Of a DNA stretch of 64,000 nt, positions 1-64,000 are shown one piece after another; positions within the stretch are counted from its first letter, which is position 1, and the number at the start of each line of letters is the position of its first letter. Below the pieces are notes generated by a model, which saw only the letters and a program-made list of their open reading frames with translations, was not told where the DNA came from and did no database searches. Made by a program: the position numbers and the translations under genes. Source of the stretch: a virus; the IMG/VR virus record IMGVR_UViG_3300006104_000752, positions 1 through 64,000 of that record. One strand, 5' to 3'.

Positions 1-6
1 CAATCA

Positions 7-78
7 TTATGTTCTGGGTCTATTGTCGTTGAACAATAAAAGCCACAAGGCAATCAGAGCGCAAATGAGCAGAGCCAT
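7..78 (-). CDS. Tiny membrane peptide (23 aa)
   Basis: A 23-residue frame that is almost entirely one hydrophobic segment (residues 2-16, rich in Leu, Ile and Ala) with a short polar tail ending NRPRT. Its ATG overlaps the TAA of the preceding coiled-coil gene as TAATG, the coupling used throughout this operon, which is the main reason to believe it is translated. No family is recognised. It is the last readable gene of the operon and could be a small membrane-acting peptide. Chance open reading is possible at this length. Confidence 0.45.
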   Translation of the reverse strand: MALLICALIALWLLLFNDNRPRT

Positions 79-434
79 TAATACTCATCCAGGATACTCA
101 TTACAACCCTTAATGCTTCTGAGTAGCCTGTCGATAAACTCATCAAGGTCTTCTTACTCTCTGTATTCTCTAATAGTTCTCGTACTCGTCGTTTTACTTC
201 GTTGAGGCTTCCCTCTGAGGCTGTTGTTCCCCCCGCCAAAAAATTGAGACGGTTCTCTAGGTTAAGCAGACGCTCCGATAGGCGATTGAGTTCCCTATCG
301 TTGTTCCGTTCATTCCTGGCAACGTAGTCAGTGAGTTTCTCAAAGTCGCTGTCTAAGGTATCAATAACGTTGTCGTGTACTCGCAAGATGTTGTTGATAC
401 CTTCGAGTTCCTTCTTCAATTCGTTCTTGCTCAT
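78..434 (-). CDS. Coiled-coil protein of unknown function (118 aa)
   Basis: Residues 1-65 are strongly charged with leucine and isoleucine heptads (for example the stretch around RLSERLLNLENRL), so a coiled coil is likely. A short AGGTT linker follows, then a second helical part with many Lys, Arg and Glu. The start overlaps the previous stop as ATGA. The Gly-Gly linker is encoded by a run of six G followed by A, in register as G GGG GGA. No enzymatic motif, signal peptide or membrane segment is visible. Function unknown. Confidence 0.8.
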   Translation of the reverse strand: MSKNELKKELEGINNILRVHDNVIDTLDSDFEKLTDYVARNERNNDRELNRLSERLLNLENRLNFLAGGTTASEGSLNEVKRRVRELLENTESKKTLMSLSTGYSEALRVVMSILDEY

Positions 435-799
435 AGCGTCTCCAACTGTTCCAAGATGTATTCGAGGGTTTCGATAACTTGGTCTAATGAATATTTAATG
501 TAGATTGATTCGTCTTCGGTCAATACGTCGTGAACAACATGCCCTTCAATGCTCTCCATCATTCTTTGAACGTACTGTACCTTTGAACGGTTTTCGTCTA
601 CAGACTGTGAAGATGGGTGACGCTTCTTTGATTCTTCTTGCGCTCCCCCCGTCGAATTGGCATTGACTGCTGATTCGAGAGTGGTAATGCGAGCCATAAA
701 GTTGCTCAGTAGTTCAGTCAGGCTGATTACTTGCTGATTGCCTTCTGGTGTCCCCACCATCAAGCCAATGTCGTCTGTCGTACACTTGAACTCTGGCAT
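431..799 (-). CDS. Hypothetical acidic helical protein (122 aa)
   Basis: An acidic protein with two helical parts joined by a Ser/Thr/Gly-rich linker near residues 48-68. The C-terminal half (DQVIETLEYILEQLETL) looks like an amphipathic helix that could pair with the coiled-coil protein encoded next. Its ATG overlaps the stop of the GroES-like gene as TAATG. It carries the same in-register G GGG GGA motif as its neighbour, in the linker. No known family recognised. Confidence 0.8.
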   Translation of the reverse strand: MPEFKCTTDDIGLMVGTPEGNQQVISLTELLSNFMARITTLESAVNANSTGGAQEESKKRHPSSQSVDENRSKVQYVQRMMESIEGHVVHDVLTEDESIYIKYSLDQVIETLEYILEQLETL

Positions 800-1089
800 T
801 AGTCGTCCTCCAGAATCGCTAGGATTCCCAGGCTTGGCACTGTAACGTACTTCTCGCCTTCGAGCGTGATTCCGTAAGCCATTGACTTTTCAAAGACCAC
901 AATGTCGCCTACCTTAACGTCCATTGGAATGTGGATTCCGCTTTCGGTGTGCCTTCCAGGGCCGACTGCCATCACTTCACCCTGGTTTGGGATTGTGCGG
1001 TTAGGGACAATGAAACCTGATTCGGTCTTCTTGTCGCTGTGGTCTAGTTTGAGGATTACTCTGTCCTCTGTTGGGGTTGCGTTAATCAT
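799..1089 (-). CDS. GroES-like co-chaperonin
   Basis: A 96-residue Cpn10/GroES homologue, the usual length of the family. It has the N-terminal strand (PTEDRVILKL), a mobile loop of the TESGFIVPN type that binds the GroEL rim, the central GEVMAVGPGR strand, the DVKVGDIVVFEKS segment and a C-terminal strand ending ILAILEDD. Phage co-chaperonins such as T4 gp31 replace host GroES so that host GroEL can fold a capsid protein; a similar role is inferred here. No groEL is visible. The start overlaps the preceding small gene by 8 nt. Confidence 0.93.
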   Translation of the reverse strand: MINATPTEDRVILKLDHSDKKTESGFIVPNRTIPNQGEVMAVGPGRHTESGIHIPMDVKVGDIVVFEKSMAYGITLEGEKYVTVPSLGILAILEDD

Positions 1090-1261
1090 TTAACTGCCCT
1101 ATCCTTTCATCAATAATTGCCATCACGTCCACTACGGCTCCAGCATAGCCAACCCATTCAATGCCTGAGTTGGTTTCTGCTAGGAGTTTAAGACCGTAGA
1201 GACCTGCCTTCATTCTCAGTAGTTCCCCCCGCAAAAAATCGTTGCAAGGGTTGCTACTCAT
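1082..1261 (-). CDS. Hypothetical small protein (59 aa)
   Basis: A 59-residue frame with a mostly helical, moderately hydrophobic sequence (LRMKAGLYGLKLLAETNSG near the middle, then VVDVMAIIDERIGQL). It overlaps the GroES-like start by 8 nt, and its ATG overlaps the preceding stop, so it sits in an unbroken coupled chain. No family recognised. It contains one of the C-run octamers, but not in the slippery register. Confidence 0.7.
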   Translation of the reverse strand: MSSNPCNDFLRGELLRMKAGLYGLKLLAETNSGIEWVGYAGAVVDVMAIIDERIGQLND

Positions 1262-1404
1262 TCAGTTGGATTGCCGAGCGAGGCTGAAAGAGCCTTGCTG
1301 AGTTCCTGTTCCGTAAGACCGGCACGGAGCATCAAGGTAAAGATACCCTGAAGAATCATCTGCGCTATCAACGTAAGGTCTAGTTCCTGCTGTTCATCAC
1401 TCAT
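1258..1404 (-). CDS. Hypothetical small protein (48 aa)
   Basis: A 48-residue frame starting MSDEQQELDL with a hydrophobic centre (LIAQMILQGIFTLMLRAGL) and an alanine/serine-rich end. ATGA overlap with the next gene and an overlap with the previous stop support translation. The centre is amphipathic or weakly membrane-seeking rather than a clear transmembrane helix. No family recognised. Confidence 0.65.
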   Translation of the reverse strand: MSDEQQELDLTLIAQMILQGIFTLMLRAGLTEQELSKALSASLGNPTE

Positions 1405-1648
1405 TGGTTTTCTCCTTCAATCCGGCACGGATTGCGCCAGTATCAACTGCACTGCTAAACAGAACCTTGAACTGCATCTCAGGGAATTCCGACATATTGC
1501 TTAGGTGATAAACAAAAGCCAGCATTGCTTCCCGATAAACCTCGTTCTGCTGTTCGATTGTAAGCCCGACTAGAAACTCTGTCGTTTCATTGTATTTCTG
1601 TTCGACAAGTGCTTCCACCTGTTCGTCATTAATTTCTTCTGTTGTCAT
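1397..1648 (-). CDS. Hypothetical helical protein (83 aa)
   Basis: An 83-residue acidic protein starting MTTEEINDEQVEALVEQKYN, predicted mostly helical, preceded by an AGGAAA ribosome site a few bases before ATG. No domain or motif recognised. It is second in the operon that leads to the co-chaperonin. Confidence 0.8.
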   Translation of the reverse strand: MTTEEINDEQVEALVEQKYNETTEFLVGLTIEQQNEVYREAMLAFVYHLSNMSEFPEMQFKVLFSSAVDTGAIRAGLKEKTNE

Positions 1649-1656
1649 TTTCCTGC

Positions 1657-1797
1657 CTACTTAATCTTCTTGGTTAGAACCGTCTTCAAAACTCCCTTTT
1701 GGAAAATGCCAGCCTTGACTGCCTTGTTCCAACGGTAAGCGAAGAATCCAACCGCAATGAAAAAGATTAGCGGAAACGCCAATGATAGATAAGCCAT
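1657..1797 (-). CDS. Small single-pass membrane protein (46 aa)
   Basis: The first gene of the minus-strand operon. It starts MAYLSLAFPLIFFIAVGF, a clear membrane helix at about residues 4-21, followed by a basic tail (KAVKAGIFQKGVLKTVLTKKIK) expected to face the cytoplasm. The site AAGGAAGGGGAACAAA lies directly before ATG. It is 30 nt downstream of the -10 box at 1828-1833. Function unknown; a small holin-like or host-modifying peptide is possible. Confidence 0.7.
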   Translation of the reverse strand: MAYLSLAFPLIFFIAVGFFAYRWNKAVKAGIFQKGVLKTVLTKKIK

Positions 1798-1827
1798 TTT
1801 GTTCCCCTTCCTTTTTGGTTTTCAGTA

Positions 1828-1856
1828 ATTGTATCAGATAAAACGCACTGTGTCAA
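1828..1856 (-). promoter_or_regulatory. Sigma70-type promoter of the co-chaperonin operon
   Basis: Read on the minus strand: -35 TTGACA (1851-1856), a 17-bp spacer and -10 TACAAT (1828-1833). This is a full consensus spacing and lies directly before the first gene of the operon at 1797. Confidence 0.8.
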
Positions 1857-1940
1857 GTACCAATCCTGTCGTCGAAAGAAACTTTCCTTGACCTGTTTAG
1901 GGGTATAAGAATTCTTCGACAAAAAACATTGGAAACACTG

Positions 1941-1966
1941 GGTACTTTAAAAGTACCTGCTACAAT
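1941..1966 (+). promoter_or_regulatory. Palindromic operator overlapping a -10 box
   Basis: A perfect 8-bp inverted repeat with a one-base centre, GGTACTTTAAAAGTACC (1941-1957), followed three bases later by TGC-TACAAT whose -10 TACAAT is at 1961-1966. There is no good -35 at 17 bp, so the palindrome occupies the -35/spacer zone. It looks like a binding site for a dimeric repressor or activator controlling the HNH-like gene at 2004. Confidence 0.55.
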
Positions 1967-2003
1967 GCCAGAGTATCTTATCACATTGAAAGGTAAAAAG
2001 CAA

Positions 2004-2687
2004 ATGCCCTACAAAGACAAAGCAAAGCACAATGAGTGGAACCGTCAATGGCGTGAACGTAATCCCGATTATGCCAAGAAATACTACGAAGAGAATCGTG
2101 ACCACATTCAGTTTACCACCAGATACAACCAAGCCCTTGCAATGGGTATCGTGCGACCTGAGAAAAAACTGGAAAAAGTCGAGCCAAGAGTTTCAAAGAA
2201 GAAGATTTATCGTGAAGCGAAGAACCGACCCTGCGCTGATTGTGGTAAAAGTTTTCCGGCTTGCTCTATGGACTTTGACCACGTTCGAGGCGTGAAACTT
2301 TGCGACGTTAGTTCGCTTTCAAAGATGACGGCGGAGCAGTTGGTCGAAGAGATTGCCAAGTGCGACGTTATTTGCTCTAACTGCCACCGAGCAAGAACCG
2401 CAAAGCGCAAGGGGAAGAGGAAGCCACACCGAGTTCGTCTGATTGAGAGCCGAAAGCAATTCATTGAGAGTTGCAAGAACGTTCCCTGTATGGATTGCAA
2501 GGGAAGTTTCCACGTCTTCGCTATGGAGTTTTTCCACGTCAGAGGCAAGAAATCGTTTGGTATGTACGAGGCTTGCTACAAGGACACAATGCTTGTCATT
2601 GAAGAGATGGAAAAGTGCGACATTGTTTGCTCTAATTGCGCCCGTGTCAGAGCATCAGAGAAGCGACGCAAGAACAAAGTTTCTTAG
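2004..2687 (+). CDS. Tandem HNH-like zinc protein (227 aa)
   Basis: A basic protein with two copies of an HNH-type zinc module. The first has PCADCGKSF, then MDFDHVRG, then CDVICSNCHRART; the second has PCMDCKGSF, MEFFHVRG and CDIVCSNCARVRA. The second copy has lost the FDH aspartate and the NCH histidine, so it is probably a degenerate, DNA-binding-only copy. The start at 2004 is chosen because AAAGG lies 9 nt upstream and because the promoter-like -10 at 1961-1966 excludes earlier starts. Known relatives are phage HNH nucleases; nicking or homing activity is inferred for the first module only. Confidence 0.8.
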   Translation: MPYKDKAKHNEWNRQWRERNPDYAKKYYEENRDHIQFTTRYNQALAMGIVRPEKKLEKVEPRVSKKKIYREAKNRPCADCGKSFPACSMDFDHVRGVKLCDVSSLSKMTAEQLVEEIAKCDVICSNCHRARTAKRKGKRKPHRVRLIESRKQFIESCKNVPCMDCKGSFHVFAMEFFHVRGKKSFGMYEACYKDTMLVIEEMEKCDIVCSNCARVRASEKRRKNKVS

Positions 2688-2694
2688 CAAGGTA

Positions 2695-2740
2695 GGGAGT
2701 CTTCGGTAGGTCGTATCTCTACGGCTACCGAAGCACTCCC
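2695..2740 (+). ncRNA. Long intergenic stem-loop, possible structured RNA
   Basis: A 46-nt region that folds on itself: GGGAGT/ACTCCC (2695-2700 with 2735-2740), CTTCGGTAG/CTACCGAAG (2701-2709 with 2725-2733, one bulged C) and an inner CGTA/TACG closing a TCTC loop. Nineteen pairs in all. There is no T-run directly after it, so it is not a simple terminator. It lies between the HNH gene stop (2687) and a terminator (2785-2818). Between them is a ribosome-site-like GAAAGGAAGGG followed only by very short frames. Confidence 0.5.
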
Positions 2741-2784
2741 CGAACCTGCTTGAAAGGAAGGGTAATGCAATGAGCAGAGTGGGC

Positions 2785-2818
2785 TACTCGTTAATCAGTA
2801 TAGCGAGTAATTTTTTTT
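2785..2818 (+). terminator. Intrinsic terminator
   Basis: Stem TACTCG (2785-2790) pairs with CGAGTA (2804-2809), followed at once by eight T (2811-2818). It ends transcription of the HNH-like gene and its downstream hairpin, just before the promoter at 2831. Confidence 0.7.
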
Positions 2819-2830
2819 AAGTCAAATGAC

Positions 2831-2859
2831 TTGACTTTTTATTCTGTTTGTGTTATAGT
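2831..2859 (+). promoter_or_regulatory. Early promoter 1
   Basis: -35 TTGACT (2831-2836), 17-bp spacer, -10 TATAGT (2854-2859). The predicted start is the A of a CAT at 2865-2867. Confidence 0.8.
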
Positions 2860-2867
2860 GTTGTCAT

Positions 2868-2882
2868 CAAGGAAACGCCTTG
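2868..2882 (+). promoter_or_regulatory. 5'-terminal mRNA hairpin 1
   Basis: CAAGG-AAACG-CCTTG: a 5-bp stem with a five-base loop starting two bases after the predicted transcription start. It is one of a set with the same position and nearly the same loop but different stems (3114, 3962, 4755, 5310). Confidence 0.6.
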
Positions 2883-2903
2883 TGAAATACCGAAAGGAAC
2901 AGA

Positions 2904-3071
2904 ATGTCAAAAACCAGTCAGCAAAACAAGTTTGAAACCGAGGCAGAAGCAGAGGCTTTCGGCAAGGAGTTTGTAAAAACTTGGCCTTTTGTCTACTCGC
3001 CCGATTACAAGATTTTTAAGATTGACGAGACCTACATTGTGGAGACAACTCGTTATTCAAGTTGCGATTAG
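2904..3071 (+). CDS. Hypothetical small protein (55 aa)
   Basis: A 55-residue frame starting MSKTSQQNKFETEAEAEAFG, with GAAAGGA 5 nt upstream of ATG. The TEAEAEAFGKEF stretch and the later YKIFKIDETYIVETT strand suggest a small alpha-beta fold. It is the only gene between promoter 1 and promoter 2. No family recognised. Confidence 0.7.
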   Translation: MSKTSQQNKFETEAEAEAFGKEFVKTWPFVYSPDYKIFKIDETYIVETTRYSSCD

Positions 3072-3075
3072 TGAC

Positions 3076-3104
3076 TTGACAAAATAGATTTGATGTGCTA
3101 TACT
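3076..3104 (+). promoter_or_regulatory. Early promoter 2
   Basis: -35 TTGACA (3076-3081), 17-bp spacer, -10 TATACT (3099-3104), with TG at the extended -10 region (TGTGC-TATACT). Confidence 0.85.
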
Positions 3105-3113
3105 AGATAACAT

Positions 3114-3128
3114 CAACGAAAAGCGTTG
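3114..3128 (+). promoter_or_regulatory. 5'-terminal mRNA hairpin 2
   Basis: CAACG-AAAAG-CGTTG, again just after a CAT that marks the predicted start. The stem differs from hairpin 1 at paired positions, so base pairing is kept while sequence is not. Confidence 0.65.
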
Positions 3129-3150
3129 GTGATTAACCGAAAGGAAAATA

Positions 3151-3390
3151 ATGATTATCCGAATGAACTACACAGTCGAATACGACACTAACGAGCCAGA
3201 GTTTCGAGAAAACTACGAGCAGTGGATGGATGACTATCCGCTTGACCTTCCTAGCCTTATTGCGTTTTCCACTGACCGTTTCATTACCAACGAACGCATT
3301 AACGAGTTGGACATGACCGGCGCAAAGTTGGAAGTAACTGCCAGTGAGAACGGAATTGTTATCTACAAGAACAAGGCGCTGGTGAACTAA
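3151..3390 (+). CDS. Hypothetical protein (79 aa)
   Basis: Begins MIIRMNYTVEYDTNEPEFRE with GAAAGGAAAATA directly before ATG. An acidic protein of mixed alpha-beta character; the end (KLEVTASENGIVIYKNKA) looks like a beta hairpin. First gene of a coupled chain (TAATG to the next gene). No family recognised. Confidence 0.8.
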   Translation: MIIRMNYTVEYDTNEPEFRENYEQWMDDYPLDLPSLIAFSTDRFITNERINELDMTGAKLEVTASENGIVIYKNKALVN

Positions 3391-3566
3391 TGGCTAAGTT
3401 CATTATCAAAGACTGGATGGGAAACATCTTGTTCAAGGGGAAGACCTTTGAATCTTTTGAAGATGGCTGGTCTCACATTTACGAGAACGACCCCGAACCC
3501 GAAGAAGGTACGCCTGAATGGGTGGACGGTTGGTACGACGATTACTACGTTGAAGAGGTGAACTAA
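3390..3566 (+). CDS. Hypothetical acidic protein (58 aa)
   Basis: A 58-residue frame starting MAKFIIKDWMGNILFKGKTF and ending in a Trp/Tyr/Glu-rich tail (WVDGWYDDYYVEEVN). Both ends overlap neighbours as TAATG. The opening strands resemble the 61-aa protein at 4166 (also MAK, also rich in Trp, Tyr, Glu), so the two may be distant relatives. No family recognised. Confidence 0.75.
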   Translation: MAKFIIKDWMGNILFKGKTFESFEDGWSHIYENDPEPEEGTPEWVDGWYDDYYVEEVN

Positions 3567-3751
3567 TGAGTATTGAAGCACTTACTTCAGGCGAAGTTAC
3601 AAAAGTTGCCGTGTGTATTAAGTATGCGCTTGGAAGTCTTGAGGAAGGCAACATTGAGGCTTGTGTAGATAGCCTTAATAATGCCTTTTGGTACATTGGC
3701 ACTACAGTTGAAGAAATGAACAGTATGGACGAAGATGAGGTATGGGGCTAA
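3566..3751 (+). CDS. Hypothetical helical protein (61 aa)
   Basis: Starts MSIEALTSGEVTKVAVCIKY; predicted all-helical (TSGEVTKVAVCIKYALGSLEE, then CVDSLNNAFWYIGTTVEEM). TAATG coupling upstream; its TAA overlaps an ATG that opens only a 10-codon frame. No family recognised. Confidence 0.7.
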   Translation: MSIEALTSGEVTKVAVCIKYALGSLEEGNIEACVDSLNNAFWYIGTTVEEMNSMDEDEVWG

Positions 3752-3782
3752 TGAAAGCAACAATTAGAAAGTGGGATAACTA

Positions 3783-3935
3783 ATGAAGACGGAAGAAAAG
3801 TCTTGGACGCTGTTGGAGTGCTATGGGTGCTTGAAAGTAGGGGATTACAGCGTATTCGGACTACCTACAAAATGCCCCGATTGTGGTTCTTACGAGATTT
3901 GGTCAGCGCCAAAAAGAATGGACTTGACAAACTAA
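3783..3935 (+). CDS. Small zinc-ribbon protein (50 aa)
   Basis: A 50-residue frame starting MKTEEKSWTLLECYGCLKVG and containing CYGC and CPDCGSYEIW, two Cys pairs spaced like a zinc ribbon. It overlaps the stop of a 10-codon frame at 3751-3783. The next promoter's -35 TTGACA (3924-3929) lies inside its last codons. Likely a small nucleic-acid or protein-binding zinc protein; function unknown. Confidence 0.65.
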   Translation: MKTEEKSWTLLECYGCLKVGDYSVFGLPTKCPDCGSYEIWSAPKRMDLTN

Positions 3936-3952
3936 GTTTTATGTGCTATACT
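3924..3952 (+). promoter_or_regulatory. Early promoter 3
   Basis: -35 TTGACA (3924-3929), 17-bp spacer, -10 TATACT (3947-3952). The -35 is embedded in the 3' end of the zinc-ribbon gene. Confidence 0.85.
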
Positions 3953-3961
3953 GGATAGCAT

Positions 3962-3976
3962 CAGGGAAAAGCCCTG
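3962..3976 (+). promoter_or_regulatory. 5'-terminal mRNA hairpin 3
   Basis: CAGGG-AAAAG-CCCTG, directly after a CAT at the predicted start. Same loop as hairpin 2, different stem. Confidence 0.65.
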
Positions 3977-3995
3977 CTAGTTGAAAGGAATAAAT

Positions 3996-4166
3996 GTGGC
4001 AACATACACACTTGAATTGACCCCAGAGCAGTTTCGAGAACTGAGTAAGCACGTTATGGACACCGTTCAGAAGAAGCGTTTTAATTCTTCCGAGAAGTTG
4101 CAACAGTGGCTTAACGTTTGGTATCCAATTAAGGACGCTTTCTTCACAGCGAAGAAGGTGGACTAA
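3996..4166 (+). CDS. Hypothetical protein (56 aa)
   Basis: Start GTG at 3996, chosen because GAAAGGA lies 6 nt before it; an ATG two bases earlier is out of frame. The product begins MATYTLELTPEQFRELSKHV and is basic and helical (VMDTVQKKRFNSSEKLQQWLNVW). TAATG coupling to the next gene. No family recognised. Confidence 0.75.
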   Translation: MATYTLELTPEQFRELSKHVMDTVQKKRFNSSEKLQQWLNVWYPIKDAFFTAKKVD

Positions 4167-4351
4167 TGGCTAAACAATACCGATACACCGTCTACTACGA
4201 CGCCGAATCTAAAAAATGGCAACTGGAAGACTGGATGGAAAATGGCATCTACGACACGGATGCTGACGAATTTCTACCACTTGAAGAAATCGAACTGGAG
4301 ATTTACCAGCAAAATGAAAACTTGCTGGCAGAATTGATTGGGAGAAACTAA
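4166..4351 (+). CDS. Hypothetical acidic protein (61 aa)
   Basis: Starts MAKQYRYTVYYDAESKKWQL. The first half looks like a beta hairpin and the second like an acidic helix (LPLEEIELEIYQQNENLLAEL). Coupled to both neighbours by one-base overlaps. No family recognised. Confidence 0.75.
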   Translation: MAKQYRYTVYYDAESKKWQLEDWMENGIYDTDADEFLPLEEIELEIYQQNENLLAELIGRN

Positions 4352-4500
4352 TGGCTAAGAAAAATTACGCCGAGACACTTACCACCAACATTAAAGCGAC
4401 CTGTTGCCCTTACTGCGACAAGTTGTTTCCTCTAGGGGATGCCCGTTCAATGCGACGAGCATTTGAAAGGCACAATTGCAAGGGGAAGAACAATGCTTAG
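4351..4500 (+). CDS. Small C2HC-type zinc-finger protein (49 aa)
   Basis: Contains TCCPYCDKLF followed by RAFERHNC, a Cys-Cys/His-Cys arrangement typical of a single zinc finger, in a basic protein. Its last codons overlap the start of the next gene (4493). A nucleic-acid-binding role is likely; no family recognised. Confidence 0.65.
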   Translation: MAKKNYAETLTTNIKATCCPYCDKLFPLGDARSMRRAFERHNCKGKNNA

Positions 4501-4717
4501 GGCAAAAGTACGAGGTGAAGATTCAATTAGCGTTACCGCCTATGTGGGTGACGGTGGCGAAACAAAGCAGAGATGGATTGATGCCGAGCAACTTGGAGAA
4601 TGCCGAGTTGTGGGCAGTGACGATTACAACAACTACTTTCTAAGTTGGGATTCCCCCGAAGGAATCAGTCAGATTGTTGTTGCTGACGGAGCAGACTTAG
4701 ATTTTTTGATTGACTGA
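4493..4717 (+). CDS. Hypothetical protein (74 aa)
   Basis: Start ATG at 4493 is chosen because a GGGGAAGAA ribosome site precedes it and the product then opens cleanly with MLRAKVRGEDSISVTAYVGD. Predicted beta-rich, acidic at the end (DLDFLID). It ends one base before promoter 4. No family recognised. Confidence 0.7.
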   Translation: MLRAKVRGEDSISVTAYVGDGGETKQRWIDAEQLGECRVVGSDDYNNYFLSWDSPEGISQIVVADGADLDFLID

Positions 4718-4718
4718 C

Positions 4719-4747
4719 TTGACAAAATAGATTTTGTGTGCTACACT
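4719..4747 (+). promoter_or_regulatory. Early promoter 4
   Basis: -35 TTGACA (4719-4724), 17-bp spacer, -10 TACACT (4742-4747). The spacer is nearly identical to that of promoter 2 (AAATAGATTT shared). Confidence 0.8.
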
Positions 4748-4754
4748 GGTTACA

Positions 4755-4769
4755 TACCGAAAAGCGGTA
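4755..4769 (+). promoter_or_regulatory. 5'-terminal mRNA hairpin 4
   Basis: TACCG-AAAAG-CGGTA, extendable by one outer A-T pair. The predicted start is the A at 4754. Confidence 0.65.
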
Positions 4770-4790
4770 TTAAGAGAAAGGGATTAAATA

Positions 4791-5270
4791 ATGCACATTA
4801 TGCACCGTATCGCAGTAGAGGCAGAGAGCATTTCAGATGCCAAAATTGAAGTAGAAGACCACATTGAAAATGGATTTTTTAGTTGGTCTGATTGGGCAGT
4901 AGTTGGTGGTCGTTGGGATGACGAATTCACTGTTGTAAATTACGCCGAGAACCCAGAGAAGTTTAATGAACTCCTTAATAAGGCAAAAGAAAACCGAGCC
5001 ATTGAAGTTCAGAGTTTGATGGAGAGGGCGGACATTGAAGGAGTGTTGCAATCTTTGAAGGAATACAACGGCGAAGAGTTTGGTTTCGGCAAACTAGGTA
5101 TGGACGCTTACCGACTGGCAACGGCGCTAGAGGTTGCAAGCGGTTATTCAAAGCCCGACAGTTATTTCTACGACCTTACAGATGGCGGAACGAGCGACAA
5201 GTACGTCAAGGGTCGAATTGAAAAGAACCCTACTCAGCAGTATCTTGTTGCAGTGGACTTTCACTTTTAG
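4791..5270 (+). CDS. Conserved-type phage hypothetical protein (159 aa)
   Basis: Starts MHIMHRIAVEAESISDAKIE, with GAAAGGG 9 nt upstream. The region WSDWAVVGGRWDDEF resembles a motif I associate with small hypothetical proteins of actinobacteriophages, where an N-terminal domain holds VVGGRW. The C-terminal third (DSYFYDLTDGG...YLVAVDFHF) appears to be a strand-rich end. Sole gene of its unit. Function unknown. Confidence 0.8.
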   Translation: MHIMHRIAVEAESISDAKIEVEDHIENGFFSWSDWAVVGGRWDDEFTVVNYAENPEKFNELLNKAKENRAIEVQSLMERADIEGVLQSLKEYNGEEFGFGKLGMDAYRLATALEVASGYSKPDSYFYDLTDGGTSDKYVKGRIEKNPTQQYLVAVDFHF

Positions 5271-5273
5271 GAT

Positions 5274-5302
5274 TTGACAAACTAAGTTTAATGTGGTACA
5301 AT
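5274..5302 (+). promoter_or_regulatory. Early promoter 5
   Basis: -35 TTGACA (5274-5279), 17-bp spacer, -10 TACAAT (5297-5302). Starts four bases after the previous stop codon. Confidence 0.85.
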
Positions 5303-5309
5303 GGTTCAT

Positions 5310-5324
5310 CACCAAAAAGTGGTG
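5310..5324 (+). promoter_or_regulatory. 5'-terminal mRNA hairpin 5
   Basis: CACCA-AAAAG-TGGTG after a CAT at 5307-5309. Fifth member of the set. Confidence 0.65.
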
Positions 5325-5347
5325 GTGATTAACAGAAAGGATTTAAA

Positions 5348-5749
5348 ATGGGTGCAGACTTCATTTATTCGATTTGCCGTATTCCATACACCGGAGATGG
5401 AGACGTTTTGTTCAGCGGGTTCACTGTCGCTAGCGTAATAAAGCAACGTTTTTTAAAAATTGACCGTGAAGAAGTTTTGTCAAACCTTGAAGATTGTGGA
5501 ATCTATTACGACGGAGAAGACTTTGATTCTTTTGTTTCTGAAAAGGCTAACGAGGTTTTTAATTTTTTTGAAAGTGGTTGGAATCTCAGTGACACAGCAA
5601 TACTTGTTCTGGAAGGTAGGCACTACTACATCACCGGCGGAATGAGTTGGGGTGATACTCCAACAGACAGTTACGACATTATTGCTTTTATTAATGCACT
5701 AGAAATCACCGAAAAGCCAATTACAGACAGAGAGTTGGAGTTGGCATGA
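5348..5749 (+). CDS. Hypothetical protein (133 aa)
   Basis: Starts MGADFIYSICRIPYTGDGDV after AGAAAGGATTTAAA. It contains the segment GGMSWGDTPTDSYD, a pattern I associate with small phage hypothetical proteins, and many acidic residues. Overlaps the next start by 4 nt (ATGA). Function unknown. Confidence 0.8.
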   Translation: MGADFIYSICRIPYTGDGDVLFSGFTVASVIKQRFLKIDREEVLSNLEDCGIYYDGEDFDSFVSEKANEVFNFFESGWNLSDTAILVLEGRHYYITGGMSWGDTPTDSYDIIAFINALEITEKPITDRELELA

Positions 5750-5997
5750 AGTGGGAAGACTGGGCAGAAAAATACAAGCCTACATTTAACCCATACAACG
5801 CTTGGGACGACGTAAAGTTTGAAACCTACGGCGAAGAGTTCAAGTACGTTTCAGAACTTGACAGTCAATTTGTATGGACACTATTAGACAACGAACAATT
5901 GATTGCTGGCAGAAAGATTGTGAATGCAGTTGGTTATTACTTTACCGAGAATCCCTGGTCTGAAGAAGACAGAGATTTGTTGATTGACATTAGTTAG
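5746..5997 (+). CDS. Hypothetical acidic protein (83 aa)
   Basis: Starts MKWEDWAEKYKPTFNPYNAW. Rich in aromatic and acidic residues, with the central part (LDSQFVWTLLDNEQLIAGRK) likely globular. Translationally coupled to the upstream gene by ATGA. No family recognised. Confidence 0.8.
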   Translation: MKWEDWAEKYKPTFNPYNAWDDVKFETYGEEFKYVSELDSQFVWTLLDNEQLIAGRKIVNAVGYYFTENPWSEEDRDLLIDIS

Positions 5998-6015
5998 AAG
6001 GAGAAAGGACTTATT

Positions 6016-6276
6016 ATGACTACAGAGATTATTTGGCAAGAACCGCCAGTATCAGAGACCGGCAAGGGGAGGCGTGGAACTGGACGTTTGCAGAAGATTG
6101 ACGTTGAGTTGCGCAAAAACCCTGGCAAGTGGGCTTTGATTGCAGAAGGCGTTAGTTACGCCGCTGTGCCACCTATTTTTGGCGGTAAGGAATACGAGCG
6201 AGCGTATCGTAATTACACCGAGAACGGCAAGAAACTGCGCCGAATCTACGTTCGATACATTGGTGGTAACGAGTGA
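6016..6276 (+). CDS. Hypothetical protein with NPGKW and YVRYIG motifs (86 aa)
   Basis: A basic protein with an arginine/glycine-rich opening (GKGRRGTGRLQ) then LRKNPGKWALIAEG and the end RRIYVRYIGGNE. The same order of motifs, basic start then NPGxW then YVRYxG, occurs in the 109-aa protein at 8164, so the two are probably paralogues. Preceded by GAGAAAGGA. The fold looks like a small alpha-beta DNA-binding or protein-modulating domain, but function is unknown. Confidence 0.8.
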   Translation: MTTEIIWQEPPVSETGKGRRGTGRLQKIDVELRKNPGKWALIAEGVSYAAVPPIFGGKEYERAYRNYTENGKKLRRIYVRYIGGNE

Positions 6277-6614
6277 TTCACATTGACAGAATGATTGACG
6301 AGATGGATGACCTAGAAGCAGATTTGCTTATGCCGTTTGACGTTTCGGTTTTGGAGAATTACTACTTTGTTATGGATGTAGTGAACGACAACGGCAACTG
6401 GCTTGGCTATGTTGTCCATACGGACGGCGAAGAGATTGCGGTGGCTTACAACGCATCTACCGGCATTACAAAGTATCGAAAAGACGAGATGTATTACAAG
6501 TTCACCGAAGACGCAAAGAAGGCTTTCCCTTTGGACAGTTGTTCCATTGACAGCGCCACTGCTTTGTTGATTCTGTGCGAAGAGAACGGATGGGACGACG
6601 TTGACGACAATTGA
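6273..6614 (+). CDS. Hypothetical acidic protein (113 aa)
   Basis: Starts with GTG overlapping the previous TGA (GTGA). The product, MIHIDRMIDEMDDLEADLLM, is strongly acidic; its centre is strand-rich (YYFVMDVVNDNGNWLGYVVH). No family recognised. Confidence 0.75.
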   Translation: MIHIDRMIDEMDDLEADLLMPFDVSVLENYYFVMDVVNDNGNWLGYVVHTDGEEIAVAYNASTGITKYRKDEMYYKFTEDAKKAFPLDSCSIDSATALLILCEENGWDDVDDN

Positions 6615-6615
6615 G

Positions 6616-6795
6616 ATGCCCTATTGCCGTTGTGGTTGTGATTACGAGTACCACTTGTGGGACATAAATCAGAACCCCGAAGGTGAAAAAGACTTAGAAC
6701 TTTTAGGTTGTAAGGAATGCACCAGGTATGATGCTTGGGGAATGATAGTTGATTCAGACTGTGAAGAGTACGTCTCCGAAGACGAGCCTTCGTAG
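6616..6795 (+). CDS. Small zinc-binding protein (59 aa)
   Basis: ATG at 6616 follows the previous stop by one base. The product begins MPYCRCGCDYEYHLWD and later has LLGCKECTRYD; the CxC...H...CxxC arrangement resembles small zinc-ribbon proteins common in actinobacteriophages. Acidic tail. An in-frame TTG at 6601 is a possible alternative start. Confidence 0.7.
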   Translation: MPYCRCGCDYEYHLWDINQNPEGEKDLELLGCKECTRYDAWGMIVDSDCEEYVSEDEPS

Positions 6796-6824
6796 TTTTT
6801 AAAAAATTCCTGTGAGGAAAAATA

Positions 6825-7277
6825 ATGTTTAATTTTTACTATGAAGATGTGAATAAGTGGACGATTGCTATGTATGAAAAGCGTGGCAGAGCGTACACAG
6901 AAATTGGCGTTTTCTTCGAAGATGAAGCAACAAGAGTAGAGGTTTTTGAGTTGTTTGCCGAGATGTGCAACGCACTTCCAACTTGGCAAGCGGTTGAACG
7001 AGCGTTGATGGTTCTTGATGCCGGAGAAGAAGAAGTACCGGCTTACGAGGTTCGTCTTATGGATTCAACAAACAGGGTGCTGGCTACAGTCCTATGGGAC
7101 GTTGAATCTTTAAAAAAATGCGTTGAGGATTATAAAAGTCGTAACGTTTCAACTTACCGGCTAGTAGCAGAGGTTGAGTTGGACGAAGGTTACGACCTGG
7201 AAGACATAGATTGGAATGTACTTGAGGCACAGGGTAAGTTTAGAGCATTTGACATTACCCCTACTGATGTGCTATAG
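6825..7277 (+). CDS. Hypothetical protein (150 aa)
   Basis: Starts MFNFYYEDVNKWTIAMYEKR with GAGGAAAAATA before ATG. Alpha-beta composition, acidic. The next promoter (7249-7278) lies in its last codons. No family recognised. Confidence 0.8.
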   Translation: MFNFYYEDVNKWTIAMYEKRGRAYTEIGVFFEDEATRVEVFELFAEMCNALPTWQAVERALMVLDAGEEEVPAYEVRLMDSTNRVLATVLWDVESLKKCVEDYKSRNVSTYRLVAEVELDEGYDLEDIDWNVLEAQGKFRAFDITPTDVL

Positions 7278-7278
7278 T
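7249..7278 (+). promoter_or_regulatory. Promoter inside the 3' end of the preceding gene
   Basis: -35 TTGACA (7249-7254), 18-bp spacer, -10 TATAGT (7273-7278) preceded by TGTGC as in promoters 2 to 4. No 5'-terminal hairpin follows, unlike the other early promoters. Confidence 0.6.
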
Positions 7279-7307
7279 ACATAGACAGATTATTGAAAGG
7301 AGTGGGT

Positions 7308-7616
7308 TTGAAAGGATTTAAGGGAAACAGTTTTCGCACAGAGGAACCACCAATGGAGAATGCAATTACTACCGTTCTTTACGGTGGTTTGCAGGTTACG
7401 GCGGTTCATGTTCCAAATGATGCCATCCATGACAAGCAGATTGGTTATGAACTGATTGAACTTTTGGACGGGAACAAAGCGATTGTTGCCGTGTCTGAAG
7501 ACAAGTTAGAAGAGATTGCCATGATGGCCGATTCAACATTTGAAAGAGGATTCTCTATAGGAGTTTTCATTGGTCAAGTTCTGACAGAGGCAGTTCACAG
7601 CCTTTTGGAGGATTAA
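7308..7616 (+). CDS. Hypothetical protein (102 aa)
   Basis: TTG at 7308 is preferred because the standard GAAAGGA of this phage ends 5 nt before it. ATG at 7353, with its own GAGGA, is a credible alternative giving 87 residues (MENAITTVLYGGLQVTAVHV). The C-terminal part has a weakly hydrophobic helix (FSIGVFIGQVLTEAVHSLL). No family recognised. Confidence 0.7.
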   Translation: MKGFKGNSFRTEEPPMENAITTVLYGGLQVTAVHVPNDAIHDKQIGYELIELLDGNKAIVAVSEDKLEEIAMMADSTFERGFSIGVFIGQVLTEAVHSLLED

Positions 7617-7617
7617 A

Positions 7618-8022
7618 TTGGATTCGCCTGTTGACTACCACGCAGTTTTTGAAAGAAGCGAGCGTGGACGTGCTTTGGCTATCATCAGCAAGGCGGAACG
7701 TGAAGGCTTGAACGTTGTCGAAACGCTCGTTAATCACTTTGTCAGCAAAACTTTGATTGAAGAATTGACCGGCAAAGAGGTTCTTGTTGACCGCAAGGCA
7801 CAGCGTCGAGACATTAACAAGGAATTGCCTGAATGGGCAAGAGTTAATGCAACTTTAGAGTTGACAGTACCGGAAATACAAAGTATGATGAAGGTATCGA
7901 ATTCAGTTGCTTTAAAACTGGTTAAGAACACCGACTATTTCTCCAAAGTAAAGCGTGGATTGTATTTAGTCAAGGATGGACTGGCGGAGCGAGAGGCTGC
8001 CAAATCCAAACGTGATTCTTAA
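7618..8022 (+). CDS. Probable HTH DNA-binding protein (134 aa)
   Basis: Start TTG at 7618 is supported by GGAGG six bases upstream; no ATG is available nearby. Residues 80-105 (LTVPEIQSMMKVSNSVALKL) read as a helix-turn-helix, followed by a short strand pair (KVKRGLYLVKDG) like a wing. The N-terminal half is helical and basic. It could be the regulator of the early units, but no target is shown by the sequence. Confidence 0.65.
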   Translation: MDSPVDYHAVFERSERGRALAIISKAEREGLNVVETLVNHFVSKTLIEELTGKEVLVDRKAQRRDINKELPEWARVNATLELTVPEIQSMMKVSNSVALKLVKNTDYFSKVKRGLYLVKDGLAEREAAKSKRDS

Positions 8023-8032
8023 TAAAGTTTGT

Positions 8033-8137
8033 TAGGTGCGTTCCCCCAATGTGCCTAGCAATGCAAAGGCGTCGTTGGAGAGAACCGGCGCCTTTGCATC
8101 ACCCCTCGCACATGTAGGCGCTGCCTACGCAATTTTT
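8033..8137 (+). ncRNA. Candidate structured RNA of three consecutive hairpins
   Basis: No open frame lies between 8023 and 8163. Three stem-loops follow one another: TAGGTGCG/TGTGCCTA (8033-8040 with 8050-8057, including G-U pairs), a perfect 11-bp stem ATGCAAAGGCG/CGCCTTTGCAT (8061-8071 with 8089-8099), and GTAGGC-GCT-GCCTAC (8114-8128) followed by five T (8133-8137). The last is terminator-like. A small RNA or a 5' leader of the gene at 8164 are both possible. Confidence 0.5.
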
Positions 8138-8163
8138 AAAAAAACTTTGAGAAAGGAAATTAT

Positions 8164-8493
8164 ATGAATGAAATTACAGAAAACATTAAGCCACTTGTAG
8201 CAGAGAGCCCACGTCCACGCAATTCAATTGCTGGTCGAGGTCCATCAGCAAAGACGATTGCTCGTCGTACACAACTTCAGGAGAACCCTGGACAGTGGTT
8301 TGTATGGAAGAAGGATTCAAACACTGGTGGAGACACCGGACAGGCTTTGCGCACACTTAGCGGGCTGAACAGCCTGACTAAGGAACTGCGTTACAAGTTG
8401 CCATACGAGGCAACAGCCCGTTTGAACGAACAACGCAAATGGGACATTTATGTCCGTTATGTTGGCGAAAACCGAGAGTACGCCAACGCTTAA
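8164..8493 (+). CDS. Hypothetical protein with NPGQW and YVRYVG motifs (109 aa)
   Basis: A basic protein starting MNEITENIKPLVAESPRPRN, with GAAAGGA before ATG. It shares with the protein at 6016 a basic region, then LQENPGQWFVW, then the end WDIYVRYVGENRE. The preceding structured region may control it. Last gene of the plus-strand block, followed by a strong terminator. Function unknown; DNA binding is plausible from the charge. Confidence 0.8.
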   Translation: MNEITENIKPLVAESPRPRNSIAGRGPSAKTIARRTQLQENPGQWFVWKKDSNTGGDTGQALRTLSGLNSLTKELRYKLPYEATARLNEQRKWDIYVRYVGENREYANA

Positions 8494-8520
8494 TCTCCGT
8501 GTCGGACGGTTAAAAGGAAA

Positions 8521-8548
8521 AGCCCCAGCCTTTCGGCTGGGGCTTTCC
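8521..8548. terminator. Bidirectional intrinsic terminator
   Basis: A perfect 10-bp stem AGCCCCAGCC/GGCTGGGGCT (8521-8530 with 8535-8544) with a TTTC loop, A-rich before and T-rich after. It separates two converging operons (ends at 8493 and 8566). Confidence 0.9.
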
Positions 8549-8565
8549 TCTTGGCTGACTGACTC

Positions 8566-9270
8566 TTAATCAACGATTTCTGCGTCGATAATTCCAGAAG
8601 CCCAACTTGGTTCCATCTCTCCACCAAGTTCGGTCATTCTGTCTGCAAACATTTGGCGAGCAATGTCAATCTGTGCTTCAGACAACTTAAGGTCTTGGCT
8701 CAAAATGATTGCCATAAAGGCGCTACCAATCAAGTTTGCTTGACGTTCTTCTAATTCAACAATTCTTTTGTGTAGGTCGAACTTAAGCATAAACTCCAGA
8801 GCGCCTTGATAACGCTCCCAGGCACGCTCCATGACTTCAATCAAAGCACGGACGTGTTCCACTCCAGCCTTGTCAGTCACTTCCAGAATGCCGTTTAGTT
8901 CGCCCATCTTGTCTTCAAGAATCAACGTCCACTGCTTCATTTTGGAAGCCAATTTAAAAGCCTCTACTTCTGGTGGTCCCATTGGTTCTGGTTCGCCAAG
9001 TTTCTCCGCAATAGAAACAAGTTCCTTTTGCATCTGAACTTGAACAGCGCCCTTGACGTGGTTCATTGTGTTACCAAGATGCCACTTGCACGCGCCTTCT
9101 CCAAAGTGCGATGTGCCCATGCCGCTGGTCTTGGCGCAATATCGAACCAAACCGAGTTCCTTGAGTTCTTTGTTGCGAAGTTTTGCACCGCACTTTCCGT
9201 CCTCAGGTTCTGCGCTTCCAGGAATCTTTCTATCAGGGAAGTTTTCTGACCAAACTTCTTCGTCTGTCAT
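8566..9270 (-). CDS. Zinc-motif protein, possible terminase small subunit (234 aa)
   Basis: Near the N-terminus it has CGAKLRN, then RYCAKTSGMGTSHFGEGACK and WH, a Cys/His cluster that I associate with the opening of some actinobacteriophage terminase small subunits and related packaging proteins. The rest is helical with a long coiled-coil-like middle (residues 85-165) and an acidic tail. The distance from TerL (55 kb away in the window) is unusual, so the name is tentative. Last gene of the replication operon; its start overlaps the WhiB stop. Confidence 0.5.
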   Translation of the reverse strand: MTDEEVWSENFPDRKIPGSAEPEDGKCGAKLRNKELKELGLVRYCAKTSGMGTSHFGEGACKWHLGNTMNHVKGAVQVQMQKELVSIAEKLGEPEPMGPPEVEAFKLASKMKQWTLILEDKMGELNGILEVTDKAGVEHVRALIEVMERAWERYQGALEFMLKFDLHKRIVELEERQANLIGSAFMAIILSQDLKLSEAQIDIARQMFADRMTELGGEMEPSWASGIIDAEIVD

Positions 9271-9683
9271 GCCGCCGCCCTTCTCTTCGCCTTGTAGTTT
9301 CTCATAAACTCGTTATTTGCTTGTTTGCATTCTTCACAAGTTGGTGCGTTCATTCGTACTTCTTGCAAATAACCCTTGCGTGTTCCATGAACAATGTCAT
9401 TAGAGTGAAGACCAATGCCACCCTTGCGACGATGTATGGTTCTGCGCATGTCGTCATTCTTTTCAGGTTCTGGAATGCCAAGTTCCTTGCGCAAATAGTA
9501 ACGCTCTTTTTCGGTCATACCGCCCTGATAGCCAAAGGCTTCGTTGTGAAGTGCGTGCTTTGCACACTGTTGCAAAACAGGACATTGCTCGCACATCTGG
9601 ACTACTTCTTTTCTTGCTACCCCTTGAAGGTAAAACAAACTTACATCTGCACCCCGACATGATGCTTCCATGCGCCAAGACAT
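9267..9683 (-). CDS. WhiB-family regulator, extended form (138 aa)
   Basis: N-terminal WhiB-type iron-sulfur region: ASCRGADVSLFY, then CEQCPVLQQCAKHAL and the GGMTEKER turn, giving the four conserved cysteines and a GGxxxxER variant of the usual G[VI]WGG turn. Unlike typical 80-110 residue WhiB proteins it has a basic C-terminal extension with a further CEECK pair. WhiB proteins are restricted to actinobacteria and their phages and bind sigma factor or DNA. TAATG coupling to the gene upstream. A role in switching host or phage transcription is inferred. Confidence 0.85.
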   Translation of the reverse strand: MSWRMEASCRGADVSLFYLQGVARKEVVQMCEQCPVLQQCAKHALHNEAFGYQGGMTEKERYYLRKELGIPEPEKNDDMRRTIHRRKGGIGLHSNDIVHGTRKGYLQEVRMNAPTCEECKQANNEFMRNYKAKRRAAA

Positions 9684-9880
9684 TAGTTGTTAAACCACCA
9701 TTCTGGCAAAGCCCAGTCGGAAGGCATTCCTAATCGAACCATGTGTGCGCACGGGTCTCCACCTTCTTCCCATGCTCGTTCTTCAGTTTCGTGCATCGGA
9801 TAGGCGTCGTGAGTGTTGCAAAACTGCTCACTACAAAATCCATTTTCAAGCCCATACTTGAACCATTCTTCAAAATTCAT
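9683..9880 (-). CDS. Hypothetical protein of a type seen in actinophages (65 aa)
   Basis: Start ATG at 9880 is chosen because GAAAGGAACAGCA precedes it. The product, MNFEEWFKYGLENGFCSEQF and then CNTHDAYPMHETEERAWEEG with DPCAHMVRL, matches a small conserved pattern (GFC...C.THD...EEGGDPC.H..RL) that I recall from actinobacteriophage genomes, of unknown function. The Cys and His residues suggest metal binding. Confidence 0.75.
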   Translation of the reverse strand: MNFEEWFKYGLENGFCSEQFCNTHDAYPMHETEERAWEEGGDPCAHMVRLGMPSDWALPEWWFNN

Positions 9881-9897
9881 TGCTGTTCCTTTCAATT

Positions 9898-10449
9898 TCA
9901 ACAATTGTCGGCAGACCACTCAGGGTAAAATCCGCCGTTGTGATTATACACATTTACTGCAACCTGGTCTTGTTCATTCCCAGTTGCTTGTTCAGGTTTT
10001 GGTGCATATTGCAATCCACCATACGCTTGCCAAATTAGCGAAGAGAATTGGTAGAGACCACCGTCGCCAGAATAAACATTAACGCTTGTCAGGTGATTCC
10101 GACTTTCGTGGTATCGAATGCAAGCGAATGTAATCTGCGCAGAGATTGGTAGCGAGTTAATAGGACTTCCCTCGCTAGGCCAATACGCTGTTGGGTCAGT
10201 AGATTGTGTGTCCCACTGAGTTTCACTAGCCAACTCTGGGCTTGGCTCAGTAGCAACAATCTGCTTTGCGGTTACTATCTTTGTTTGTGGTTTAGCCACT
10301 GGACCCGAAAGGGCTGGTGGATTCCACAATGTACTTGTTGTTGTGTTTGTCGTAGTTGTAGTTTGCTCCGCCACTGGCGGATGGGAAGACGTACTTCCTC
10401 CGGTGCTAACGAACGCAACGGACAAACAAACAATGGCTAGATACTTCAT
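9898..10449 (-). CDS. Secreted Rpf-like transglycosylase (183 aa)
   Basis: Residues 1-19 form a signal peptide (MKYLAIVCLSVAFVSTGGS), followed by a Thr-rich linker. Residues 104-183 match the resuscitation-promoting factor fold: C110, catalytic-type E115 in RYHESRN, DGGLYQFSSLIWQAYGG, the AxGNEQDQVA segment and a final C183 that would pair with C110. Rpf domains cleave peptidoglycan and in actinobacteria wake dormant cells. It lies among replication genes, not with the lysis genes, which suggests an action early in infection rather than lysis. GAAAGG lies 6 nt before ATG. Confidence 0.85.
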   Translation of the reverse strand: MKYLAIVCLSVAFVSTGGSTSSHPPVAEQTTTTTNTTTSTLWNPPALSGPVAKPQTKIVTAKQIVATEPSPELASETQWDTQSTDPTAYWPSEGSPINSLPISAQITFACIRYHESRNHLTSVNVYSGDGGLYQFSSLIWQAYGGLQYAPKPEQATGNEQDQVAVNVYNHNGGFYPEWSADNC

Positions 10450-10459
10450 CAGTACCTTT

Positions 10460-10954
10460 CTACTTCGACCCGCAGTAAAGACTTTTTACTGGGCCAATTA
10501 CGTCAGTGGAGTATTGAATTGCTACTTCCACTGCGCAATCAAGTTCAAGAGCGCCGACTTCTTCGCAGGCTTCTAAATAACCAAGCGCATAAGCGGCTCC
10601 TGAGCCAACAGCCATAAAGGGCTGTTCCATTTCAATCACCGCTAAGTCACCTTGAATGATGACAAGAGGGCGATTTGGCCAAGCGCAAAGAATTTCAGTC
10701 TCCTTGACTGCTTCTTCTTCACCCTTGACGTTCTTTAGCATCTCCACAATCATCTGCGGAGAGCACTTGCGACCTTTTAACTTCGCAAGAAGATTTATAA
10801 TTCGCCACGAACCTGCGGCTCCAATGATGCCGTTGCCAGAATGAATGAAAGCCTTGTCGGTTGTGGTTCGGTAAATTGTTTCACCATCAGACGCTGCCGA
10901 GTCAAATGACATGTAGCAACCATCAGGTGATGTGTAAGCGGCTAAAACGGTCAT
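10460..10954 (-). CDS. Proteasome/HslV-like Ntn peptidase (164 aa)
   Basis: Starts MTVLAAYTSPDGCYMSFDSA. After removal of Met, Thr1, Asp17 (in FDS) and Lys33 (in TDKAF) stand at exactly the positions of the proteasome beta/HslV catalytic triad; GNGIIGAAGS and FMAVGSGAAYALG are the two conserved glycine segments. The family is an N-terminal nucleophile threonine protease that forms rings. No partner ATPase (HslU, Mpa) is visible in the window. A role in degrading host or phage proteins, or borrowing a host unfoldase, is inferred. Confidence 0.85.
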   Translation of the reverse strand: MTVLAAYTSPDGCYMSFDSAASDGETIYRTTTDKAFIHSGNGIIGAAGSWRIINLLAKLKGRKCSPQMIVEMLKNVKGEEEAVKETEILCAWPNRPLVIIQGDLAVIEMEQPFMAVGSGAAYALGYLEACEEVGALELDCAVEVAIQYSTDVIGPVKSLYCGSK

Positions 10955-10955
10955 A

Positions 10956-12155
10956 TCAATCCCAAACTCCGCTGATGAGCCACTCTCGGTCTCGTATCAA
11001 ACGGCTAGGCCAATCAATCCCCTGAAGACGGTCTCCACGGTAACGCTTAACATGAAGCATTGTTGGGTCCATCGAATCCTTGTACAAGGATATACCAGAT
11101 TCAGGCCAAGCCATCCATCGCTGTGAACCCATTGGCGAAAGGTCTCTCTTTTCTCCAGCCTTACCCTTAGCCGCGTGGTGTTCCATAACAAGCGCAAAGT
11201 CGTACTTGGTGCGAAGGTCGTCAAGAACAGCCATCGCTTCGTCCGCTGAATCTTCGTATGATTCGTTTGCTCCACGGCGATACATCTTGTAAATCGGTCC
11301 GATGCAAACAAGTTCTGGTCGGTGAGATGCAATCTCTCGCTGTAGTTCAGCCTTGTCCGACAAACGACGAATCTCGATACCGCCAGGACGACGCCAGAAC
11401 TTCAAACGCTCACTGTCAAAGTTGTCTGGGTCTTTGCTCTTCAGCATGTTCATGTAGGGAACACCGGTCTGCGTAATAGCCTGTGTAGGGTTTTCAAGGT
11501 CAACAATCAGGCAACGAACTGGGTCAATGCGCTGGTGGCTAAACGGGTGGAAGCCCTGCGAAGCCGACATAGCAATGGTTCGTAGCAAGAGCGACTTACC
11601 AGCACCTTCTTCAGCAACAACAATCGTTCGGTAGTCACGGTTCATCATGCCAGGAATAACAACCGGAGCAATCGCATCAGCGTTTTCCTCAAGTTCGTAC
11701 ATTGTCATTGCTTCTGGCTCTTTAACGTCGAACTGACCAATGCCGGAAAGAGACTTCTCCAAGCCCTGCGCAACCATGTATGGGTCTGCACCACCAAGAA
11801 TCAACTCGTTTGATTCACTGAACTTGTGCAGAAGGGAGCGAGCAGTGCTGTGCTTGTAAATAATCGAAGCGTACTCCTGGGCATTAGAAGCCGAAGGAGT
11901 GTCAATGACCATACTCGAAAGTTTGGTAATGGCTTCGTTGTCGTTCATCTCAGCCGAGATGGTAACGATGTCAATCTTCGAGCCCTTAGAGAACAGACGG
12001 CATATTGCTCCGTAGACCCGTGCGTTGAATGGACTGTAAAAATCCTCGACACGGCAACCGTCAATGCCTACGACGACAGCCTCTGTCGATAAAATCATCG
12101 AACCGATTAATGATTCTTCCGCAACAATATCATGCGGAATGTTTGTATTGCCCAC
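10956..12155 (-). CDS. DnaB-like replicative helicase (399 aa)
   Basis: Residues 1-110 resemble the DnaB N-terminal domain (EESLIGSMILS, FYSPFNARVYGAI). Residues 165-399 are a RecA-fold ATPase with Walker A AEEGAGKS (181-188) and Walker B-like CLIVDLE (215-221). The C-terminal half is closer to RepA/AAA_25-type hexameric helicases than to full DnaB. It starts with GTG. Together with the initiator upstream it should load and drive the replication fork. Confidence 0.8.
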   Translation of the reverse strand: MGNTNIPHDIVAEESLIGSMILSTEAVVVGIDGCRVEDFYSPFNARVYGAICRLFSKGSKIDIVTISAEMNDNEAITKLSSMVIDTPSASNAQEYASIIYKHSTARSLLHKFSESNELILGGADPYMVAQGLEKSLSGIGQFDVKEPEAMTMYELEENADAIAPVVIPGMMNRDYRTIVVAEEGAGKSLLLRTIAMSASQGFHPFSHQRIDPVRCLIVDLENPTQAITQTGVPYMNMLKSKDPDNFDSERLKFWRRPGGIEIRRLSDKAELQREIASHRPELVCIGPIYKMYRRGANESYEDSADEAMAVLDDLRTKYDFALVMEHHAAKGKAGEKRDLSPMGSQRWMAWPESGISLYKDSMDPTMLHVKRYRGDRLQGIDWPSRLIRDREWLISGVWD

Positions 12156-12173
12156 TATGCAAAACCTTCCCTG

Positions 12174-13100
12174 TTAGTTCCAATAATCGATAGAGCGACG
12201 TTTACCCTGAGCATCCAGGGTGTACGGGTTTCCACCTGCATCAACCAACTGACCTTCATCGTTGGTGGGACGAGTATAGCCCATCATGGCAGGATTGTCA
12301 AATCGAGCATTGCCCTTTTCATCAACCCAAAAGCCATCTTCACTATCATATTCGTCGTAGATAATAGCAGATTGCAATTTATCTCCACTAAGTTCTTTGC
12401 CCTTAGCGCTTTTTGGTAGGAATTCTTTCCAGCGTTCAGAGGGGCCAAAGAAGGTCTTAGGAAGCATGGTGTACTTAAGGTCTTCTCCATGGCGAAGCGA
12501 AATGTACTTCTCAAGAGCGGTCTTCAACTCTTCGTAAGGCACACCTTCCTTGATTCGAGCATTGAAGCAACCAAACGTACCCTTCTTATCAACTGGGCGT
12601 GGGTAGATAGACCACAACTCTTCAAAGTCAACAGAGTATTCAAACGAAGACTTCCTCGTCTTCTTCTTCTTCTCGTTGCTACGAGATATATCTTTCTCTA
12701 ATGTTCTTTCTATTAATGTTCTTTCATGTTGTAGGAGATTGGCGGCTACCCCTATAGGAGATTGGCGGCTACCTAGGGGTGTTTTAGCGGCTACCCCCTC
12801 AGGAATTGACGGCCACATGTAGTACAAATTGCTTGAGTATGAACCGTCTGGTCGCTTGCGCTTATCGGTCACAATTGCGCCAATAGAGGTCAATTCCTTA
12901 ACGGAATCATCAACCCTGTCAATGGAGCAGTGCATACGCTCGGCTAGAAGCCTGCGTGAAGGCCAAGCCGCCTCGTTGCTCCCAATGTATCGGCTAAGAA
13001 CGCCAAATAGCCTGACTGAATATGGGCTAATGTCAGCATCCAGAATCCACTCAGGGATAGTTGTGTAGACAAATCCCTTAATTCCCACTACTTCGTTCAC
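12174..13100 (-). CDS. Replication initiator, lambda O/DnaD-like (308 aa)
   Basis: Residues 1-100 form a winged-helix domain (SPYSVRLFGVLSRYIG, AAWPSRRLLAERMHCS, VKELTSIGAIVTDKR). Residues 155-235 (FEELWSIYPRPVDKKG, then ALEKYISLRHG and LPKTFF) match the C-terminal part of phage replication organisers. Between them the gene carries iteron-like repeats and an A/T-rich stretch (12699-12795), the arrangement of an origin inside the initiator gene. Start GTG overlaps the helicase stop as GTGA. It probably binds the origin and recruits the DnaB-like helicase. Confidence 0.75.
   Translation of the reverse strand: MNEVVGIKGFVYTTIPEWILDADISPYSVRLFGVLSRYIGSNEAAWPSRRLLAERMHCSIDRVDDSVKELTSIGAIVTDKRKRPDGSYSSNLYYMWPSIPEGVAAKTPLGSRQSPIGVAANLLQHERTLIERTLEKDISRSNEKKKKTRKSSFEYSVDFEELWSIYPRPVDKKGTFGCFNARIKEGVPYEELKTALEKYISLRHGEDLKYTMLPKTFFGPSERWKEFLPKSAKGKELSGDKLQSAIIYDEYDSEDGFWVDEKGNARFDNPAMMGYTRPTNDEGQLVDAGGNPYTLDAQGKRRSIDYWN
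12699..12795. other. Candidate replication origin with iterons
   Basis: Two 19-bp direct repeats TAGGAGATTGGCGGCTACC (12732-12750 and 12755-12773) plus a third partial GCGGCTACC (12787-12795), next to an A/T-rich stretch with two copies of TAATGTTCTTTC (12699-12710, 12714-12725). All lie inside the initiator gene between its DNA-binding and C-terminal domains, as in phage lambda O. The repeats also encode repeated residues, so protein-level repetition is an alternative reading. Confidence 0.5.
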
Positions 13101-15142
13101 TTGTTCATTCCCCTTCCTGCAAGTGTCTTAACAAGGTCGGTGATGAGACTACCATCATCAACCACGTCTTCGCCATCGGTAACGGCATTGACGATTTTGC
13201 GCTTGTTTTCAAGCAATCCGTAAATGTCTTCGTCAATGGTCTGCGGTGCTAGCAAATACCAAGCAGTAGCACCGTGCATGTCGTTAATACGACCATAGCA
13301 TCGGCTAACGCACTGTTCATGGATTGCTGGCGTCCAGCCAAGTTCGCAAAACACAACGTCAGAAGCAGCGGTCAAGGTCAATCCTTCGCTGGCTGAAGTC
13401 ATGTTGGCTACGAACACCCTGCATTTAGGGTCGTTCTGGAAACTGTCAACAGCCTTCTGGCGGTCTTCAACCGAAACACCACCACGAATCTTCACTGCCA
13501 CTTCCTTGTAGCGGTCAAACAAAGCCTCGACCATAGCAATGTGTTCTGCAAAAACAATAACCTTCTCGTCTTCGCTGGATTCAAGGAAGTTGTCAAGCCA
13601 TTCAGTAACGGCACTCAACTTAATCTTGGATACGCTGTCACGCAAAGCAGTAATGCGAATCAGGTTGCGAGCGTTGTCCAAAGCAATCTTCTTCTCCCAG
13701 TAAGCAGAAGTGCCGTCACTACCTTCTTCTTCGGCAATCTCTCTTGCTTTTTGGGCAAAGTATTCAACAGCATCTGCTTCAACGGTCTTGTAGTCCTTCA
13801 TCAACTTCTCGTCAATGGACAGATACTGAACAGCGTTACGAAGCGGTGGCAGTTCGCCATACACGTCGCTCTTGTTACGACGCACAAAGCACATCTCTCG
13901 GAGTTTGTTGTTCAGTTCCTGGGTATTCAGAGCCGTATTGCGCTGTGGCGCATATCGATTTTTGAATTTCCAGGCACCCCCAAAGTGGTCTAGTCGACCA
14001 ATCGCTTCCAGTTGCGGAATAAGTTCATCGGGACGATTAGTAATCGGAGTACCGGTAAGAAGAATCGTAAAGTCATCGGGACCGAGCATCTTCGCTAAAC
14101 GCATAACAGCAGCGGTTCGCTTAACCGTCCACGTCTCCATTGGAGAAATTCCGCGGGAACCACAACCACCACAGTTCACACTGTTCGAACGAACTGCACT
14201 CCCACACTCCGGGCAGACATGCTTCTTTTGCCCATTTTTAATAGCATGAGATTCATCAACAATCAAAGACTTAAATCCGTGCTGAATGATGTCATCATTA
14301 CGGTTATAAAGAATGTCATAATTAACGACAATTACGTCCGATTCTTCGATTTCGACAGACTTGCCACCGGTAAGTATGGATACCCTTATTTTCGGAAAAA
14401 ATTTTTTAATCTCCCGTTGCCAATTAATTTTTAAAGTATTAGGACAAACCACTACTGCTGGAAAGGCTCTTTCAGATGCGACTGTAGCGATAGCCTGAGC
14501 AGTCTTACCTAGTCCAGGCTGGTCTCCAATAATCCCCTTGCGAACGGTCTTGATGTAGGAAACACCCGCCTGCTGATAGGGAAGCAACGGGATTGCTATG
14601 TCTTCAATATGAACTTCGCCGTGGAGCGCCTCGGATGCCTCACGCAACTTATTGGCACGCTCGGTTATCTCACGGGCAACATCTACGACCTCTTGTGACA
14701 TTGTGAGACGGAACTGGAAAGCAAACCGCATAACCTGCATAATGTCGTTCAACGGGGCAAGCCAAACCCTTTCCTTGATGCTCCATCTGGCGCTAGGAAT
14801 AAAGGCACGCACTGAAGTAATCATCTCTGGGCTGTACTCAAAAGAGATGCGCACCTTGTCGCCGTCAAGTTCGAGTTGCTTCATACCTTCGCCCAGAGGT
14901 CCCGTTTCGTATCGCTCGGCACTCATTAACTCTGGGGCAAGTTCAATCCCCCATTTGCTAGCAAATTCCCTGAACTCATCAATTGATGAGAGTGGAAACG
15001 AGTTGAGTTTGTTGTGGGCGTCCCATTGACGACCCTTAATCATTCGTACGTCGTTCACCAGGTCAAGGCTGAATTTACTGTTTAGGTAAATGACTTTGCC
15101 TTCTAACCAAGCATAGTTCTTTTTGTTAATTGTAGTCGTCAT
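13097..15142 (-). CDS. SNF2-family helicase with HARP-like repeats and zinc insert (681 aa)
   Basis: Two N-terminal repeats of HARP/SMARCAL1 type (ending GRQWDAHNKLNSFPL and ARWSIKERVWLAPL), then a SNF2 core: Walker A GDQPGLGKT, VVVCPNTLK, DESH box in LIVDESHAIKN, LLTGTPITN, and a helicase C domain ending in the QCVSRCYGRI motif. Directly after DESH is a zinc ribbon with CPEC and CGGC. HARP proteins anneal complementary strands or remodel forks. The start MTTTINKK at 15142 is chosen because the -10 box at 15150-15155 excludes a longer form; the mRNA would be leaderless. Confidence 0.9.
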   Translation of the reverse strand: MTTTINKKNYAWLEGKVIYLNSKFSLDLVNDVRMIKGRQWDAHNKLNSFPLSSIDEFREFASKWGIELAPELMSAERYETGPLGEGMKQLELDGDKVRISFEYSPEMITSVRAFIPSARWSIKERVWLAPLNDIMQVMRFAFQFRLTMSQEVVDVAREITERANKLREASEALHGEVHIEDIAIPLLPYQQAGVSYIKTVRKGIIGDQPGLGKTAQAIATVASERAFPAVVVCPNTLKINWQREIKKFFPKIRVSILTGGKSVEIEESDVIVVNYDILYNRNDDIIQHGFKSLIVDESHAIKNGQKKHVCPECGSAVRSNSVNCGGCGSRGISPMETWTVKRTAAVMRLAKMLGPDDFTILLTGTPITNRPDELIPQLEAIGRLDHFGGAWKFKNRYAPQRNTALNTQELNNKLREMCFVRRNKSDVYGELPPLRNAVQYLSIDEKLMKDYKTVEADAVEYFAQKAREIAEEEGSDGTSAYWEKKIALDNARNLIRITALRDSVSKIKLSAVTEWLDNFLESSEDEKVIVFAEHIAMVEALFDRYKEVAVKIRGGVSVEDRQKAVDSFQNDPKCRVFVANMTSASEGLTLTAASDVVFCELGWTPAIHEQCVSRCYGRINDMHGATAWYLLAPQTIDEDIYGLLENKRKIVNAVTDGEDVVDDGSLITDLVKTLAGRGMNK

Positions 15143-15149
15143 TAAAACC

Positions 15150-15178
15150 ATTATACATTACTAGCCCTCAAAAGTCAA
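15150..15178 (-). promoter_or_regulatory. Promoter of the replication operon
   Basis: Minus strand: -35 TTGACT (15173-15178), 17-bp spacer, -10 TATAAT (15150-15155). Seven bases lie between the -10 and the ATG at 15142, so transcription would begin at or one base before the start codon. Confidence 0.8.
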
Positions 15179-15191
15179 TAGCGATTGTGCC

Positions 15192-15220
15192 TTGACTTTA
15201 AACATTCGTTCATCTATAAT
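15192..15220 (+). promoter_or_regulatory. Promoter of the recombination operon
   Basis: -35 TTGACT (15192-15197), 17-bp spacer, -10 TATAAT (15215-15220). It diverges from the replication promoter; the two -35 boxes are 13 bp apart, so both could be controlled by one bound protein. Confidence 0.85.
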
Positions 15221-15245
15221 GTGGTCATTCTTCGAAAGGAATGAA

Positions 15246-16274
15246 ATGGCAAAGAAAACATCCGCCAAAAGCGACTCACTAGAGTCAATTATTAGCGACA
15301 TTAACAAGCAATTTGGGGCTGGCTCTATTATGCGCCTAGACGCATCGGACGTTGTGCCGGTTGAGGTAATCCCTACTGGTATTCTCCCATTGGACATGGC
15401 TTTGGGCGTAGGTGGTCTTCCTAAGGGTCGTATCATCGAAATGTACGGTCCGCCATCAAGTGGTAAGTCTACGCTTTCATTGCACTCGATTGCAGAAGCC
15501 CAGGCTCTTGGGATGGTGTGTGCTTACATTGACGTTGAACACGCATTTGACCCTATTTACGCAGAGGCTATTGGGGTTGACGTTCCTTCCCTGATTTTTG
15601 CCCAGCCAAACAATGCTGAGCAGGCTCTTGAAATGGCTATTCGTTTGACAAATAGCGGTGAGGTTGCAGTTGTTGTCATTGACTCTGTAGCCGCTTTGGT
15701 TCCACGAGCCGAACTTGAAGGCGAAATGGGAGATGCACACGTTGGTCTACAACCAAGAATCGTTGGTCAGGCAATGCGCAAGATTACAGGTGCGGCTTCT
15801 AAGACCGGAACCATTGTCATCTTTATTAACCAACTGCGTGAATCTATTGGAAAGATGTATGGACCTAGCGAATACACACCTGGTGGAAAGTCTTTGGGCT
15901 ATGCGGCTTCTGTTCGACTAGACATTCGCCGTATTCAGACAATTAAGAAGGGTGACGAAGCAACAGCCAACCGCACCCGTGTCAAGGTTGTAAAGAACAA
16001 GGTTGCGCCACCTTTCAAGCAAGCAGAGTTTGACCTTGAATACGGTGTCGGCGTTCCAAAGGCAAACGCTTTGTTGGACTGCGCCATTGACTTTGGCATT
16101 CTTCGACAGGCTGGCGCTTGGATTTACTACGGTGGCGAGCAGTTTGCTAACGGAAGAAACAAGGCAAAGGCACGCATTGAGGAATCGCCAGAACTTTACG
16201 ACGAAATTTACGCCGAGGTAATTAAGTTGGCAGGAAAAAACATTGAAGTAGGTGTTGACAATGACGAAGATTAA
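15246..16274 (+). CDS. recA: RecA recombinase (342 aa)
   Basis: A full-length bacterial-type RecA. Walker A is GPPSSGKST (residues 68-76); other signatures are AYIDVEHAFDP, LIFAQPNNAEQALEM, VVVIDSVAALVPRAE with Walker B, and INQLRESIGKMYG covering the L2 region. The start at 15246 is set by GAAAGGA just upstream; the ATG at 15241 is out of frame. RecA forms filaments on single-stranded DNA and exchanges strands. It heads an operon with a LexA-type HTH, a nuclease, an annealing protein and SSB. Confidence 0.97.
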   Translation: MAKKTSAKSDSLESIISDINKQFGAGSIMRLDASDVVPVEVIPTGILPLDMALGVGGLPKGRIIEMYGPPSSGKSTLSLHSIAEAQALGMVCAYIDVEHAFDPIYAEAIGVDVPSLIFAQPNNAEQALEMAIRLTNSGEVAVVVIDSVAALVPRAELEGEMGDAHVGLQPRIVGQAMRKITGAASKTGTIVIFINQLRESIGKMYGPSEYTPGGKSLGYAASVRLDIRRIQTIKKGDEATANRTRVKVVKNKVAPPFKQAEFDLEYGVGVPKANALLDCAIDFGILRQAGAWIYYGGEQFANGRNKAKARIEESPELYDEIYAEVIKLAGKNIEVGVDNDED

Positions 16275-16479
16275 TGCTAAGGTAGAAAACGAGAAGTTAA
16301 TTATCAAAGCGATTGAAGATTGGTATAAGGGTCACGCTTACGGTCCCAGTTACCGTGACCTTTCTTTGATGACTGGGGTTTCACTCGGCACGGTGTTTGG
16401 GGTGTGTCGGGATTTGCGGGAATCAGGATTGATTGATTTCCAAGACAATGTGGCTCGAACAATAAAATTGAAAGGATAG
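16261..16479 (+). CDS. LexA-type winged-helix protein without protease domain (72 aa)
   Basis: Starts MTKINAKVENEKLIIKAIED and continues GPSYRDLSLMTGVSLGTVFG and LRESGLIDFQDN, which follows the LexA N-terminal DNA-binding fold (helix, RDL/REI helix, recognition helix, wing). The S24 peptidase half of LexA is absent. Its start lies inside the last codons of recA. It may bind SOS-type boxes or act as a local repressor or anti-repressor; this is inference from fold and position. Confidence 0.75.
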   Translation: MTKINAKVENEKLIIKAIEDWYKGHAYGPSYRDLSLMTGVSLGTVFGVCRDLRESGLIDFQDNVARTIKLKG

Positions 16480-16481
16480 TA

Positions 16482-17504
16482 ATGAATAATGTAAAAGTAA
16501 TACCAGTGTGGGATATGACCGAAGAAGAATGGCTCAAGGCTCGTGAGGGCGGTATTGGTGGGTCTGATGCAGGCACCGTTTGTGGAGTGAACAATTACAA
16601 GTCCGCTTACGCTTTGTGGGCTGAGAAGTCTGGCATTGTAGAGCGTGATTTTGTTGGAAACGAAGCAACCAAGTGGGGTCACCGTTTAGAGCGAATCGTT
16701 GCAGAAGGATACGCCGAGGACTACAACAAGGCAGTTGTTGAATGGCCTGTGATTCTTGTATCTCAAGAAGAAGGTCTTGAGTTCATGTTTGCCAACCTTG
16801 ACTTTCTTATTGTTGAGCCCAGCGAGCAATTTCCTGCGGGAGTTGTAACTGACTGGCGTAGCGTTGAAGAACCAAGTGGTGTCCTCGGCATTCTTGAAGT
16901 AAAGACTGCTGGTATTGCAAGTCCTGGAAACCCAGCATCTTGGGCGGGTGACAAAATTCCTGAAAGTTACATGCTTCAGGGATACCACTACGGAGTTGTC
17001 ACCGGATGGAAGTCTGTTGTTTTTTCAGCATTGGTCGGTGGCTCCGGACTTCAGGTTCGTGAAATGCCATGGGACGAGAACATCGCCGAAAACATGGTCA
17101 TTGCAGAGCAACAGTTCTGGGATTGCGTCAAGTTCGGCATTGCTCCTGAAGTTGACGGTTCTGATGCAACCGAATCAGCACTTCAGCAACGCTATCCACG
17201 CCATGAGGAAGGCAAGGGCTACGAAGGTGGCACAGAACTGTATGGCCTTTGGGAGGCTTTTAGCCAAGCAAAGCAGGAAGCCGAAGAAGCGGACAAGGTT
17301 CGAAAGGCTTTGCGTGCTCGCATTCTTGAATTGATTGGTGATGCTGAATTTGCCACTGTTAACGGTAAGGCAATTCTTTCGTACAAGGCAAGCAAAGACG
17401 TTGAATCCCTTGACACAGACCGACTTAAGTCTGAAGCACCTGAAATCTTTGAGCGTTTCAAGAAGGTCCGTCCTGGCGCTCGCACTTTAAGGGCGGTTAA
17501 GTAA
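16482..17504 (+). CDS. YqaJ-type exonuclease (340 aa)
   Basis: Contains REGGIGGSDAGTVCG near the N-terminus, KWGHRLERIVAEGY, then LEVKTA with the metal-binding Glu and Lys, and MLQGYHYGVVTG. These are the signatures of the YqaJ/lambda Exo-like nuclease family that degrades one strand of a DNA end for recombination. The C-terminal 90 residues are helical and charged. It is paired with the ERF annealing protein downstream, as in other two-component phage recombination systems. GAAAGGATAGTA precedes ATG. Confidence 0.9.
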   Translation: MNNVKVIPVWDMTEEEWLKAREGGIGGSDAGTVCGVNNYKSAYALWAEKSGIVERDFVGNEATKWGHRLERIVAEGYAEDYNKAVVEWPVILVSQEEGLEFMFANLDFLIVEPSEQFPAGVVTDWRSVEEPSGVLGILEVKTAGIASPGNPASWAGDKIPESYMLQGYHYGVVTGWKSVVFSALVGGSGLQVREMPWDENIAENMVIAEQQFWDCVKFGIAPEVDGSDATESALQQRYPRHEEGKGYEGGTELYGLWEAFSQAKQEAEEADKVRKALRARILELIGDAEFATVNGKAILSYKASKDVESLDTDRLKSEAPEIFERFKKVRPGARTLRAVK

Positions 17505-17704
17505 TGAATGAAAATTTATCAATTCCATTTTGGCCAGGCGACATTGTTGAACATTTGCCATCAAGGGTTGTTTTTCGTATTGACGCAATTACCATTTACG
17601 AAAATGGCGATTACAGGTATTACACTTCAGATTCAAGGGTCTACAGTTCCAGTAATCTTCGTTTGATTCAAACTAGAAAAGAAAATAGTGAACTTGACAA
17701 ATAA
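17504..17704 (+). CDS. Hypothetical small beta-rich protein (66 aa)
   Basis: Starts MNENLSIPFWPGDIVEHLPS. The order of short strands (DIVEHLPSRVVFRIDAITI, YRYYTSDSRVYSSS) resembles a small SH3-like or KOW-like barrel. TAATG coupling to the nuclease gene. The next promoter's -35 lies in its last codons. Function unknown. Confidence 0.75.
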   Translation: MNENLSIPFWPGDIVEHLPSRVVFRIDAITIYENGDYRYYTSDSRVYSSSNLRLIQTRKENSELDK

Positions 17705-17722
17705 AGTTTGCTGTGCTACAAT
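17694..17722 (+). promoter_or_regulatory. Internal promoter before the ERF gene
   Basis: -35 TTGACA (17694-17699), 17-bp spacer, -10 TACAAT (17717-17722), same TGTGC extension as the early promoters. Confidence 0.85.
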
Positions 17723-17728
17723 GTTTTT

Positions 17729-17744
17729 GACCGCCAAGATGGTC
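17729..17744 (+). promoter_or_regulatory. Leader hairpin, variant form
   Basis: GACC-GCCAAGAT-GGTC with one further G-T pair possible, positioned at the predicted mRNA 5' end like the early hairpins but with a larger loop and weaker stem. Confidence 0.4.
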
Positions 17745-17766
17745 ACCACAATAGAAAGGAATTAAA

Positions 17767-18453
17767 ATGCAGAGTGTTGAAATTAACGAACTCGCTTCCG
17801 CTTTAGTTAAAGCACAAGGGGAGTTCTCAGCAATTCCCAAGTCATCAAACAACCCGTTCTTCAACAGCAAGTACGCGGCTTTGCCCGAAGTAGTAGCGGC
17901 GGCTACCCCAATTCTTGCCAAGAATGGTTTGGCAGTTAGCCAATTCATCACATATACCGAAGATGGTAGTGATGCTCTTATTACGCACCTCATCCATGAA
18001 TCAGGTCAGTACATTTCATACTCAATGAAGTTGCACTTGGTTCCGGACAAGAATGGTTTTATAACGCCTCAGGCTCAGGGTAGTGCAACGACTTATGCTC
18101 GTCGTTATTCATACATGAGCGTTTTGGGTCTGGTTGCAGATGAAGACGATGACGGCAACGCCGCTTCTCAGTCTCAGCCCAATACAGGCACTCAGTCAAA
18201 GTCCAGCGAAAAGCCTGCCAGTGATTTCAAGTCAAAGGTTGCTAAGGCTGCTGGACAATCAACCGGTGCAAACATGGCAACCGAAAAGATGTGCAAGATG
18301 ATTTGGGCTATTTGCCACAAGTCACTCAACTATGACGACCTTAAGCAGTACGAGGTAATTGAAAGCATTGTTGAGCGTCCGGTCGAAAGCCTTGAATCAC
18401 TTACGTTTGATGAAGCCAAGGCAGTCATCGAACATCTACAATCTCTACAATAG
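17767..18453 (+). CDS. erf: ERF-family single-strand annealing protein (228 aa)
   Basis: Matches the Essential Recombination Function family: LASALVKAQGEFSAIPKS, NPFFNSKYAALPEVV, then GLAVSQFI, and the LVPDKNGFITPQAQGSATTY segment leading into the ARRYSYMSVLGLVADEDDDG signature. A disordered Ser/Gln/Lys linker and a small helical C-terminal domain follow (residues 165-228). ERF proteins anneal complementary single strands produced by the partner nuclease. Its own promoter (17694-17722) would raise its level relative to the nuclease. Confidence 0.93.
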   Translation: MQSVEINELASALVKAQGEFSAIPKSSNNPFFNSKYAALPEVVAAATPILAKNGLAVSQFITYTEDGSDALITHLIHESGQYISYSMKLHLVPDKNGFITPQAQGSATTYARRYSYMSVLGLVADEDDDGNAASQSQPNTGTQSKSSEKPASDFKSKVAKAAGQSTGANMATEKMCKMIWAICHKSLNYDDLKQYEVIESIVERPVESLESLTFDEAKAVIEHLQSLQ

Positions 18454-18467
18454 GAAGGAATAAAAAA

Positions 18468-18848
18468 ATGAATTCAACAATTACAGTTACAGGAAACCTT
18501 ACCCGTGACACGGAACTTACCTTTGGTGACAGTGGTACAGCCCGCGTGCGATTTGGTCTTGCATCTACTCGCCGTGTAAAGGAAAAGGAGCACACGTCGT
18601 TCTACGATGTTGTTGCTTTTGGAAAGACCGCAGAGAACATTCACGCTTCTTTGGCTAAGGGGTCTTCAGTAATCGTTTCTGGTCGCCTTGAGGTTAAGGA
18701 ATACGAGCGCAAGGACGGTAGCAAGGGAACGGCAGTAGAGGTTATTGCCGACGAGGTTGGAGCATTGCTTCGATTTGCTACGGTATCTATCTCAAAGAAT
18801 GAGAAGTCCGCACCAGTAGTTCAGCCGTGGGAGGAAGAAGACTTCTAA
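18468..18848 (+). CDS. ssb: Single-stranded DNA-binding protein (126 aa)
   Basis: An OB-fold SSB: MNSTITVTGNLTRDTELTF, VRFGLASTRR, SFYDVVAFGKTAENI, KGSSVIVSGRLEVKEYERKD. It is shorter than host SSB (usually 150-180) because the glycine-rich linker is reduced, but the acidic tip EEEDF for partner binding is kept. GGAAGGAATAAAAAA precedes ATG. Confidence 0.93.
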   Translation: MNSTITVTGNLTRDTELTFGDSGTARVRFGLASTRRVKEKEHTSFYDVVAFGKTAENIHASLAKGSSVIVSGRLEVKEYERKDGSKGTAVEVIADEVGALLRFATVSISKNEKSAPVVQPWEEEDF

Positions 18849-19222
18849 TGGCTGAAGAATACGCACTACCGTTTAGTTACATCAACATTGAAGAGTCAAT
18901 GCGTCATGCCATGAACCAAATGGCTGAACTGACAAAGGACTTTGCTGGAACTGCTGATGAATACGGTTATGCAGAATCTGCTTTCAAGGTTGCCTTCGCC
19001 CGAAACCGCTTAGAGGCTAGGTTTGGGGGCAACCGAGAAGGTGTGAAAATGACCGCCGATATTGCGGAGGATATTGCAACGGTCGAAACGGAAAAAGAAC
19101 GCATGGCAATGGAAGCGGCTAAAGCAAAAAACGATGCCACTCGCCAAGCGTTGCTGTCGGTCCGTTCCAGATTAGAAGCCCTGAGAAGCCTTATGGCTTC
19201 CTACCGAGAGTCAGGAAACTAA
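18848..19222 (+). CDS. Hypothetical helical protein, recombination operon (124 aa)
   Basis: Starts MAEEYALPFSYINIEESMRH at the TAATG overlap with ssb. Entirely helical and charged, with a long coiled-coil-like second half (ETEKERMAMEAAKAKNDATR). It follows ssb and precedes a small coiled-coil protein. No catalytic motif; a structural or clamp-like partner of recombination is possible but not shown. Confidence 0.75.
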   Translation: MAEEYALPFSYINIEESMRHAMNQMAELTKDFAGTADEYGYAESAFKVAFARNRLEARFGGNREGVKMTADIAEDIATVETEKERMAMEAAKAKNDATRQALLSVRSRLEALRSLMASYRESGN

Positions 19223-19378
19223 ATGTCCTACGAAGATGAATTGCAAGCGTACGTTAAAGAACTTGAAACCATGGTTCGTGAACTTCAGTCTGAAAATGAA
19301 GAACTAGAATATGAGGTCAACCAACTACACCGCTTGATTGCAATCATTGACACGCAACAACAGCATGTAGATTTGTAA
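19223..19378 (+). CDS. Small leucine-zipper-like protein (51 aa)
   Basis: A 51-residue frame, MSYEDELQAYVKELETMVRE and on, with leucines or other hydrophobics spaced as in a single coiled coil over almost its whole length. The start lies directly after the upstream stop and the TAA overlaps the next ATG. A dimerising helix; function unknown. Confidence 0.65.
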   Translation: MSYEDELQAYVKELETMVRELQSENEELEYEVNQLHRLIAIIDTQQQHVDL

Positions 19379-19770
19379 TGGAACGTCGCAAGGCACTTGC
19401 TAGCAAGAAGGGTCTTCAAAGCAAAACTTCATTAAAAGCAAAATCTTCTTTAAAGACGAAAACGGGGCTGAAAGCGACAAAATCGCTCCAGCCCCGTTCC
19501 GCTAAAATGAAAGAAATTTATAAATCCCGCTCTGGTTTTGTTAAAGAATTTCTTGAATTACACCCAGTTTGCCAAGCACGTTGGGATGACAAGTGCTATA
19601 CTAAGTCTTCTGATGTCCACGAAATTTTGCCACGCGGAGTTGGCGGTAAGATTATTGGCGGAGATTTGAGTAACTACATGTCTGTTTGTCGTTATTGTCA
19701 TACTATGATTACAGACAACCCAGAAGAAGCACACCGACGGGGATTAAGGAAATGGTCGTGGGAGCAGTGA
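19378..19770 (+). CDS. HNH-type nuclease-like protein with Lys-rich repeats (130 aa)
   Basis: Residues 1-42 are a repeated K-x-x-L-x-x-K pattern (KKGLQSKTSLKAKSSLKTKT). Residues 60-130 contain HPVCQAR, KCYTKSSDVHEILPRG, NYMSVCRYCHTMITDNP, the Cys/His set of a phage HNH domain. The repeat part overlaps a long hairpin in the mRNA (19461-19498). HNH proteins of this kind often lie near packaging or recombination genes; here DNA cutting is inferred. Confidence 0.8.
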   Translation: MERRKALASKKGLQSKTSLKAKSSLKTKTGLKATKSLQPRSAKMKEIYKSRSGFVKEFLELHPVCQARWDDKCYTKSSDVHEILPRGVGGKIIGGDLSNYMSVCRYCHTMITDNPEEAHRRGLRKWSWEQ

Positions 19771-19928
19771 ACCGCAAAGTCATGCGCAACACAAGTCACT
19801 ACAGCGAAATCATATTGAACAAAGGCAAGTTTGATGCCAAGTGTTCTTGTGGCTGGAAATCAACTTTAGAAACTCGTCAACTCGCAAGAAACGTCACGTA
19901 CCTGCATGTTGTTGAGCGGAGTGAATAA
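19767..19928 (+). CDS. Small zinc-hook-like protein (53 aa)
   Basis: GTG at 19767 overlaps the HNH stop as GTGA. The product (MNRKVMRNTSHYSEIILNKG and on) has FDAKCSCGWKS and a later ARNVTYLHVVE, a pattern seen in small actinophage proteins with a CxCGW motif and downstream His. Longer in-frame starts exist but overlap the HNH gene extensively. Function unknown. Confidence 0.65.
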   Translation: MNRKVMRNTSHYSEIILNKGKFDAKCSCGWKSTLETRQLARNVTYLHVVERSE

Positions 19929-20248
19929 TGGAAATTGAATACAGCGACTACGAAATTTGGGAGTTTGTCAAAGCACTTCAAGACATGCGACCCGACTTCT
20001 ACTTTCTTGCCTTGTGCCGAGATAAGGACCTTCAGGAATTTTTTCCTGGTAAGGGTCAGTCTTTGCAAGTAAGAAAGTCCAGGGAAGTCTGCATGGTCTG
20101 CCCAGTTCAATTTGAGTGCTTGCAGTATGCGCTGGACAACAAAATAACACATGGTGTCTGGGGCGGTTCTTCCCCTGAACAAAGAATCAATTGGATAGAG
20201 AAGGGTTTTGATGCGGAGGAAGCGTGGTTAGAAACAAGCCTAGAATAA
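19928..20248 (+). CDS. WhiB-family transcription factor (106 aa)
   Basis: Carries C30 in LALCRDKDLQEFFPG, then REVCMVCPVQFECLQYALDN with three cysteines and the GVWGGSSPEQR turn, the full WhiB signature with four cysteines for a 4Fe-4S cluster. Length is typical. It ends the recombination operon; the second, longer WhiB is in the replication operon. WhiB proteins bind the primary sigma factor; a role in redirecting transcription is inferred. Confidence 0.93.
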   Translation: MEIEYSDYEIWEFVKALQDMRPDFYFLALCRDKDLQEFFPGKGQSLQVRKSREVCMVCPVQFECLQYALDNKITHGVWGGSSPEQRINWIEKGFDAEEAWLETSLE

Positions 20249-20491
20249 AGAGATTTTTGCTTCTTCTGCTCGTTGTTTTTTTAGTTTTTTAGCAAGGTTT
20301 TCGTACTCTGGTTCATACCTACAAGTAAAGTGAACCGAGTCCAATTCTGAATACAATCCTTCTGTGTGTTGTGGACATAAATCACCACAAACAAGGCAAG
20401 GTGTCCACTTGTACTTTTCACCCTTGTTTCGGCGCAAGTTAATTTGCTTTGCAACTTTTACGTTGGTCGGCTCTTTATTGCGTTTAGCCAT
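20240..20491 (-). CDS. Hypothetical Cys-rich basic protein (83 aa)
   Basis: Basic ends and a middle with CLVCGDLCPQH and later HFTCRYEPEYENLAK, a likely single zinc site. TAATG coupling to the metallophosphoesterase gene. Its 3' end overlaps the converging WhiB gene by 9 nt. No family recognised. Confidence 0.75.
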   Translation of the reverse strand: MAKRNKEPTNVKVAKQINLRRNKGEKYKWTPCLVCGDLCPQHTEGLYSELDSVHFTCRYEPEYENLAKKLKKQRAEEAKISLF

Positions 20492-21723
20492 TAAGAGTGA
20501 CCCTCGTAAGAACCAAGAACTGCAAGGTCAGACCAACCGCGAGGGTCGTGCTCACCAACAAGGAACGTAAGTGTTCCTGGTGTGCTCCACTTGCCAGATG
20601 AGTCAGAATACCACTTAGAACCACCGTCTTGGCTTGGGCATTGCAAACGCCAGAAAGGGCCGTAGTCATCAACACGAACGTGGTGACGGTGCGCTGTAAT
20701 CCATAGTCGTGGCATTACGCCTTGCTCGTATTGCAAACGTTGCCCTTGACCACGAAGCCATTCAAATTCCTTTGAATCGCTAGTAATCTTGTGACCGTGT
20801 GTAAACGCAATTGGAACGCCTGACAATTCCATTGTCTGAACAAACTCGTCATGGGCTATTACCCACTCAGAAGGACCGTCTGTACGTCCATCAAACACAC
20901 GCTTAAGAGTGTCGGCAAGGTAGCCGCCAGCGTTGTCTGAATCAGTCGTAATTGGCTTACTTCCGCCATTGCGTGTCCACTCACCGTGATTGCAGAGGAC
21001 AGAAGCAAAAACATCTGGTTTAATTGCCATTACTCCAGCAATCCATAAATCAAGAACAAGGTTAAGTTGTTCACGCTGAGTGAGTTCTACTGAAAATGTC
21101 TGGGAACTGTAGTTTCCGGAGCATCCTTCCGTGGGGTCACCTTCGTTAATAATAACAACTCGTTCAATGTTTCGACCCATTTTGCGCAATTCTTCAATGC
21201 GCTCAAGGGTTAAATCAAAACTCTCTTGAATTCGCTCAATTGTTTTCTCAACACCGCCACCAGCAGACTTTCCAATTTGCCAGTCAGACCAACAAACAAC
21301 AAAAGTTGATGGTAGGTTAAATGAATTCTTTGAAGACACTGGCTTCTTTGAAGGACGCCACTTGTCAATCTTTGCTTGCAAAGCCTTAATGTCCAATGGT
21401 GTTGCTTCGGGTGCACGGCGAGCAAACTGAGCCTTGTAAGAGTAAAGCCAAACAATGTCACGGTTGCCGTCTTCGGTGCGCTTTGATTGTTGCCACTTGC
21501 TCATTCGAACGGTGTCATTGACAACGTAAAAAACTTCTGGGTCAAGGCCAAAGCCTTCGAGAACCTCTGTCCAGTCTCCGGAAAGGTCTAGGGGTTTGCG
21601 AAGAGTTCCAGTAGAAAACTCACCACCGTCCGGACCAACTTCCACAAACGGTTTTGGGTCAGATGCTTTTGATTCGGGTTCTGGTTTTTCGAATTCACTA
21701 AGGTCTACTTTTTTACTTGCCAC
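20491..21723 (-). CDS. Metallophosphoesterase (410 aa)
   Basis: Calcineurin-like metal motifs occur in order: SDWQIGK, INEGDPTEG, CNHGEWTRN, FTHGHK and TAHRHH. The family hydrolyses phosphate esters or DNA; the first motif has DWQ in place of the usual DxH, as in some phage members. The N-terminal 140 residues are a linker and small domain (TLRKPLDLSGDWTEVLEGFG) of unknown role. GTG at 21723 is chosen because AAAGGA lies 8 nt upstream. A nuclease or nucleotide-clearing role is inferred. Confidence 0.8.
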   Translation of the reverse strand: MASKKVDLSEFEKPEPESKASDPKPFVEVGPDGGEFSTGTLRKPLDLSGDWTEVLEGFGLDPEVFYVVNDTVRMSKWQQSKRTEDGNRDIVWLYSYKAQFARRAPEATPLDIKALQAKIDKWRPSKKPVSSKNSFNLPSTFVVCWSDWQIGKSAGGGVEKTIERIQESFDLTLERIEELRKMGRNIERVVIINEGDPTEGCSGNYSSQTFSVELTQREQLNLVLDLWIAGVMAIKPDVFASVLCNHGEWTRNGGSKPITTDSDNAGGYLADTLKRVFDGRTDGPSEWVIAHDEFVQTMELSGVPIAFTHGHKITSDSKEFEWLRGQGQRLQYEQGVMPRLWITAHRHHVRVDDYGPFWRLQCPSQDGGSKWYSDSSGKWSTPGTLTFLVGEHDPRGWSDLAVLGSYEGHS

Positions 21724-21943
21724 AGCAACATTCCTTTTTGCGATGACGTAGCATAGCGGGATGCTTGGCGTCAAAGCCTCGTTTATTTATTACGCGGACT
21801 ATTGAAGCAGTGTCAATAGTGCTATCTTCAAAAGCGGCAAGAACCTTTTCACGGTCTTCTTCCGACAGAAGATTTATAATTCGCCCAGCAACACAAATCC
21901 TTACGGGCTTTTCAAAAAATTCAGACAAATCTGGTTTTGGCAT
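21713..21943 (-). CDS. Small protein with helix-turn-helix-like region (76 aa)
   Basis: Starts MPKPDLSEFFEKPVRICVAG with AAAGGAACGGTG upstream; the region LSEEDREKVLAAFEDSTIDT and ASIVRVINKRGFD reads as two or three helices with an HTH-like turn. It ends in ECCCGK. First gene of the unit, 27 nt after the -10 box. Function unknown. Confidence 0.7.
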   Translation of the reverse strand: MPKPDLSEFFEKPVRICVAGRIINLLSEEDREKVLAAFEDSTIDTASIVRVINKRGFDAKHPAMLRHRKKECCCGK

Positions 21944-21969
21944 CACCGTTCCTTTATTCGGTTAACAGA

Positions 21970-21998
21970 ACTATACCAAAAAACCAGGCAAAAGTCAA
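21970..21998 (-). promoter_or_regulatory. Promoter of the metallophosphoesterase unit
   Basis: Minus strand: -35 TTGACT (21993-21998), 17-bp spacer, -10 TATAGT (21970-21975). It sits directly after the last late gene (stop at 22002). Confidence 0.85.
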
Positions 21999-22001
21999 TG
22001 G

Positions 22002-22376
22002 TTATCCCAAAGAAAATGGGGGTGCATCAACAATGAGTTGATTCATGCGACGAATCTTTGTCTTTGTAGAGTCGTGATTTACAGATGAACTTGGCTCGCA
22101 AGCGATGCTGTAAACCCAAACGCCAGGGGCGTAAGCGTCCGAGTCAATGGTTGCTTGGTAAAGCCCAAGACCGGTTCGAACAATTGTGCCAGTGGGGTCA
22201 CCAGTGCCGTAAGTGTAAGTAAAAGTGTACGTCTTACTTGAATCGCCGTCAATCTGGAATCCAAAAAGAACAACGTCAGGGTCAATAATAGTCCCGTCTA
22301 TTGCCGTAAAAGGCTCCTTGGTAGCAAGAGTAATGGCGGTTCCCTGGGTGTAGTGGTTGGTTGTAAATGAATACAT
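22002..22376 (-). CDS. Putative virion-associated beta-rich protein (124 aa)
   Basis: Starts MYSFTTNHYTQGTAITLATK. Rich in Thr, Tyr and Gly with alternating hydrophobics (SSKTYTFTYTYGTGDP, then LYQATIDSDAYAPGVWVYSI), the look of an immunoglobulin-like beta sandwich. The late operon ends here. It probably decorates the fibre encoded upstream or forms part of the tail tip, by position only. Confidence 0.7.
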   Translation of the reverse strand: MYSFTTNHYTQGTAITLATKEPFTAIDGTIIDPDVVLFGFQIDGDSSKTYTFTYTYGTGDPTGTIVRTGLGLYQATIDSDAYAPGVWVYSIACEPSSSVNHDSTKTKIRRMNQLIVDAPPFSLG

Positions 22377-22379
22377 TAA

Positions 22380-22640
22380 TTATCCTTCAGGTAAAAGTGT
22401 TTCGATTTCAATTGTATCTGCAAAATCATAAATGCAAAGTTCTGGTGATAAATCTTTTGTCCACATTTGAGGTGTTTTAACTATTAAACACAATGGGGGA
22501 CAAAAATCTTTTAAAAAGACTGAACCAGAAGCGTCAATTATCGAAACGGTTCCAGGTTGCACCTGTGTTTGAACATAGGTTTGACTTTGATACCAATAAA
22601 CCGGCGTTCCAAAATAACCAAATTTAAATCCGGTAGACAT
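22380..22640 (-). CDS. Hypothetical protein following the collagen-like fibre (86 aa)
   Basis: Starts [20 protein letters not shown] at the TAATG overlap with the giant fibre gene. Strand-rich with several aromatic residues and FCPPLCLIV. Tight coupling suggests a partner of the fibre, such as a tip or assembly factor. No family recognised. Confidence 0.7.
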   Translation of the reverse strand: MSTGFKFGYFGTPVYWYQSQTYVQTQVQPGTVSIIDASGSVFLKDFCPPLCLIVKTPQMWTKDLSPELCIYDFADTIEIETLLPEG

Positions 22641-25600
22641 TAGTAGGCACCCATAATCATCATTGTTTGGACATCGTTATCTTGCATCGCACCGGAACCA
22701 TTTGTTGCCACAACCGTACCATTCAATGTAATCGTACCAGTAAAGGTTGGAGATGCTGAACCGACAAGGGTCGTGCTGGACGGGATTGTAGTGCCATTTA
22801 CGCTTGTAACGTTTGGCAAAGATGTTGTTGCTGATGTAATAAGAGTTGCGCTTGACGGAATTGTTGTTCCGTTGACAGAAGTAACGCTTGGCAACGATGT
22901 TGTGGTGCTTGTAATTAACGTTGCGGACGAAGGGATTGAAGTCCCGTTAATTGACGTTGCGGTTGCAACTCCAAGAACTGGTGTAACCAGCGTGGGAGAA
23001 GTAGAAAGAACGTTTGCACCGCTACCAGTTGAAGTTGTTACTCCAGTACCACCATGCAAAACACTAAGAGTTCCAGTCGTGACATTTCCTACTCCAACTA
23101 CGGTCGGGGATGAAGCGGTTCCGCCAAGGTCGCCCGAAAGTTGGATGATTCCTTCTACGCTCGATGTTGCGGCGGTAGGAATCTGACCAAATGCGGCGGC
23201 ATCAGTAGATGCAGTTCCATTGGCAAGACCAGTAATCTTTTGACTATTCATAGCAAGAGTGCCATAAATTGTCGTGTTACCGGCTGCGCTAATGGTCATC
23301 GCATCAGTTGCGCCGTTATTAACAACAAAGTGAATCGGCTTTGAACTGTATGTACCAATTGCAAGGTCTGTGGTTGCTGATGCAACGTAAACGTTGCCTG
23401 GGGAGTTAAAAGCACCAGAGCCTTGGAAGCCTGAAGAGTTAATACCAATTTCACCATAGTTGGAGTTGTTGGTTCCCTGGTCATTAGAAATGTTGAAGTT
23501 TGCGCTGGCCTGGTATCCATTGCTAAGGTTCTGAATAATTACCTGGGTGTAGTTGTTAACGTTTTCAGCAATTGATTCCATAATGTTGACATCGGAGTAA
23601 CCCAATGCTGAACCAATTTGTGATGGGCCGTAATTGGTGGAAACAGTGCTTGAAGGTACGTTAGTTACGTCAAGACTAGGAACAGAAAGGGCGCCCGTCA
23701 TAGTTCCGCCGGAAGTTTGTAACGCACCGGCTACGGTCGTGTTGGCGGAAATAATTGACTCTACGTTTGTCGTTGCAACAAGTGTAGGGTTAGGGTAGGA
23801 ACCTGTAAGGTCACCACCAGCGGAACCCGTGGAAGGGCCGGTTGCACCCTGATATCCTTGGTAACCCTGCGAACCTTGCGAGCCCGTGCTTCCCTGGTAG
23901 CCTTGCGGGCCTTGTGCACCAGTTGCACCGGTGGAGCCTTGTGAGCCCTGTGAACCCTGTGAACCAGTGGAACCCTGAACGCCCTGAGAGCCTGTGTTTC
24001 CCTGGTAGCCCTGAACTCCTTGATTACCCTGGTAGCCCTGATTTCCTTGCGTACCCTGGAAACCCTGAGAACCTTGAGCGCCCTGTACGCCAACTGCTCC
24101 GTCAAGGTTTACAGTCCATGCAGAGTAAGTTCCCGAACCAACAACGTCACCAGGGGTTGTTCCAACTGTAAAGTTGAAAGCACCAGTGATGGAGTCATAT
24201 GTGTTAACAGTTGCTACAACGTAGTTAGAACTATTGTAGGCAATTACAGCACCTTGCCCCGGAGTCCATGAAAGACCCGTTGCAATAGTTATGGTTGCAG
24301 TTCCAGTTCCTAGCGTGTAAGAAGTTGTACTTGTGCTTGCGTAGTGGTCGCTGTACCCCTGGAAACCCTGATTTCCCTGGTACCCCTGGTACCCTTGCGT
24401 TCCTTGATTGCCCTGATAACCCTGCGGTCCCTGGGCACCGGTTGTTCCTTGGTATCCCTGGGAACCAGTAGCACCCTGGACGCCCTGAGAACCAGTAGCG
24501 CCCGTGGAGCCTTGTGGTCCGGTTGCGCCCTGAGAACCCGTTGAGCCCTGAGCGCCGGTTGAACCTTGCGCACCGGTACCGCCTTGGTACCCTTGATATC
24601 CTTGCGAGCCCTGAGAGCCTTGTGCACCTGTAGAACCCTGAGAACCAGTTGAACCCTGGTACCCCTGTGGACCTTGCGCACCTTGGTAACCTTGGCTACC
24701 CTGGGCACCAGTATTACCTTGTGCACCAGTAGCGCCTTGTGCGCCAGTGGAACCCTGTGCTCCAGTTGAACCCTGAGCACCAGTCGAACCTTGGAATCCT
24801 TGAGTACCTTGATTACCTTGGAATCCTTGTGGGCCAGAATCACCTTGATACCCTTGCGCTCCCATCGTCCCCTGTGCACCAGTAGCACCAGTGGACCCTT
24901 GGGCACCAGTAGAGCCCTGATAGCCCTGGTAACCTTGTGTTCCCTGAGCACCAGTTGCACCGGTTGCACCTTGCGTACCTTGGTATCCCTGAGTTCCCTG
25001 AGCGCCTGCCGAGCCTTGAGCACCAGTAGAACCTTGGTAGCCCTGAACGCCTTGGAAACCCTGGCTTCCTTGCGCTCCGGTGGAGCCTTGTGCTCCAGTC
25101 ACACCCTGGTAGCCTTGGCTACCTTGTGCGCCGGTTGAGCCCTGATTGCCTTGGTATCCTTGAAATCCCTGGTTGCCTTGAGAACCCTGGGCTCCAGTGG
25201 CCCCTGTAGAACCTTGTGCTCCAGCCGAGCCTTGAACCCCCTGATAACCTTGATTTCCCTGAGTGCCCTGAGAGCCAGTGGCACCTTGAGCGCCGGTAAA
25301 ACCTTGTGCTCCTTGATTTCCCTGTGAACCTTGCGAGCCTTGAAAACCTTGTGCGCCTTGAACGCCCTGGTAGGTGATTTGCTGTGCCGTTACAATTACG
25401 CCAGGAGTTTGGGGTGTTGTTGGGGTAGTGCCTGCCGCAAGTGTGTCAATTTGGACACTTGTTGAAGAAGCAGCCCACATAAGTTGCAGATAATCGCCTG
25501 CACTCAAAGTCAAAACATAGTTGATAGCAGCAATCATTGCACCGGTACCACCGTGTGAGGTACCTGGAAGTCCATATTCAGAATTGGTATCTACAACATC

Positions 25601-28600
25601 TGTGCCGTTCTTGCGAAGCCATACGTCAACCGTGTCACCATTGCTGTCGCTGCTGTAGAACTGAATTGAATATTGTAAATTGTAAGTACCAGCGTAAGCA
25701 AAAGTAATTTGATTACCGCTAACAATTGTAACTCCGTTACTTTCGGCAACAGTGTTTATGTTTACTGGGTAGGCGGTTGTTGTGCTGATAATCGTTTGAA
25801 TAGTTGTGTCGTACGCTGAAATGTAGTGGGCAATAACGCCGCCAGCGCCAGGAACACCTTGAGGACCTTGAGGGCCCTGACCTGAAACCTGTGTCCAGTT
25901 AATGTTGTCGGTGCCAATAATAATTGAACCGTCAGAGTACGAACCGGATGAAATCATTTCATAGGTCTTACCCATGTTTGTTGTACCGGCAATTACGAGC
26001 GTGTAGTCACCAGCACCAACTTCGCTTTGAACGCTGTCGTTGTAGTCGGACGAACGAGTAAGGACCCATTTGGTCGAACCAGAACCTGTTGCTGTTACGG
26101 TGTAAATACCGTTGTACTTAGCATTCGTGTTTGATGCAACAAGTACGCGTTGATTAGCGGCAAGGGTCACACCGTCAATTACAAGAGCGCCGTTTGCGGT
26201 TGCGGTCAGGGTTGCACCGATACCATAACCACCGTTTGCGTCAATGGTACCGGCGGTGTAAGTAGATGAATTTGTGGTACCAAAAGTATCTGCAACTTGA
26301 ACTGATGCGTGAGCATTTAAGGCAGATGGCGCACCTTGGGCACCTTGGTTTCCTTGGTATCCTTGAGAGCCTTGCGCCCCCTGGTGGCCCTGATTTCCTT
26401 GGAATCCCTGATTCCCCTGGAAGCCCTGACTGCCTTGGTATCCCTGGTTCCCCTGCGAACCGGTTGCCCCTTGTGTGCCAGTGGAGCCCTGAACACCTTG
26501 ATAACCCTGCGTGCCCTGAAAACCTTGATTGCCTTGAGTTCCTTGCGTACCTTGTGAGCCTTGCGCTCCAGTAGAGCCTTGTGCACCGGTTACACCCTGG
26601 TATCCCTGAGCGCCTTGCGAGCCCGTGGCGCCTTGAGTACCTGTCTGGCCTTGGTAGCCCTGGTTTCCTTGATAGCCCTGGAATCCCTGTGCACCAGTCA
26701 CACCTATTGAACCTTGAGCACCAGTGCCTCCTTGAGCACCTTGGTATCCCTGGTATCCCTGGTAACCTTGCGAACCAGTTGCTCCGGTCGAACCCTGGGC
26801 GCCCTGAGCACCCGTGGAGCCTTGCGCTCCGGTAGAACCCTGAGAACCAGTGCTTCCCTGAGCGCCTTGATTTCCCTGCGCACCTTGCGTACCTTGGTAG
26901 CCTTGAGTTCCTTGAGCGCCAGTGTTTCCAGTTGCGCCTTGAACGCCCTGATAGCCCTGCGCACCCTGCGCACCAGTTGAACCTTGGAAACCTTGATTTC
27001 CTTGATAACCCTGAGCACCTGTGGAGCCAGTTGCACCCTGTGAGCCCTGTGAACCTGTTTGTCCCTGGTTACCTTGAGTTCCCTGGTTTCCCTGAGTGCC
27101 TTGATAACCTTGAACACCCTGGGCTCCGGTCGAGCCTTGGTAGCCCTGTGCCCCCTGTTGGCCTGTTGAACCCTGAGCGCCCTGAGCACCAGTAGAACCG
27201 GTTGAACCTTGAGAGCCCTGCGAACCCATTGGGCCTTGTGCGCCTGTTGCGCCTTGTGAGCCCGTTGCACCGGTTGAACCCTGCGCTCCAGTTTGTCCTT
27301 GGTAGCCTTGCGTGCCCTGATTACCCTGGAACCCCTGGTTGCCTTGAGTGCCTTGACTACCCTGAGCGCCTTGGAACCCTTGGTTACCTTGGCTACCCTG
27401 GAATCCTTGCGCACCCTGAACACCGGTTGCACCGTCAAGGTTGACACTCCAAGAAGAATATGTGCCAGAACCCATAATGGTATTAACGGCAACGACCATA
27501 GCGCCAGTACCGGCGTTGTAGGAAGTAACCAAACCATTCATGTAATTTGACGTGTTGTATGCGATTACAACGCTTTGACCAGCGGTGTAGGCAAGGCCGG
27601 TTCCAATCGTAAGCGATTGAGATGTGGCGGAAATAGTTAATGATGTAGTCGAAGAAGTGTGGTAAATGTCACCAGTGACGCCCTGAACACCCTGATTACC
27701 TTGGTAGCCCTGGGTGCCCTGTGCACCTGTAGGGCCCTGGTATCCTTGCGCACCTTGAACTCCTTGGTACCCCTGATGGCCCTGAGTGCCTTGTGCGCCA
27801 GTAGAACCTTGGGCACCGGTTGCTCCGGTAGTACCTTGGGAACCGGTAGGGCCTTGAAAACCCTGGTTTCCTTGAGTACCTTGAAAACCTTGAGGGCCCT
27901 GTGCACCAGTATCACCCTTGGTACCAGTGGTACCAGTTACACCTTGAGTACCTTGATTACCTTGGAATCCTTGATTTCCTTGCGTTCCTTGAACACCTTG
28001 AACACCTTGAACACCCTGATTACCTTGGTATCCTTGTGGTCCTTGAACTCCAGTTGCACCCTGGACTCCTTGTGCTCCTGTTGCTCCGGTTGAGCCTTGA
28101 GGGCCAGTAGAACCCTGATAGCCCTGAGCACCTTGGAAACCCTGTGGTCCTTGAATCTTTGCATAAGTCAAAGCCTCATTAGCAATGTTAATTGCATCAA
28201 CGACGCCTTGGTTAAATTGAAGGCTTTCTACCGCAGAAGCACCGTGATAAAGGTCGTTTACCTTTGTTTGTGTAGTCTGGTGATAGTGGGTGTGAATAAT
28301 GGTTGCGTCATACCCACGACCGTTGTTCCCCTCGTCGTCATACCATACAGTAATAAATGAGTTTTCAATGTCAACAGCAGAACAAAGAACTGTTTCTTCG
28401 TTTGTTGCTCCGGGGTTAATTGTAATGACAAAAGGCCCAGACGTTCCAAGCGGGTTTGTGGTCGCTTGGCCCGTTGGGCTAACCTCGTACCAGCCAGCAG
28501 CAGAAGCAATCGTAATTGTCTGAAATGGCGTGTAGTAATCCGGAATGTCTGTGGTGATATAGGTGGGTGGTACTGAACCACCGTACGAACGTATGGTTGT

Positions 28601-28618
28601 CTCGGTAGGGAATGCCAT
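22640..28618 (-). CDS. Giant collagen-like tail fibre (1992 aa)
   Basis: Four long runs of Gly-X-Y triplets, mostly GxQG pairs such as GAQGYQG, at about residues 155-313, 398-762, 1082-1422 and 1508-1590. They are separated by globular parts: two related modules (about 314-397 and 1423-1507, sharing IAYNxSNY and SGTYSxWxVNLDG), a middle region 763-1081 with a C1q/BclA-like part (from [12 protein letters not shown]), and a C-terminal beta-rich module shared with the fibre at 36313. Gly-X-Y repeats form trimeric triple helices in phage fibres. Gln-rich Y positions and no hydroxyproline fit bacterial collagens. Probably a receptor-binding or surface-adhering fibre. Confidence 0.88.
23850..28155 (-). 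repeat. Gly-X-Y coding repeats of the giant fibre
   Basis: About 9-nt periodic repeats encode the four collagen-like runs: roughly 27680-28155, 26335-27425, 24355-25375 and 23850-24095. Long open frames on both strands here are by-products of the biased repeats. The high identity makes the region prone to length change by recombination. Confidence 0.85.
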
Positions 28619-28626
28619 GGTTTAAC

Positions 28627-29073
28627 CTATTCTTTGGTTTCTGTTACGGGACTAATAAGCCCCCGTACGTAACGCTCAGCCTCGAAATCGCTCGCGCTTG
28701 CTGTGTGTATTCCGCCTGCACCTCTGTGGTGCGCTTCGCAGAGCCACATAAGATTTTCGGCGCTTTCAACCCAAGCACCAATGGTTTCTGGGTCTGATAC
28801 GCCAGGGTAATCTGCTTCCAGCCATTGAAGGTCTACACCATTTTGCAACGAAAATTCAATATGCGCGTGGTGGAGTTCCAGTGGCTTGTTCAAAGAACAT
28901 TCGCTAAAGTCATTGCGATGCAAGCCAATAGCGCACTGAGCAGTGCTTTTCGTACGGCGTCTGTAGGCATTGAAGTCCCTGTAGTGCGGGTCAGATTCAC
29001 GTGGTTCGTGGTCAGGGTAGTGAACAACGTAATGATGTGTGACCGTCTGGTCATGTGCCGGTGTCCCGGCCAT
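28627..29073 (-). CDS. HNH-like domain protein (148 aa)
   Basis: Contains CAIGLHRNDFSEC, then LELHHAHIEFSLQNGVD and LMWLCEAHHRGAGGIHTAS, the two-Cys and His-His pattern of HNH-type domains. It lies between a fibre and a virion-type gene in the late operon, an unusual place for a nuclease. It could be a homing nuclease or a repurposed metal-binding virion protein. The late location is seen; activity is inferred. Confidence 0.7.
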   Translation of the reverse strand: MAGTPAHDQTVTHHYVVHYPDHEPRESDPHYRDFNAYRRRTKSTAQCAIGLHRNDFSECSLNKPLELHHAHIEFSLQNGVDLQWLEADYPGVSDPETIGAWVESAENLMWLCEAHHRGAGGIHTASASDFEAERYVRGLISPVTETKE

Positions 29074-29074
29074 G

Positions 29075-29500
29075 CTAGAAAGAACCTTCGGTCAATACGT
29101 TTACAGAACTAATGGTTGCACTGTTTGTCGTAGTTACCTTAAGGTACCAACCGGAAGGAACGCGAACGGTCAATGCGTGATTTGTTGCCGCATTTCCGGC
29201 AGAGGCAGGAATTACAACGTTTGCGCAAGCACTGGTAGGGCCAAAAGCAACCGCTACAGTCCCGCTTGCTGCACCACCAATAAAAATGTAGTAAGTAGCA
29301 AAGCAAGGCGCGGTGTTTTGAATTGCCGTACCAGAAGTCATTGAAACGCCGCTGGTAAATGTTGGAGCAAATCCACCGACCTGAGTATTAACAGAACCGT
29401 TAAAGTGCTGAATAGAGCCAGTTGTTGTGTCAACAAAAACGGGATAGGGTGCAATTGGGTGCCAAGTAGTGTTGTTGAATGTTTCGTTTGATGAAGTCAT
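29075..29500 (-). CDS. Putative minor virion protein (141 aa)
   Basis: Starts MTSSNETFNNTTWHPIAPYP. Thr/Ser/Gly/Ala-rich with strand-forming runs (FATYYIFIGGAASGTVAVAF) and no charged core, typical of phage head or tail decoration proteins. No family recognised. Confidence 0.7.
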   Translation of the reverse strand: MTSSNETFNNTTWHPIAPYPVFVDTTTGSIQHFNGSVNTQVGGFAPTFTSGVSMTSGTAIQNTAPCFATYYIFIGGAASGTVAVAFGPTSACANVVIPASAGNAATNHALTVRVPSGWYLKVTTTNSATISSVNVLTEGSF

Positions 29501-29509
29501 AAATAGTCC

Positions 29510-30028
29510 TTATTGAATTTGGGTTCCGACTCGTCCAATAACTTCCCAGAATTGTCCGGGTGTAATTTGGAATGGGTCAACTGGGCAGTTCCATCCGCCA
29601 TGCTCCCAGCAACGTGCTACGAGCGCGGAACAAATAAGAGTTCCTTCACGGCGAATATCTAAAATCATAAAATCGGGAAGCATTAGATTTAGTCCAATGC
29701 TAAAAATGGTCAAAACTCCGTAGTCTTCTCCGACCTTGCCCATTGCGTAATCAACTGCACGCTGACGGTCAAGTTCATCTGGCATTGGAGTCCACCAAAG
29801 TTCGCCGCCTGGAGCAACATCTTCTAGTTTCACAAGTTCACCGTGACGAGCCATCTGGACAACCCAGATTTGACCATCGGGGTCAACCTTTACAACAATA
29901 GCCATGTGGTTTTTTGTATGCCCCTGCCACCAACGTGTAGCCTGAGCAGCGCGAATCATGGTGCCATAAAAATTATTTGTTTTAGCAAAGATGGCATCGC
30001 CGGGTTTAATGTCTGGGTTAGTTATCAA
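29510..30028 (-). CDS. NlpC/P60-like (YiiX-type) cysteine hydrolase (172 aa)
   Basis: Contains DIKPGDAIFAKTNNF, HTKNHMAIVVKVDPDG with the likely His, and ILDIRREGTLICSALVARCW with the likely nucleophile Cys after the His, the permuted order of YiiX/YebB proteins. The family cleaves peptide or amide bonds of cell-wall or lipid substrates. TTG start overlaps the previous stop by 11 nt and has a weak ribosome site. One of three papain-like hydrolases in this stretch. Confidence 0.75.
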   Translation of the reverse strand: MITNPDIKPGDAIFAKTNNFYGTMIRAAQATRWWQGHTKNHMAIVVKVDPDGQIWVVQMARHGELVKLEDVAPGGELWWTPMPDELDRQRAVDYAMGKVGEDYGVLTIFSIGLNLMLPDFMILDIRREGTLICSALVARCWEHGGWNCPVDPFQITPGQFWEVIGRVGTQIQ

Positions 30029-30752
30029 GGTTCTTCAAGTCCTGTTGTAGTGCAAGTATGTCAATGTTCCAAACGGGGCCGTGGTCTGCTTCAACAAAGA
30101 CTTCGGGAATAACAACCCAAGCCTCTGAACCATATTCTTCCCACCAACCCCACGTCATCGATTCGGTTGCTCCCCAGGTAATGATGTCAATACCAAAGCG
30201 GTTGTAACCAGTTGCAACAACGCAGTGACCGCCAGAAGGTGGTTCGTACGTTCCGTCCAAGTGCCATGGCTGGTGCTGTTCAAACTGAATCTCTGCGCTG
30301 TCTGGCATTTCTACGCCAAGGTAAACTGAACCAAACAAGTAGATAGCGGCCATCATTTCGTCACGGTTCTTAATGTTGACCGGAGCATAAGCGGAAATCT
30401 TGTTGTTGAAAAGACCGTCCTTCATCCAGGTCTGAAGAACTGATTGTTCTACAAGACCAGTGTCAGCGCCATTAGACAACTTAAAGTAGGTTTCCTTTAC
30501 CGCATCATCGCCTGGGTATTCAAAGTCCTCACCGATTTCGGCATAGATAAGTTGAAGCATGTGAATAACACCAGCAATGGTGCACGTACCATACGTGTCG
30601 TTCAGTGCCATTGGGTACTTAGCAACACGGCTTGAATAATCAAACGAACGTGGTGGCTTGTACATTGGTCCCTTGATGTAGTTTTTCAAGGTTCCCATTG
30701 ATAGTTCTACGGCAGCGCCCTTACCGCGCTTTCCAGCAATACGTTCAGCCAT
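30018..30752 (-). CDS. Papain-like (C1-type) cysteine peptidase (244 aa)
   Basis: Starts MAERIAGKRGKGAAVELSMG; GGAGGAAGCGTA precedes this ATG, so an in-frame start 33 nt earlier is rejected. The Cys in NDTYGTCTIAGVIHM and the His in SGGHCVVATGYN stand as in C1 papain-like peptidases, followed by ITWGATESMTWGWWEEYG. It is cytoplasmic or virion-borne (no signal peptide). Possible roles: processing of virion or host proteins, or a lysis-linked enzyme. Function inferred. Confidence 0.75.
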   Translation of the reverse strand: MAERIAGKRGKGAAVELSMGTLKNYIKGPMYKPPRSFDYSSRVAKYPMALNDTYGTCTIAGVIHMLQLIYAEIGEDFEYPGDDAVKETYFKLSNGADTGLVEQSVLQTWMKDGLFNNKISAYAPVNIKNRDEMMAAIYLFGSVYLGVEMPDSAEIQFEQHQPWHLDGTYEPPSGGHCVVATGYNRFGIDIITWGATESMTWGWWEEYGSEAWVVIPEVFVEADHGPVWNIDILALQQDLKNLDN

Positions 30753-31051
30753 TACGCTTCCTCCTTGATGTTTTTGTGAGACCACTTAACTGCGCGTTCA
30801 GTTGTAAACTTTCCAACGATTCCAATTGGCAAAATGCCAAGCCAGCCACGCCAGCCAAGATGGATTAGTTGAACACCTGAAAAAGAAGCCAGGATGATGT
30901 TTACAATGTCGCTTAACCCATCCATGTCGCCAGCCAATTTGTGTCGTCCGTTGGCAATGGCGTCTGTTAGGACAGTATTTAAAATGTCACGGGCAATCAT
31001 GGCCAAACAGCCAACGCCCGAATAAAGCAATACGTCTAACCAAATTTTCAC
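30752..31051 (-). CDS. Small membrane protein, holin candidate (99 aa)
   Basis: Starts with GTG (MKIWLDVLLYSGVGCLAMIA). Two hydrophobic stretches, about residues 3-20 and 47-78 (SDIVNIILASFSGVQLIHLG, then GWLGILPIGIVG), and a positively charged end (KWSHKNIKEEA). It lies between a DUF1003-type membrane protein and a peptidase in the lysis cluster. Size and topology fit a holin, without a recognised family. Confidence 0.65.
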   Translation of the reverse strand: MKIWLDVLLYSGVGCLAMIARDILNTVLTDAIANGRHKLAGDMDGLSDIVNIILASFSGVQLIHLGWRGWLGILPIGIVGKFTTERAVKWSHKNIKEEA

Positions 31052-31434
31052 TTAGTAAGCCTTTCAAGCATTTGTCGGTGTTCCTCCAGCATTTGCTTTG
31101 TTGATTCACTGACTTCCAAGTGATACTTGGCTAGTTCTGCCGAAATGCGGTCAGCACGCTTTGCGGCGATAAGTAGGATTGCTCCCTGCAAACCCGCAAG
31201 GGTTGAGAGCATAAGGTTTAAAAGGATGAACGGATATGCATCGAACGGGTGTTTCGAAAATGCGTTTGCCGCCATCCATACGGTCATAAATACTACGAAT
31301 GCAAAAACAAAGGGCCAACTCCCCATTCCGTGACGCATTGCATCAGCGGCTCGTTCCCCTAATGTTCGTTCTTCACCGCTTCGTACAAAAGGGTGAAATT
31401 CCCAATGAGATTGTTTACTAGGCATCTCAGCCAT
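31048..31434 (-). CDS. DUF1003-family membrane protein (128 aa)
   Basis: ATG at 31434 follows AAGGAATTG and overlaps the previous stop as ATGGCTGA. Characteristic DUF1003 features: SGEERTLGERAADAM, first membrane helix WPFVFAFVVFMTVWMAANAF, then FDAYPFILLNLMLSTLAGLQ and GAILLIAAKRADRIS. The C-terminal 40 residues form an amphipathic helix. DUF1003 proteins are known from bacteria and phages; function is unsettled. Placed with the lysis genes, so a membrane-acting role is likely. Confidence 0.85.
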   Translation of the reverse strand: MAEMPSKQSHWEFHPFVRSGEERTLGERAADAMRHGMGSWPFVFAFVVFMTVWMAANAFSKHPFDAYPFILLNLMLSTLAGLQGAILLIAAKRADRISAELAKYHLEVSESTKQMLEEHRQMLERLTK

Positions 31435-31813
31435 CAATTCCTTGGTGGTATCCAAAGTGCCTTTCAAGCGCCTTGTCTAGTTTCTGAATGTAACGTTCCA
31501 GTTGTTCTTGTTGTTTTTCAATCTTGTTAAAGCCCTTTTCAGTGCTTTCTTCTAGACGCTTCAGTGCGTCCTTCATACTGCTACCCCCATTGTGTTGGGT
31601 TTCGTGGTGAATTTGTTCAACCTCTCTGGCAAGTTTTTCAATAAAGTCTTTATCAATTTCGCTGTTGACTTCTTGCTTAACGACCTTGGCTAGTGCTTTG
31701 CGGTGTTGGTTCCAAATGAATCCACCGACCGCAATAACACCACCGCCAAACCAAATCCAGTTGTCTGCGTAGTTAGTCCAAAAACTTGAACTGTTAATAA
31801 ATGAGGCAAACAT
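31427..31813 (-). CDS. Membrane-anchored coiled-coil protein, holin-like (128 aa)
   Basis: One membrane helix at about residues 17-36 (WIWFGGGVIAVGGFIWNQ) near the N-terminus, then a long charged coiled coil (KDFIEKLAREVEQIHHETQH, SMKDALKRLEESTEKGFNKI). This layout, short periplasmic part, one helix, cytoplasmic coil, occurs in proteins downstream of mycobacteriophage lysins (holin or antiholin candidates). Directly follows the lysin gene. No exact family assigned. Confidence 0.7.
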   Translation of the reverse strand: MFASFINSSSFWTNYADNWIWFGGGVIAVGGFIWNQHRKALAKVVKQEVNSEIDKDFIEKLAREVEQIHHETQHNGGSSMKDALKRLEESTEKGFNKIEKQQEQLERYIQKLDKALERHFGYHQGIDG

Positions 31814-31814
31814 A

Positions 31815-32378
31815 CTATGCAGCCGGAGGTGTGTGCGCAGTTCCTACTACTGTCTTGTTGACCCTGAGGAAGGTTTGTGGTTCACGTCCGTCAACGGCGT
31901 AATTGTGAGGATTGGCGCTAGGAGTATTAACCCAAACATAGGAAGGGTCACCCTGCTCGCCGTGAGATACGGTAAGAATATCTTTGCCGTGAACTTCAAT
32001 AATTGTTGCAACGTGCCAGCCGGTTCCAGGGCCATATACAACAAGGTCGCCAGGAACAACATCCTCAACGAGCACACCCTTTGCGTTCTTTGCAAACAAA
32101 GCAAGGTGCTCTTCATGGCTAAGAAGTGTGCCGGTGTATCCCTCGTGGTCAAACTTAAGACCATTGGGGTCACCAAATCCAGCCAACCAACAAAACAAAG
32201 TAGCCGAGCCGGAGCAATCCGTCGTGACGGGGAACTTAATTGGCCATTGACCAATGTTATTCATGCGGTCACTGGACTCACTATAAATCCAGTGAAGTGG
32301 GTGAGCAATGCGGTCAGCAACTGCCCAGTGAGCCCATGCAACGTTGCCGGGTACGGGTGGGGTGACAGGTGTTGTCAT
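31815..32378 (-). CDS. NlpC/P60-like endolysin (187 aa)
   Basis: Active-site Cys in TTDCSGSATLFCWLAGF, then VPGDLVVYGPGTGWHVATII with the likely His, followed by a strand and a short Pro/Thr-rich C-terminus. This is the NlpC/P60 order (Cys then GDLxxxxxxxHV). The family cuts peptidoglycan cross-links. It lies directly upstream of holin-like membrane genes and after an intrinsic terminator, so it heads the lysis cluster. No cell-wall-binding domain is visible. Confidence 0.85.
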   Translation of the reverse strand: MTTPVTPPVPGNVAWAHWAVADRIAHPLHWIYSESSDRMNNIGQWPIKFPVTTDCSGSATLFCWLAGFGDPNGLKFDHEGYTGTLLSHEEHLALFAKNAKGVLVEDVVPGDLVVYGPGTGWHVATIIEVHGKDILTVSHGEQGDPSYVWVNTPSANPHNYAVDGREPQTFLRVNKTVVGTAHTPPAA

Positions 32379-32402
32379 GTTTGTCCTTTGTTTTGATGCA
32401 GC

Positions 32403-32429
32403 AAAAGACCCCCCGCACTGCGAGGGGCC
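32403..32429 (-). terminator. Intrinsic terminator after the fibre cluster
   Basis: Minus strand: a 10-bp stem GGCCCCTCGC/GCGGGGGGTC (two G-T pairs) with an AGT loop, then TTTT. Located after the 66-aa gene at 32454 and before the lysin gene. Confidence 0.75.
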
Positions 32430-32453
32430 CTGCTTAGATTGAGAGTAAAAGTA

Positions 32454-32654
32454 TTAGTTAGATGCTGGTGATTCTACTGGCTTTGGAGCCGTGAACTCAC
32501 CTGTTGTTGCATCGTATGCCCAGCCAATTCCTGCTGGGTTCTTGTCTGTGTATTCGACGCAAGTTGAACCGGTAACCAATTCAGCGTCTTCTTGAGTGTC
32601 AGCAACAATAACGTTGCTAACGATGTTTCCTGAAATTACAGCAAATGTTGCCAT
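32454..32654 (-). CDS. Small structural protein (66 aa)
   Basis: Starts MATFAVISGNIVSNVIVADT with GAGAAAC before ATG. It resembles the short domain (INGxVxNVIVxD, then a Trp-containing GWAYD) that I associate with the ends of phage fibres or with free tail proteins. It follows the glycine-rich fibre genes. A chaperone or tip domain of those fibres is plausible. Confidence 0.7.
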   Translation of the reverse strand: MATFAVISGNIVSNVIVADTQEDAELVTGSTCVEYTDKNPAGIGWAYDATTGEFTAPKPVESPASN

Positions 32655-32678
32655 TGTTTCTCCTTAAAGATATTGGTA

Positions 32679-33509
32679 TTAATAGTATAGAAGGACACAG
32701 CCGTTGCCGCCTGTACCGCCAGTGCCACCGCTTCCAGGCGCACCGGCTCCACCGCCACCGGAACCGCCATTTCCCCCCGCTGTCGTTGAAGTGCTTCCAC
32801 CTGCGGCGAGGTATCCGGCACCGCCAGCGCCACCAGTTCCCGTTGCAGTTCCACCAGAAAAGTTAACGCTTGACCCACCGTTTCCCGCAGTAGCGTTACT
32901 GCCACCGCCACCGCCACCGGTTAATCCATTGCCTCCAGTGCCAGCATTTCCCACAGAGCCACCGGTGCTTGTTCCACCGCCTCCGCCTCCGCCACCGCCA
33001 CCGTATCCGGTTCCGCCAGTTGTTGGTGTTGAACCCGATTGAGCGCCACCAGCGCCACTAATTCCGCTAGCGCCAGCAGAACTTCCATAAGATGTATTGC
33101 CGTAATAAGATGTTGAACCAGCACCAGCACTGTTTGAGTAATTGGCACCGCCACCGCCACCGCCGTTTAATCCGACTCCTGCTGGATATGAACCACCATT
33201 TCCGGCGCCTGTTCCACCGCCACCGGCAATTAGTCCTGAATAAAGAGAAGAACCACCACTGGTATTAGTAGAACCACCAGACCCAATTGTCACAGTTGAG
33301 GACACCGGAACCCAACCCTGTGACACTCCGCCGCCACCGCCACCGGCTCCATATTGCCCACCACTACCGCCACCGCCACCGACAACAATGGCGTAAACAA
33401 ACTTAATGTTTGATGGAATTGTCACCGAGCCAGACGAAGTGATTGTTTGTCGAAGAGTAAGGCCATATGGACTTGATTGAATTGAGTTTGGATATAAATT
33501 TTCGCCCAT
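32679..33509 (-). CDS. Glycine-rich fibre protein 4 (276 aa, B-type)
   Basis: Starts MGENLYPNSIQSSPYGLTLR then QTITSSGSVTIPSN and a strand VYAIVVGGGGG; the rest is a Gly-Gly-Gly rich field with Ser, Asn and Thr, ending GNGCVLLYY. It is the closest match by its start to the second member at 34275 (LTLRQTITSSGSVTIPS). Poly-Gly II bundles at the tip of phage adhesins, for example S16 gp38, give a model for such fields. Probably a receptor-binding tip or fibre subunit. Confidence 0.82.
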   Translation of the reverse strand: MGENLYPNSIQSSPYGLTLRQTITSSGSVTIPSNIKFVYAIVVGGGGGSGGQYGAGGGGGGVSQGWVPVSSTVTIGSGGSTNTSGGSSLYSGLIAGGGGTGAGNGGSYPAGVGLNGGGGGGANYSNSAGAGSTSYYGNTSYGSSAGASGISGAGGAQSGSTPTTGGTGYGGGGGGGGGGTSTGGSVGNAGTGGNGLTGGGGGGSNATAGNGGSSVNFSGGTATGTGGAGGAGYLAAGGSTSTTAGGNGGSGGGGAGAPGSGGTGGTGGNGCVLLYY

Positions 33510-33518
33510 AATTAGCCT

Positions 33519-34265
33519 TTAATAGAAAAGAAGCAATGCACCGGAACCGCCGTTTCCGCCGGTACTAGAAGCACCACCCGTAGAACCACCGCCACCGCCA
33601 CCAGAACCGCCCGCGCCACCAACGCCGCTGCTTGCGTTAGAACCAGCGCCTAGGTATCCGCCGCCACCTCCACCGCCACCGCCAGTGCTGGAAACTGTTG
33701 CACCAGTTCCACCGGAATAAACTCCGCTTCCGCCGTTGCCACCCGTGTAATATCCACCGGTAGATGTTCCGGCACCACCACCGCCACCACCGGTTAAACC
33801 TGAGCCACCAGAAGTAGCAGCGTAAGCATTGCCATTTGGTCCACCGCCACCGCCGGAAATTCCGTTTCCGGGAGGAAGGGCAAAAACACCTGACCCCCCA
33901 CCTGCGGAAGGTATTCCCCAGAATGAAGATGCGCCATTACCAGAACCGCTTCCACCAAAGGCAAGAAGCGTCGAGTAAAGGGTGTAACCACCGTTTCCGC
34001 CCGCTCCACTGGTGTTTCCATTTCCACCTGCACCGATTATGCAAGTTGAAGAAACGGGAACCCATCCCATAGTTACTCCACCGCCACCGCCACCGATACC
34101 GACGTTGCTACCGCTAGTGCCGCCACCGCCACCGCCAATTAAGACGGCATAAACAAATTGAACGCCTGCTGGCACAGAAACGGCACCAGACGATGTAATT
34201 GTTTGTTGAAGGTTTAGACCCTCTGGCGCTATTAATTGAATTGGGGGATAGATTGATTCAGCCAT
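33519..34265 (-). CDS. Glycine-rich fibre protein 3 (248 aa, A-type)
   Basis: Starts MAESIYPPIQLIAPEGLNLQ then QTITSSGAVSVPAG and VYAVLIGGGGGG; ends GSGALLLFY. Same layout as its neighbours but the opening follows the LQQTITSSGAV form of the protein at 35073. It has more Tyr and Ser in the Gly field (GGYTLYSTLLAFGGSGSGNG). Function as for the array: predicted surface tip of a fibre. Confidence 0.82.
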   Translation of the reverse strand: MAESIYPPIQLIAPEGLNLQQTITSSGAVSVPAGVQFVYAVLIGGGGGGTSGSNVGIGGGGGGVTMGWVPVSSTCIIGAGGNGNTSGAGGNGGYTLYSTLLAFGGSGSGNGASSFWGIPSAGGGSGVFALPPGNGISGGGGGPNGNAYAATSGGSGLTGGGGGGAGTSTGGYYTGGNGGSGVYSGGTGATVSSTGGGGGGGGGYLGAGSNASSGVGGAGGSGGGGGGSTGGASSTGGNGGSGALLLFY

Positions 34266-34274
34266 AATTTGCCT

Positions 34275-35063
34275 TTAGTAATAAATAAGTACGCAACCAG
34301 CGCCACCAGTGCCATTTGGGGCACCACCTCCGCCACCGCCGAGACCGCCATTGCCACCGTTTAAAGAGGTTCCGTTTCCACCGGCCCCTAGATAACCACC
34401 GCCACCGCCACCCCAAGTAGAAGATGATGCGGTTCCGCCAGCCCCACCAAAACCAGAACCACCTGCGGCTCCGTAAAGGTTGTTTCCACACCCACCGCCA
34501 CCGCCTGTTAAACCTGAGCCCCCCACGGAAGAAGAGTTTGATACTCCGTTTCCGCCTCCGCCAGAGATTCCACTTCCACCTGCCGCAACGGTTGAGGTTC
34601 CAAAGCCAGCGCCACCAGCACCAACACCAACCCCGCCAACTCCGCCGGATGAGCCGGTTGTCCCACCAGTTCCTGCTGGTCCATTCCAGAAAGAAACAGC
34701 GCCGTTTTGTCCGGCGATACCGAATCCGCCACCGCCACCGCCACCTACAGATGGACCAACGGTTTGTGGACTACCACCAAATCCGGCAACAAGACCACAA
34801 AAATAGGAATATCCCCCACCAGCACCGACAATTGCCGAACTCATAAATTGACTATATGGGACCCATCCTGCCGTTACGCCGCCACCTCCACCGCCAGCAT
34901 TGTTAGCACCGCCACCGGCATTACCGCCGCCACCAACAACGATGGCGTAAATCCAGTTAACGCCAGATGGGATTGTAACGGAACCCGAAGAAGTTATAGT
35001 TTGTCGTAATGTAAGACCATAAGAAGATGGTACTTGGTTTGACGGATATGTATTTTCAGCCAT
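34275..35063 (-). CDS. Glycine-rich fibre protein 2 (262 aa, B-type)
   Basis: Starts MAENTYPSNQVPSSYGLTLR then QTITSSGSVTIPSG and IYAIVVGGGGNAGGG; ends GGAGCVLIYY. It contains inserts with Trp and Phe in the Gly field (SFWNGPAGTGG), which may form the variable surface loops. Predicted fibre-tip protein. Confidence 0.82.
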   Translation of the reverse strand: MAENTYPSNQVPSSYGLTLRQTITSSGSVTIPSGVNWIYAIVVGGGGNAGGGANNAGGGGGGVTAGWVPYSQFMSSAIVGAGGGYSYFCGLVAGFGGSPQTVGPSVGGGGGGGFGIAGQNGAVSFWNGPAGTGGTTGSSGGVGGVGVGAGGAGFGTSTVAAGGSGISGGGGNGVSNSSSVGGSGLTGGGGGCGNNLYGAAGGSGFGGAGGTASSSTWGGGGGGYLGAGGNGTSLNGGNGGLGGGGGGAPNGTGGAGCVLIYY

Positions 35064-35072
35064 TATTAACCT

Positions 35073-35948
35073 TTAATAAAATAGGAGCACTGCACCAGCG
35101 CCACCGTTTCCACCTGGACCATAGCCACCTCCGCCGCCACCACCACCTGAGCCACCGTTACCACCGTATGAAGCAGTAGATGGGCTTGAACCTGCGCCAA
35201 CGACGCCACCTCCGCCACCACCACCGTAAAGTGAAGTGCTCGATGTACCGCCAGCCCCACCAAAACCAGAACCACCATTGCCAGGGGCCAAACCACTTTC
35301 ATTACCGCCACCGCCACCGCCTGTAAATCCAGAACCTCCGGTACCGGCTGTTGTTGTATTGGCCCCAGAACCGCCACCGCCAGAAAAACCGTTTCCACCG
35401 GCATTTCCTACCGTTGTGAAATATCCACCAGCGCCACTGTAGCCATTTGCAAAAGAAATGGTAGAACTAGAAGTTCCGCCAGGTTGCCCGAAAAAACCAA
35501 CTGAACCATTGCCACCAGCAACATTGCTCTGGGTTCCTCCGCTTGCACCGCCTCCGGCTCCGCCTATGGTTCCAACGCTTCCGGGATAAGTAGCAGCGCT
35601 GCTTGAACCAGCACCACCGCCGCCACCACCGCCAGCAACAAGAGACGAGTAGGTAGAAACACCCCCGTTTGAACCCTGGTAGGTAGATGAAGTGCCTCCG
35701 GCACCACCTGCGCCGATAGTGCAAGTTGAGGCGGGGGTAACCCAACCCATAGTGACACCGCCACCACCGCCACCGCCGTTTGCGTGTGGTCCATAGCCAC
35801 CGCCACCACCGCCACCGCCAACTACGATTGCGTAAACCATACTGACGTTTTTGGGGATAGTCACCGCACCAGATGAAGTAATCGTTTGTTGCAATTGAAG
35901 CCCAAAAGGGGCAGGCAATACTGCTGGGTAGTAAATGGACTCGGCCAT
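35073..35948 (-). CDS. Glycine-rich fibre protein 1 (291 aa, A-type)
   Basis: Starts MAESIYYPAVLPAPFGLQLQ then QTITSSGAVTIPKN and VYAIVVGGGGGGGG; ends GGAGAVLLFY. The first and longest of the array, right after a 107-aa virion protein. Loops such as SVGFFGQPGGTSSSTIS interrupt the Gly runs. Predicted fibre-tip protein. Confidence 0.82.
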   Translation of the reverse strand: MAESIYYPAVLPAPFGLQLQQTITSSGAVTIPKNVSMVYAIVVGGGGGGGGYGPHANGGGGGGGVTMGWVTPASTCTIGAGGAGGTSSTYQGSNGGVSTYSSLVAGGGGGGGAGSSSAATYPGSVGTIGGAGGGASGGTQSNVAGGNGSVGFFGQPGGTSSSTISFANGYSGAGGYFTTVGNAGGNGFSGGGGSGANTTTAGTGGSGFTGGGGGGNESGLAPGNGGSGFGGAGGTSSTSLYGGGGGGGVVGAGSSPSTASYGGNGGSGGGGGGGGYGPGGNGGAGAVLLFY

Positions 35949-35968
35949 AATGTGTCCTTAGTGGCTAA

Positions 35969-36292
35969 TTAAACAATAACAACGCCACTGATGTGGGCGT
36001 CAATGGCTGATGCTGTTCCAGCACCGCCGGTAATGGCGTTAGAAGTTCCGCTAAGAACCTGCTTAACGTCAAAGAAAGCAGTCGAGTTAGCGGGAATGGT
36101 AACCGCTGAAAGAATTGGAACGGCTGTACCACCTGTTTGAAGGTTGATTGTAGCCGTAGCAGCCGATGAGGTGATGTTAGTCAGGGCAATGTTAGTAACG
36201 ATTGCTGTTCCTGAAGCCGCACCTGCGTACAACTGCGTTGTAGTCGTTGTGCTTAGTGTACCGCGGTACATAAGCGTTGGGGTTGTTGCCAT
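35969..36292 (-). CDS. Putative beta-sandwich virion protein (107 aa)
   Basis: Starts MATTPTLMYRGTLSTTTTTQ. Strand-rich, few charges (ATATINLQTGGTAVPIL, VTIPANSTAFFDVKQVL). Such small proteins between fibre genes in phages often cap or link fibres. No family assigned. Confidence 0.7.
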   Translation of the reverse strand: MATTPTLMYRGTLSTTTTTQLYAGAASGTAIVTNIALTNITSSAATATINLQTGGTAVPILSAVTIPANSTAFFDVKQVLSGTSNAITGGAGTASAIDAHISGVVIV

Positions 36293-36312
36293 TATTTATA
36301 CTCCTGTGGTGG

Positions 36313-37320
36313 TTAAATAGCACCCATTAAATTCATAATGAGTTCGTCTGATGTGTAAATACTTCCTGAACCGTTGGTGCTTGTCACAACACCTTGAATG
36401 GTTATTGTTCCGGTGAAGGTTGGCGAAGCGCCAGAAATAAGAGTTGTGCTTGCCGGGATAGTTGTTCCGTTTACCGTTGTCAGGTTTGGGAGAGAAGTTG
36501 TTGCCGTTGTTACAAGCGTTGCGCTTGATGGAATTACTGTTCCGTTGATTGACGTTGCGGTTGCAGCGCCAAGCGTTGGGCTTACAAGTGTTGGTGAGTT
36601 AGACAGAACATTGTTTCCGCTACCCGTTGATGTGGTAACTCCCGTACCACCATTTGCAGTGCTAAGAACACCCGAAGAAACGTGCGTTACAGAAGTCACT
36701 GTTGGCGACGTTGCTGTTCCGCCAAGGTCACCAGAAAGTTGAATCAAACCCTCTGCCGTGGTTGTTGCACCGGAGTACGAAGGGATTGAAGCCCAAGCAG
36801 CAACACCAGAAACAACGGTCAAAACTTGACCATTTGTAGCACCGGACAATGATGGAAGTCCAGATACGGTCGTCCAAATGGGTCCGGAAGAACTAGAAGT
36901 TAGTACTAGACCGTTTGTGGTTGTAGTTGGGATAATGTTCACCCAAGCAGAACCGTTGTAATACTTCAGGTTTCCGTTTGGGTTTGTAGTGTCGTACCAT
37001 ACTTGATTCAAGAATGGGGTTGATGGAGACGTGTTGCTAATGTAAACCGCGGAACCAACAACATTCTGCCAAGCAGAACCGTTCCAGTAGTTCAGTCCGT
37101 AAGAACTGCTTGCTGGGTTTGTGCACCACCAGAACTCTCCACCAACTGCGCCGTTAGTAGCGGTCCCTGATTCAAATACAGGGGCTGATGCAGATTGGTA
37201 ATAGATTGGAACTTCACTGTCAATGAAAGTTGCAATACCTTGAATGTCCGATGCAATAACTGCCGAGTCACTGCTTAAAGGATACGGTACGCCAACTCGC
37301 GTCGTTGAGCCACTAGCCAT
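36313..37320 (-). CDS. Tail fibre protein (335 aa)
   Basis: Starts MASGSTTRVGVPYPLSSDSA, with two copies of a Trp-containing short repeat (GLNYWNGSAWQNVVG and LKYYNGSAWVNI) in the middle. The last 145 residues share with the giant fibre the sequence order [31 protein letters not shown], then PSFTGTI-like and a final GA. A common C-terminal module therefore joins two fibres. It follows tail protein I, so it may be the baseplate-attached fibre. Confidence 0.8.
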   Translation of the reverse strand: MASGSTTRVGVPYPLSSDSAVIASDIQGIATFIDSEVPIYYQSASAPVFESGTATNGAVGGEFWWCTNPASSSYGLNYWNGSAWQNVVGSAVYISNTSPSTPFLNQVWYDTTNPNGNLKYYNGSAWVNIIPTTTTNGLVLTSSSSGPIWTTVSGLPSLSGATNGQVLTVVSGVAAWASIPSYSGATTTAEGLIQLSGDLGGTATSPTVTSVTHVSSGVLSTANGGTGVTTSTGSGNNVLSNSPTLVSPTLGAATATSINGTVIPSSATLVTTATTSLPNLTTVNGTTIPASTTLISGASPTFTGTITIQGVVTSTNGSGSIYTSDELIMNLMGAI

Positions 37321-37323
37321 TTT

Positions 37324-38397
37324 TTAATAACCTCCAACGAATATCTGCATACCGGCGGGGCGGTAGCGATAGACGAAATTTACGTAAGGGGATTCACTAC
37401 TTGGTGTAGTGCTTCCTGCAAGACTGAAATAAAGTCCACCGATACTTGCAATAAAACTATCGGTGCTGGTGTAAGTTGCCGAATTACCGCCTGACGCAGC
37501 CTGAAGGCTTTGGTAGGTGTAAGAGGAAAAGTAACCAGATGGAACCAAAAGCGTTAAAGCATATTGGTTGTATGTGTAATAGTTGTTCCCACCTGAAACG
37601 CTTGCTTGCGTATTCTCCATAACAATTACTTGAGATGGCGACAATGGCGCCTCTCCAGTTGCTAATTGCTTATTTGTGATAGCAACCAATTCTGCGACAA
37701 TTGCAGAAGAAGTCGCTCTGTCAAAACCGGCTCGTTGCTCAATTTGTTGAGTAATTTGCTGACGGTCAAGAGTTGTATCCTGCGGAATACTTGCACCAAC
37801 AAATTGTGCAAGCCACGGAAGTGCGTAATCGGGGCAGCGAACGATATCAACTGCTTGAGACCATCCTGGCGCTCCGCCGTAGTCTTCCATGTAAACGCTA
37901 CCGTCAGCACCAGCACTTGCTGGCCATGCCAAAACAGGACTGTCATTGTAACCACGTGTAATGTTTTGAATGGTCACATGCGGAGATGTCCAAATGTAAT
38001 GCCCCGCAGGAATCAAAATGTATTCTGTTTGTCCGGTCAGTGAGTTGACCAACTCAAGGGGAAATGGTACTGAAGTGTCAATTACGTTCCAAGTTTCATC
38101 AGTGTTAAACAACGTGATTGTTGTTCCGTCTGGGCTGTCTGTACTGGTGCTTAAAGGGTTTGCTATTTGAGCATCATTAATGCCAGTCCCCGTGTAAGCG
38201 CCAAAATCTGCTTCAACGTGGATTCCAGGGCCAATGTTGTCACGAGTAAGAACGTTAATTTGGTCAAGCGTTTTGCAGGAGCCATAGAGAAACCACCAAA
38301 GCGGGTAACCATTTTGTGCGTCTATATTCTGAATAAATTCAGGAACCGTGTTGTAAACAGAGTTTGTACTGTAACTGTATGGAAGTGTGTCAGTCAT
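37324..38397 (-). CDS. Tail protein I-like baseplate protein (357 aa)
   Basis: Starts MTDTLPYSYSTNSVYNTVPE. The segment CPDYALPWLAQFVGASIPQD followed by LDRQQITQQIEQRAGFDRAT is typical of P2 gpI/tail protein I, in which CP-x-x-LPxLA and a helical bundle attach fibres to the baseplate. A roughly 90-residue insertion precedes it (residues 70-165). The end YRYRPAGMQIFVGG is also family-like. Confidence 0.82.
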   Translation of the reverse strand: MTDTLPYSYSTNSVYNTVPEFIQNIDAQNGYPLWWFLYGSCKTLDQINVLTRDNIGPGIHVEADFGAYTGTGINDAQIANPLSTSTDSPDGTTITLFNTDETWNVIDTSVPFPLELVNSLTGQTEYILIPAGHYIWTSPHVTIQNITRGYNDSPVLAWPASAGADGSVYMEDYGGAPGWSQAVDIVRCPDYALPWLAQFVGASIPQDTTLDRQQITQQIEQRAGFDRATSSAIVAELVAITNKQLATGEAPLSPSQVIVMENTQASVSGGNNYYTYNQYALTLLVPSGYFSSYTYQSLQAASGGNSATYTSTDSFIASIGGLYFSLAGSTTPSSESPYVNFVYRYRPAGMQIFVGGY

Positions 38398-41090
38398 TAG
38401 CCAAGTCCGCTGTAAGCATTGTTGCTGTTAGTAAATACCGTTCCTGTAATTGTGTTGGCAATTGGCAATGGAGCAACGCCACTCATTGTGATGTCGCTGG
38501 TCGAGTAGGCACCGCTAGTTGGGTATGATGTTCGAGTTTGAACGCTAACAACGCTGTACACGCCAGGCGTGCTTCCAATAATTGCCGCAATGTCCATGAC
38601 ACGAACGGTGGTTGATGAACCGTCCCAGTAGGGTGGCGTGTTGTTCCCGCCGCCCCATGATGCAGGGCTTAGGTAACTACGAAGCGCCGAATTAATCAAT
38701 GATTCAACGGTTGCCGAAGAGTACGTAGGTGCTACGTAGACAGAGTATTCAATGTCAATTGGGACGTAGTTTGGATTAATGGTGTTAACCGTAAAGTTAA
38801 CTTCGCGGCGAGATTCCAAGTAAGCAATAAGTTCTGCGTCAATCGTTGTCGAAACCGGCAAACCATTTACGTCAATAGGTGCAACCGTTACGGTGCGTGC
38901 ATAGTTAAACGTGTTGGGGTTGTACAAACCACCTGGCGTCCAGAAGTAATTGTATTGTCCATACGAAGGAAGTGTATAAATGGTGTAACCACCAGAAATG
39001 ATTCCAACGTTTGAAACGATTACGCTTGAGCCGACTGGAACGTTCAAACCGGAGCCAAAAATAATCTTAACCTGAACGTCCTTGGGGGAACTCAGTGTGA
39101 AGTTTGCAACCAAAGTTCCCGCTACCGCTGAAGTGGGAGAAATTGTTGCAGTTCCTGAAGCCGGGGAAAGAACCGCACCGGTCGAAAGGTCAATGATTTC
39201 AACGGTTACATCACCATACGTAGCGCCGGTCTGAGAGGCGTCAACGTTTGCAAAAAGCGTGTATTGCCTTGTGGTTGAAGACGGAACATCAGATGACAGG
39301 TGAGAAAGGTTGAAAATCTGCGAAGCAACAGTGAGCGAACTTCCTAAAGCGGAACCAGTTCCAACGTATTGAACACCATAGTCTGGAAGGATAGTCGTTC
39401 CAGATGGGTTGGTCCATGATGCAGAACCACCATTTGTGTATAGGTAGTTGCTAAAAGTAGCGTCTGGAATGAAGTTGTAGTCACTCGTTGCCGTTGTTGG
39501 ATTGTTTGCACTCGTCAGGTCAAGTTGAACTTGGTTGACCGAGTTGTAGAAAATCTTGTGCGTCTTGCTTGTTTCCGTTGTTGCAAAAGCAATGTAATTC
39601 TGAATAGAAACAATGTACGGCTTAATGTTTTGGTAAGTCGTTGTTACGTTTGAATCGTAAGCCAATGGGTTTACGGAGTTCGGATTTGACGCCAAAATGT
39701 CGCATACAATGGTCTTTGTCCCAGAGGTGTAGGAGTAAAGAGAGTCGTCAAACTTTGGCGCTGACGAATATACCTGTACGGAGCCGTCAACGTAAGTTGC
39801 GACAGATACTACATAAGGTTTTTCTGTTGCCGTTGTTGCCGTACCTGCTTCAAGTATGGTAGCAGCCTGGTACCAGTTTTCATTAGCGGCAAGGCTGGAA
39901 ACCACTGGTGCAGCAACACCTTGCAATTGCGTAATTGTTGCCGATGTGCTGTGTGCATAAGAAAGACCTGGCGAGGCAATGGTGAGAGTCTGGTTTGAGC
40001 CAGACTTTGCGGCTGCTGCGGTAACAATTGCAATTTCGTTGCCGTTTGTTGCGTCGCTAATCAAAATCATTGCCGGGTTGGTTGGGCTAATGGTTGTGCT
40101 AAACGAACCAGAACCAACAACCGCAGTAATAGACGTAGCGCCCGCGCTTGTAGCCGCTTGGACAGCAATGCCACTCAAGGGTGCGGTTGAAGAAGAAGTA
40201 AACTGCAAGTAGTTTGCAGGCGAGGTTCCTGGAGTATTGATGGTTGGAAGCGATGCTGTTCCATTGCCAAACGTAGTCCAAGGAGACGTTCCAACGGTAA
40301 GTGACGTAAGGCCGGAAGTTGTTACGGTAGAAGCCGTAAGCAAGTTTGCATCTGCCGTAGAGAATCGGTTTGTTAATGGATTGAATCCATCAAAAGCCTG
40401 GGCACGGTATACACCTGCAATGTTTTGGGAGAACAAGGCGTAGTCGCTAGGCGTAATGGGACGAGGTGCAAGAAGTTGAAGTTCAGCCGTAAGTCGGTTA
40501 AGGAAGTTGGTTGTCGTCTCTGGGTCAACACCATACGTTAGAGAAGTGTCAGTTGCAGAAGTAGCGGTAATCAGAATGCTGGAGATGTTAGGGTCTTGCG
40601 ACTGCATCTGAAGGTACGTTGCCAGCGGATTGAAATTGGCAAGGTCTTGGATGTTGTAAACAGAACCGACTCCAACCGCCTGCATAGTAATTGAAAGCGT
40701 GTTGGTTCCAGCAGCAATAATTTCGTCCTGCAAAGTCTGGAATTGGTAAGCGGCACCACCGTAGAAGAAACCAGCAACGGTTCCGGCTGGGATTGCATAA
40801 CCGCCAGTAGGGGCGTTATTAACAAGCGTCCAGGTTGTTTGGATTTCTGCACTTGCGCCGGGGTTTGGTGTGATACCAACAAGTGAACCAAAGTAAGTAA
40901 AGATTGAAGCAGGAACGTCAGAAGCAACGTTAGCGGCCTCAGCGGCCATGGCGGCAAATTGCTCAACCAAAAGAACTTCTAGGTTTCCTTCACGTGGAAC
41001 CCAACCGGGAATGTTCTGCGCAATCGAGAACAGGGCCTGCTGAATAAGAACGTCGGTATCCGTAACGATTGGAATGTTTATGTAACTCAT
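38397..41090 (-). CDS. Baseplate J-like wedge protein (897 aa)
   Basis: The N-terminal 250 residues match the gpJ/gp47 family (VLLVEQFAAMAAEAANVASD, then LVGITPNPGAS and PRPITPSDYALFSQNIAGVY), and the C-terminal 170 also (LIAYLESRREVNFTVNTI, then MDIAAIIGSTPGVYSVVSV). Between lie about 470 residues of inserted beta-rich domains, probably surface Ig-like modules, which make it about twice the usual length. It would join the inner wedge to the outer baseplate. Confidence 0.85.
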   Translation of the reverse strand: MSYINIPIVTDTDVLIQQALFSIAQNIPGWVPREGNLEVLLVEQFAAMAAEAANVASDVPASIFTYFGSLVGITPNPGASAEIQTTWTLVNNAPTGGYAIPAGTVAGFFYGGAAYQFQTLQDEIIAAGTNTLSITMQAVGVGSVYNIQDLANFNPLATYLQMQSQDPNISSILITATSATDTSLTYGVDPETTTNFLNRLTAELQLLAPRPITPSDYALFSQNIAGVYRAQAFDGFNPLTNRFSTADANLLTASTVTTSGLTSLTVGTSPWTTFGNGTASLPTINTPGTSPANYLQFTSSSTAPLSGIAVQAATSAGATSITAVVGSGSFSTTISPTNPAMILISDATNGNEIAIVTAAAAKSGSNQTLTIASPGLSYAHSTSATITQLQGVAAPVVSSLAANENWYQAATILEAGTATTATEKPYVVSVATYVDGSVQVYSSAPKFDDSLYSYTSGTKTIVCDILASNPNSVNPLAYDSNVTTTYQNIKPYIVSIQNYIAFATTETSKTHKIFYNSVNQVQLDLTSANNPTTATSDYNFIPDATFSNYLYTNGGSASWTNPSGTTILPDYGVQYVGTGSALGSSLTVASQIFNLSHLSSDVPSSTTRQYTLFANVDASQTGATYGDVTVEIIDLSTGAVLSPASGTATISPTSAVAGTLVANFTLSSPKDVQVKIIFGSGLNVPVGSSVIVSNVGIISGGYTIYTLPSYGQYNYFWTPGGLYNPNTFNYARTVTVAPIDVNGLPVSTTIDAELIAYLESRREVNFTVNTINPNYVPIDIEYSVYVAPTYSSATVESLINSALRSYLSPASWGGGNNTPPYWDGSSTTVRVMDIAAIIGSTPGVYSVVSVQTRTSYPTSGAYSTSDITMSGVAPLPIANTITGTVFTNSNNAYSGLG

Positions 41091-41770
41091 TAGGCGCCGC
41101 CCTGATTATTGTCGATATTTACGTTTAAAGTTGCGTTGTTGTTATTGTCGTATGACAAAGTTACCTTTGCCCTTGCTCTTGGTTCCCATTTGTTGATTGC
41201 GTTTTCAACTGCAACCGGGTTAATTTGAGTCATTGGTAAATCTTCAATGCCAAAACTAGGAACAGTTGGCCTTCCGCCAAGGTCGGTTCCAACAACTACT
41301 GCAACGCAATTGGAAATTTCCTCGTAAGAATCCTGAGGTGAGACGACAAATTGACCGTATGAGTCAATTGCAACTTGATTTGTCAAGTGCGGAAAACCAT
41401 AAATAGGGTTTTTTGCTGGCTTGAAAGCAGATATTGTTACCGGTTGGCTTGAGGCTCCGGTGTCATCAATGTGGATAATGTTAAATGCGTAAGAGACAAC
41501 ATTTTCCATGTTTGACGGAATTGTGTAGAAATACGAAGTCGAAGGAGCAACCAAAGAGTAAGTTGTTGCACCAATAGACCGAACCGCATTGGGTGAAAGG
41601 GTTGTTGCCAAAATCCAGTTAGGAATAATTTGGTCAACGTCCTGAAGGACATAAATCTCGTATGAAGAACCATTGGTTACATCACTAGCGGCAGTCCAAC
41701 TAAGTTGGATTCCTGCGTTAGTCGGTGTGTCAAGCCATGAGGCTGTTAAACCAGTAATGGGGTTGGCCAT
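41090..41770 (-). CDS. gp25-like wedge protein with N-terminal FN3-like domain (226 aa)
   Basis: Residues 1-115 are fibronectin-III-like (GLTASWLDTPTNAGIQLSWT, then SYEIYVLQDVD). Residues 125-226 match gpW/gp25 baseplate lysozyme-fold proteins (DSYEEISNCVAVVVGTDLGG, then INKWEPRARAKVTLSYDNN). gp25 forms the sheath-proximal inner wedge; FN3 fusion is uncommon. TAATG coupling to the baseplate J gene. Confidence 0.82.
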   Translation of the reverse strand: MANPITGLTASWLDTPTNAGIQLSWTAASDVTNGSSYEIYVLQDVDQIIPNWILATTLSPNAVRSIGATTYSLVAPSTSYFYTIPSNMENVVSYAFNIIHIDDTGASSQPVTISAFKPAKNPIYGFPHLTNQVAIDSYGQFVVSPQDSYEEISNCVAVVVGTDLGGRPTVPSFGIEDLPMTQINPVAVENAINKWEPRARAKVTLSYDNNNNATLNVNIDNNQGGA

Positions 41771-41771
41771 C

Positions 41772-43013
41772 TTAGATTCCTAGTCTGCCCCCGTTGCGTT
41801 CACCACCCTTAATAGCAATAAGGTTGGCGTTTACATAGGGGATATTGTGTTCGCGGTGCCATTCACTTGGAAAGTAAGTGTAAAGGTCGCTAATCTGAAA
41901 GTCCATCTTTAGTTCTGGTACAAAACGACGATAGTTTTCGTCAGCAAAATACCAGAAAGAATTCTCGTTGTAAAAACTATTGTGCGTCGGGTCTTGAAAA
42001 GCGCCACGTCCGTCAGTGCTTGGAGTTAGTGATAGCACCATTCCGTTGTGTGCCAAAACTCGATACATCTCGTTCCAGATACGTACCTTGTCAGGAATGT
42101 GTTCAAGGAAGTCAACTGCTCGAATTACTCCAACAGAGTTTTCTTCCAGGGAAGCAAGTACGTCAAATACATCGCCCAAGTAATCTGCGGGAGCGTGCAT
42201 GTCTACAGTCTTGTAGCCAGGCGCTGGATTGTGAGCACCGCCAAGGTCTAAGGCAAGAAGACCATTATCCTCAGCCCACCTTAAAACAAGTGGTTGAATG
42301 TTTCGACCATGCATGCGAACAGTCTCTTGCTGTATGAAAGCATTAATGTCGGACTTTGACTGAGTATTCTCAGAATGAACACGCTGCAAATAAAGGTTCT
42401 TCTTAATGTGAACAAACTTGCCCTGTAGGTACAACCTAGCCATCAAGTCCTGGTCATCAAGAACCCTCATTGAAGAGTCGTAACCGCCAGAAAGTTCGTA
42501 AGCCTTCTTGGTAAAAGCACGAAGGTGATTGGGCGCATACCAGATGAAAGAAACGTTGTGAGGCGTTGGCTCCATGCCAGCGCAAACATTCCATTCGCCA
42601 TCTTTGTAATAGTTCCAACCGTATTCCGGGTTGAACATGTGAAAGTCAGGCTTGCCATCTTCGGTCATTTGAGCAAAATCAGAATAGACAAAGGAAGCGT
42701 CAGGGTTTTCTTTAAAAGCCCTAGAAACCTCTTCTAGCGCGTCTGGTAGGAGAATGTCATCGTGGTCTAACTCAACCAAGATTTCTCCATCACAAAGACT
42801 TACCGCATAACCCTTTAGTGCGCCAACAATTCCATTTAATTGTGGCTTTGCGTAGAAAACACGAACACGGTCGTCGTATTCGGGTCTTCCCCAGTTTGCG
42901 TCGCCATTCAGCAAAACCACCCATTCCCAATTTTGGTTTGTCTGAGACTTTAAGCCTTGGTAGGCTTGGTCCAAATATTTTGGGTCGTGACTGGCAGTGA
43001 AAACACTAATCAT
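41772..43013 (-). CDS. Glycosyltransferase-methyltransferase fusion (413 aa)
   Basis: Residues 1-235 are a family 2 glycosyltransferase: SVFTASHDPKYLDQAYQGLK, LVELDHDDILLPDAL with the DxD-type DHDD, FVYSDF and LSGGYDSSMRVLDDQDLMAR. Residues 245-413 are a SAM-dependent methyltransferase-like domain (LLALDLGGAHNPAPGYKTVD, then VIRAVDFLEHIPDKVRIWNE). It stands among baseplate genes with its own possible promoter. It might modify virion proteins, DNA or host sugars; the substrate is not visible. Confidence 0.85.
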   Translation of the reverse strand: MISVFTASHDPKYLDQAYQGLKSQTNQNWEWVVLLNGDANWGRPEYDDRVRVFYAKPQLNGIVGALKGYAVSLCDGEILVELDHDDILLPDALEEVSRAFKENPDASFVYSDFAQMTEDGKPDFHMFNPEYGWNYYKDGEWNVCAGMEPTPHNVSFIWYAPNHLRAFTKKAYELSGGYDSSMRVLDDQDLMARLYLQGKFVHIKKNLYLQRVHSENTQSKSDINAFIQQETVRMHGRNIQPLVLRWAEDNGLLALDLGGAHNPAPGYKTVDMHAPADYLGDVFDVLASLEENSVGVIRAVDFLEHIPDKVRIWNEMYRVLAHNGMVLSLTPSTDGRGAFQDPTHNSFYNENSFWYFADENYRRFVPELKMDFQISDLYTYFPSEWHREHNIPYVNANLIAIKGGERNGGRLGI

Positions 43014-43053
43014 CTATGGCGGTCCCTCGTTTTGGTGTGATAAAGTTCACCCC

Positions 43054-43086
43054 ATCATAGACATATATTACACCATACTTTGTCAA
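43054..43086 (-). promoter_or_regulatory. Possible promoter before the glycosyltransferase fusion
   Basis: Minus strand: a good -35 TTGACA (43081-43086), but the -10 is unclear: TGTCTA at the 17-bp distance, or TATGAT (43054-43059) at 21 bp. A hairpin-like GGGGTGA/TCACACC (one mismatch) follows before the gene. An 84-nt gap here, unlike the tight neighbours, suggests local control. Confidence 0.35.
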
Positions 43087-43097
43087 ATTTCAAGTAT

Positions 43098-43550
43098 TTA
43101 ACCCGGCTTGGTTGTAAACTGAGTACCGCTGCCCCATCCAGAACGGGTTTTAGGGCCGTAGATTTCGCCGTTAGCGGTATCCATGTAGTTATCGCCAATG
43201 TTCCCCAGGGACGAACTGGGTGCCCCAGAACCGTAATGAAACAGCCCTGGAGTGAATCCATAGAAACTTAAGACAATTGGCTGGTTATTTGGACCAAATC
43301 CAATTGCGCAAACAGTTCCGGCAGGGGGCGGATATTCGCCCGGATATGGCATTGGGCCCCAAACCTGAGTCCCACTGATTGCGGGAATCGTAAAAGTCAT
43401 ATTGCCTGCGGTTATTGGTCCTGGAGCCGTTGCATCTGTCTGCAAAACAACACCGTAGTAAACGCCTTCAAATTGCTTTCCGCTTGAAAGAACGCCGTAT
43501 TGGACTTTCAATACGTGTTGTAGAATAGTATCAGCGTCTTGAGTTCTCAT
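43098..43550 (-). CDS. Baseplate spike OB-fold protein (150 aa)
   Basis: Starts MRTQDADTILQHVLKVQYGV. The strands YYGVVLQTDATAPG and GTVCAIGFGPNNQPIVLSFY are those of the gpV/gp5 N-terminal OB domain. The end GNIGDNYMDTANGEIYGPKT is a collagen-related tip repeat common in actinophage spike and fibre proteins. It lacks a long beta-helix spike, so the tip could be short or supplied by another protein. Confidence 0.78.
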   Translation of the reverse strand: MRTQDADTILQHVLKVQYGVLSSGKQFEGVYYGVVLQTDATAPGPITAGNMTFTIPAISGTQVWGPMPYPGEYPPPAGTVCAIGFGPNNQPIVLSFYGFTPGLFHYGSGAPSSSLGNIGDNYMDTANGEIYGPKTRSGWGSGTQFTTKPG

Positions 43551-44800
43551 TATTTAACAACCTTTTTAGAAGTTGACTTAAGAACAGGGAGTGGGAATGG
43601 CGATTGTGGCTGTGATGTTGGGTCGTAAATTGCACCAAATGGCATTGGAACCTGCAAAACGATAGAAGCCTGTGGGTTGAATGCGTCACGTTGCATCGCT
43701 GTTACCATCCAAAGACCTGAATCTGCGGGGCCAAGTCCGGCAAATTTAACGATTTCGCCAATGTCAAATTCCCAGTTGTCTAGCATGCAAGTAATTGTTG
43801 CCTGCCCGTAAGCCTTGCCTACGTCCCAGTCAAAGTCAATTAACTGAATGTTGTCGGTAAATTCTTCAATTGTCTTGATTTTTCCGCCCTTAAGAGCGTT
43901 GATGGGGGGAATGCCATTTGGGGCTATGTTTCCCTGCCACCATTCATCCGGCCCAAAATAAACGGTATTGCCGTTTTCCCAAATGCGCCAACCAATGCTT
44001 GAAGCGATTCGACTTGCCGCTGTCCAAGAATCCTCATAAGGGTCGGACGAAGTTCCTCGACTAAGTGCAACGCTAACAATTGACTTACCATTGTTTCCTG
44101 TCAACTCTTTCCACACAGATGCGTAGTCGGGGTTGTTTTCAGCAAATGAAACTTTTTCAAAGTAAGCACCGGCACCATTGTTGATGGCCTCAACAAGACC
44201 TTTTACAAAGGGCGTAACGTTCGTGCTTGTTGTACTAACGACAGTACCGTTGCCTCTTTGATTCTGAAGTCGATAAATCGCCTCAGCCTCAAAAACCAAT
44301 TGAACCTGGTCAGACGCTTTGACAAACTGAGTAAGCGTGTATTCAAGAACTGGGTTCTTCTTTGCCTGAGAGGCGGTCAGCGATGCGTCAGAAAGTGCGC
44401 TTGTGCTGATGTACTTAGGATTGTTTTTTGAACCGGCAGTTCCAATGCCCGTTGACGCTACCTGAAGTGTCATTCCTTGCTTAAGGAATCCCTTGCGCAA
44501 AATGGCGCGGGAAGGGTCGGTCATCTGAATCGTGATTGTCGAAACGCCAAGCATATTCTGTTGAAGAATGATGTCGGTAATTGACTCACGATAGTCGTAA
44601 TTTATTTTTGTTGCCGCGCCAGTATTCTTGTCTAGCAAAACCATGTCTTCAAGGTCAGCAAGGTTAAATCCTGTGCCAGTCGGCAAAACAACATTGTTTC
44701 CCGTAGTCGTTGTAGAACCAGCAGTAAGGGGCTGGAAGGTTGTTCCAGTTCCGGTTGCACTGTTTGCGCCAAGGGCGCTTGCTGGGATTGTCTTAGCCAT
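43550..44800 (-). CDS. Baseplate hub protein, gp27/gpD-like (416 aa)
   Basis: A protein of the late control D/gp27 size and place. The core has DYRESITDIILQQNMLGVST, LRKGFLKQGMTLQVAS, ALSRGTSSDPYEDSWTAASR and the end GLWMVTAMQRDAFNPQAS. It follows the LysM protein and precedes the spike. The family forms the trimeric hub that links tube to spike. Confidence 0.75.
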   Translation of the reverse strand: MAKTIPASALGANSATGTGTTFQPLTAGSTTTTGNNVVLPTGTGFNLADLEDMVLLDKNTGAATKINYDYRESITDIILQQNMLGVSTITIQMTDPSRAILRKGFLKQGMTLQVASTGIGTAGSKNNPKYISTSALSDASLTASQAKKNPVLEYTLTQFVKASDQVQLVFEAEAIYRLQNQRGNGTVVSTTSTNVTPFVKGLVEAINNGAGAYFEKVSFAENNPDYASVWKELTGNNGKSIVSVALSRGTSSDPYEDSWTAASRIASSIGWRIWENGNTVYFGPDEWWQGNIAPNGIPPINALKGGKIKTIEEFTDNIQLIDFDWDVGKAYGQATITCMLDNWEFDIGEIVKFAGLGPADSGLWMVTAMQRDAFNPQASIVLQVPMPFGAIYDPTSQPQSPFPLPVLKSTSKKVVK

Positions 44801-45741
44801 TATGAAGCCGGTAGTTTAATTACGTACCCAACCATGTTTGCAATGGCGGAGTCATCACGAATACCGTTAAGTGTCTTTATTCTAGAGATGTAGGAAGAGT
44901 TGTTTTGCTTTTGTCTTGCAGCAATCAATTGAAGAGTGTCGCCCTTCTTAATGGTGTACAACTTTGCACCAGAACTACTAACCGTCGAAACCGTTGTAGG
45001 TGTTGTTGATGAAGTTGATTTAAGAGCGGACGCTGCAACTGGGCTTGTAAGCGTGCCAGCGGCGGACGTTGAACTGCTGTAAGTCGAAATGAACGGAGTT
45101 ACAGAAAGGTTGCCAGATGTTTTGATAAGGTTCTGAACGGCGCCAGATGGGCTTGAAGCAGCGGAAGTTGTTGAGTTTCCACCAGGAATTGGGGTGTTAT
45201 ACTCATAAAGAGTAATGTCCAACTGCTGTTGAACCCTGTTGCCGTCTGCTATTCCACGAATTGCATTTGTAAATGACATTGTAAAAATAAACCATTCACG
45301 CAATTTGCCCGTTCCAGCAGAAACGCCAGGCACTGGACCCGTAAGTGTGAAGGTTGTTGGCTGGTAATTTGTTGAGTTAGGCTCAACGTCCAGCCACGAC
45401 TCCAGCACCTGGCACATGTTTTCCGTATTAGCAACGGTTCCAGTTGAACCTGTAATAGATGAAAAAGAATCGTCTATCAACAATGTCATCTGAAGTTGAA
45501 ACGGAGAACGGTCATACCATTGAGTTGCTGCTACTGTTTTTGGACGGTCAACAACCTGCCATCCGCCCGAACCCTGAACTGGTCCATAGGTTGAGTCGCC
45601 CAAAAGGGCCGCAACAACAGACGGGGAAGAAGCGCCAGGAAGATAAAAATTCACCAACGTATTGGAACTTCCAGCAAGGTTTGATACCGGCTCAATATCC
45701 GTTGTTGTCGTAGGTGTTGATGACGTGGAAGAGTTAGACAT
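44800..45741 (-). CDS. LysM-domain baseplate or tail protein (313 aa)
   Basis: N-terminal part (residues 20-190) is a beta-rich tail-protein domain (STYGPVQGSGGWQVVDRPKT). Residues 255-313 are a LysM domain (YTIKKGDTLQLIAARQKQNN, then IANMVGYVIKLPAS) that can bind peptidoglycan or act as a hub connector, like gp53-type proteins. It lies between tape measure and hub. A Ser/Thr/Ala-rich linker separates both parts. Confidence 0.85.
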   Translation of the reverse strand: MSNSSTSSTPTTTTDIEPVSNLAGSSNTLVNFYLPGASSPSVVAALLGDSTYGPVQGSGGWQVVDRPKTVAATQWYDRSPFQLQMTLLIDDSFSSITGSTGTVANTENMCQVLESWLDVEPNSTNYQPTTFTLTGPVPGVSAGTGKLREWFIFTMSFTNAIRGIADGNRVQQQLDITLYEYNTPIPGGNSTTSAASSPSGAVQNLIKTSGNLSVTPFISTYSSSTSAAGTLTSPVAASALKSTSSTTPTTVSTVSSSGAKLYTIKKGDTLQLIAARQKQNNSSYISRIKTLNGIRDDSAIANMVGYVIKLPAS

Positions 45742-48700
45742 TACTTAGTTCCCTTCAACGTGGACTTGCTAACCGCAGATATGATTCCAGGCAAACCGCC
45801 TGGGCCAAGCGCCGCAGAGAATGCTTTCTGCATTCCATTTGACGTAAGTCCCAATTCAACGTTTGCTGTCTTAAGTCCAGTTGTAACTGCTTGAGCAATA
45901 TTGTTGGTATCCGCTTGTGTAAGTTTATTAGTTTTTGCAATGTTTTGAGCAGCAGTTTGATAAGCCTTTGCCTGGTCGGCAAGTTTTGCTGATGCTTCTT
46001 TCAATTCCTTGCTTGCCGCTTCACCTAACTTACCAGATGCTGCAATCTTTGCGTCAATCTTAGATTGAGCACCTGCTTCAATTGCGGCGCGAGTAAACGT
46101 TGCGTAACGTGCGCTCGCCATTCCGCCAGTCAGATTCTGGTCGTAGTTCATACCCAAAAGCGCAGCGGCGCGACCGGTCAAACGACGCTGAAGGCCAATT
46201 TCTTTTCTGGCGTTTACTGCGTTGTAATAACCTGGGTCAACCAATGGATTGTAGAGGGCACTCTTGTCGGCCCCAATCTTTGCGTTAATGTAACGGCTAA
46301 TGTTTGCCATTTCATTTGGGCCACCCTTCCAAATAAGGGCTTTAAGCGCCGCTGTTTCGGCGGGTCCAAACTTACCAAGTTGTGAAACAGAGTTAAGGTT
46401 ATTGGCGTTTAATTGACCACTTCTTGTTTGGTAAGCAAGCCACCATGCGGCGGTTTTATTTGCATTGATGTCGGCAAAGGTTTTGTTTGTGTATGCTTTG
46501 TTTCCCTTACCAGTTATGTTTGCCCAAGCAGCGGCGTTGCTCTTCTGTTCGCCACTGAGGTTTGCGTATTGATTACTTAGGAAGTTAAGGCGTTGAAAGT
46601 CTTTGGCCGATGCGGTTCCATTGGCAACCTTTTTTTGTAATCCTTGGATTTCTGCAAGGTCACCAAGCATTTGACTCTTTAAGTCACTGGGCTTAATAGG
46701 TCCCGTTGCAATTTTGGGCGTATAAGTGTTTTTGGCTCCACCGCCAAAAAGACCACCAAAGAATCCTGCAACGCCAGAAATAGCCTTACCAACAAGGGGC
46801 ATAGCCATAGGCAGGAGCATGCTAGTAATAGCCATACCCATTGGTCCACCCATGAAACCAAGCCCCATTTCAGCAAGACCACCAATTCCAGTTTCACCAA
46901 AACCAGCAATTGCACTTGGCAAGAAACGCTTAAGTCCAGTAGCCGCTACCTCTTCGGTGTCCGATATTGCGGCCTTTCCAACGCTTTGCAACGCATCGCC
47001 CTGGATTCCCTTAATCTTGTTAAAACTTTCGTCAATTGCAAACTTAGCCTTTGAACTGTATCCCTTGCCAAATCCCTCTTCCTTTGAATAAAGGTCACGA
47101 AGAAGTTTCTTGGTTACAGGCTTGCCTTCGGAAAGGGCTTTCTTTTCAACGTCTGAAAGAGCGGTTTTTTCAAGGCCGCCACCGCCACCGCCAAACATTC
47201 CTTCTCGTGCGGTTATTGCAGTGTTTGTCTTAATGTCTTCAAGCAAAGAAAGTTGCTTTTGCTTGTTGTTCATGTAAACGTTTTTGAAGCCTTCGCCTCC
47301 GCCACCCAACTTCTTTGCTAGGTCGCGGAATACAGTATCTTTTGCAATGCCTTCAATGTCCTTACCGGCAATCTTTCCCCAAATCTTTGAAGTACCGGCA
47401 TAACCAGCACCAAGAACGCCGTATGCGCCTTTGGCAAGACTTGCCAGTTTTCCGACTGTTGCAATACCGGCAAAAACACCAACCATTGAAACAAGGGGAA
47501 TAAGAACAATTTTAAACCTAGAAAGGAGACCAACGACATCAGTAAGTATTTTGCCAAGTTTTAACGCGGCTGGCGTAAGTGCCTTACCAATGTTTACAAG
47601 GTCAGCCATGAAGGTTTGCTTCATCATATTGAACTGCGCTTGTGGCGTTGAAAGAGCCCTTTGAGTGTCTCTATTCAAAACCGCAATACTGGAGTTTTTT
47701 TGAATAGACGCATAAATACCGGCCAAAAGCGATGGGCTATTTATCATGGCGTCAATGGTGGCGGAACTCTTGGAACCACCAAAAGCCTTTGTAACGATAA
47801 GGTTTTCAAGAGTGTTTAACCAGGTAGTTCCACTCTTGCCTTCAAATCCTGCGGTACCCTTACCAAGTGTTTTAAGGTTTCCAGCGGCCCAGGCATCAAT
47901 AACTGCCTTTGGAATGTCACCAACGCCCCAGTTTTCAAGAAGTGCGGTTGCTCCCGCAGCGCCAGTTGCGCCCTTGTACTTTACGTTAAATGCGGTAGGG
48001 TTGAAGCGACTAAGTGCCTGCTTAAGGTATTCGGAAACTGCAACAATTCCACCCTTACCAGCGAGCAATTGATTAATGTCTCCAGGTTGAATACCCAACA
48101 TGGCAAGAGCCTTAGCACCTTGCGCACTTGGTGCCGTCATCATTGTCAACGCTGTTTTTACGTACTGACCAGCAGTTGAGCCAGGTGTACCCATTGCCGT
48201 AAGAAGGTCAATGAAAGAACCAAGAGATGCTGCTGAAACACCGTGAGCGGCTGCGGTTGGAAGCGCACCGCGACCAAGAGCAGAAATAATTTCAGATTGT
48301 TTAACGTCACCGGCACCAACGGTTGCGTTGATAAACGCTGCAATCGCCGCGGGGCTTGTTCCAACACCGGCAAGATTTGCGTTCATCATTGCGCCCATAA
48401 CACGCGCTGATTGCTCCATTGGAGCGCCGCTAGCAACACCACCAAGAACGCCAAGAACCGCAACGCTCTTTGTCATCTTAGCAAGTTGATTATTTGTTGC
48501 CCCAAGACCACCGTGCAAACCTGCCGTAGCAGATGAAATGCGGTAGATGATGTTGGCTACGTCATTAAGACTTACACCAGTCTTCTTGGCCACATCAAGA
48601 GCCATGTTTGTCAGGAATGGGAGACTATTTGGTGCTCGACCAGCCTGAGTAATTGTCTGTGTAAGTTCTGCGTTAAACTTTGAATAGGTTTTTATTGCTT

Positions 48701-49205
48701 CGTAACCTATGCCGCCAATGGACAAAACGCCCCAGGTAGCGGCCTTAAGGATTCCAGGAGTAGCAATACCAGAGAGTTTGTTAAGGGTTCCATAGGACGC
48801 AGTTGTCGCTACGTTGTGTGCCTCTTGAGCAACACTTGATTCCTGAAGAACGACCTTTCGCTCTGCAAGAAGCCTGTTGTTTGCTTCAAGTTCAACGGCT
48901 TGGCTTTCTAAAGCCTTGGTGCTTTCTTCGGTAGTAACCGTTGCAACTTTTTGCTCTTCATTAGTGACGGCAAGAGACTTTCGGTATTCCGAAATAGCCT
49001 TAACCAGGTCTTGAAGGGTTACACCAAGGCTGTCCGCCGTCTTCTCGGCAGCAGCAAGGCTTTCATCAAACTTTTCCCCAGAGATGGCAGATTTGTCTAA
49101 AGAATCTACAACGTCAAGAATTGCGTCCGATAGGGTAATGAATACCTTAGAGGCTTCATCACCACCGGGCGCACTAATCGGTATTTCTACTGGGTCTACT
49201 GCCAT
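45741..49205 (-). CDS. Tape measure protein (1154 aa)
   Basis: The start is taken as MAVDPVEIPISAPGG at 49205; an earlier in-frame start lies inside the terminator at 49222-49255. TP901-type tape-measure core at about residues 150-470 (ITQAGRAPNSLPFLTNMALD, then GVSLNDVANIIYRISSAT and ARVMGAMMNANLAGVG). It has hydrophobic helices (PLVSMVGVFAGIATVGKLA and the Gly/Met-rich stretch near residue 800) and a helical C-terminus. By the usual length rule (about 0.15 nm per residue) the tail would be about 170 nm, an estimate. Confidence 0.92.
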   Translation of the reverse strand: MAVDPVEIPISAPGGDEASKVFITLSDAILDVVDSLDKSAISGEKFDESLAAAEKTADSLGVTLQDLVKAISEYRKSLAVTNEEQKVATVTTEESTKALESQAVELEANNRLLAERKVVLQESSVAQEAHNVATTASYGTLNKLSGIATPGILKAATWGVLSIGGIGYEAIKTYSKFNAELTQTITQAGRAPNSLPFLTNMALDVAKKTGVSLNDVANIIYRISSATAGLHGGLGATNNQLAKMTKSVAVLGVLGGVASGAPMEQSARVMGAMMNANLAGVGTSPAAIAAFINATVGAGDVKQSEIISALGRGALPTAAAHGVSAASLGSFIDLLTAMGTPGSTAGQYVKTALTMMTAPSAQGAKALAMLGIQPGDINQLLAGKGGIVAVSEYLKQALSRFNPTAFNVKYKGATGAAGATALLENWGVGDIPKAVIDAWAAGNLKTLGKGTAGFEGKSGTTWLNTLENLIVTKAFGGSKSSATIDAMINSPSLLAGIYASIQKNSSIAVLNRDTQRALSTPQAQFNMMKQTFMADLVNIGKALTPAALKLGKILTDVVGLLSRFKIVLIPLVSMVGVFAGIATVGKLASLAKGAYGVLGAGYAGTSKIWGKIAGKDIEGIAKDTVFRDLAKKLGGGGEGFKNVYMNNKQKQLSLLEDIKTNTAITAREGMFGGGGGGLEKTALSDVEKKALSEGKPVTKKLLRDLYSKEEGFGKGYSSKAKFAIDESFNKIKGIQGDALQSVGKAAISDTEEVAATGLKRFLPSAIAGFGETGIGGLAEMGLGFMGGPMGMAITSMLLPMAMPLVGKAISGVAGFFGGLFGGGAKNTYTPKIATGPIKPSDLKSQMLGDLAEIQGLQKKVANGTASAKDFQRLNFLSNQYANLSGEQKSNAAAWANITGKGNKAYTNKTFADINANKTAAWWLAYQTRSGQLNANNLNSVSQLGKFGPAETAALKALIWKGGPNEMANISRYINAKIGADKSALYNPLVDPGYYNAVNARKEIGLQRRLTGRAAALLGMNYDQNLTGGMASARYATFTRAAIEAGAQSKIDAKIAASGKLGEAASKELKEASAKLADQAKAYQTAAQNIAKTNKLTQADTNNIAQAVTTGLKTANVELGLTSNGMQKAFSAALGPGGLPGIISAVSKSTLKGTK

Positions 49206-49221
49206 AAGGTGCCTTTTGATA

Positions 49222-49255
49222 GAAAAAGCCGCTACCCACAAAGGAGTAGCGGCTT
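49222..49255 (-). terminator. Intrinsic terminator-like hairpin between tail chaperone and tape measure
   Basis: Minus strand: stem AAGCCGCTAC/GTAGCGGCTT (49246-49255 with 49226-49235) with a 10-base loop, then a T-run (49223-49227 as A on plus). It would lower tape measure transcription relative to upstream tail genes. Confidence 0.7.
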
Positions 49256-49294
49256 ATCTTCCGCCTAATAACTTTTGTCTAGACGGTTGGTTGG

Positions 49295-50070
49295 TTAGAA
49301 GATTTTAGCAATTGTTTTAGCGACTTCAAAGCCAATTAATTCCGCAAGAACTTTTATTTCTTCTACTTTTTGTTCTGTTGATAGTTCAATTGCTTTTCTC
49401 ATAAAAGCCATTGACATCAGGTAATCTTCTGAGCCCTGGTCTAAGACCTTGTTTGGGTCCATGCCAAGATTGATTGCATATCCCCCCGTTTCAACGTAAG
49501 GGTCTTTGCTCAGGGCTTCTAAAAAGTTTCGTCTGCCTCATTGTTGGCAATGTTGCTCCAACGGAACAACTTGTTTGCCGTTTCGATAAGGTCACCCTCG
49601 GTAAGGTAAAGTCCAATTACAGAGTCAGTAGCACGCTTGGCTTCAATGCCAAGAGCATCTGCAAGGTCTGTATCAAACTTTGTCCAGCGTCCGTGAGGGT
49701 CGTTGCTGCGAAGAGAGAGTTTGTTTTCAGTGTCGCCGTCAAAAACAGCGTAAATTCCTACGCATGAGTCATAAAGCATCTCTGCGTTTGCAACAAGAGA
49801 GAAGTCGGCGTTGCTATTCTTTCGACTCTCATTAGCGTACTTGGTGAGAGTGGAGTTAAGTTTTGTTGTAGATACTGGCTTGAAGCGGACGTAGATTTCC
49901 GGCTGCTCCCAGCGTGGCACCTTAATGTCCGTGTACAATTCATTTACGATTTGCTCACGGCGCTTCTTCAGGGAAACGAGGGGTGTCTGCTCCGCTTCTA
50001 CAGCGACAACAGCACCCCCCGCTACCTGAGAGTTCACATCATTCCCGTCAGTGATATTAAAATCGACCAT
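49295..50070 (-). CDS. Tail assembly chaperone, frameshifted long product (258 aa)
   Basis: Frame 0 (50070-49522) ends ...GAA ACT TTT TAG. A minus-one slip at the TTT codon re-reads one T and continues TTA GAA GCC CTG for 75 more residues, with no stop until 49295. The extension (EALSKDPYVETGGYAINLGM, then EEIKVLAELIGFEVAKTIAK) has coding-like composition, but the only in-frame ATG lies inside it. This is the lambda G/GT arrangement directly before the tape measure. The exact slip site (T TTT TAG, with the stop in the A site) is non-canonical, so the site is inferred. Confidence 0.75.
49519..50070 (-). CDS. Tail assembly chaperone, short product (183 aa)
   Basis: Starts MVDFNITDGNDVNSQVAGGA with a GAGGAAAC site. 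The core (LKKRREQIVNELYTDIKVPR, then WEQPEIYVRFKPVS and LYLTEGDLIETANKLFRWSN) matches the phage tail chaperone fold that binds the tape measure during assembly. It is the frame 0 product of the frameshifted pair. Confidence 0.85.
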   Translation of the reverse strand: MVDFNITDGNDVNSQVAGGAVVAVEAEQTPLVSLKKRREQIVNELYTDIKVPRWEQPEIYVRFKPVSTTKLNSTLTKYANESRKNSNADFSLVANAEMLYDSCVGIYAVFDGDTENKLSLRSNDPHGRWTKFDTDLADALGIEAKRATDSVIGLYLTEGDLIETANKLFRWSNIANNEADETF

Positions 50071-50109
50071 GTTTCCTCCTATGGCGTGTTAATTTTATTG
50101 TACTACTTT

Positions 50110-50667
50110 TTAGAAGTAATTTCCAGTTTGAGTTGCTGCGGCTGGGAATGACTGGCTAACCAGTGAACTTCCGCCAGGTGCAGCAGCAGCAGCGGCGTCA
50201 GCGACGGTCTCAACTGCAATGTCTACTTCCCACATACGAACGGCGTTGCTCATTGAGTCAGTTCCGCCGTCCTTAACAGCAGTAAGGCGACCGGTGTAAA
50301 CACGTGGGGAACCCCAGGTGTTACCAGCGTCGTCAAGAGGCTGAATGTTGACGGTAACAAGGGTGTTACCAACAAGGGCGTGAAGGTCAGCAATGATTGC
50401 ATTGTCAACCTGCGTGTTGTAAGCCTTGCTCAATGTCACGTCCGAGTAAGTAGGAAGCGACATGTAAGTAATTTCTGGGCCCATTCCGCCGGGACGGTGC
50501 TTGTTGACTGCGGCGGTGACATCTCCACCTGCAAACTTGTCAAAGTTAATCCACTGACCGTTTGAAAGTGTGGATGTCAAACCCGTTGGAGTCTGACCGA
50601 TAATGAGCGTGGCAAGAAATTGCTGCTCAGAACCGAAAAAGTGAGTATTAGTATTAGTTGTTGACAT
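50110..50667 (-). CDS. Tail tube protein (185 aa)
   Basis: Starts MSTTNTNTHFFGSEQQFLAT. It has KHRPGGMGPEITYMSLPTYS, then DDAGNTWGSPRVYTGRLTAV and MSNAVRMWEVDIAVETVADA, the strand order of contractile tail tubes in which two long hairpins line the lumen. It follows the sheath gene by 26 nt, as in most myoviruses. Confidence 0.82.
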   Translation of the reverse strand: MSTTNTNTHFFGSEQQFLATLIIGQTPTGLTSTLSNGQWINFDKFAGGDVTAAVNKHRPGGMGPEITYMSLPTYSDVTLSKAYNTQVDNAIIADLHALVGNTLVTVNIQPLDDAGNTWGSPRVYTGRLTAVKDGGTDSMSNAVRMWEVDIAVETVADAAAAAAPGGSSLVSQSFPAAATQTGNYF

Positions 50668-50692
50668 TTAGGTTCTCCTTAAAAGTTTATGA

Positions 50693-52240
50693 TTATTGTG
50701 GGAGAGCAGCGTTAACTGCGTACTTAACCACGTTGATTGTCACGAACTCACCGAATGGAGACATCTTCAGGGAGACCTGAGCGTTAATCTGTCCAGCGGC
50801 GATTGTGGAAGGAGTGTTTACATTGCTTCCAGTGTTCACGACATAAGCAGAACCAGCGTTGATGCCGTAGAGGCTTCCGCGAGTCCAGTAAGACTGGCAC
50901 TGTCCACCAAGTGCTCCGGCAAGTGCGCCGAAGATGTGTCCCTTGCCATCGATTTCCTGGAATACAAAGCCTTCGGCAATGAAGTCAAAGTCACGAACGA
51001 CCTGCATACGGAAACGAACGTTGTTGAAGTAAATCCAGTTTGGGTCCAAAGCAAGTGAACGGAAACCGTAAATTGCAATAGCGTTTACATTTGGTACGTT
51101 GCGAACAACGTTTACACCAGCAGAGTTGAGGTTTCCACGGTCAGATGAGTTGTATGACTGAGATACGCCAGTTGCGTAACGCGAAGAACCGTACTGAATA
51201 CCAGCGGCGGGAACGTTAGCGTCGTTACCTGAGTCGTTAACAGCAATGTTTGCAGCAACAAGAGCCGATGGTGGCACAACGCGGCTGAATACAATTCCGC
51301 TGTTGGAAGATGGGTTGGTGTTTACAACGCCAGGAACGTTAATCCAAGGGGCAAACAGGGCACCGTACGATGGGTCAGTGGCGCCCGCTTGAATAGCAGC
51401 AGCCTGAGTTTCAAGCGTTGAAGCCGAGGCGGTGTTTTGACCGTCAAGAATTGCAACGCGGTTGAAGGCAAGTGCGTGGTTAACAAGGTCAATCTGAGTG
51501 GTCGTGCTGGTGTTACCAGGGTATGAAACCTGTCCGGGACCGTACTTCTCTGTAATGTAAGCAAGTGTGGTGGCGGTGTCAGCGTCGCTTACCGCTGCGT
51601 CTGCACCTGAGGTAAGGTAAACAGAAGCCGTTGAGCCAGATGCAGGAAGAATTGTAGTTCCTGTAATAGCAGAAGCGGTGACCATCGACTGGTAGGCTGG
51701 AAGTGAGTTAATCCAGTTGATAACGTCAGTGTCGGTAGAAAGACCACCAACAGTAGCCATAAGGTTGCCGTTGTAGTTAATCTGTGCCGAGTAAAGGGTG
51801 CTTCCACCAGCGGTGTAACCGCTAATTGAAAGAATTACACCAGCGGCGCTAGAGTTGCTTGAGTTAGCCCAAGTACCCTTACCGTTAGCGGTGAGAAGGA
51901 ACTTACCACCAGTTGTTCCTGAGGTTGCAGCGGCACCTGAGGAAGATGGCTGAACGCGAGTTACAAAAGCCTGAAGTCCACCTTCACGGAAGAAAACGTC
52001 AAGAGAGTCGTACAGCAATGTGCTGTCCATGTTTGTGAGTGAGTAGCGACCGGTAAGGCTTCCGTTAACAATCTGTCCAAACGCCTTTGTGAAGTCGTTC
52101 ATTGACTGGATTGGTACTGGGATTCCTGCTGGGCCAGCGGCAACGCCAAGAACAAACCATGTACCGGTTGGGTTGTTGGCGCCGGAGTTTGATGAAGCGG
52201 CACTTACGTTAATGTAAGCACCTGGGGCCTGATTAGCCAT
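50693..52240 (-). CDS. Tail sheath protein (515 aa)
   Basis: N-terminal QAPGAYINVSAASSN and TWFVLGVAAGPAGIPVPIQS belong to the sheath core; the C-terminal half has NWIYFNNVRFRMQVVRDFDF and IFGALAGALGGQCQSYWTRG, with the final strand FGEFVTINVVKYAVN that interlocks neighbouring subunits. Middle domains (residues 90-290) are the protease-resistant surface part. This gene shows that the tail is contractile. Confidence 0.93.
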   Translation of the reverse strand: MANQAPGAYINVSAASSNSGANNPTGTWFVLGVAAGPAGIPVPIQSMNDFTKAFGQIVNGSLTGRYSLTNMDSTLLYDSLDVFFREGGLQAFVTRVQPSSSGAAATSGTTGGKFLLTANGKGTWANSSNSSAAGVILSISGYTAGGSTLYSAQINYNGNLMATVGGLSTDTDVINWINSLPAYQSMVTASAITGTTILPASGSTASVYLTSGADAAVSDADTATTLAYITEKYGPGQVSYPGNTSTTTQIDLVNHALAFNRVAILDGQNTASASTLETQAAAIQAGATDPSYGALFAPWINVPGVVNTNPSSNSGIVFSRVVPPSALVAANIAVNDSGNDANVPAAGIQYGSSRYATGVSQSYNSSDRGNLNSAGVNVVRNVPNVNAIAIYGFRSLALDPNWIYFNNVRFRMQVVRDFDFIAEGFVFQEIDGKGHIFGALAGALGGQCQSYWTRGSLYGINAGSAYVVNTGSNVNTPSTIAAGQINAQVSLKMSPFGEFVTINVVKYAVNAALPQ

Positions 52241-52491
52241 TAGAGTTCTCCTGTTGGATTAGAGGAAACAGTTTCCTGATTCTTTGAGTTCTTTGTTTGT
52301 ACTGCTGGTTTCTTTTCTTCGTCCTTGGGCTCAGTTGCCTTTACCTCATCGACGCTTAAAAAACCTTCTGAGATAAGACTCTCGATAAGCGGGGTGTCAA
52401 TTACAGAGTAAGAAAACCCTGGTGACATTGGTTGGCCCTTGTCGTCATAAATGACGTGCTTGGCCTGTACTAAAACGTTTTTCTTGCTCAT
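52240..52491 (-). CDS. Small protein of the neck region (83 aa)
   Basis: Starts MSKKNVLVQAKHVIYDDKGQ; a charged C-terminal half with many Lys and Glu. It lies between tail completion protein and sheath. Small proteins in this slot often seal the head-tail joint or act in sheath assembly. No family recognised. Confidence 0.7.
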   Translation of the reverse strand: MSKKNVLVQAKHVIYDDKGQPMSPGFSYSVIDTPLIESLISEGFLSVDEVKATEPKDEEKKPAVQTKNSKNQETVSSNPTGEL

Positions 52492-53156
52492 AATGATTCC
52501 TTTTCGAGTTCGACGTTAACGGTCTCAACTTCTACACCCGGTGTTGGCGGTTCAGTAGAAGGATTGGTAATTGCGCCAGTCGGAGCATATTGCGGACTTG
52601 GCACACCACCAAAAATGTTCATAACATTGGCAACCGTTACGACGAAGCGAACATGTGCAACACCGGTCGTTCGACCACTGCTGTGCTCACCTTCTAGATA
52701 TTCCTCACCTTCCCATATAGTGCTTTGTGCAAAGCCACCAAGGTCGCGGTGTTGAATTATGCAGGCTCGCACGCAAGCGGCATAAGCCTGTGTTAGTGCT
52801 TCGGTTTCTTGCCAGTCTTTTGTACCGTAAACATAAACCATCGCTTCGACGGTAAATGAAGCACGAACATTGCTCTGGTAAACCTCTGGCATGTTTGTTG
52901 TTCCCGGAACACTAATAAGCACAGCAGCCTTAGCATTTCGAGGCAAAGTTCTAAAATCTGGGCGGTGCCTATATTCAAAAGGCACTTCCAATACTTCGCT
53001 TCCTAGATTGCGATTAAATTCAGCAATGTATGAAGGAAGCCAAAGTTGAAGCGTGTTATAAAACGCTTCCTGGACTGAGTGACCACCATAGAGAGGACCG
53101 TAGGCATCATCTAAATAAGACAGGTTCCAGTCTGTCCACCATTCGCGAACTGCCAT
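52488..53156 (-). CDS. Tail completion/terminator-like protein (222 aa)
   Basis: Starts MAVREWWTDWNLSYLDDAYG. The middle (SFTVEAMVYVYGTKDWQETE, then ALTQAYAACVRACIIQHRDL) fits the alpha-beta fold of gpU/gp15-like tail terminators. Located between head-tail connectors and sheath. ATGA overlap with the next gene. Confidence 0.7.
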   Translation of the reverse strand: MAVREWWTDWNLSYLDDAYGPLYGGHSVQEAFYNTLQLWLPSYIAEFNRNLGSEVLEVPFEYRHRPDFRTLPRNAKAAVLISVPGTTNMPEVYQSNVRASFTVEAMVYVYGTKDWQETEALTQAYAACVRACIIQHRDLGGFAQSTIWEGEEYLEGEHSSGRTTGVAHVRFVVTVANVMNIFGGVPSPQYAPTGAITNPSTEPPTPGVEVETVNVELEKESL

Positions 53157-53158
53157 GG

Positions 53159-53914
53159 TTATCTCCTTCTAGTCTTTACTGACCTAGCCATTGAGTTTTC
53201 CCCAAATGTGCTGTACTTTGGGGTCGCAACATATCCCTTTTCTTTTTGGTGAGACATTGTTGCACGCCTCTTAATATCACCACGGTCACGGCGTGCTTGG
53301 CGGCCTGCTTCTTCATCTCTAGGAGTGAAGTATTCTTTGTTGGATTTATTTGCCGCCTGTTCCTTGGGGGACATGACGTAGAATTCAATAATCTTTGCTG
53401 CGATTTTGTAGAACTCTGGAGTAATGGTTACGAACTCACGCTTCGGCATGTTGCCAGTGCCAGTTTGGTGATAAGCACCGTAGTTCCTACCGTGTGAGTA
53501 GGATTGTGGAGCCCTCTTGGATGGGTCAATTACAAGGTCGAGACCGCCATGTCCGAATGGACGCAGTTCCGGCATTGTTGCCGCCGCCGCTAAATAACCG
53601 TGGTTAAATAGGGGCTGGTTTTTAGAGTTACCACCCTTTGAGGCACGCTCACCAACTGTAGAGCCAGTTGGTTCATTTGGATACCCTGGGTGATACTGAG
53701 GGTCTGGGGCGGCCCACATGTCTGTGATGCCCCATTCGTAAGCAAAACCACCGTTCTTAAAACGAGTGGCCTCCATAAGGCTAAACTCGTCGGCAATGGT
53801 GTAAAGTGCAGGCTCAAGGTCCGCAAGTTTTTCACCAATGATTTTCATCTTGGCAGAAACTTGTTCAATTCGTTTTGATGTTGCTTTTACATCAACCTTG
53901 GCTAGTCTGGCCAT
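53159..53914 (-). CDS. HK97 gp10-like neck protein (251 aa)
   Basis: ATG at 53914 (MARLAKVDVKATSKRIEQVS) overlaps the previous stop as TAATG; a longer upstream start is not needed. It has a helical start, then MEATRFKNGGFAYEWGITDM and HQTGTGNMPKREFVTITPEF, which resemble minor tail/virion-morphogenesis proteins. The C-terminal 70 residues are very basic (RRDRGDIKRRATMSHQKEKG), unlike the family. Confidence 0.7.
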   Translation of the reverse strand: MARLAKVDVKATSKRIEQVSAKMKIIGEKLADLEPALYTIADEFSLMEATRFKNGGFAYEWGITDMWAAPDPQYHPGYPNEPTGSTVGERASKGGNSKNQPLFNHGYLAAAATMPELRPFGHGGLDLVIDPSKRAPQSYSHGRNYGAYHQTGTGNMPKREFVTITPEFYKIAAKIIEFYVMSPKEQAANKSNKEYFTPRDEEAGRQARRDRGDIKRRATMSHQKEKGYVATPKYSTFGENSMARSVKTRRR

Positions 53915-54600
53915 TATCCACGGACCCAAGGAGCAATCAGATTATCAATCTGTTGGTCGATTTGGTCTAGGTTCATCTCACGGCGAGTCTGAGGTTCAAA
54001 CTCAAGGATGATGAACTTGGCAGCCTGGAAAAGGCATGCACGGCGAAGTGAGGCGGGAATACCTTCGGTATAGCCACCATCGTATACAACCTGAATGCGT
54101 GAACCTTCAGGTGCAAACGTACCAAGGCGAATCCAAACGTGACCGTCAGTAACATCCGGACCGCGAATGCCACCGTGTTCAAAGTCAATAGGTTGGAAGT
54201 CACCGTAAGTACGGTAAATATTCATGGACTGAATGTTGTAAGTCCATAGTTCCGGGTAAGCCGGAGCGAACTGGTCAAGCCAAAAGTGGCGCACCAAAGT
54301 AGATGCACCTAACGCAATGGCTTGGGACATACCCAATGAACCATAAATGTCCATAGGCATGTCAGCATTGTTCCCGTATTCAGCGGGGTCAATACCAAAC
54401 AACCGGTCTTGATAGATGTGTCCCGTAAAAGGGGCCAGACGACGACCGGTGCGGTCTTCCAAGTGAGCAGTTGCTTCAACCAAAATGTCCGCAAGGGTTG
54501 TTGGTTCAATATCAACTACTAACTCAGGATAGCGCTTAGAAAGGTCTTCAACGCTGGCAAGTGAAACGGGGTCTGTGTATTGTGACCCGTTATTTGCCAT
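53914..54600 (-). CDS. Head-tail connector (228 aa)
   Basis: Starts MANNGSQYTDPVSLASVEDL. The opening SVEDLSKRYPELVVDIEPTT followed by LADILVEATAHLEDRTGRRL is the gp6/gp15-type adaptor helix pair. A roughly 100-residue middle insertion with RIQVVYDGGYTEGIPASLRR then closes the fold. It sits below the portal and joins the connector ring. Confidence 0.8.
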   Translation of the reverse strand: MANNGSQYTDPVSLASVEDLSKRYPELVVDIEPTTLADILVEATAHLEDRTGRRLAPFTGHIYQDRLFGIDPAEYGNNADMPMDIYGSLGMSQAIALGASTLVRHFWLDQFAPAYPELWTYNIQSMNIYRTYGDFQPIDFEHGGIRGPDVTDGHVWIRLGTFAPEGSRIQVVYDGGYTEGIPASLRRACLFQAAKFIILEFEPQTRREMNLDQIDQQIDNLIAPWVRG

Positions 54601-54606
54601 GGTTAA

Positions 54607-54927
54607 TTACTCCTTTGTAGAACGGCGCTTAGTGGGTGAAGCAACTTCAATTGCTTCTGAGATGTCTTCTGAGGCAGTCTCGCTCTTTTCAGCGGCCTTT
54701 GGGGCTGCCTTCTTTGGAGCAACTTTTTCTTCTACCTTTTCAACTTCTGCTTCAACGGCCTTTTCGACCTTCTTTACTTCTTTTGTTACGGTGTAAAACA
54801 GTTCACCAGGGATTGAAAGAAGCGAGTGAGCCAAACGAGCAGGTACTTCAATCGCACCTTCGTCTCCGGCCTTTTCCCAGTTGTATCCTTCAGTGCCGCC
54901 TGGCTGATTTGCTGCTAGTAAAACCAT
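54607..54927 (-). CDS. Small structural protein with Lys/Glu tail (106 aa)
   Basis: ATG at 54927 is chosen because AAAGG lies 9 nt upstream. It begins MVLLAANQPGGTEGYNWEKA, a small globular part, then a strongly charged tail (EVKKVEKAVEAEVEKVEEKV, then KAAPKAAEKSE). Placed between major capsid and connector; may be a decoration or a neck protein. Confidence 0.7.
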   Translation of the reverse strand: MVLLAANQPGGTEGYNWEKAGDEGAIEVPARLAHSLLSIPGELFYTVTKEVKKVEKAVEAEVEKVEEKVAPKKAAPKAAEKSETASEDISEAIEVASPTKRRSTKE

Positions 54928-54958
54928 GGTAAAACCTTTCATAAATTGAATCCAGCGC

Positions 54959-54993
54959 GGCGGGCGGGGGAGGAACGAGGGAACCCGCCCGCC
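54959..54993 (-). other. Strong GC hairpin after the major capsid gene
   Basis: Minus strand: perfect 10-bp stem GGCGGGCGGG/CCCGCCCGCC (54984-54993 with 54959-54968) and a 15-base loop, without a following T-run. It lies in the only 91-nt gap between capsid and neck genes. It could stabilise the 3' end of capsid mRNA or partly stop transcription. Confidence 0.55.
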
Positions 54994-55018
54994 ACACTGA
55001 AACTTGACTACCTAATGA

Positions 55019-56551
55019 TTAGTCAACTACAAACGATGGAGTGTAGTTCGTGTTGGTAGGAGTAATTCCGTTACCAGCAGTCTTGTCCAAAGCAGAAGCA
55101 ACGTTGGCCAAACGACCAATGTACTTAGGTGCACGAACAGCAAGCGTAGTGTCCGCAACGAATGCGAATGGCAGGCTGTCAGGCGATGCTGTAGTTGGGT
55201 ACACGTTGACAGGCTGCATCTCACGAACGAATGGACGTACGATGTAGTTGGGGTCACGTGACATGAGGTAGATGCTCTGCTCACCGTTTGAGGTAAGTGG
55301 GTTCAATCCGCTGTTGCTGTAAGCGTAAGCGGCAGGGTATGAAGCCTGTACGTTTGAACCGTTGTAAGCAATAAGAGTTGTACCGTTGTCAACAATCTTC
55401 GTGGTAGCCCAGACGTTGCCGGTGCTGTCCGTGAAGTTTGCGTCAACAATTCCGAGCAACGTGAACTGAGTGTTCGTTGGGGTTGAAACAGAAGCGCGGT
55501 ATACCTTGTAGTGAGTTGGCTGTGAACCTTCTGGGCCGGTCGGCGTGCTGAACGAAAGCGTGCAAGCAGAGGTCGAAGGCGTGAGGGTTGAAGTCTTTGC
55601 AGCCTGGATTTCACCAAAGCGAGCAATAACAGGTGCAACTGCGTAGGTGTAGTTTCCGCTCAGAGTACCCGTACCCGTTGCAGCGCCAGTTACGGTGCCC
55701 ATTTGGTTAGTACGAGGTGAAAGGAACGAAGTCTTAACGATTGGAACACCACGGTAGGTGGGAACAATCAAACCTGCGGCAATTTCAACTTCGTCAACAA
55801 AACGCTGTTGGTTGACGAGCAACTGTGACAGACGGCTGTTGGCGTTAGGTGACATGAGGAACATCCACTCAGAGTTCTCAACTGGCTCAGCAACGTTCGA
55901 TTCAACGAGGTCGATGAGAAGGTCAAGTCCACCAAGGGTGAGGCTGTTGCCACCGAAGTTAATTGAGTTCTGGTCTACGCCGTCAACCCATGGGTTGTAA
56001 GCAGCGCCAGCCCAAGTCGAAGCACCACCGTAGTTGTCGATAGCACCGCCACCGATACCCTGTGAAGGGCCACCAGTAGAAGACGAGGTGAATGACGAGC
56101 AAATTACGTCAAGACCGTCGAACTGAGGGTAAGGTCCGTTAACCGTAGGTGCACCAGCACCCCAGATAATGGCAGTTTCCATGTCCCAGTAAAGACCGCG
56201 GGCAGCACCCTCGATTTCACGGGCGCGGAGGTCGCCAATCAGGTCTGCGGTAACAGCCTGTGAGTAACCAGTTACAGCACCAACGCTCTGGAGCAGACGA
56301 ATCTGGAAGTTCTCCTGTGCGTAGTTTGATGTTGATACTGGACGTGCACCGCCGTCAGTGACGAATCCGCCCTGAGGAAGCGTTGTACGCTTGTTGAAGT
56401 AGTAAACTGTTGAGCCCCACTTGACCGTAGGCAGCGAGCGTACGAGCGGCGCATAGCGGCGCTGGTACTCAAGCAATACTGGGTCAATCTGCTTCTGTAC
56501 GAGTGCGGCTGCACCCGCGGCAGTAAGGGCCTCTTCCAAATCGTTAGCCAT
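55019..56551 (-). CDS. Major capsid protein with inserted Ig/FN3-like domain (510 aa)
   Basis: Capsid features: long N-arm (EALTAAGAAALVQKQIDPVL), the E-loop-like strand pair (WGSTVYYFNKRTTLPQGGFV, then RLLQSVGAVTGYSQAVTADL), spine-type helix (REIEGAARGLYWDMETAIIW). An inserted domain at about residues 295-405 (NYTYAVAPVIARFGEIQAAK, then THYKVYRASVSTPTNTQFTL) is FN3-like and probably projects from the capsid. It lies directly downstream of the protease gene. Confidence 0.88.
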   Translation of the reverse strand: MANDLEEALTAAGAAALVQKQIDPVLLEYQRRYAPLVRSLPTVKWGSTVYYFNKRTTLPQGGFVTDGGARPVSTSNYAQENFQIRLLQSVGAVTGYSQAVTADLIGDLRAREIEGAARGLYWDMETAIIWGAGAPTVNGPYPQFDGLDVICSSFTSSSTGGPSQGIGGGAIDNYGGASTWAGAAYNPWVDGVDQNSINFGGNSLTLGGLDLLIDLVESNVAEPVENSEWMFLMSPNANSRLSQLLVNQQRFVDEVEIAAGLIVPTYRGVPIVKTSFLSPRTNQMGTVTGAATGTGTLSGNYTYAVAPVIARFGEIQAAKTSTLTPSTSACTLSFSTPTGPEGSQPTHYKVYRASVSTPTNTQFTLLGIVDANFTDSTGNVWATTKIVDNGTTLIAYNGSNVQASYPAAYAYSNSGLNPLTSNGEQSIYLMSRDPNYIVRPFVREMQPVNVYPTTASPDSLPFAFVADTTLAVRAPKYIGRLANVASALDKTAGNGITPTNTNYTPSFVVD

Positions 56552-56598
56552 TGCTAATTCTCCTTAATTATTTTTGGATAGGGGTTTATTTTTATTGC

Positions 56599-58875
56599 TT
56601 AGAAGCCGCGGTCGGCCTGAGCAAACTTGCTTTCAAAGAATGGGGTTGAGCCCCATGCTTGTACTTGAACCTTGCGGAATGCAGAAGAGTTCATCTCTGC
56701 AAGTGCGCGTGGGTCCAATTCCTCCGACTCTGACAAGTCAGAGGCGTCGTTTCCAGTTGAGCCACTGGTCAAGCCCTTACGGAAAGTGGTTCGGCCACCT
56801 CGGTAAGACTCAACAGCGTTCTTTGTGGCTTCGGCTACTGCGTCAGCGGCTGCCTTAGCGGCGGCCTCTGCAACAAGAGCCTGTACCTGCTCAAAAGTAA
56901 ATGTGTTTTCGTTCACGGTGTTCTCCTGTGATTCGATAGATTCCTCGGCTGCAACTTCTTCGGCAGCAACTTCTTCGGCAGGGGCTTCAGCCTCTGCTTC
57001 TGGTGCTACCTCAGCGTCTGCGGCTTCTGGTTCGGTTGATTCGACTGGCGTCTTTGCAGCAACAATCATTGCGGCAAGAGCCTGAAGGTCTGCGTCACTC
57101 AGCGTACGAGTAGCAGCGGTTTCAAGCGTTGCCTCTTCAGCCGGAGTTTCTACAGCGGTGTTTTCGTCGGACACTTCTGTCTCCTTTTCTTCAGTTGGGG
57201 CATTGTCGCTTGACTCTGCCTGTGGTACGGGGTCCCCACAAGTGGGGCAATACATGGCGTCCTGTGGAGCAGAAGTTCCACAGTTGCCACATGTTCCAGC
57301 GTCTGCTGGGCTGCTAGGAACAATCGTTCCGCAGTTGTGGCAGAAGTTTGCGTCTTCAAGCATGGACGCTCCGCATTCGGAGCATTCCATGTTGTTGTCA
57401 TCTGTCTTCATGTTTTCATCCTCTGGTCCCATGCCACCAGCATCGCCGGTTGCATCTACCTGTGACCAGTCAGGCTTAGAGAGGTAAATGTCGCCGTCGT
57501 CATCGGGGTCGATGGCGTGCATAGCGGCAATAGCACCAAATGCGATGCGGTTTGCGACGGTCTTAAGCAAGTGTGGGTCTTGCGTGTAACCAGTAATGTT
57601 GATTGAGTCTGCATCATTGTTCAATGATATTGAAGCATACGCTTCAAGTATTTCCTGGAAGTCGTTAGCAAGCGTTTCGTGCTCGCTAACAATGTTGATG
57701 CCAAACTTCTTTGCGGCTGACTTAATTCGCGACTTAATGCGAGAAAGTTGAGCGGCAGTGTAAAGGCTTGCGTTTTTGTCCTGGTTGATGTAAGACCAGG
57801 CTGCGCGGACGTGAGCAGCAGTGTTAATTGGGTAGCGCTTTTGCTTGTCCTTCTGGTAACCAGGGTCAGCGTAGGCTACGTCACCGTAAGGCTTCTTAGC
57901 GTCCTTTTCAAAGATTGAGTTGACCGCATCTTCTACAGCGGTTTCAACCGCATCACGAATAACGTCAGCGGCTTCGTAAGCAACCAACTCTTCGTCGCGA
58001 GATACAATCTCAACGTCATCTACAGATTCAAAAATAGCCAAGGCATTTCCCTTCGTGTATGACTCAGCCAGGGCGGCGTACTGAATCTCAGCACCCTCAA
58101 CGCCAGGACTGTTTGTGAAGTCAATGCCGTGAATAGCAAGGTCGTCAGCAGTTGTTGCTTCCTCGCCATCAGTGTGGGTGATAGAACGAGGGTTTCCTCG
58201 CCATTCACCACGGATTGAAACTCCCTTAATGAACTTTCCAACAGTCAGGGCAGCAATGTCGCGTCCATAAGTCGTGTTGGGGATGTCGGCTTCAAATGAG
58301 GCAGAGCCATCATTGTTAAGCCAAACGTCCTTGATGTTGCCAACTGTTGAGAGGGCATCATCCTTAAAAGCCGCGCCATGGCTTGTGGCCATGTTGATTG
58401 GCATACCTTCACCTGAGGAAAGTTGCTGCTTCATGCGCTCTACGGCCTTTGCAATGTTTCCGCGAGTGTAAAGACGGCGGTTCTTTGAAAGTCCGGGCTT
58501 TAGAAAAACGCCACGAATAGTGGCTGCCTTAGTAGAGGCCATTGTTTTCTCCTGGGATTCTTTTGCGTCTAGTTTTTTAATAATTCCATTAACCCAAGAA
58601 CGACCGGCATCTCCACCCCAGCCCAGCCAAGCAATGTAGCCAGCAGAAGGGTTTGACGCGTTTGCCCAATCCTTGCCCTTTTTGTCAACTTCGTGACGAG
58701 CAAAGTATGAGTGCATTCTCTTAATGGTATCGACAGAGATGTTCTTACCGTTAGAAAGGTCTCTTGCACGCGCAACGCCAACGGCTGTCATGCCTCGCTT
58801 AAACTCCTTGCGAAGTTCAAGGGAGCGAGCAGCGTTCTTTCGAACTTGTTCTGGTGGTGAAAAACTGTCTGCCAT
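56599..58875 (-). CDS. Capsid protease fused to zinc ribbons and scaffold (758 aa)
   Basis: Multi-domain: residues 5-104 a small domain I associate with capsid-protease genes (FSPPEQVRKNAARSLELRKE, then YFARHEVDKKGKDW and GGDAGRSWVNGI); 112-275 the prohead protease with H166 in TSHG and S220 in KGVSIRGEW as likely catalytic residues; 330-392 a DPGYQKDKQKRYPINTAAHV domain; two zinc ribbons (C498, C501, C512, C515 and C529, C532, C543, C546); then an Ala/Glu-rich scaffold-like end (560-758). Scaffold plus protease fusions occur; two zinc ribbons in the middle are unusual. Confidence 0.8.
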   Translation of the reverse strand: MADSFSPPEQVRKNAARSLELRKEFKRGMTAVGVARARDLSNGKNISVDTIKRMHSYFARHEVDKKGKDWANASNPSAGYIAWLGWGGDAGRSWVNGIIKKLDAKESQEKTMASTKAATIRGVFLKPGLSKNRRLYTRGNIAKAVERMKQQLSSGEGMPINMATSHGAAFKDDALSTVGNIKDVWLNNDGSASFEADIPNTTYGRDIAALTVGKFIKGVSIRGEWRGNPRSITHTDGEEATTADDLAIHGIDFTNSPGVEGAEIQYAALAESYTKGNALAIFESVDDVEIVSRDEELVAYEAADVIRDAVETAVEDAVNSIFEKDAKKPYGDVAYADPGYQKDKQKRYPINTAAHVRAAWSYINQDKNASLYTAAQLSRIKSRIKSAAKKFGINIVSEHETLANDFQEILEAYASISLNNDADSINITGYTQDPHLLKTVANRIAFGAIAAMHAIDPDDDGDIYLSKPDWSQVDATGDAGGMGPEDENMKTDDNNMECSECGASMLEDANFCHNCGTIVPSSPADAGTCGNCGTSAPQDAMYCPTCGDPVPQAESSDNAPTEEKETEVSDENTAVETPAEEATLETAATRTLSDADLQALAAMIVAAKTPVESTEPEAADAEVAPEAEAEAPAEEVAAEEVAAEESIESQENTVNENTFTFEQVQALVAEAAAKAAADAVAEATKNAVESYRGGRTTFRKGLTSGSTGNDASDLSESEELDPRALAEMNSSAFRKVQVQAWGSTPFFESKFAQADRGF

Positions 58876-58884
58876 AATTAATCT

Positions 58885-59367
58885 TTATCTTGGCGTGTAA
58901 AAACGCCCGTGACGCTTCCAATGTTTAACGTGAGTAAAACGCTTAGAGCGAATTTTCGAACGCTTTTTGAAAGCGGGTCTAGTGGCCTTACCCCAAGCAG
59001 TTCTTTCATAAAAACGGCCAGGTGCAAGTTCACCTCGAAACTTTTTAAATTTTCCAGAAACGCTTGGTTTCTTTAGCGTTACCTTTTTGTGGTAACCAAT
59101 CCATCTAACTCCACGTGCGTGTTGTTTAATGGAAGCAATTTCAGACATGCGATACAGGCGATTACGTGCTGCATCACCTCTTGACTTCATCGTGCTTTTA
59201 GCAAAAGCATGGTATGTCGCTGATTTTGTGCGTCTGAACTCACCTCTAGCCATTCGGGCTTTAGTAAGGTTCGCTCTTTCTGCCGCCAACTGTGCAGCCG
59301 TCTGTTGTCCAGATGGGTGCTTGGCGTGCATGGCATAAGCGCCTGCTTGTCCAAGCCAGTTGCCCAT
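58885..59367 (-). CDS. Very basic hypothetical protein (160 aa)
   Basis: Starts MGNWLGQAGAYAMHAKHPSG. Over a quarter of residues are Lys, Arg or His (KFKKFRGELAPGRFYERTAW, then FKKRSKIRSKRFTHVKHWKR), and few are acidic. It lies between portal and protease. A DNA- or RNA-binding internal head protein or an assembly factor is plausible. No family recognised. Confidence 0.75.
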   Translation of the reverse strand: MGNWLGQAGAYAMHAKHPSGQQTAAQLAAERANLTKARMARGEFRRTKSATYHAFAKSTMKSRGDAARNRLYRMSEIASIKQHARGVRWIGYHKKVTLKKPSVSGKFKKFRGELAPGRFYERTAWGKATRPAFKKRSKIRSKRFTHVKHWKRHGRFYTPR

Positions 59368-59368
59368 T

Positions 59369-59515
59369 TTAACCTACTTCTTTTGAAACCAATGCTGCCG
59401 CTTTTGCGGCGGTAAGACCAAGAAATGGATAAACCGGTTGTCCTTCGCTGTAGAAATCCATACCGTTAATGTTTATAGGTTCTTGGCCTTCGTTGTTTTC
59501 GTTTTCATCGGGCAT
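59369..59515 (-). CDS. Hypothetical small protein (48 aa)
   Basis: A 48-residue frame, MPDENENNEGQEPININGMD then FYSEGQPVYPFLGLTAAKAA, between portal and the basic protein. It is acidic at the start and hydrophobic later. Position and lack of another gene in the 149-nt gap support it. Function unknown. Confidence 0.55.
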   Translation of the reverse strand: MPDENENNEGQEPININGMDFYSEGQPVYPFLGLTAAKAAALVSKEVG

Positions 59516-59516
59516 C

Positions 59517-61109
59517 TTATTCCTCTACGGATTCTGATACTGATTCGGTTCCCGAAGGCGCTTTAGGAGCGGATAACGGTGAAGACGTTTGACCTGGCTT
59601 CTTTGCGCCGGTAGAAGTCTTGCTTGACTTATCCTTAGGAGACCTAGTTGTCCTTCCACTGACGTTAGAGCCAGGGTTGGTCGTAGGCGCTACTGGAGCG
59701 TTCTTTGTCTTTGCGGCTGGTGCCTTTACGGCGTCGTCGCCAGTATTGACTTGTTCCATTGTGGAGCCTTGAGACTGAACAACCTTAAGGTTAGCCTGTG
59801 AAAGTGCGCTAAGGTCTGACCATAGAACCATGTTCTGTCGGTCAATAAGAACAGCGTCATCTCCACCAGGAACAGGTGGTTCGCCAATGTCGGCGCGGGC
59901 ACGGTTAAGTGTCCAAGAACCGTTGCGAATTCGCTGGTCACGAATGGTTTCGATAACTTCGTCGTCTCGCCAGTCAACAACGCCAAACTTAAGAATCCAG
60001 TCGGTGATACCGTAAGCCTGGTACATAAGAGCGAAGGTCAACTTCTCAAGAACAAGTTCCTGAATAGGACCAACGGTGTTAACGCGGAATGTCTTGTCTT
60101 GCGCGGTTCCAGTTCCACCGCCAAGGTTACCGGCTTCAACGACGCCTACCTTTGATGGTGGCACACCGTAACCGGAGAGAATTTCATCTCGGCGCTGTTG
60201 AAGTGTGTTAAGCCAGTTGTTAATCTGGTTGCTTCCCATTTCAGTAACGACTGCGCCACCCTTTGTTTCAAAAAGGTTGCCAATGTTGCGAGCGCCAAGG
60301 TTGCGAATAGCGTACTGTTGCTGGAGTCGCTTCATTTCCGTTTCGGGAAGAGCAAGAGGCCAGTCAACGTGGGCTCGCAGTGGGTCACCGCGCTTCATCG
60401 TTTCTTTGATGAGTGCAGCAGTGAAAAGCCAAGAAGTGATAGGCAGAATGTTCTTCTGCGTTGGGCTCACGCCGTAAAGAGTATCTCCTGGAGCATCAAA
60501 CTTGATGTGGATAACCTCATTAGGCTTAAAACGAGCCTCACGGTTCGTAGGGGTCTTTTGGTAGTAACCCTTAACAACTCCGTGTTCGTCTGCCATAACA
60601 GACATTGATGTTGGGTCGAGCGGGTATAAAGCGACCGGCTCTTTCATAACCCAAACAACTTCGATAAAAGCGTCACCAAAAATCAAAAGGTCAGTAATAA
60701 CCTTGCGCATAAGTTGGCGAACGTCGTCGTTGGGGTTAATGTACTTAAGAAGTTCTTGAACCTTCTTGACTTGTTCGCTTGCTTCTGGTGTGCGAATCTT
60801 TCCGGTTGAGCCACCTTCATAGGCAACTTCAAGTCCACCAGCAGTTGCGGTTCGCGCAATCGTGTCGATTGCAGCAGAAGACCACGGGCAAGCAAGGTAA
60901 GCCTGCAACAACTGTTGCATGAATGTTGGTCGGTCAAGAGTACCGGCAGTAACGTTCTCACCAGGGTTTACCTCAGTGGAACCACCGATTGGAACACCCG
61001 TTGCATAACCTGCACGGCGTGGACCACTCTTAGGACGAGACTCTTCTAATGTGCTTTCATAAGAAGAGTTGACCTCTTCGAGTCCCCTTCTAAAAGATGT
61101 AATAGCCAT
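59517..61109 (-). CDS. Portal protein (530 aa)
   Basis: HK97-type portal family: YLACPWSSAAIDTIARTATA, then DLLIFGDAFIEVVWVMKEPV and EVIHIKFDAPGDTLYGVSPT and LSGYGVPPSKVGVVEAGNLG. The C-terminal 90 residues are a disordered Thr/Ser/Pro/Lys tail. The portal ring docks TerL and the neck. Confidence 0.9.
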   Translation of the reverse strand: MAITSFRRGLEEVNSSYESTLEESRPKSGPRRAGYATGVPIGGSTEVNPGENVTAGTLDRPTFMQQLLQAYLACPWSSAAIDTIARTATAGGLEVAYEGGSTGKIRTPEASEQVKKVQELLKYINPNDDVRQLMRKVITDLLIFGDAFIEVVWVMKEPVALYPLDPTSMSVMADEHGVVKGYYQKTPTNREARFKPNEVIHIKFDAPGDTLYGVSPTQKNILPITSWLFTAALIKETMKRGDPLRAHVDWPLALPETEMKRLQQQYAIRNLGARNIGNLFETKGGAVVTEMGSNQINNWLNTLQQRRDEILSGYGVPPSKVGVVEAGNLGGGTGTAQDKTFRVNTVGPIQELVLEKLTFALMYQAYGITDWILKFGVVDWRDDEVIETIRDQRIRNGSWTLNRARADIGEPPVPGGDDAVLIDRQNMVLWSDLSALSQANLKVVQSQGSTMEQVNTGDDAVKAPAAKTKNAPVAPTTNPGSNVSGRTTRSPKDKSSKTSTGAKKPGQTSSPLSAPKAPSGTESVSESVEE

Positions 61110-61123
61110 CTGGATATCTTTCT

Positions 61124-63775
61124 TTAGTTAAAGGGACTTCCAAAGTCACCAACAAATAAACCACCAAAATTAGGTTGTTGAAGTGGAGTTGAATCCCCTT
61201 CTTTAACAACAACCATAGTATCAGGAACGCTTACCTTTGGCATTGGATTTTCGTCATAGAAGACTGGGCGAGCAAAGTTCCCTGCATACATGCAGACATA
61301 TCTTAGCGCGTCAGCAATGTGGTCATCGACGTTACGAGTTTCGCAGTCGTCTGGTTTCGCCTTGCTTCTTGGTAGTGCCGGAATTTGTTCAATAAACTGT
61401 GGGCACGTATCTTCAAAAACGTGAATCATCGGGCAGCGTTCCCAGCCCATAGCGCGGTGCATGTCGCACGCAGGACCGTCGTTTAGGTACTGGTGTACAC
61501 GTGACCAACCGTTGATACGGTCGTTGTCCGCTTTGATGATTCCGCAGCCTTCTATACCATAGATGTCTGCGATTGACATGGGAGTTCCGCGACTACCCCA
61601 CATAGAGGGGTCAGCGACTCGCATGACTTCGGATTCACCGTGAGAGCGTTCTGCCTCAAGGATTAATTTTGCCTGGTCATCAGCATTGACGCCAGAAACA
61701 CAGATTTCTCTGTAGACCCAGATTCGGCTATCATTGTCAACAGCAATCCACACGACCGCAAATGGGTCTCGGAATCCATAGTCAATACCGGCGTATCTAG
61801 GCCATTCTTTGGGCATGTCAAAGGAACGTACAACGTGCTTTGAGTACTGCCACTGTTCGAAGAACTGTCCGACCATTGCGTCCCAGTCACCGTCACGCAT
61901 CGCGGCACGACGGCGGGGGTCTGGAATCGAGTCAAGAACAGCGTGATAACCTTCGTTAACGTGAGGGTTATCTGTTACCTTTGCCTGAATAAAGGCAACG
62001 GTGCGACTTCGCTTGCTATCCCCGACTTCTTCGGTGTAGCGTATTTTCCCTCGTTTTGTGGGATTAATGAATCGGTCTTTAAGATATTTGTGACCGACGC
62101 CACCAGGGTTGGTGGCCAAGCGAAGACCTATAACGGGAACCAAACGGCTACCCGAACGAAGACGCTCTTCAATGTGCTGGATAACAGCAGGAAGCATTTG
62201 AGAGGCTTCGTCAATGTAGAACGCCTGATACTCACCACCGAGGATTCGGGATGCGTCAACCAGGTTTTCTGCATATGTAAAGTTAATAACCGAGCCATTT
62301 GAGAACTTCAAGACCTTGTTGGTTGAGTTCCACTTGGCACCGATGTCTCTTGCATAATTCCATTTTGCAAGTTGAGCCAAAAATGACTCTTCAAGTTCCG
62401 GGTATGAACGACGGAAACAACCAATCTTCATACCAGGGAAATTCGCGGCGTTCCAGAGCGCATCCATCAAGAATGCAGCGGTGTTGTGCGTAGGAATAAG
62501 GTTTTCAGTTACCAGGAAAAGGTGGTCTGGTGAAGAAACCTTAAGACACTTCATGTCTCGCTTTCCAACACGCTCCGCAGAAACAATGTAACGGAAGTTT
62601 GTGGTACGGCGTTCTTTGCCCAAAAATGGCTCAAGACGTTCTGCTTTGCGGGTCAGGCTAAAAACCTGAACCTTTGCACGGAACTTAACGCGCCATGCAG
62701 GGCCACAGTCTTTACCGTCCAGTTTCGTACGAAATTCACGAACACTAACCTTGTGCCCAAAAGAGCGTGCCAAAAATGCTACGGCTTCGGTAATGTCTTT
62801 GTTGGTGTTAGCAAACTCAACGGTGCCATTCTTAAGGCAGTTTCCGTCAGTGTCCATCAAACCACGAAGCAATTCAAGACGTTGTTCGGCGGATGTGAAA
62901 AGGTATTTAGCCGGAACGTGCTTATTTACAAGAAGGTTAAGTTCCTTTAGTTGCTTTGAAAGCCCATCAAAGGTAACGACACGAAGATTACGTTCAAATC
63001 GGTTGGACTTTACGGGAATGCTCTTTGAGCACTTTTCGAAAATCTCATCGTCAATTCCGCAGATTCTTCCGCTTCCTGAATAACCATCACCAAGCCATGC
63101 ACCAAGAACGTAAGGGTCGATTGGAAGAATGCGTTCTGGCATCTCCAACGTCCCACAAACTGGTACAGCGTGGTTGTTGCGACCGTCTGGGGTCTTAAGA
63201 GTGTCTACAATTTCAGCAGTGGTACGAACGGTTCCAGTCGGAACGTCCTTGTATTCGTAATCACGTTCGGAATTGCGCTTTTTTAACGCTTCTGAGAACT
63301 TAATCGACTTGATGTTACCGGCACGTGAAGAACGCTTTGCCTGACGGCGTTCCCGCCACTCTGGGTCGAGACGTGTCAGTTGAGCGAGTTCCTTGGCATC
63401 AAAAGTGAGCCAAAGGTGTTCATCGTTTACAATTACGGTTGAGCCGTCGTCAAAAGTAAGTTCATAACCTTCATGGTAGTGAACAGGTGACTCTTTTAGA
63501 ACTTCGTAAGGCTTTCCGTCACGTCCGAAGATGGTATCACCAGCGTGAATATCCTTCAAAAGTTTGAAGCCATCGGGCGTGGGGATGGAAGTGGAGTTAA
63601 TATCCAGTTCCTTACCACCACCAGCCGCACCACCATAAAGAATTGCATCAATTCTTTCGGCAGATGCAGCATGAAATACTTGCTGTCGTTCAGTCGGTTG
63701 ATACCCCAAAATGCTAAAGACATCTACCTGTTCGGGGACGACTGCGTTTGAGATAAACTTACTGAAATTTGACAT
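61124..63775 (-). CDS. Terminase large subunit interrupted by an intein (883 aa precursor)
   Basis: Extein part: ILYGGAAGGGK up to residue 55 and TAAFLMDALWN from residue 432 together form the Walker A motif GGAAGGGKT. Later come FYIDEASQM (Walker B) and the nuclease part YAGIDYGFRDPFAVVWIAVD and VDDHIADALRYVC. After splicing the protein is 507 aa, normal for TerL. The enzyme drives DNA into the prohead and cuts it. The intein splits the ATP-binding loop, so packaging needs splicing. Confidence 0.93.
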   Translation of the reverse strand: MSNFSKFISNAVVPEQVDVFSILGYQPTERQQVFHAASAERIDAILYGGAAGGGKELDINSTSIPTPDGFKLLKDIHAGDTIFGRDGKPYEVLKESPVHYHEGYELTFDDGSTVIVNDEHLWLTFDAKELAQLTRLDPEWRERRQAKRSSRAGNIKSIKFSEALKKRNSERDYEYKDVPTGTVRTTAEIVDTLKTPDGRNNHAVPVCGTLEMPERILPIDPYVLGAWLGDGYSGSGRICGIDDEIFEKCSKSIPVKSNRFERNLRVVTFDGLSKQLKELNLLVNKHVPAKYLFTSAEQRLELLRGLMDTDGNCLKNGTVEFANTNKDITEAVAFLARSFGHKVSVREFRTKLDGKDCGPAWRVKFRAKVQVFSLTRKAERLEPFLGKERRTTNFRYIVSAERVGKRDMKCLKVSSPDHLFLVTENLIPTHNTAAFLMDALWNAANFPGMKIGCFRRSYPELEESFLAQLAKWNYARDIGAKWNSTNKVLKFSNGSVINFTYAENLVDASRILGGEYQAFYIDEASQMLPAVIQHIEERLRSGSRLVPVIGLRLATNPGGVGHKYLKDRFINPTKRGKIRYTEEVGDSKRSRTVAFIQAKVTDNPHVNEGYHAVLDSIPDPRRRAAMRDGDWDAMVGQFFEQWQYSKHVVRSFDMPKEWPRYAGIDYGFRDPFAVVWIAVDNDSRIWVYREICVSGVNADDQAKLILEAERSHGESEVMRVADPSMWGSRGTPMSIADIYGIEGCGIIKADNDRINGWSRVHQYLNDGPACDMHRAMGWERCPMIHVFEDTCPQFIEQIPALPRSKAKPDDCETRNVDDHIADALRYVCMYAGNFARPVFYDENPMPKVSVPDTMVVVKEGDSTPLQQPNFGGLFVGDFGSPFN
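62483..63610 (-). mobile_element. Class 3 intein with LAGLIDADG endonuclease in TerL
   Basis: 376 residues (56-431 of the precursor). No N-terminal Cys, Ser or Ala; it begins with Glu. The W-C-T set of class 3 inteins is present: Trp two residues after the block B His (DEHLW, intein H65 and W67), Cys in block F (KCLKV, C355) and Thr at G:5 before the final His-Asn (PTHN, T374). The next extein residue is Thr. Homing endonuclease motifs VLGAWLGDGY and LRGLMDTDGN lie at about 168-256. Class 3 inteins use the block F Cys as first nucleophile. Confidence 0.88.
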
Positions 63776-63963
63776 TACTTAATCCAGAAGTACAAAGACC
63801 AAGCCAATCCCATAACACATGAGAAAACGATAGAAAAAGCCATCGCACCCTGAAGTGCGGTAAGGTTTTCCAGGTAATTAACTCGTGCCTCTTCTTGCTT
63901 TACAGTAAGTTCATTACTGCGTTCCATGAAGGACATCATCTTGTCGTACTGAGAATCGCCCAT
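63775..63963 (-). CDS. Small membrane-anchored coiled-coil protein, 5' end uncertain (62 aa visible)
   Basis: From MGDSQYDKMMSFMERSNELT there is a charged coil, then a membrane helix at about residues 40-60 (AMAFSIVFSCVMGLAWSLYF). The same frame stays open upstream to the window edge (64000), so the real gene may start beyond it. One-base overlap with TerL. The role may be virion assembly or host membrane related; nothing decisive is visible. Confidence 0.6.
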   Translation of the reverse strand: MGDSQYDKMMSFMERSNELTVKQEEARVNYLENLTALQGAMAFSIVFSCVMGLAWSLYFWIK

Positions 63964-64000
63964 AATTCGGCGTGCTTCAACTTCGCCTTCTCCAACCAGA

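Follow-up and report, generated by a model that had tools for sequence, protein, structure and literature searches.

Covarying hairpins recur at the predicted 5' ends of transcripts from strong promoters in an uncultured phage and its relatives

Introduction

In both E. coli and B. subtilis, mRNA is stabilised by hairpins at transcript 5' ends (PMC3997798); PMC8948821 cites the same effect for the leader hairpin of T4 gene 32. The stem-loops of E. coli ompA and papA and those of B. subtilis are short, lie at or near the 5' end just upstream of the ribosome site and are free in stem sequence; that of gene 32, again as cited, lies near the 5' end with a free stem sequence and a ribosome site directly downstream. 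Two or more unpaired bases are given as a requirement of B. subtilis RppH (PMC3997798). Hairpins also act in other ways in phages. The translational operator of T4 and RB69 gene 43 precedes a ribosome site, keeps its loop bases among relatives and serves one autoregulated gene (PMC3014915). The virion RNA polymerase of N4 uses early promoters in which a short DNA hairpin with a 3-nt loop and a partly sequence-free stem lies upstream of the start (PMC4496689). In Cluster K actinobacteriophages, SAS and ESAS elements recur before a subset of non-structural genes and combine a ribosome-site motif with inverted repeats; their sequences are conserved (13 bp; repeats of 17 bp), and those who described them saw little evidence of an mRNA hairpin. 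Lambda-type boxB, the nut-site hairpin read by the arginine-rich N proteins and accompanied by boxA, has a stem of about 5 bp and a pentaloop rich in A close to where early transcripts begin, and its loops are of the form GNRNA and differ by phage lineage.

The element described here was found in a 64-kb stretch of DNA from an uncultured phage (the window). It differs from the known stabilising 5' stem-loops, including that of gene 32, in that a single genome has the cassette at many of its promoters and the loop is constrained, stabilisation being in this case a proposal. Its sequence is free and its pairing is kept, in contrast to SAS and ESAS; it precedes many unrelated genes and any reader protein is hypothetical, unlike the gene 43 operator. 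It is formed by RNA and follows a host-type promoter, whereas the N4 hairpin is DNA and serves a phage polymerase; its loops are A-M-A-M-G or A-A-R-U-M in a register giving no G...A loop, unlike boxB.

Results

Re-inspection of five promoter sites in the first 6 kb of the window confirmed the promoters, stems and loops given in a preliminary description (Table 1). The promoters have the form TTGACA/T-17 nt-TGTGNTA, with the -10 box next, and each is followed by a perfect 5-bp stem around AAAAG (four sites) or AAACG (one site). The stems had all been described as 5 bp in length; they are present as listed, but those at 3076, 4719 and 5274 are longer. A weaker form previously noted at 17729 was also located, and its loop is unrelated to the others. 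Stems in the window range from 5 to 9 bp and no two are alike. Counted from the predicted starts, 0 to 2 unpaired nucleotides precede the stem at the five sites, and a Shine-Dalgarno sequence follows the hairpin after 1 to 10 nt, with the start codon beyond it. The bases at the hairpin would be the transcript start, and the cassette genes would be early in timing. Strong promoters at 7249, 1856 (minus strand) and 21998 (minus strand) of the window had no hairpin.

Table 1. Positions in the window of strong promoters and of the hairpins that follow them
Feature	Positions	Strand	Sequence	Downstream gene
Promoter 1	2831..2859	+	TTGACT-17-TATAGT, TG-extended	
Hairpin 1	2868..2882	+	CAAGG-AAACG-CCTTG	55-aa ORF, 2904-3071
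Promoter 2	3076..3104	+	TTGACA-17-TATACT, TG-extended	
Hairpin 2	3111..3131	+	CATCAACG-AAAAG-CGTTGGTG, one G-U	79-aa ORF, 3151-3390
Promoter 3	3924..3952	+	TTGACA-17-TATACT, TG-extended	
Hairpin 3	3962..3976	+	CAGGG-AAAAG-CCCTG	56-aa ORF (GTG start), 3996-4166
Promoter 4	4719..4747	+	TTGACA-17-TACACT, TG-extended	
Hairpin 4	4754..4770	+	ATACCG-AAAAG-CGGTAT	159-aa ORF, 4791-5270
Promoter 5	5274..5302	+	TTGACA-17-TACAAT, TG-extended	
Hairpin 5	5306..5328	+	TCATCACCA-AAAAG-TGGTGGTGA, one G-U	133-aa ORF, 5348-5749
Promoter 6	17694..17722	+	TTGACA-17-TACAAT	Erf-like gene, 17767-18453
Hairpin 6 (weaker, unrelated loop)	17728..17745	+	TGACCG-CCAAGA-TGGTCA, one G-U	

The frequency of such hairpins was compared with chance expectation. 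About 0.54 5-bp Watson-Crick stems around AAAAG, ACAAG or AAACG were expected over both strands of the entire window. A search with six related loops detected nine stems in the 64-kb window: all five on the plus strand were at these promoters, as against none of the four on the minus strand. Hairpins were present in six of nine strong-promoter leaders of the window, whereas dinucleotide shuffles gave an expectation of 0.35 to 0.96 and a maximum of 4 in 1,000 shuffles.

Relatives were identified with a promoter-only query that included no hairpin. An initial promoter pattern was loose and mainly matched unrelated contigs, which were retained as negative controls. The same architecture was recovered in related phages, one of which has approximately 17 such promoters, most with hairpins. 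In total, 21 of 31 leaders of relatives contained a hairpin at a position linked to the promoter and the predicted start; the mean over 1,000 shuffles was 1.8 and the highest count 8. Some strong promoters of relatives, like those of the window, lacked one. Judged by these predicted starts, most of the strongest bacterial-type promoters in this phage and its relatives carry a hairpin at what would be the first base of the mRNA.

Recurrence before homologous genes in related phages had been proposed as a test of the element, and it was observed, with differing stems. The ortholog of the 159-aa gene in relative G045 is 57% identical and retains a hairpin with a different stem. Upstream of the G045 Erf ortholog, the hairpin (AGTCTT-AAAG-AAGACT) is unrelated in both stem and loop to that of the window. 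For a 95-aa gene, hairpins were detected in 12 of 19 leaders compared to 3.5 ± 1.7 in the control, and again stems and loops were unrelated. Further searches using a profile of the 159-aa protein and a hairpin pattern returned, besides one distant match of 26% identity (L522), only contigs that were already known, and BLASTN of the region detected no match among cultured phages. When the host was sought with a portal profile, the sole match came from a genome of Streptomyces aureus, whose portal is 51% identical. The phage is from fresh water, with a host probably among the Actinobacteria.

Pairing within the stems was examined in 12 hairpins with AMAMG loops. Two-sided changes were present at all five stem pairs, 98.3% of cells were paired, a level reached by no shuffle, and the covariation score was 1.018 compared to 0.345 ± 0.071 in shuffles. 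These changes, together with the unrelated stems at homologous genes, indicated that pairing rather than stem sequence matters; as the sequence varies and pairing is always kept, evolution preserves an RNA shape at the start of the mRNA. Interior mismatches, for which G-U and A-C were equally allowed, comprised 13 G-U and 0 A-C when a wide leader range and one mismatch per stem were permitted, and 6 G-U and 1 A-C in a narrower range that permitted two mismatches per stem and missed late-starting hairpins. The presence of G-U but not A-C mismatches indicated a structure in the sense RNA and not a DNA palindrome. The proposal of selection on RNA structure was thus borne out by covariation, by the sense-strand G-U bias and by recurrence in relatives and before homologous genes with other stems. 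What computation shows is a conserved RNA structure that covaries, is specific to the sense strand, accompanies promoters and recurs before homologous genes.

These results bear on two other explanations. The hairpins could have arisen by chance or by plain descent of duplicated promoters without structural selection, and the array promoters are clearly related to one another, so that the sites are not fully independent. The stems, however, have diverged beyond the promoter spacers with pairing still kept, homologous genes have unrelated stems, and the shuffle controls argue against chance; covariation and strand asymmetry practically refute this explanation. An element acting in the DNA, either a palindromic operator or an extruded hairpin promoter, has precedents in the inverted repeats adjacent to promoters that can be operators and in the N4 promoters (PMC4496689). 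It is nevertheless disfavoured and highly improbable, given stems that differ at every window site, mismatches that are G-U and not A-C, and a 5-nt-loop hairpin that lies downstream of the -10 of a complete sigma70-type promoter, whereas in N4 the hairpin has a 3-nt loop and its centre at -11.

The element was also compared with other described structures. None of the six window hairpins was called a plus-strand terminator or was trailed by a T run, which argues against an intrinsic terminator or attenuator. The loops observed (AAAAG, ACAAG, AAACG, AAGTA, AAATA and AAGTC) do not fit GNRNA, and a boxB-like register with a GAAAA or GACAA loop would disrupt the observed pairing. Stems of 5 to 9 bp that all differ within the window do not correspond to the conserved 17-bp inverted repeat of SAS/ESAS, and the 13-bp SAS sequence GGGATAGGAGCCC, which in Cluster K lies near start codons, had one match, with 2 mismatches, at 36782 in the late region (0.54 expected), which is no excess in the window. 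Rfam 15 covariance models applied to positions 2600-5500 gave just a sub-threshold sok match (20.1 bits; gathering score, 59).

Folding of 22 leaders bore on the role of the hairpin. The first three bases had an unpaired probability of 0.40 compared to 0.75 in shuffled leaders, and the Shine-Dalgarno sequence was unchanged at 0.65 compared to 0.66; since a folding program would show lower 5'-end accessibility for any 5' hairpin, these values exclude insulation of the Shine-Dalgarno sequence better than they prove protection. In such insulation, the hairpin would shield the Shine-Dalgarno sequence from pairing with bases farther upstream and fix the distance for ribosome entry, and it does occupy nearly the whole leader from the start to that site. 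The equal predicted accessibility, and a hairpin-to-Shine-Dalgarno distance that differs among classes, make this rather unlikely.

Discussion

We favour, at a probability of about 0.5, a portable cassette of promoter, hairpin and ribosome-binding site in which the hairpin protects the 5' end of the mRNA. A strong sigma70-type promoter would place a stem-loop at the RNA 5' end, or a few bases from it at most, and shortly before the Shine-Dalgarno sequence and start codon. Working as RNA, the hairpin would bury the 5' end and slow decay that depends on it (RppH-like conversion followed by entry of RNase E or RNase J), and slower decay would let the short mRNAs of small phage genes reach a higher yield. 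The longer half-life and the identity of the enzymes avoided are inferred. A role for shape only agrees with stems that are free and with loops that, outside the early class, are free as well. The protection suggested in the preliminary description receives indirect support, in that the predicted 5' end is sequestered in silico with Shine-Dalgarno accessibility unaffected. In the AAGTA class, a second class of hairpin present in relatives G045 and G044, the stem begins 3 to 6 nt from the predicted 5' end, which leaves room for RppH-type enzymes and fits classical protection less well. Loops of the early class show more conservation than shape alone would call for, several strong promoters have no hairpin, and in one relative (G049) the stem is broken; these observations also speak against protection.

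The constrained loops of the early class, which differ by lineage, raise the possibility of a loop-reading factor. The hairpins would then be operators at which a phage- or host-encoded RNA-binding regulator controls all cassette genes jointly, either by repressing translation next to the Shine-Dalgarno sequence or by antitermination after recruitment near the transcription start. This explanation is possible but less probable than protection. AMAMG loops are closed by G-C or A-U and AARUM loops by C-G while stems are free; AAAAG, the usual early loop of the window, was not found in the early arrays of G045, G044, G046 and G047; two homologous cassettes with unchanged stems both show an A/C difference at the second loop base (AAAAG in the window, ACAAG in relatives); and the short gap to the Shine-Dalgarno sequence resembles that of repressor operators. 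Such parallel changes, however, number just two, position 3 of AARUM toggles freely between A and G among orthologs, and the Erf-gene and 95-aa-gene loops are unrelated. Family searches of some early proteins gave neither a match nor a candidate RNA-binding protein. Antitermination would have little target, as the plus strand at 2810-5749 has no terminator-like site apart from a weak candidate inside a gene (4402). More tentatively still, the loops could be the address label of a regulon, in which a phage RNA-binding protein recognises an A-rich pentaloop carried by many small genes with separate transcripts and switches these genes together, its specificity having shifted by lineage (AAAAG to ACAAG) with the loops changing as a set and the stems free.

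Searches of the literature available without subscription found no description of the element, and the repeated cassette of promoter, 5' hairpin and ribosome site is, as far as could be found, an apparently undescribed RNA element. The element has strong statistical support and would be easy to test. If 5' ends are protected by it, these phages build mRNA stability into each promoter, and they do so in probable hosts, the Actinobacteria, in which decay that depends on the 5' end has received less study than it has in E. coli or B. subtilis. If a protein reads the loop, the cassettes would constitute a new multi-gene RNA regulon. The cassette sits before small genes that vary from genome to genome, and it thereby flags small, unannotated and probably early genes in uncultured freshwater phages, which possibly serve host takeover or counter-defence.

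Promoters and hairpins in the window

The five promoter-hairpin sites were exactly as the preliminary description had given them. All five had a near-consensus extended -10 promoter and, 6 to 8 bases past the -10 box, a Y-A motif that was taken as the predicted start, followed in order by the stem-loop, a GAAAGG-type Shine-Dalgarno sequence and a start codon ~40 bases from the predicted start. We infer the early timing of these genes, as we do the transcript starts. Nine 5-bp Watson-Crick stems around six related loops were detected on both strands of the 64 kb; the plus-strand stems all lay at the five promoters (5/5), while none of the minus-strand stems did (0/4).

Features of the window and record
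Feature	Position	Strand	Remark
Five hairpin promoters	2831, 3076, 3924, 4719, 5274	+	
HNH endonuclease gene	1929-2687	+	Adjoins hairpin-promoter array
ORF overlapping the 56-aa ORF	3981-4166		No PHROG match
UvsX-like promoter-leader region	15192-15248		Promoter at 15192
1992-aa protein	22640-28618	-	Rich in collagen repeats; probable tail protein
883-aa terminase	61124-63775	-	LAGLIDADG match (residues 297-348) upstream of Terminase_6N match; may be an intein or a homing-endonuclease insertion
95-aa gene	About 66,725		Near record end

Recurrence in related phages

The window covers most of a 67,987-base IMG/VR virus record. Its portal protein had 77 relatives among viral contigs and only one found in bacterial genomes, a Streptomyces (51%), and the best-ranked UvsX match in cultured phages was Mycobacterium phage Kumao (57% identical); on these two matches we infer an actinobacterial host. 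The source samples, as we read the IMG sample numbers, were presumably mainly lakes and bogs.

Key relatives were retrieved by promoter patterns that contained no hairpin letters. A pentaloop hairpin was present in 21 of 31 distinct promoter leaders from relatives, compared to a mean of 1.8 and a maximum of 8 in 1,000 dinucleotide shuffles. The richest relative, G045 (31.9 kb), had ~17 such promoters, with hairpins at most. Three contigs outside the group (L277, L266 and L321) had equally strong repeated promoters, with nearly all sites lacking a hairpin; in the unrelated contig L277 (IMGVR_UViG_3300020079_000012), a negative control in which 12 kb contain >20 similar, strong promoters (TTGAC...TATAAT), the scan used detected no hairpin at any of these. 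Contig G001, near-identical to the window across the hairpin-promoter region, was left out as an independent case. Confirmation of the element extends to no more than a handful of independent IMG/VR phages.

The genes downstream mostly differed from phage to phage, the cassettes (promoter, hairpin and Shine-Dalgarno sequence) being common to them; the CATCAACG hairpin precedes one gene in the window and another in G045. A PHROG search with the 79-, 159- and 133-aa products gave no match, and the only Pfam match of the 159-aa product was below cutoff.

Selection on RNA structure

Twelve hairpins with AMAMG loops showed two-sided changes at every stem pair, with 98.3% of cells paired and a covariation score of 1.018, compared to 0.345 ± 0.071 for shuffled hairpins and ≤0.21 for slid partners. 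With both mismatches allowed on equal terms, interior stem positions contained 13 G-U and no A-C, a count that overstates events since some hairpins are related by descent, although its direction was uniform. As mismatches were G-U and never A-C, the structure resides in the sense transcript; this asymmetry is not expected of a DNA palindrome, a reading it disfavors. Covariation and the sense-strand G-U bias together bore out the proposed selection on RNA structure.

Function of the leader

Two simple leader functions, at the 5' end or the Shine-Dalgarno sequence, were weighed by folding 22 leaders and shuffled counterparts. The unpaired probability was 0.40 (real) versus 0.75 (shuffled) for the first three bases and 0.65 versus 0.66 for the Shine-Dalgarno sequence, with starts being predicted and any 5' hairpin giving the same effect in the folding program. 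Because the first bases become paired while the Shine-Dalgarno sequence stays the same, folding favors, but does not prove, 5'-end sequestration by the hairpin. Such sequestration is a known stabilizing device (PMC3997798), also for T4 gene 32 as cited in PMC8948821. In the AAGTA class, the stem begins 3 to 6 bases in from the predicted 5' end, an offset that should weaken the classical form of end protection. The hairpin is dispensable at some sites, since several strong promoters lack one and a CAGGG cassette variant in related record G049 (contig L388, 14879, minus strand) has a broken stem (CAGAA versus CCCTG) and an intact promoter.

The UvsX-like leader is predicted to fold as TCATTCTT-CGAA-AGGAATGA, which would hide its Shine-Dalgarno sequence, a possible separate translational control.

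Conserved loops and changing stems

Early-class loops were constrained, A-M-A-M-G being closed by G-C or A-U and A-A-R-U-M by C-G. In two homologous cassettes with unchanged stems, loop position 2 carried an identical A/C difference between the window and relatives, hinting at a factor that recognizes the loop; such a reader is rather unlikely, however, given only two cases and an A-A-R-U-M class whose position 3 flips from A to G as well as from G to A.

Recurrence upstream of homologous genes, on which the preliminary description had staked the element, was found for the 159-aa, Erf and 95-aa genes. The stems were ATACCG/CGGTAT in the window versus CATCAACG/CGTTGGTG in G045 for the 159-aa gene and TGACCG/TGGTCA versus AGTCTT/AAGACT for Erf. 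For the 95-aa gene, 12 of 19 usable distinct leaders had a near-start hairpin (shuffles, 3.5 ± 1.7; 0/1,000 reached 12); stems were mostly unrelated and loops 3 to 8 nt long, and one close pair exhibited a clean C-G to U-A compensation (GCTT/AAGC to GTTT/AAAC). Within the window, promoter spacers matched at 15/17 bases both for 3924 versus 5274 and for 3076 versus 4719, core stems at only 4/10 and 6/10 bases, respectively, and loops at every base. Stems turn over fast, with pairing restored by compensation and the loop kept.
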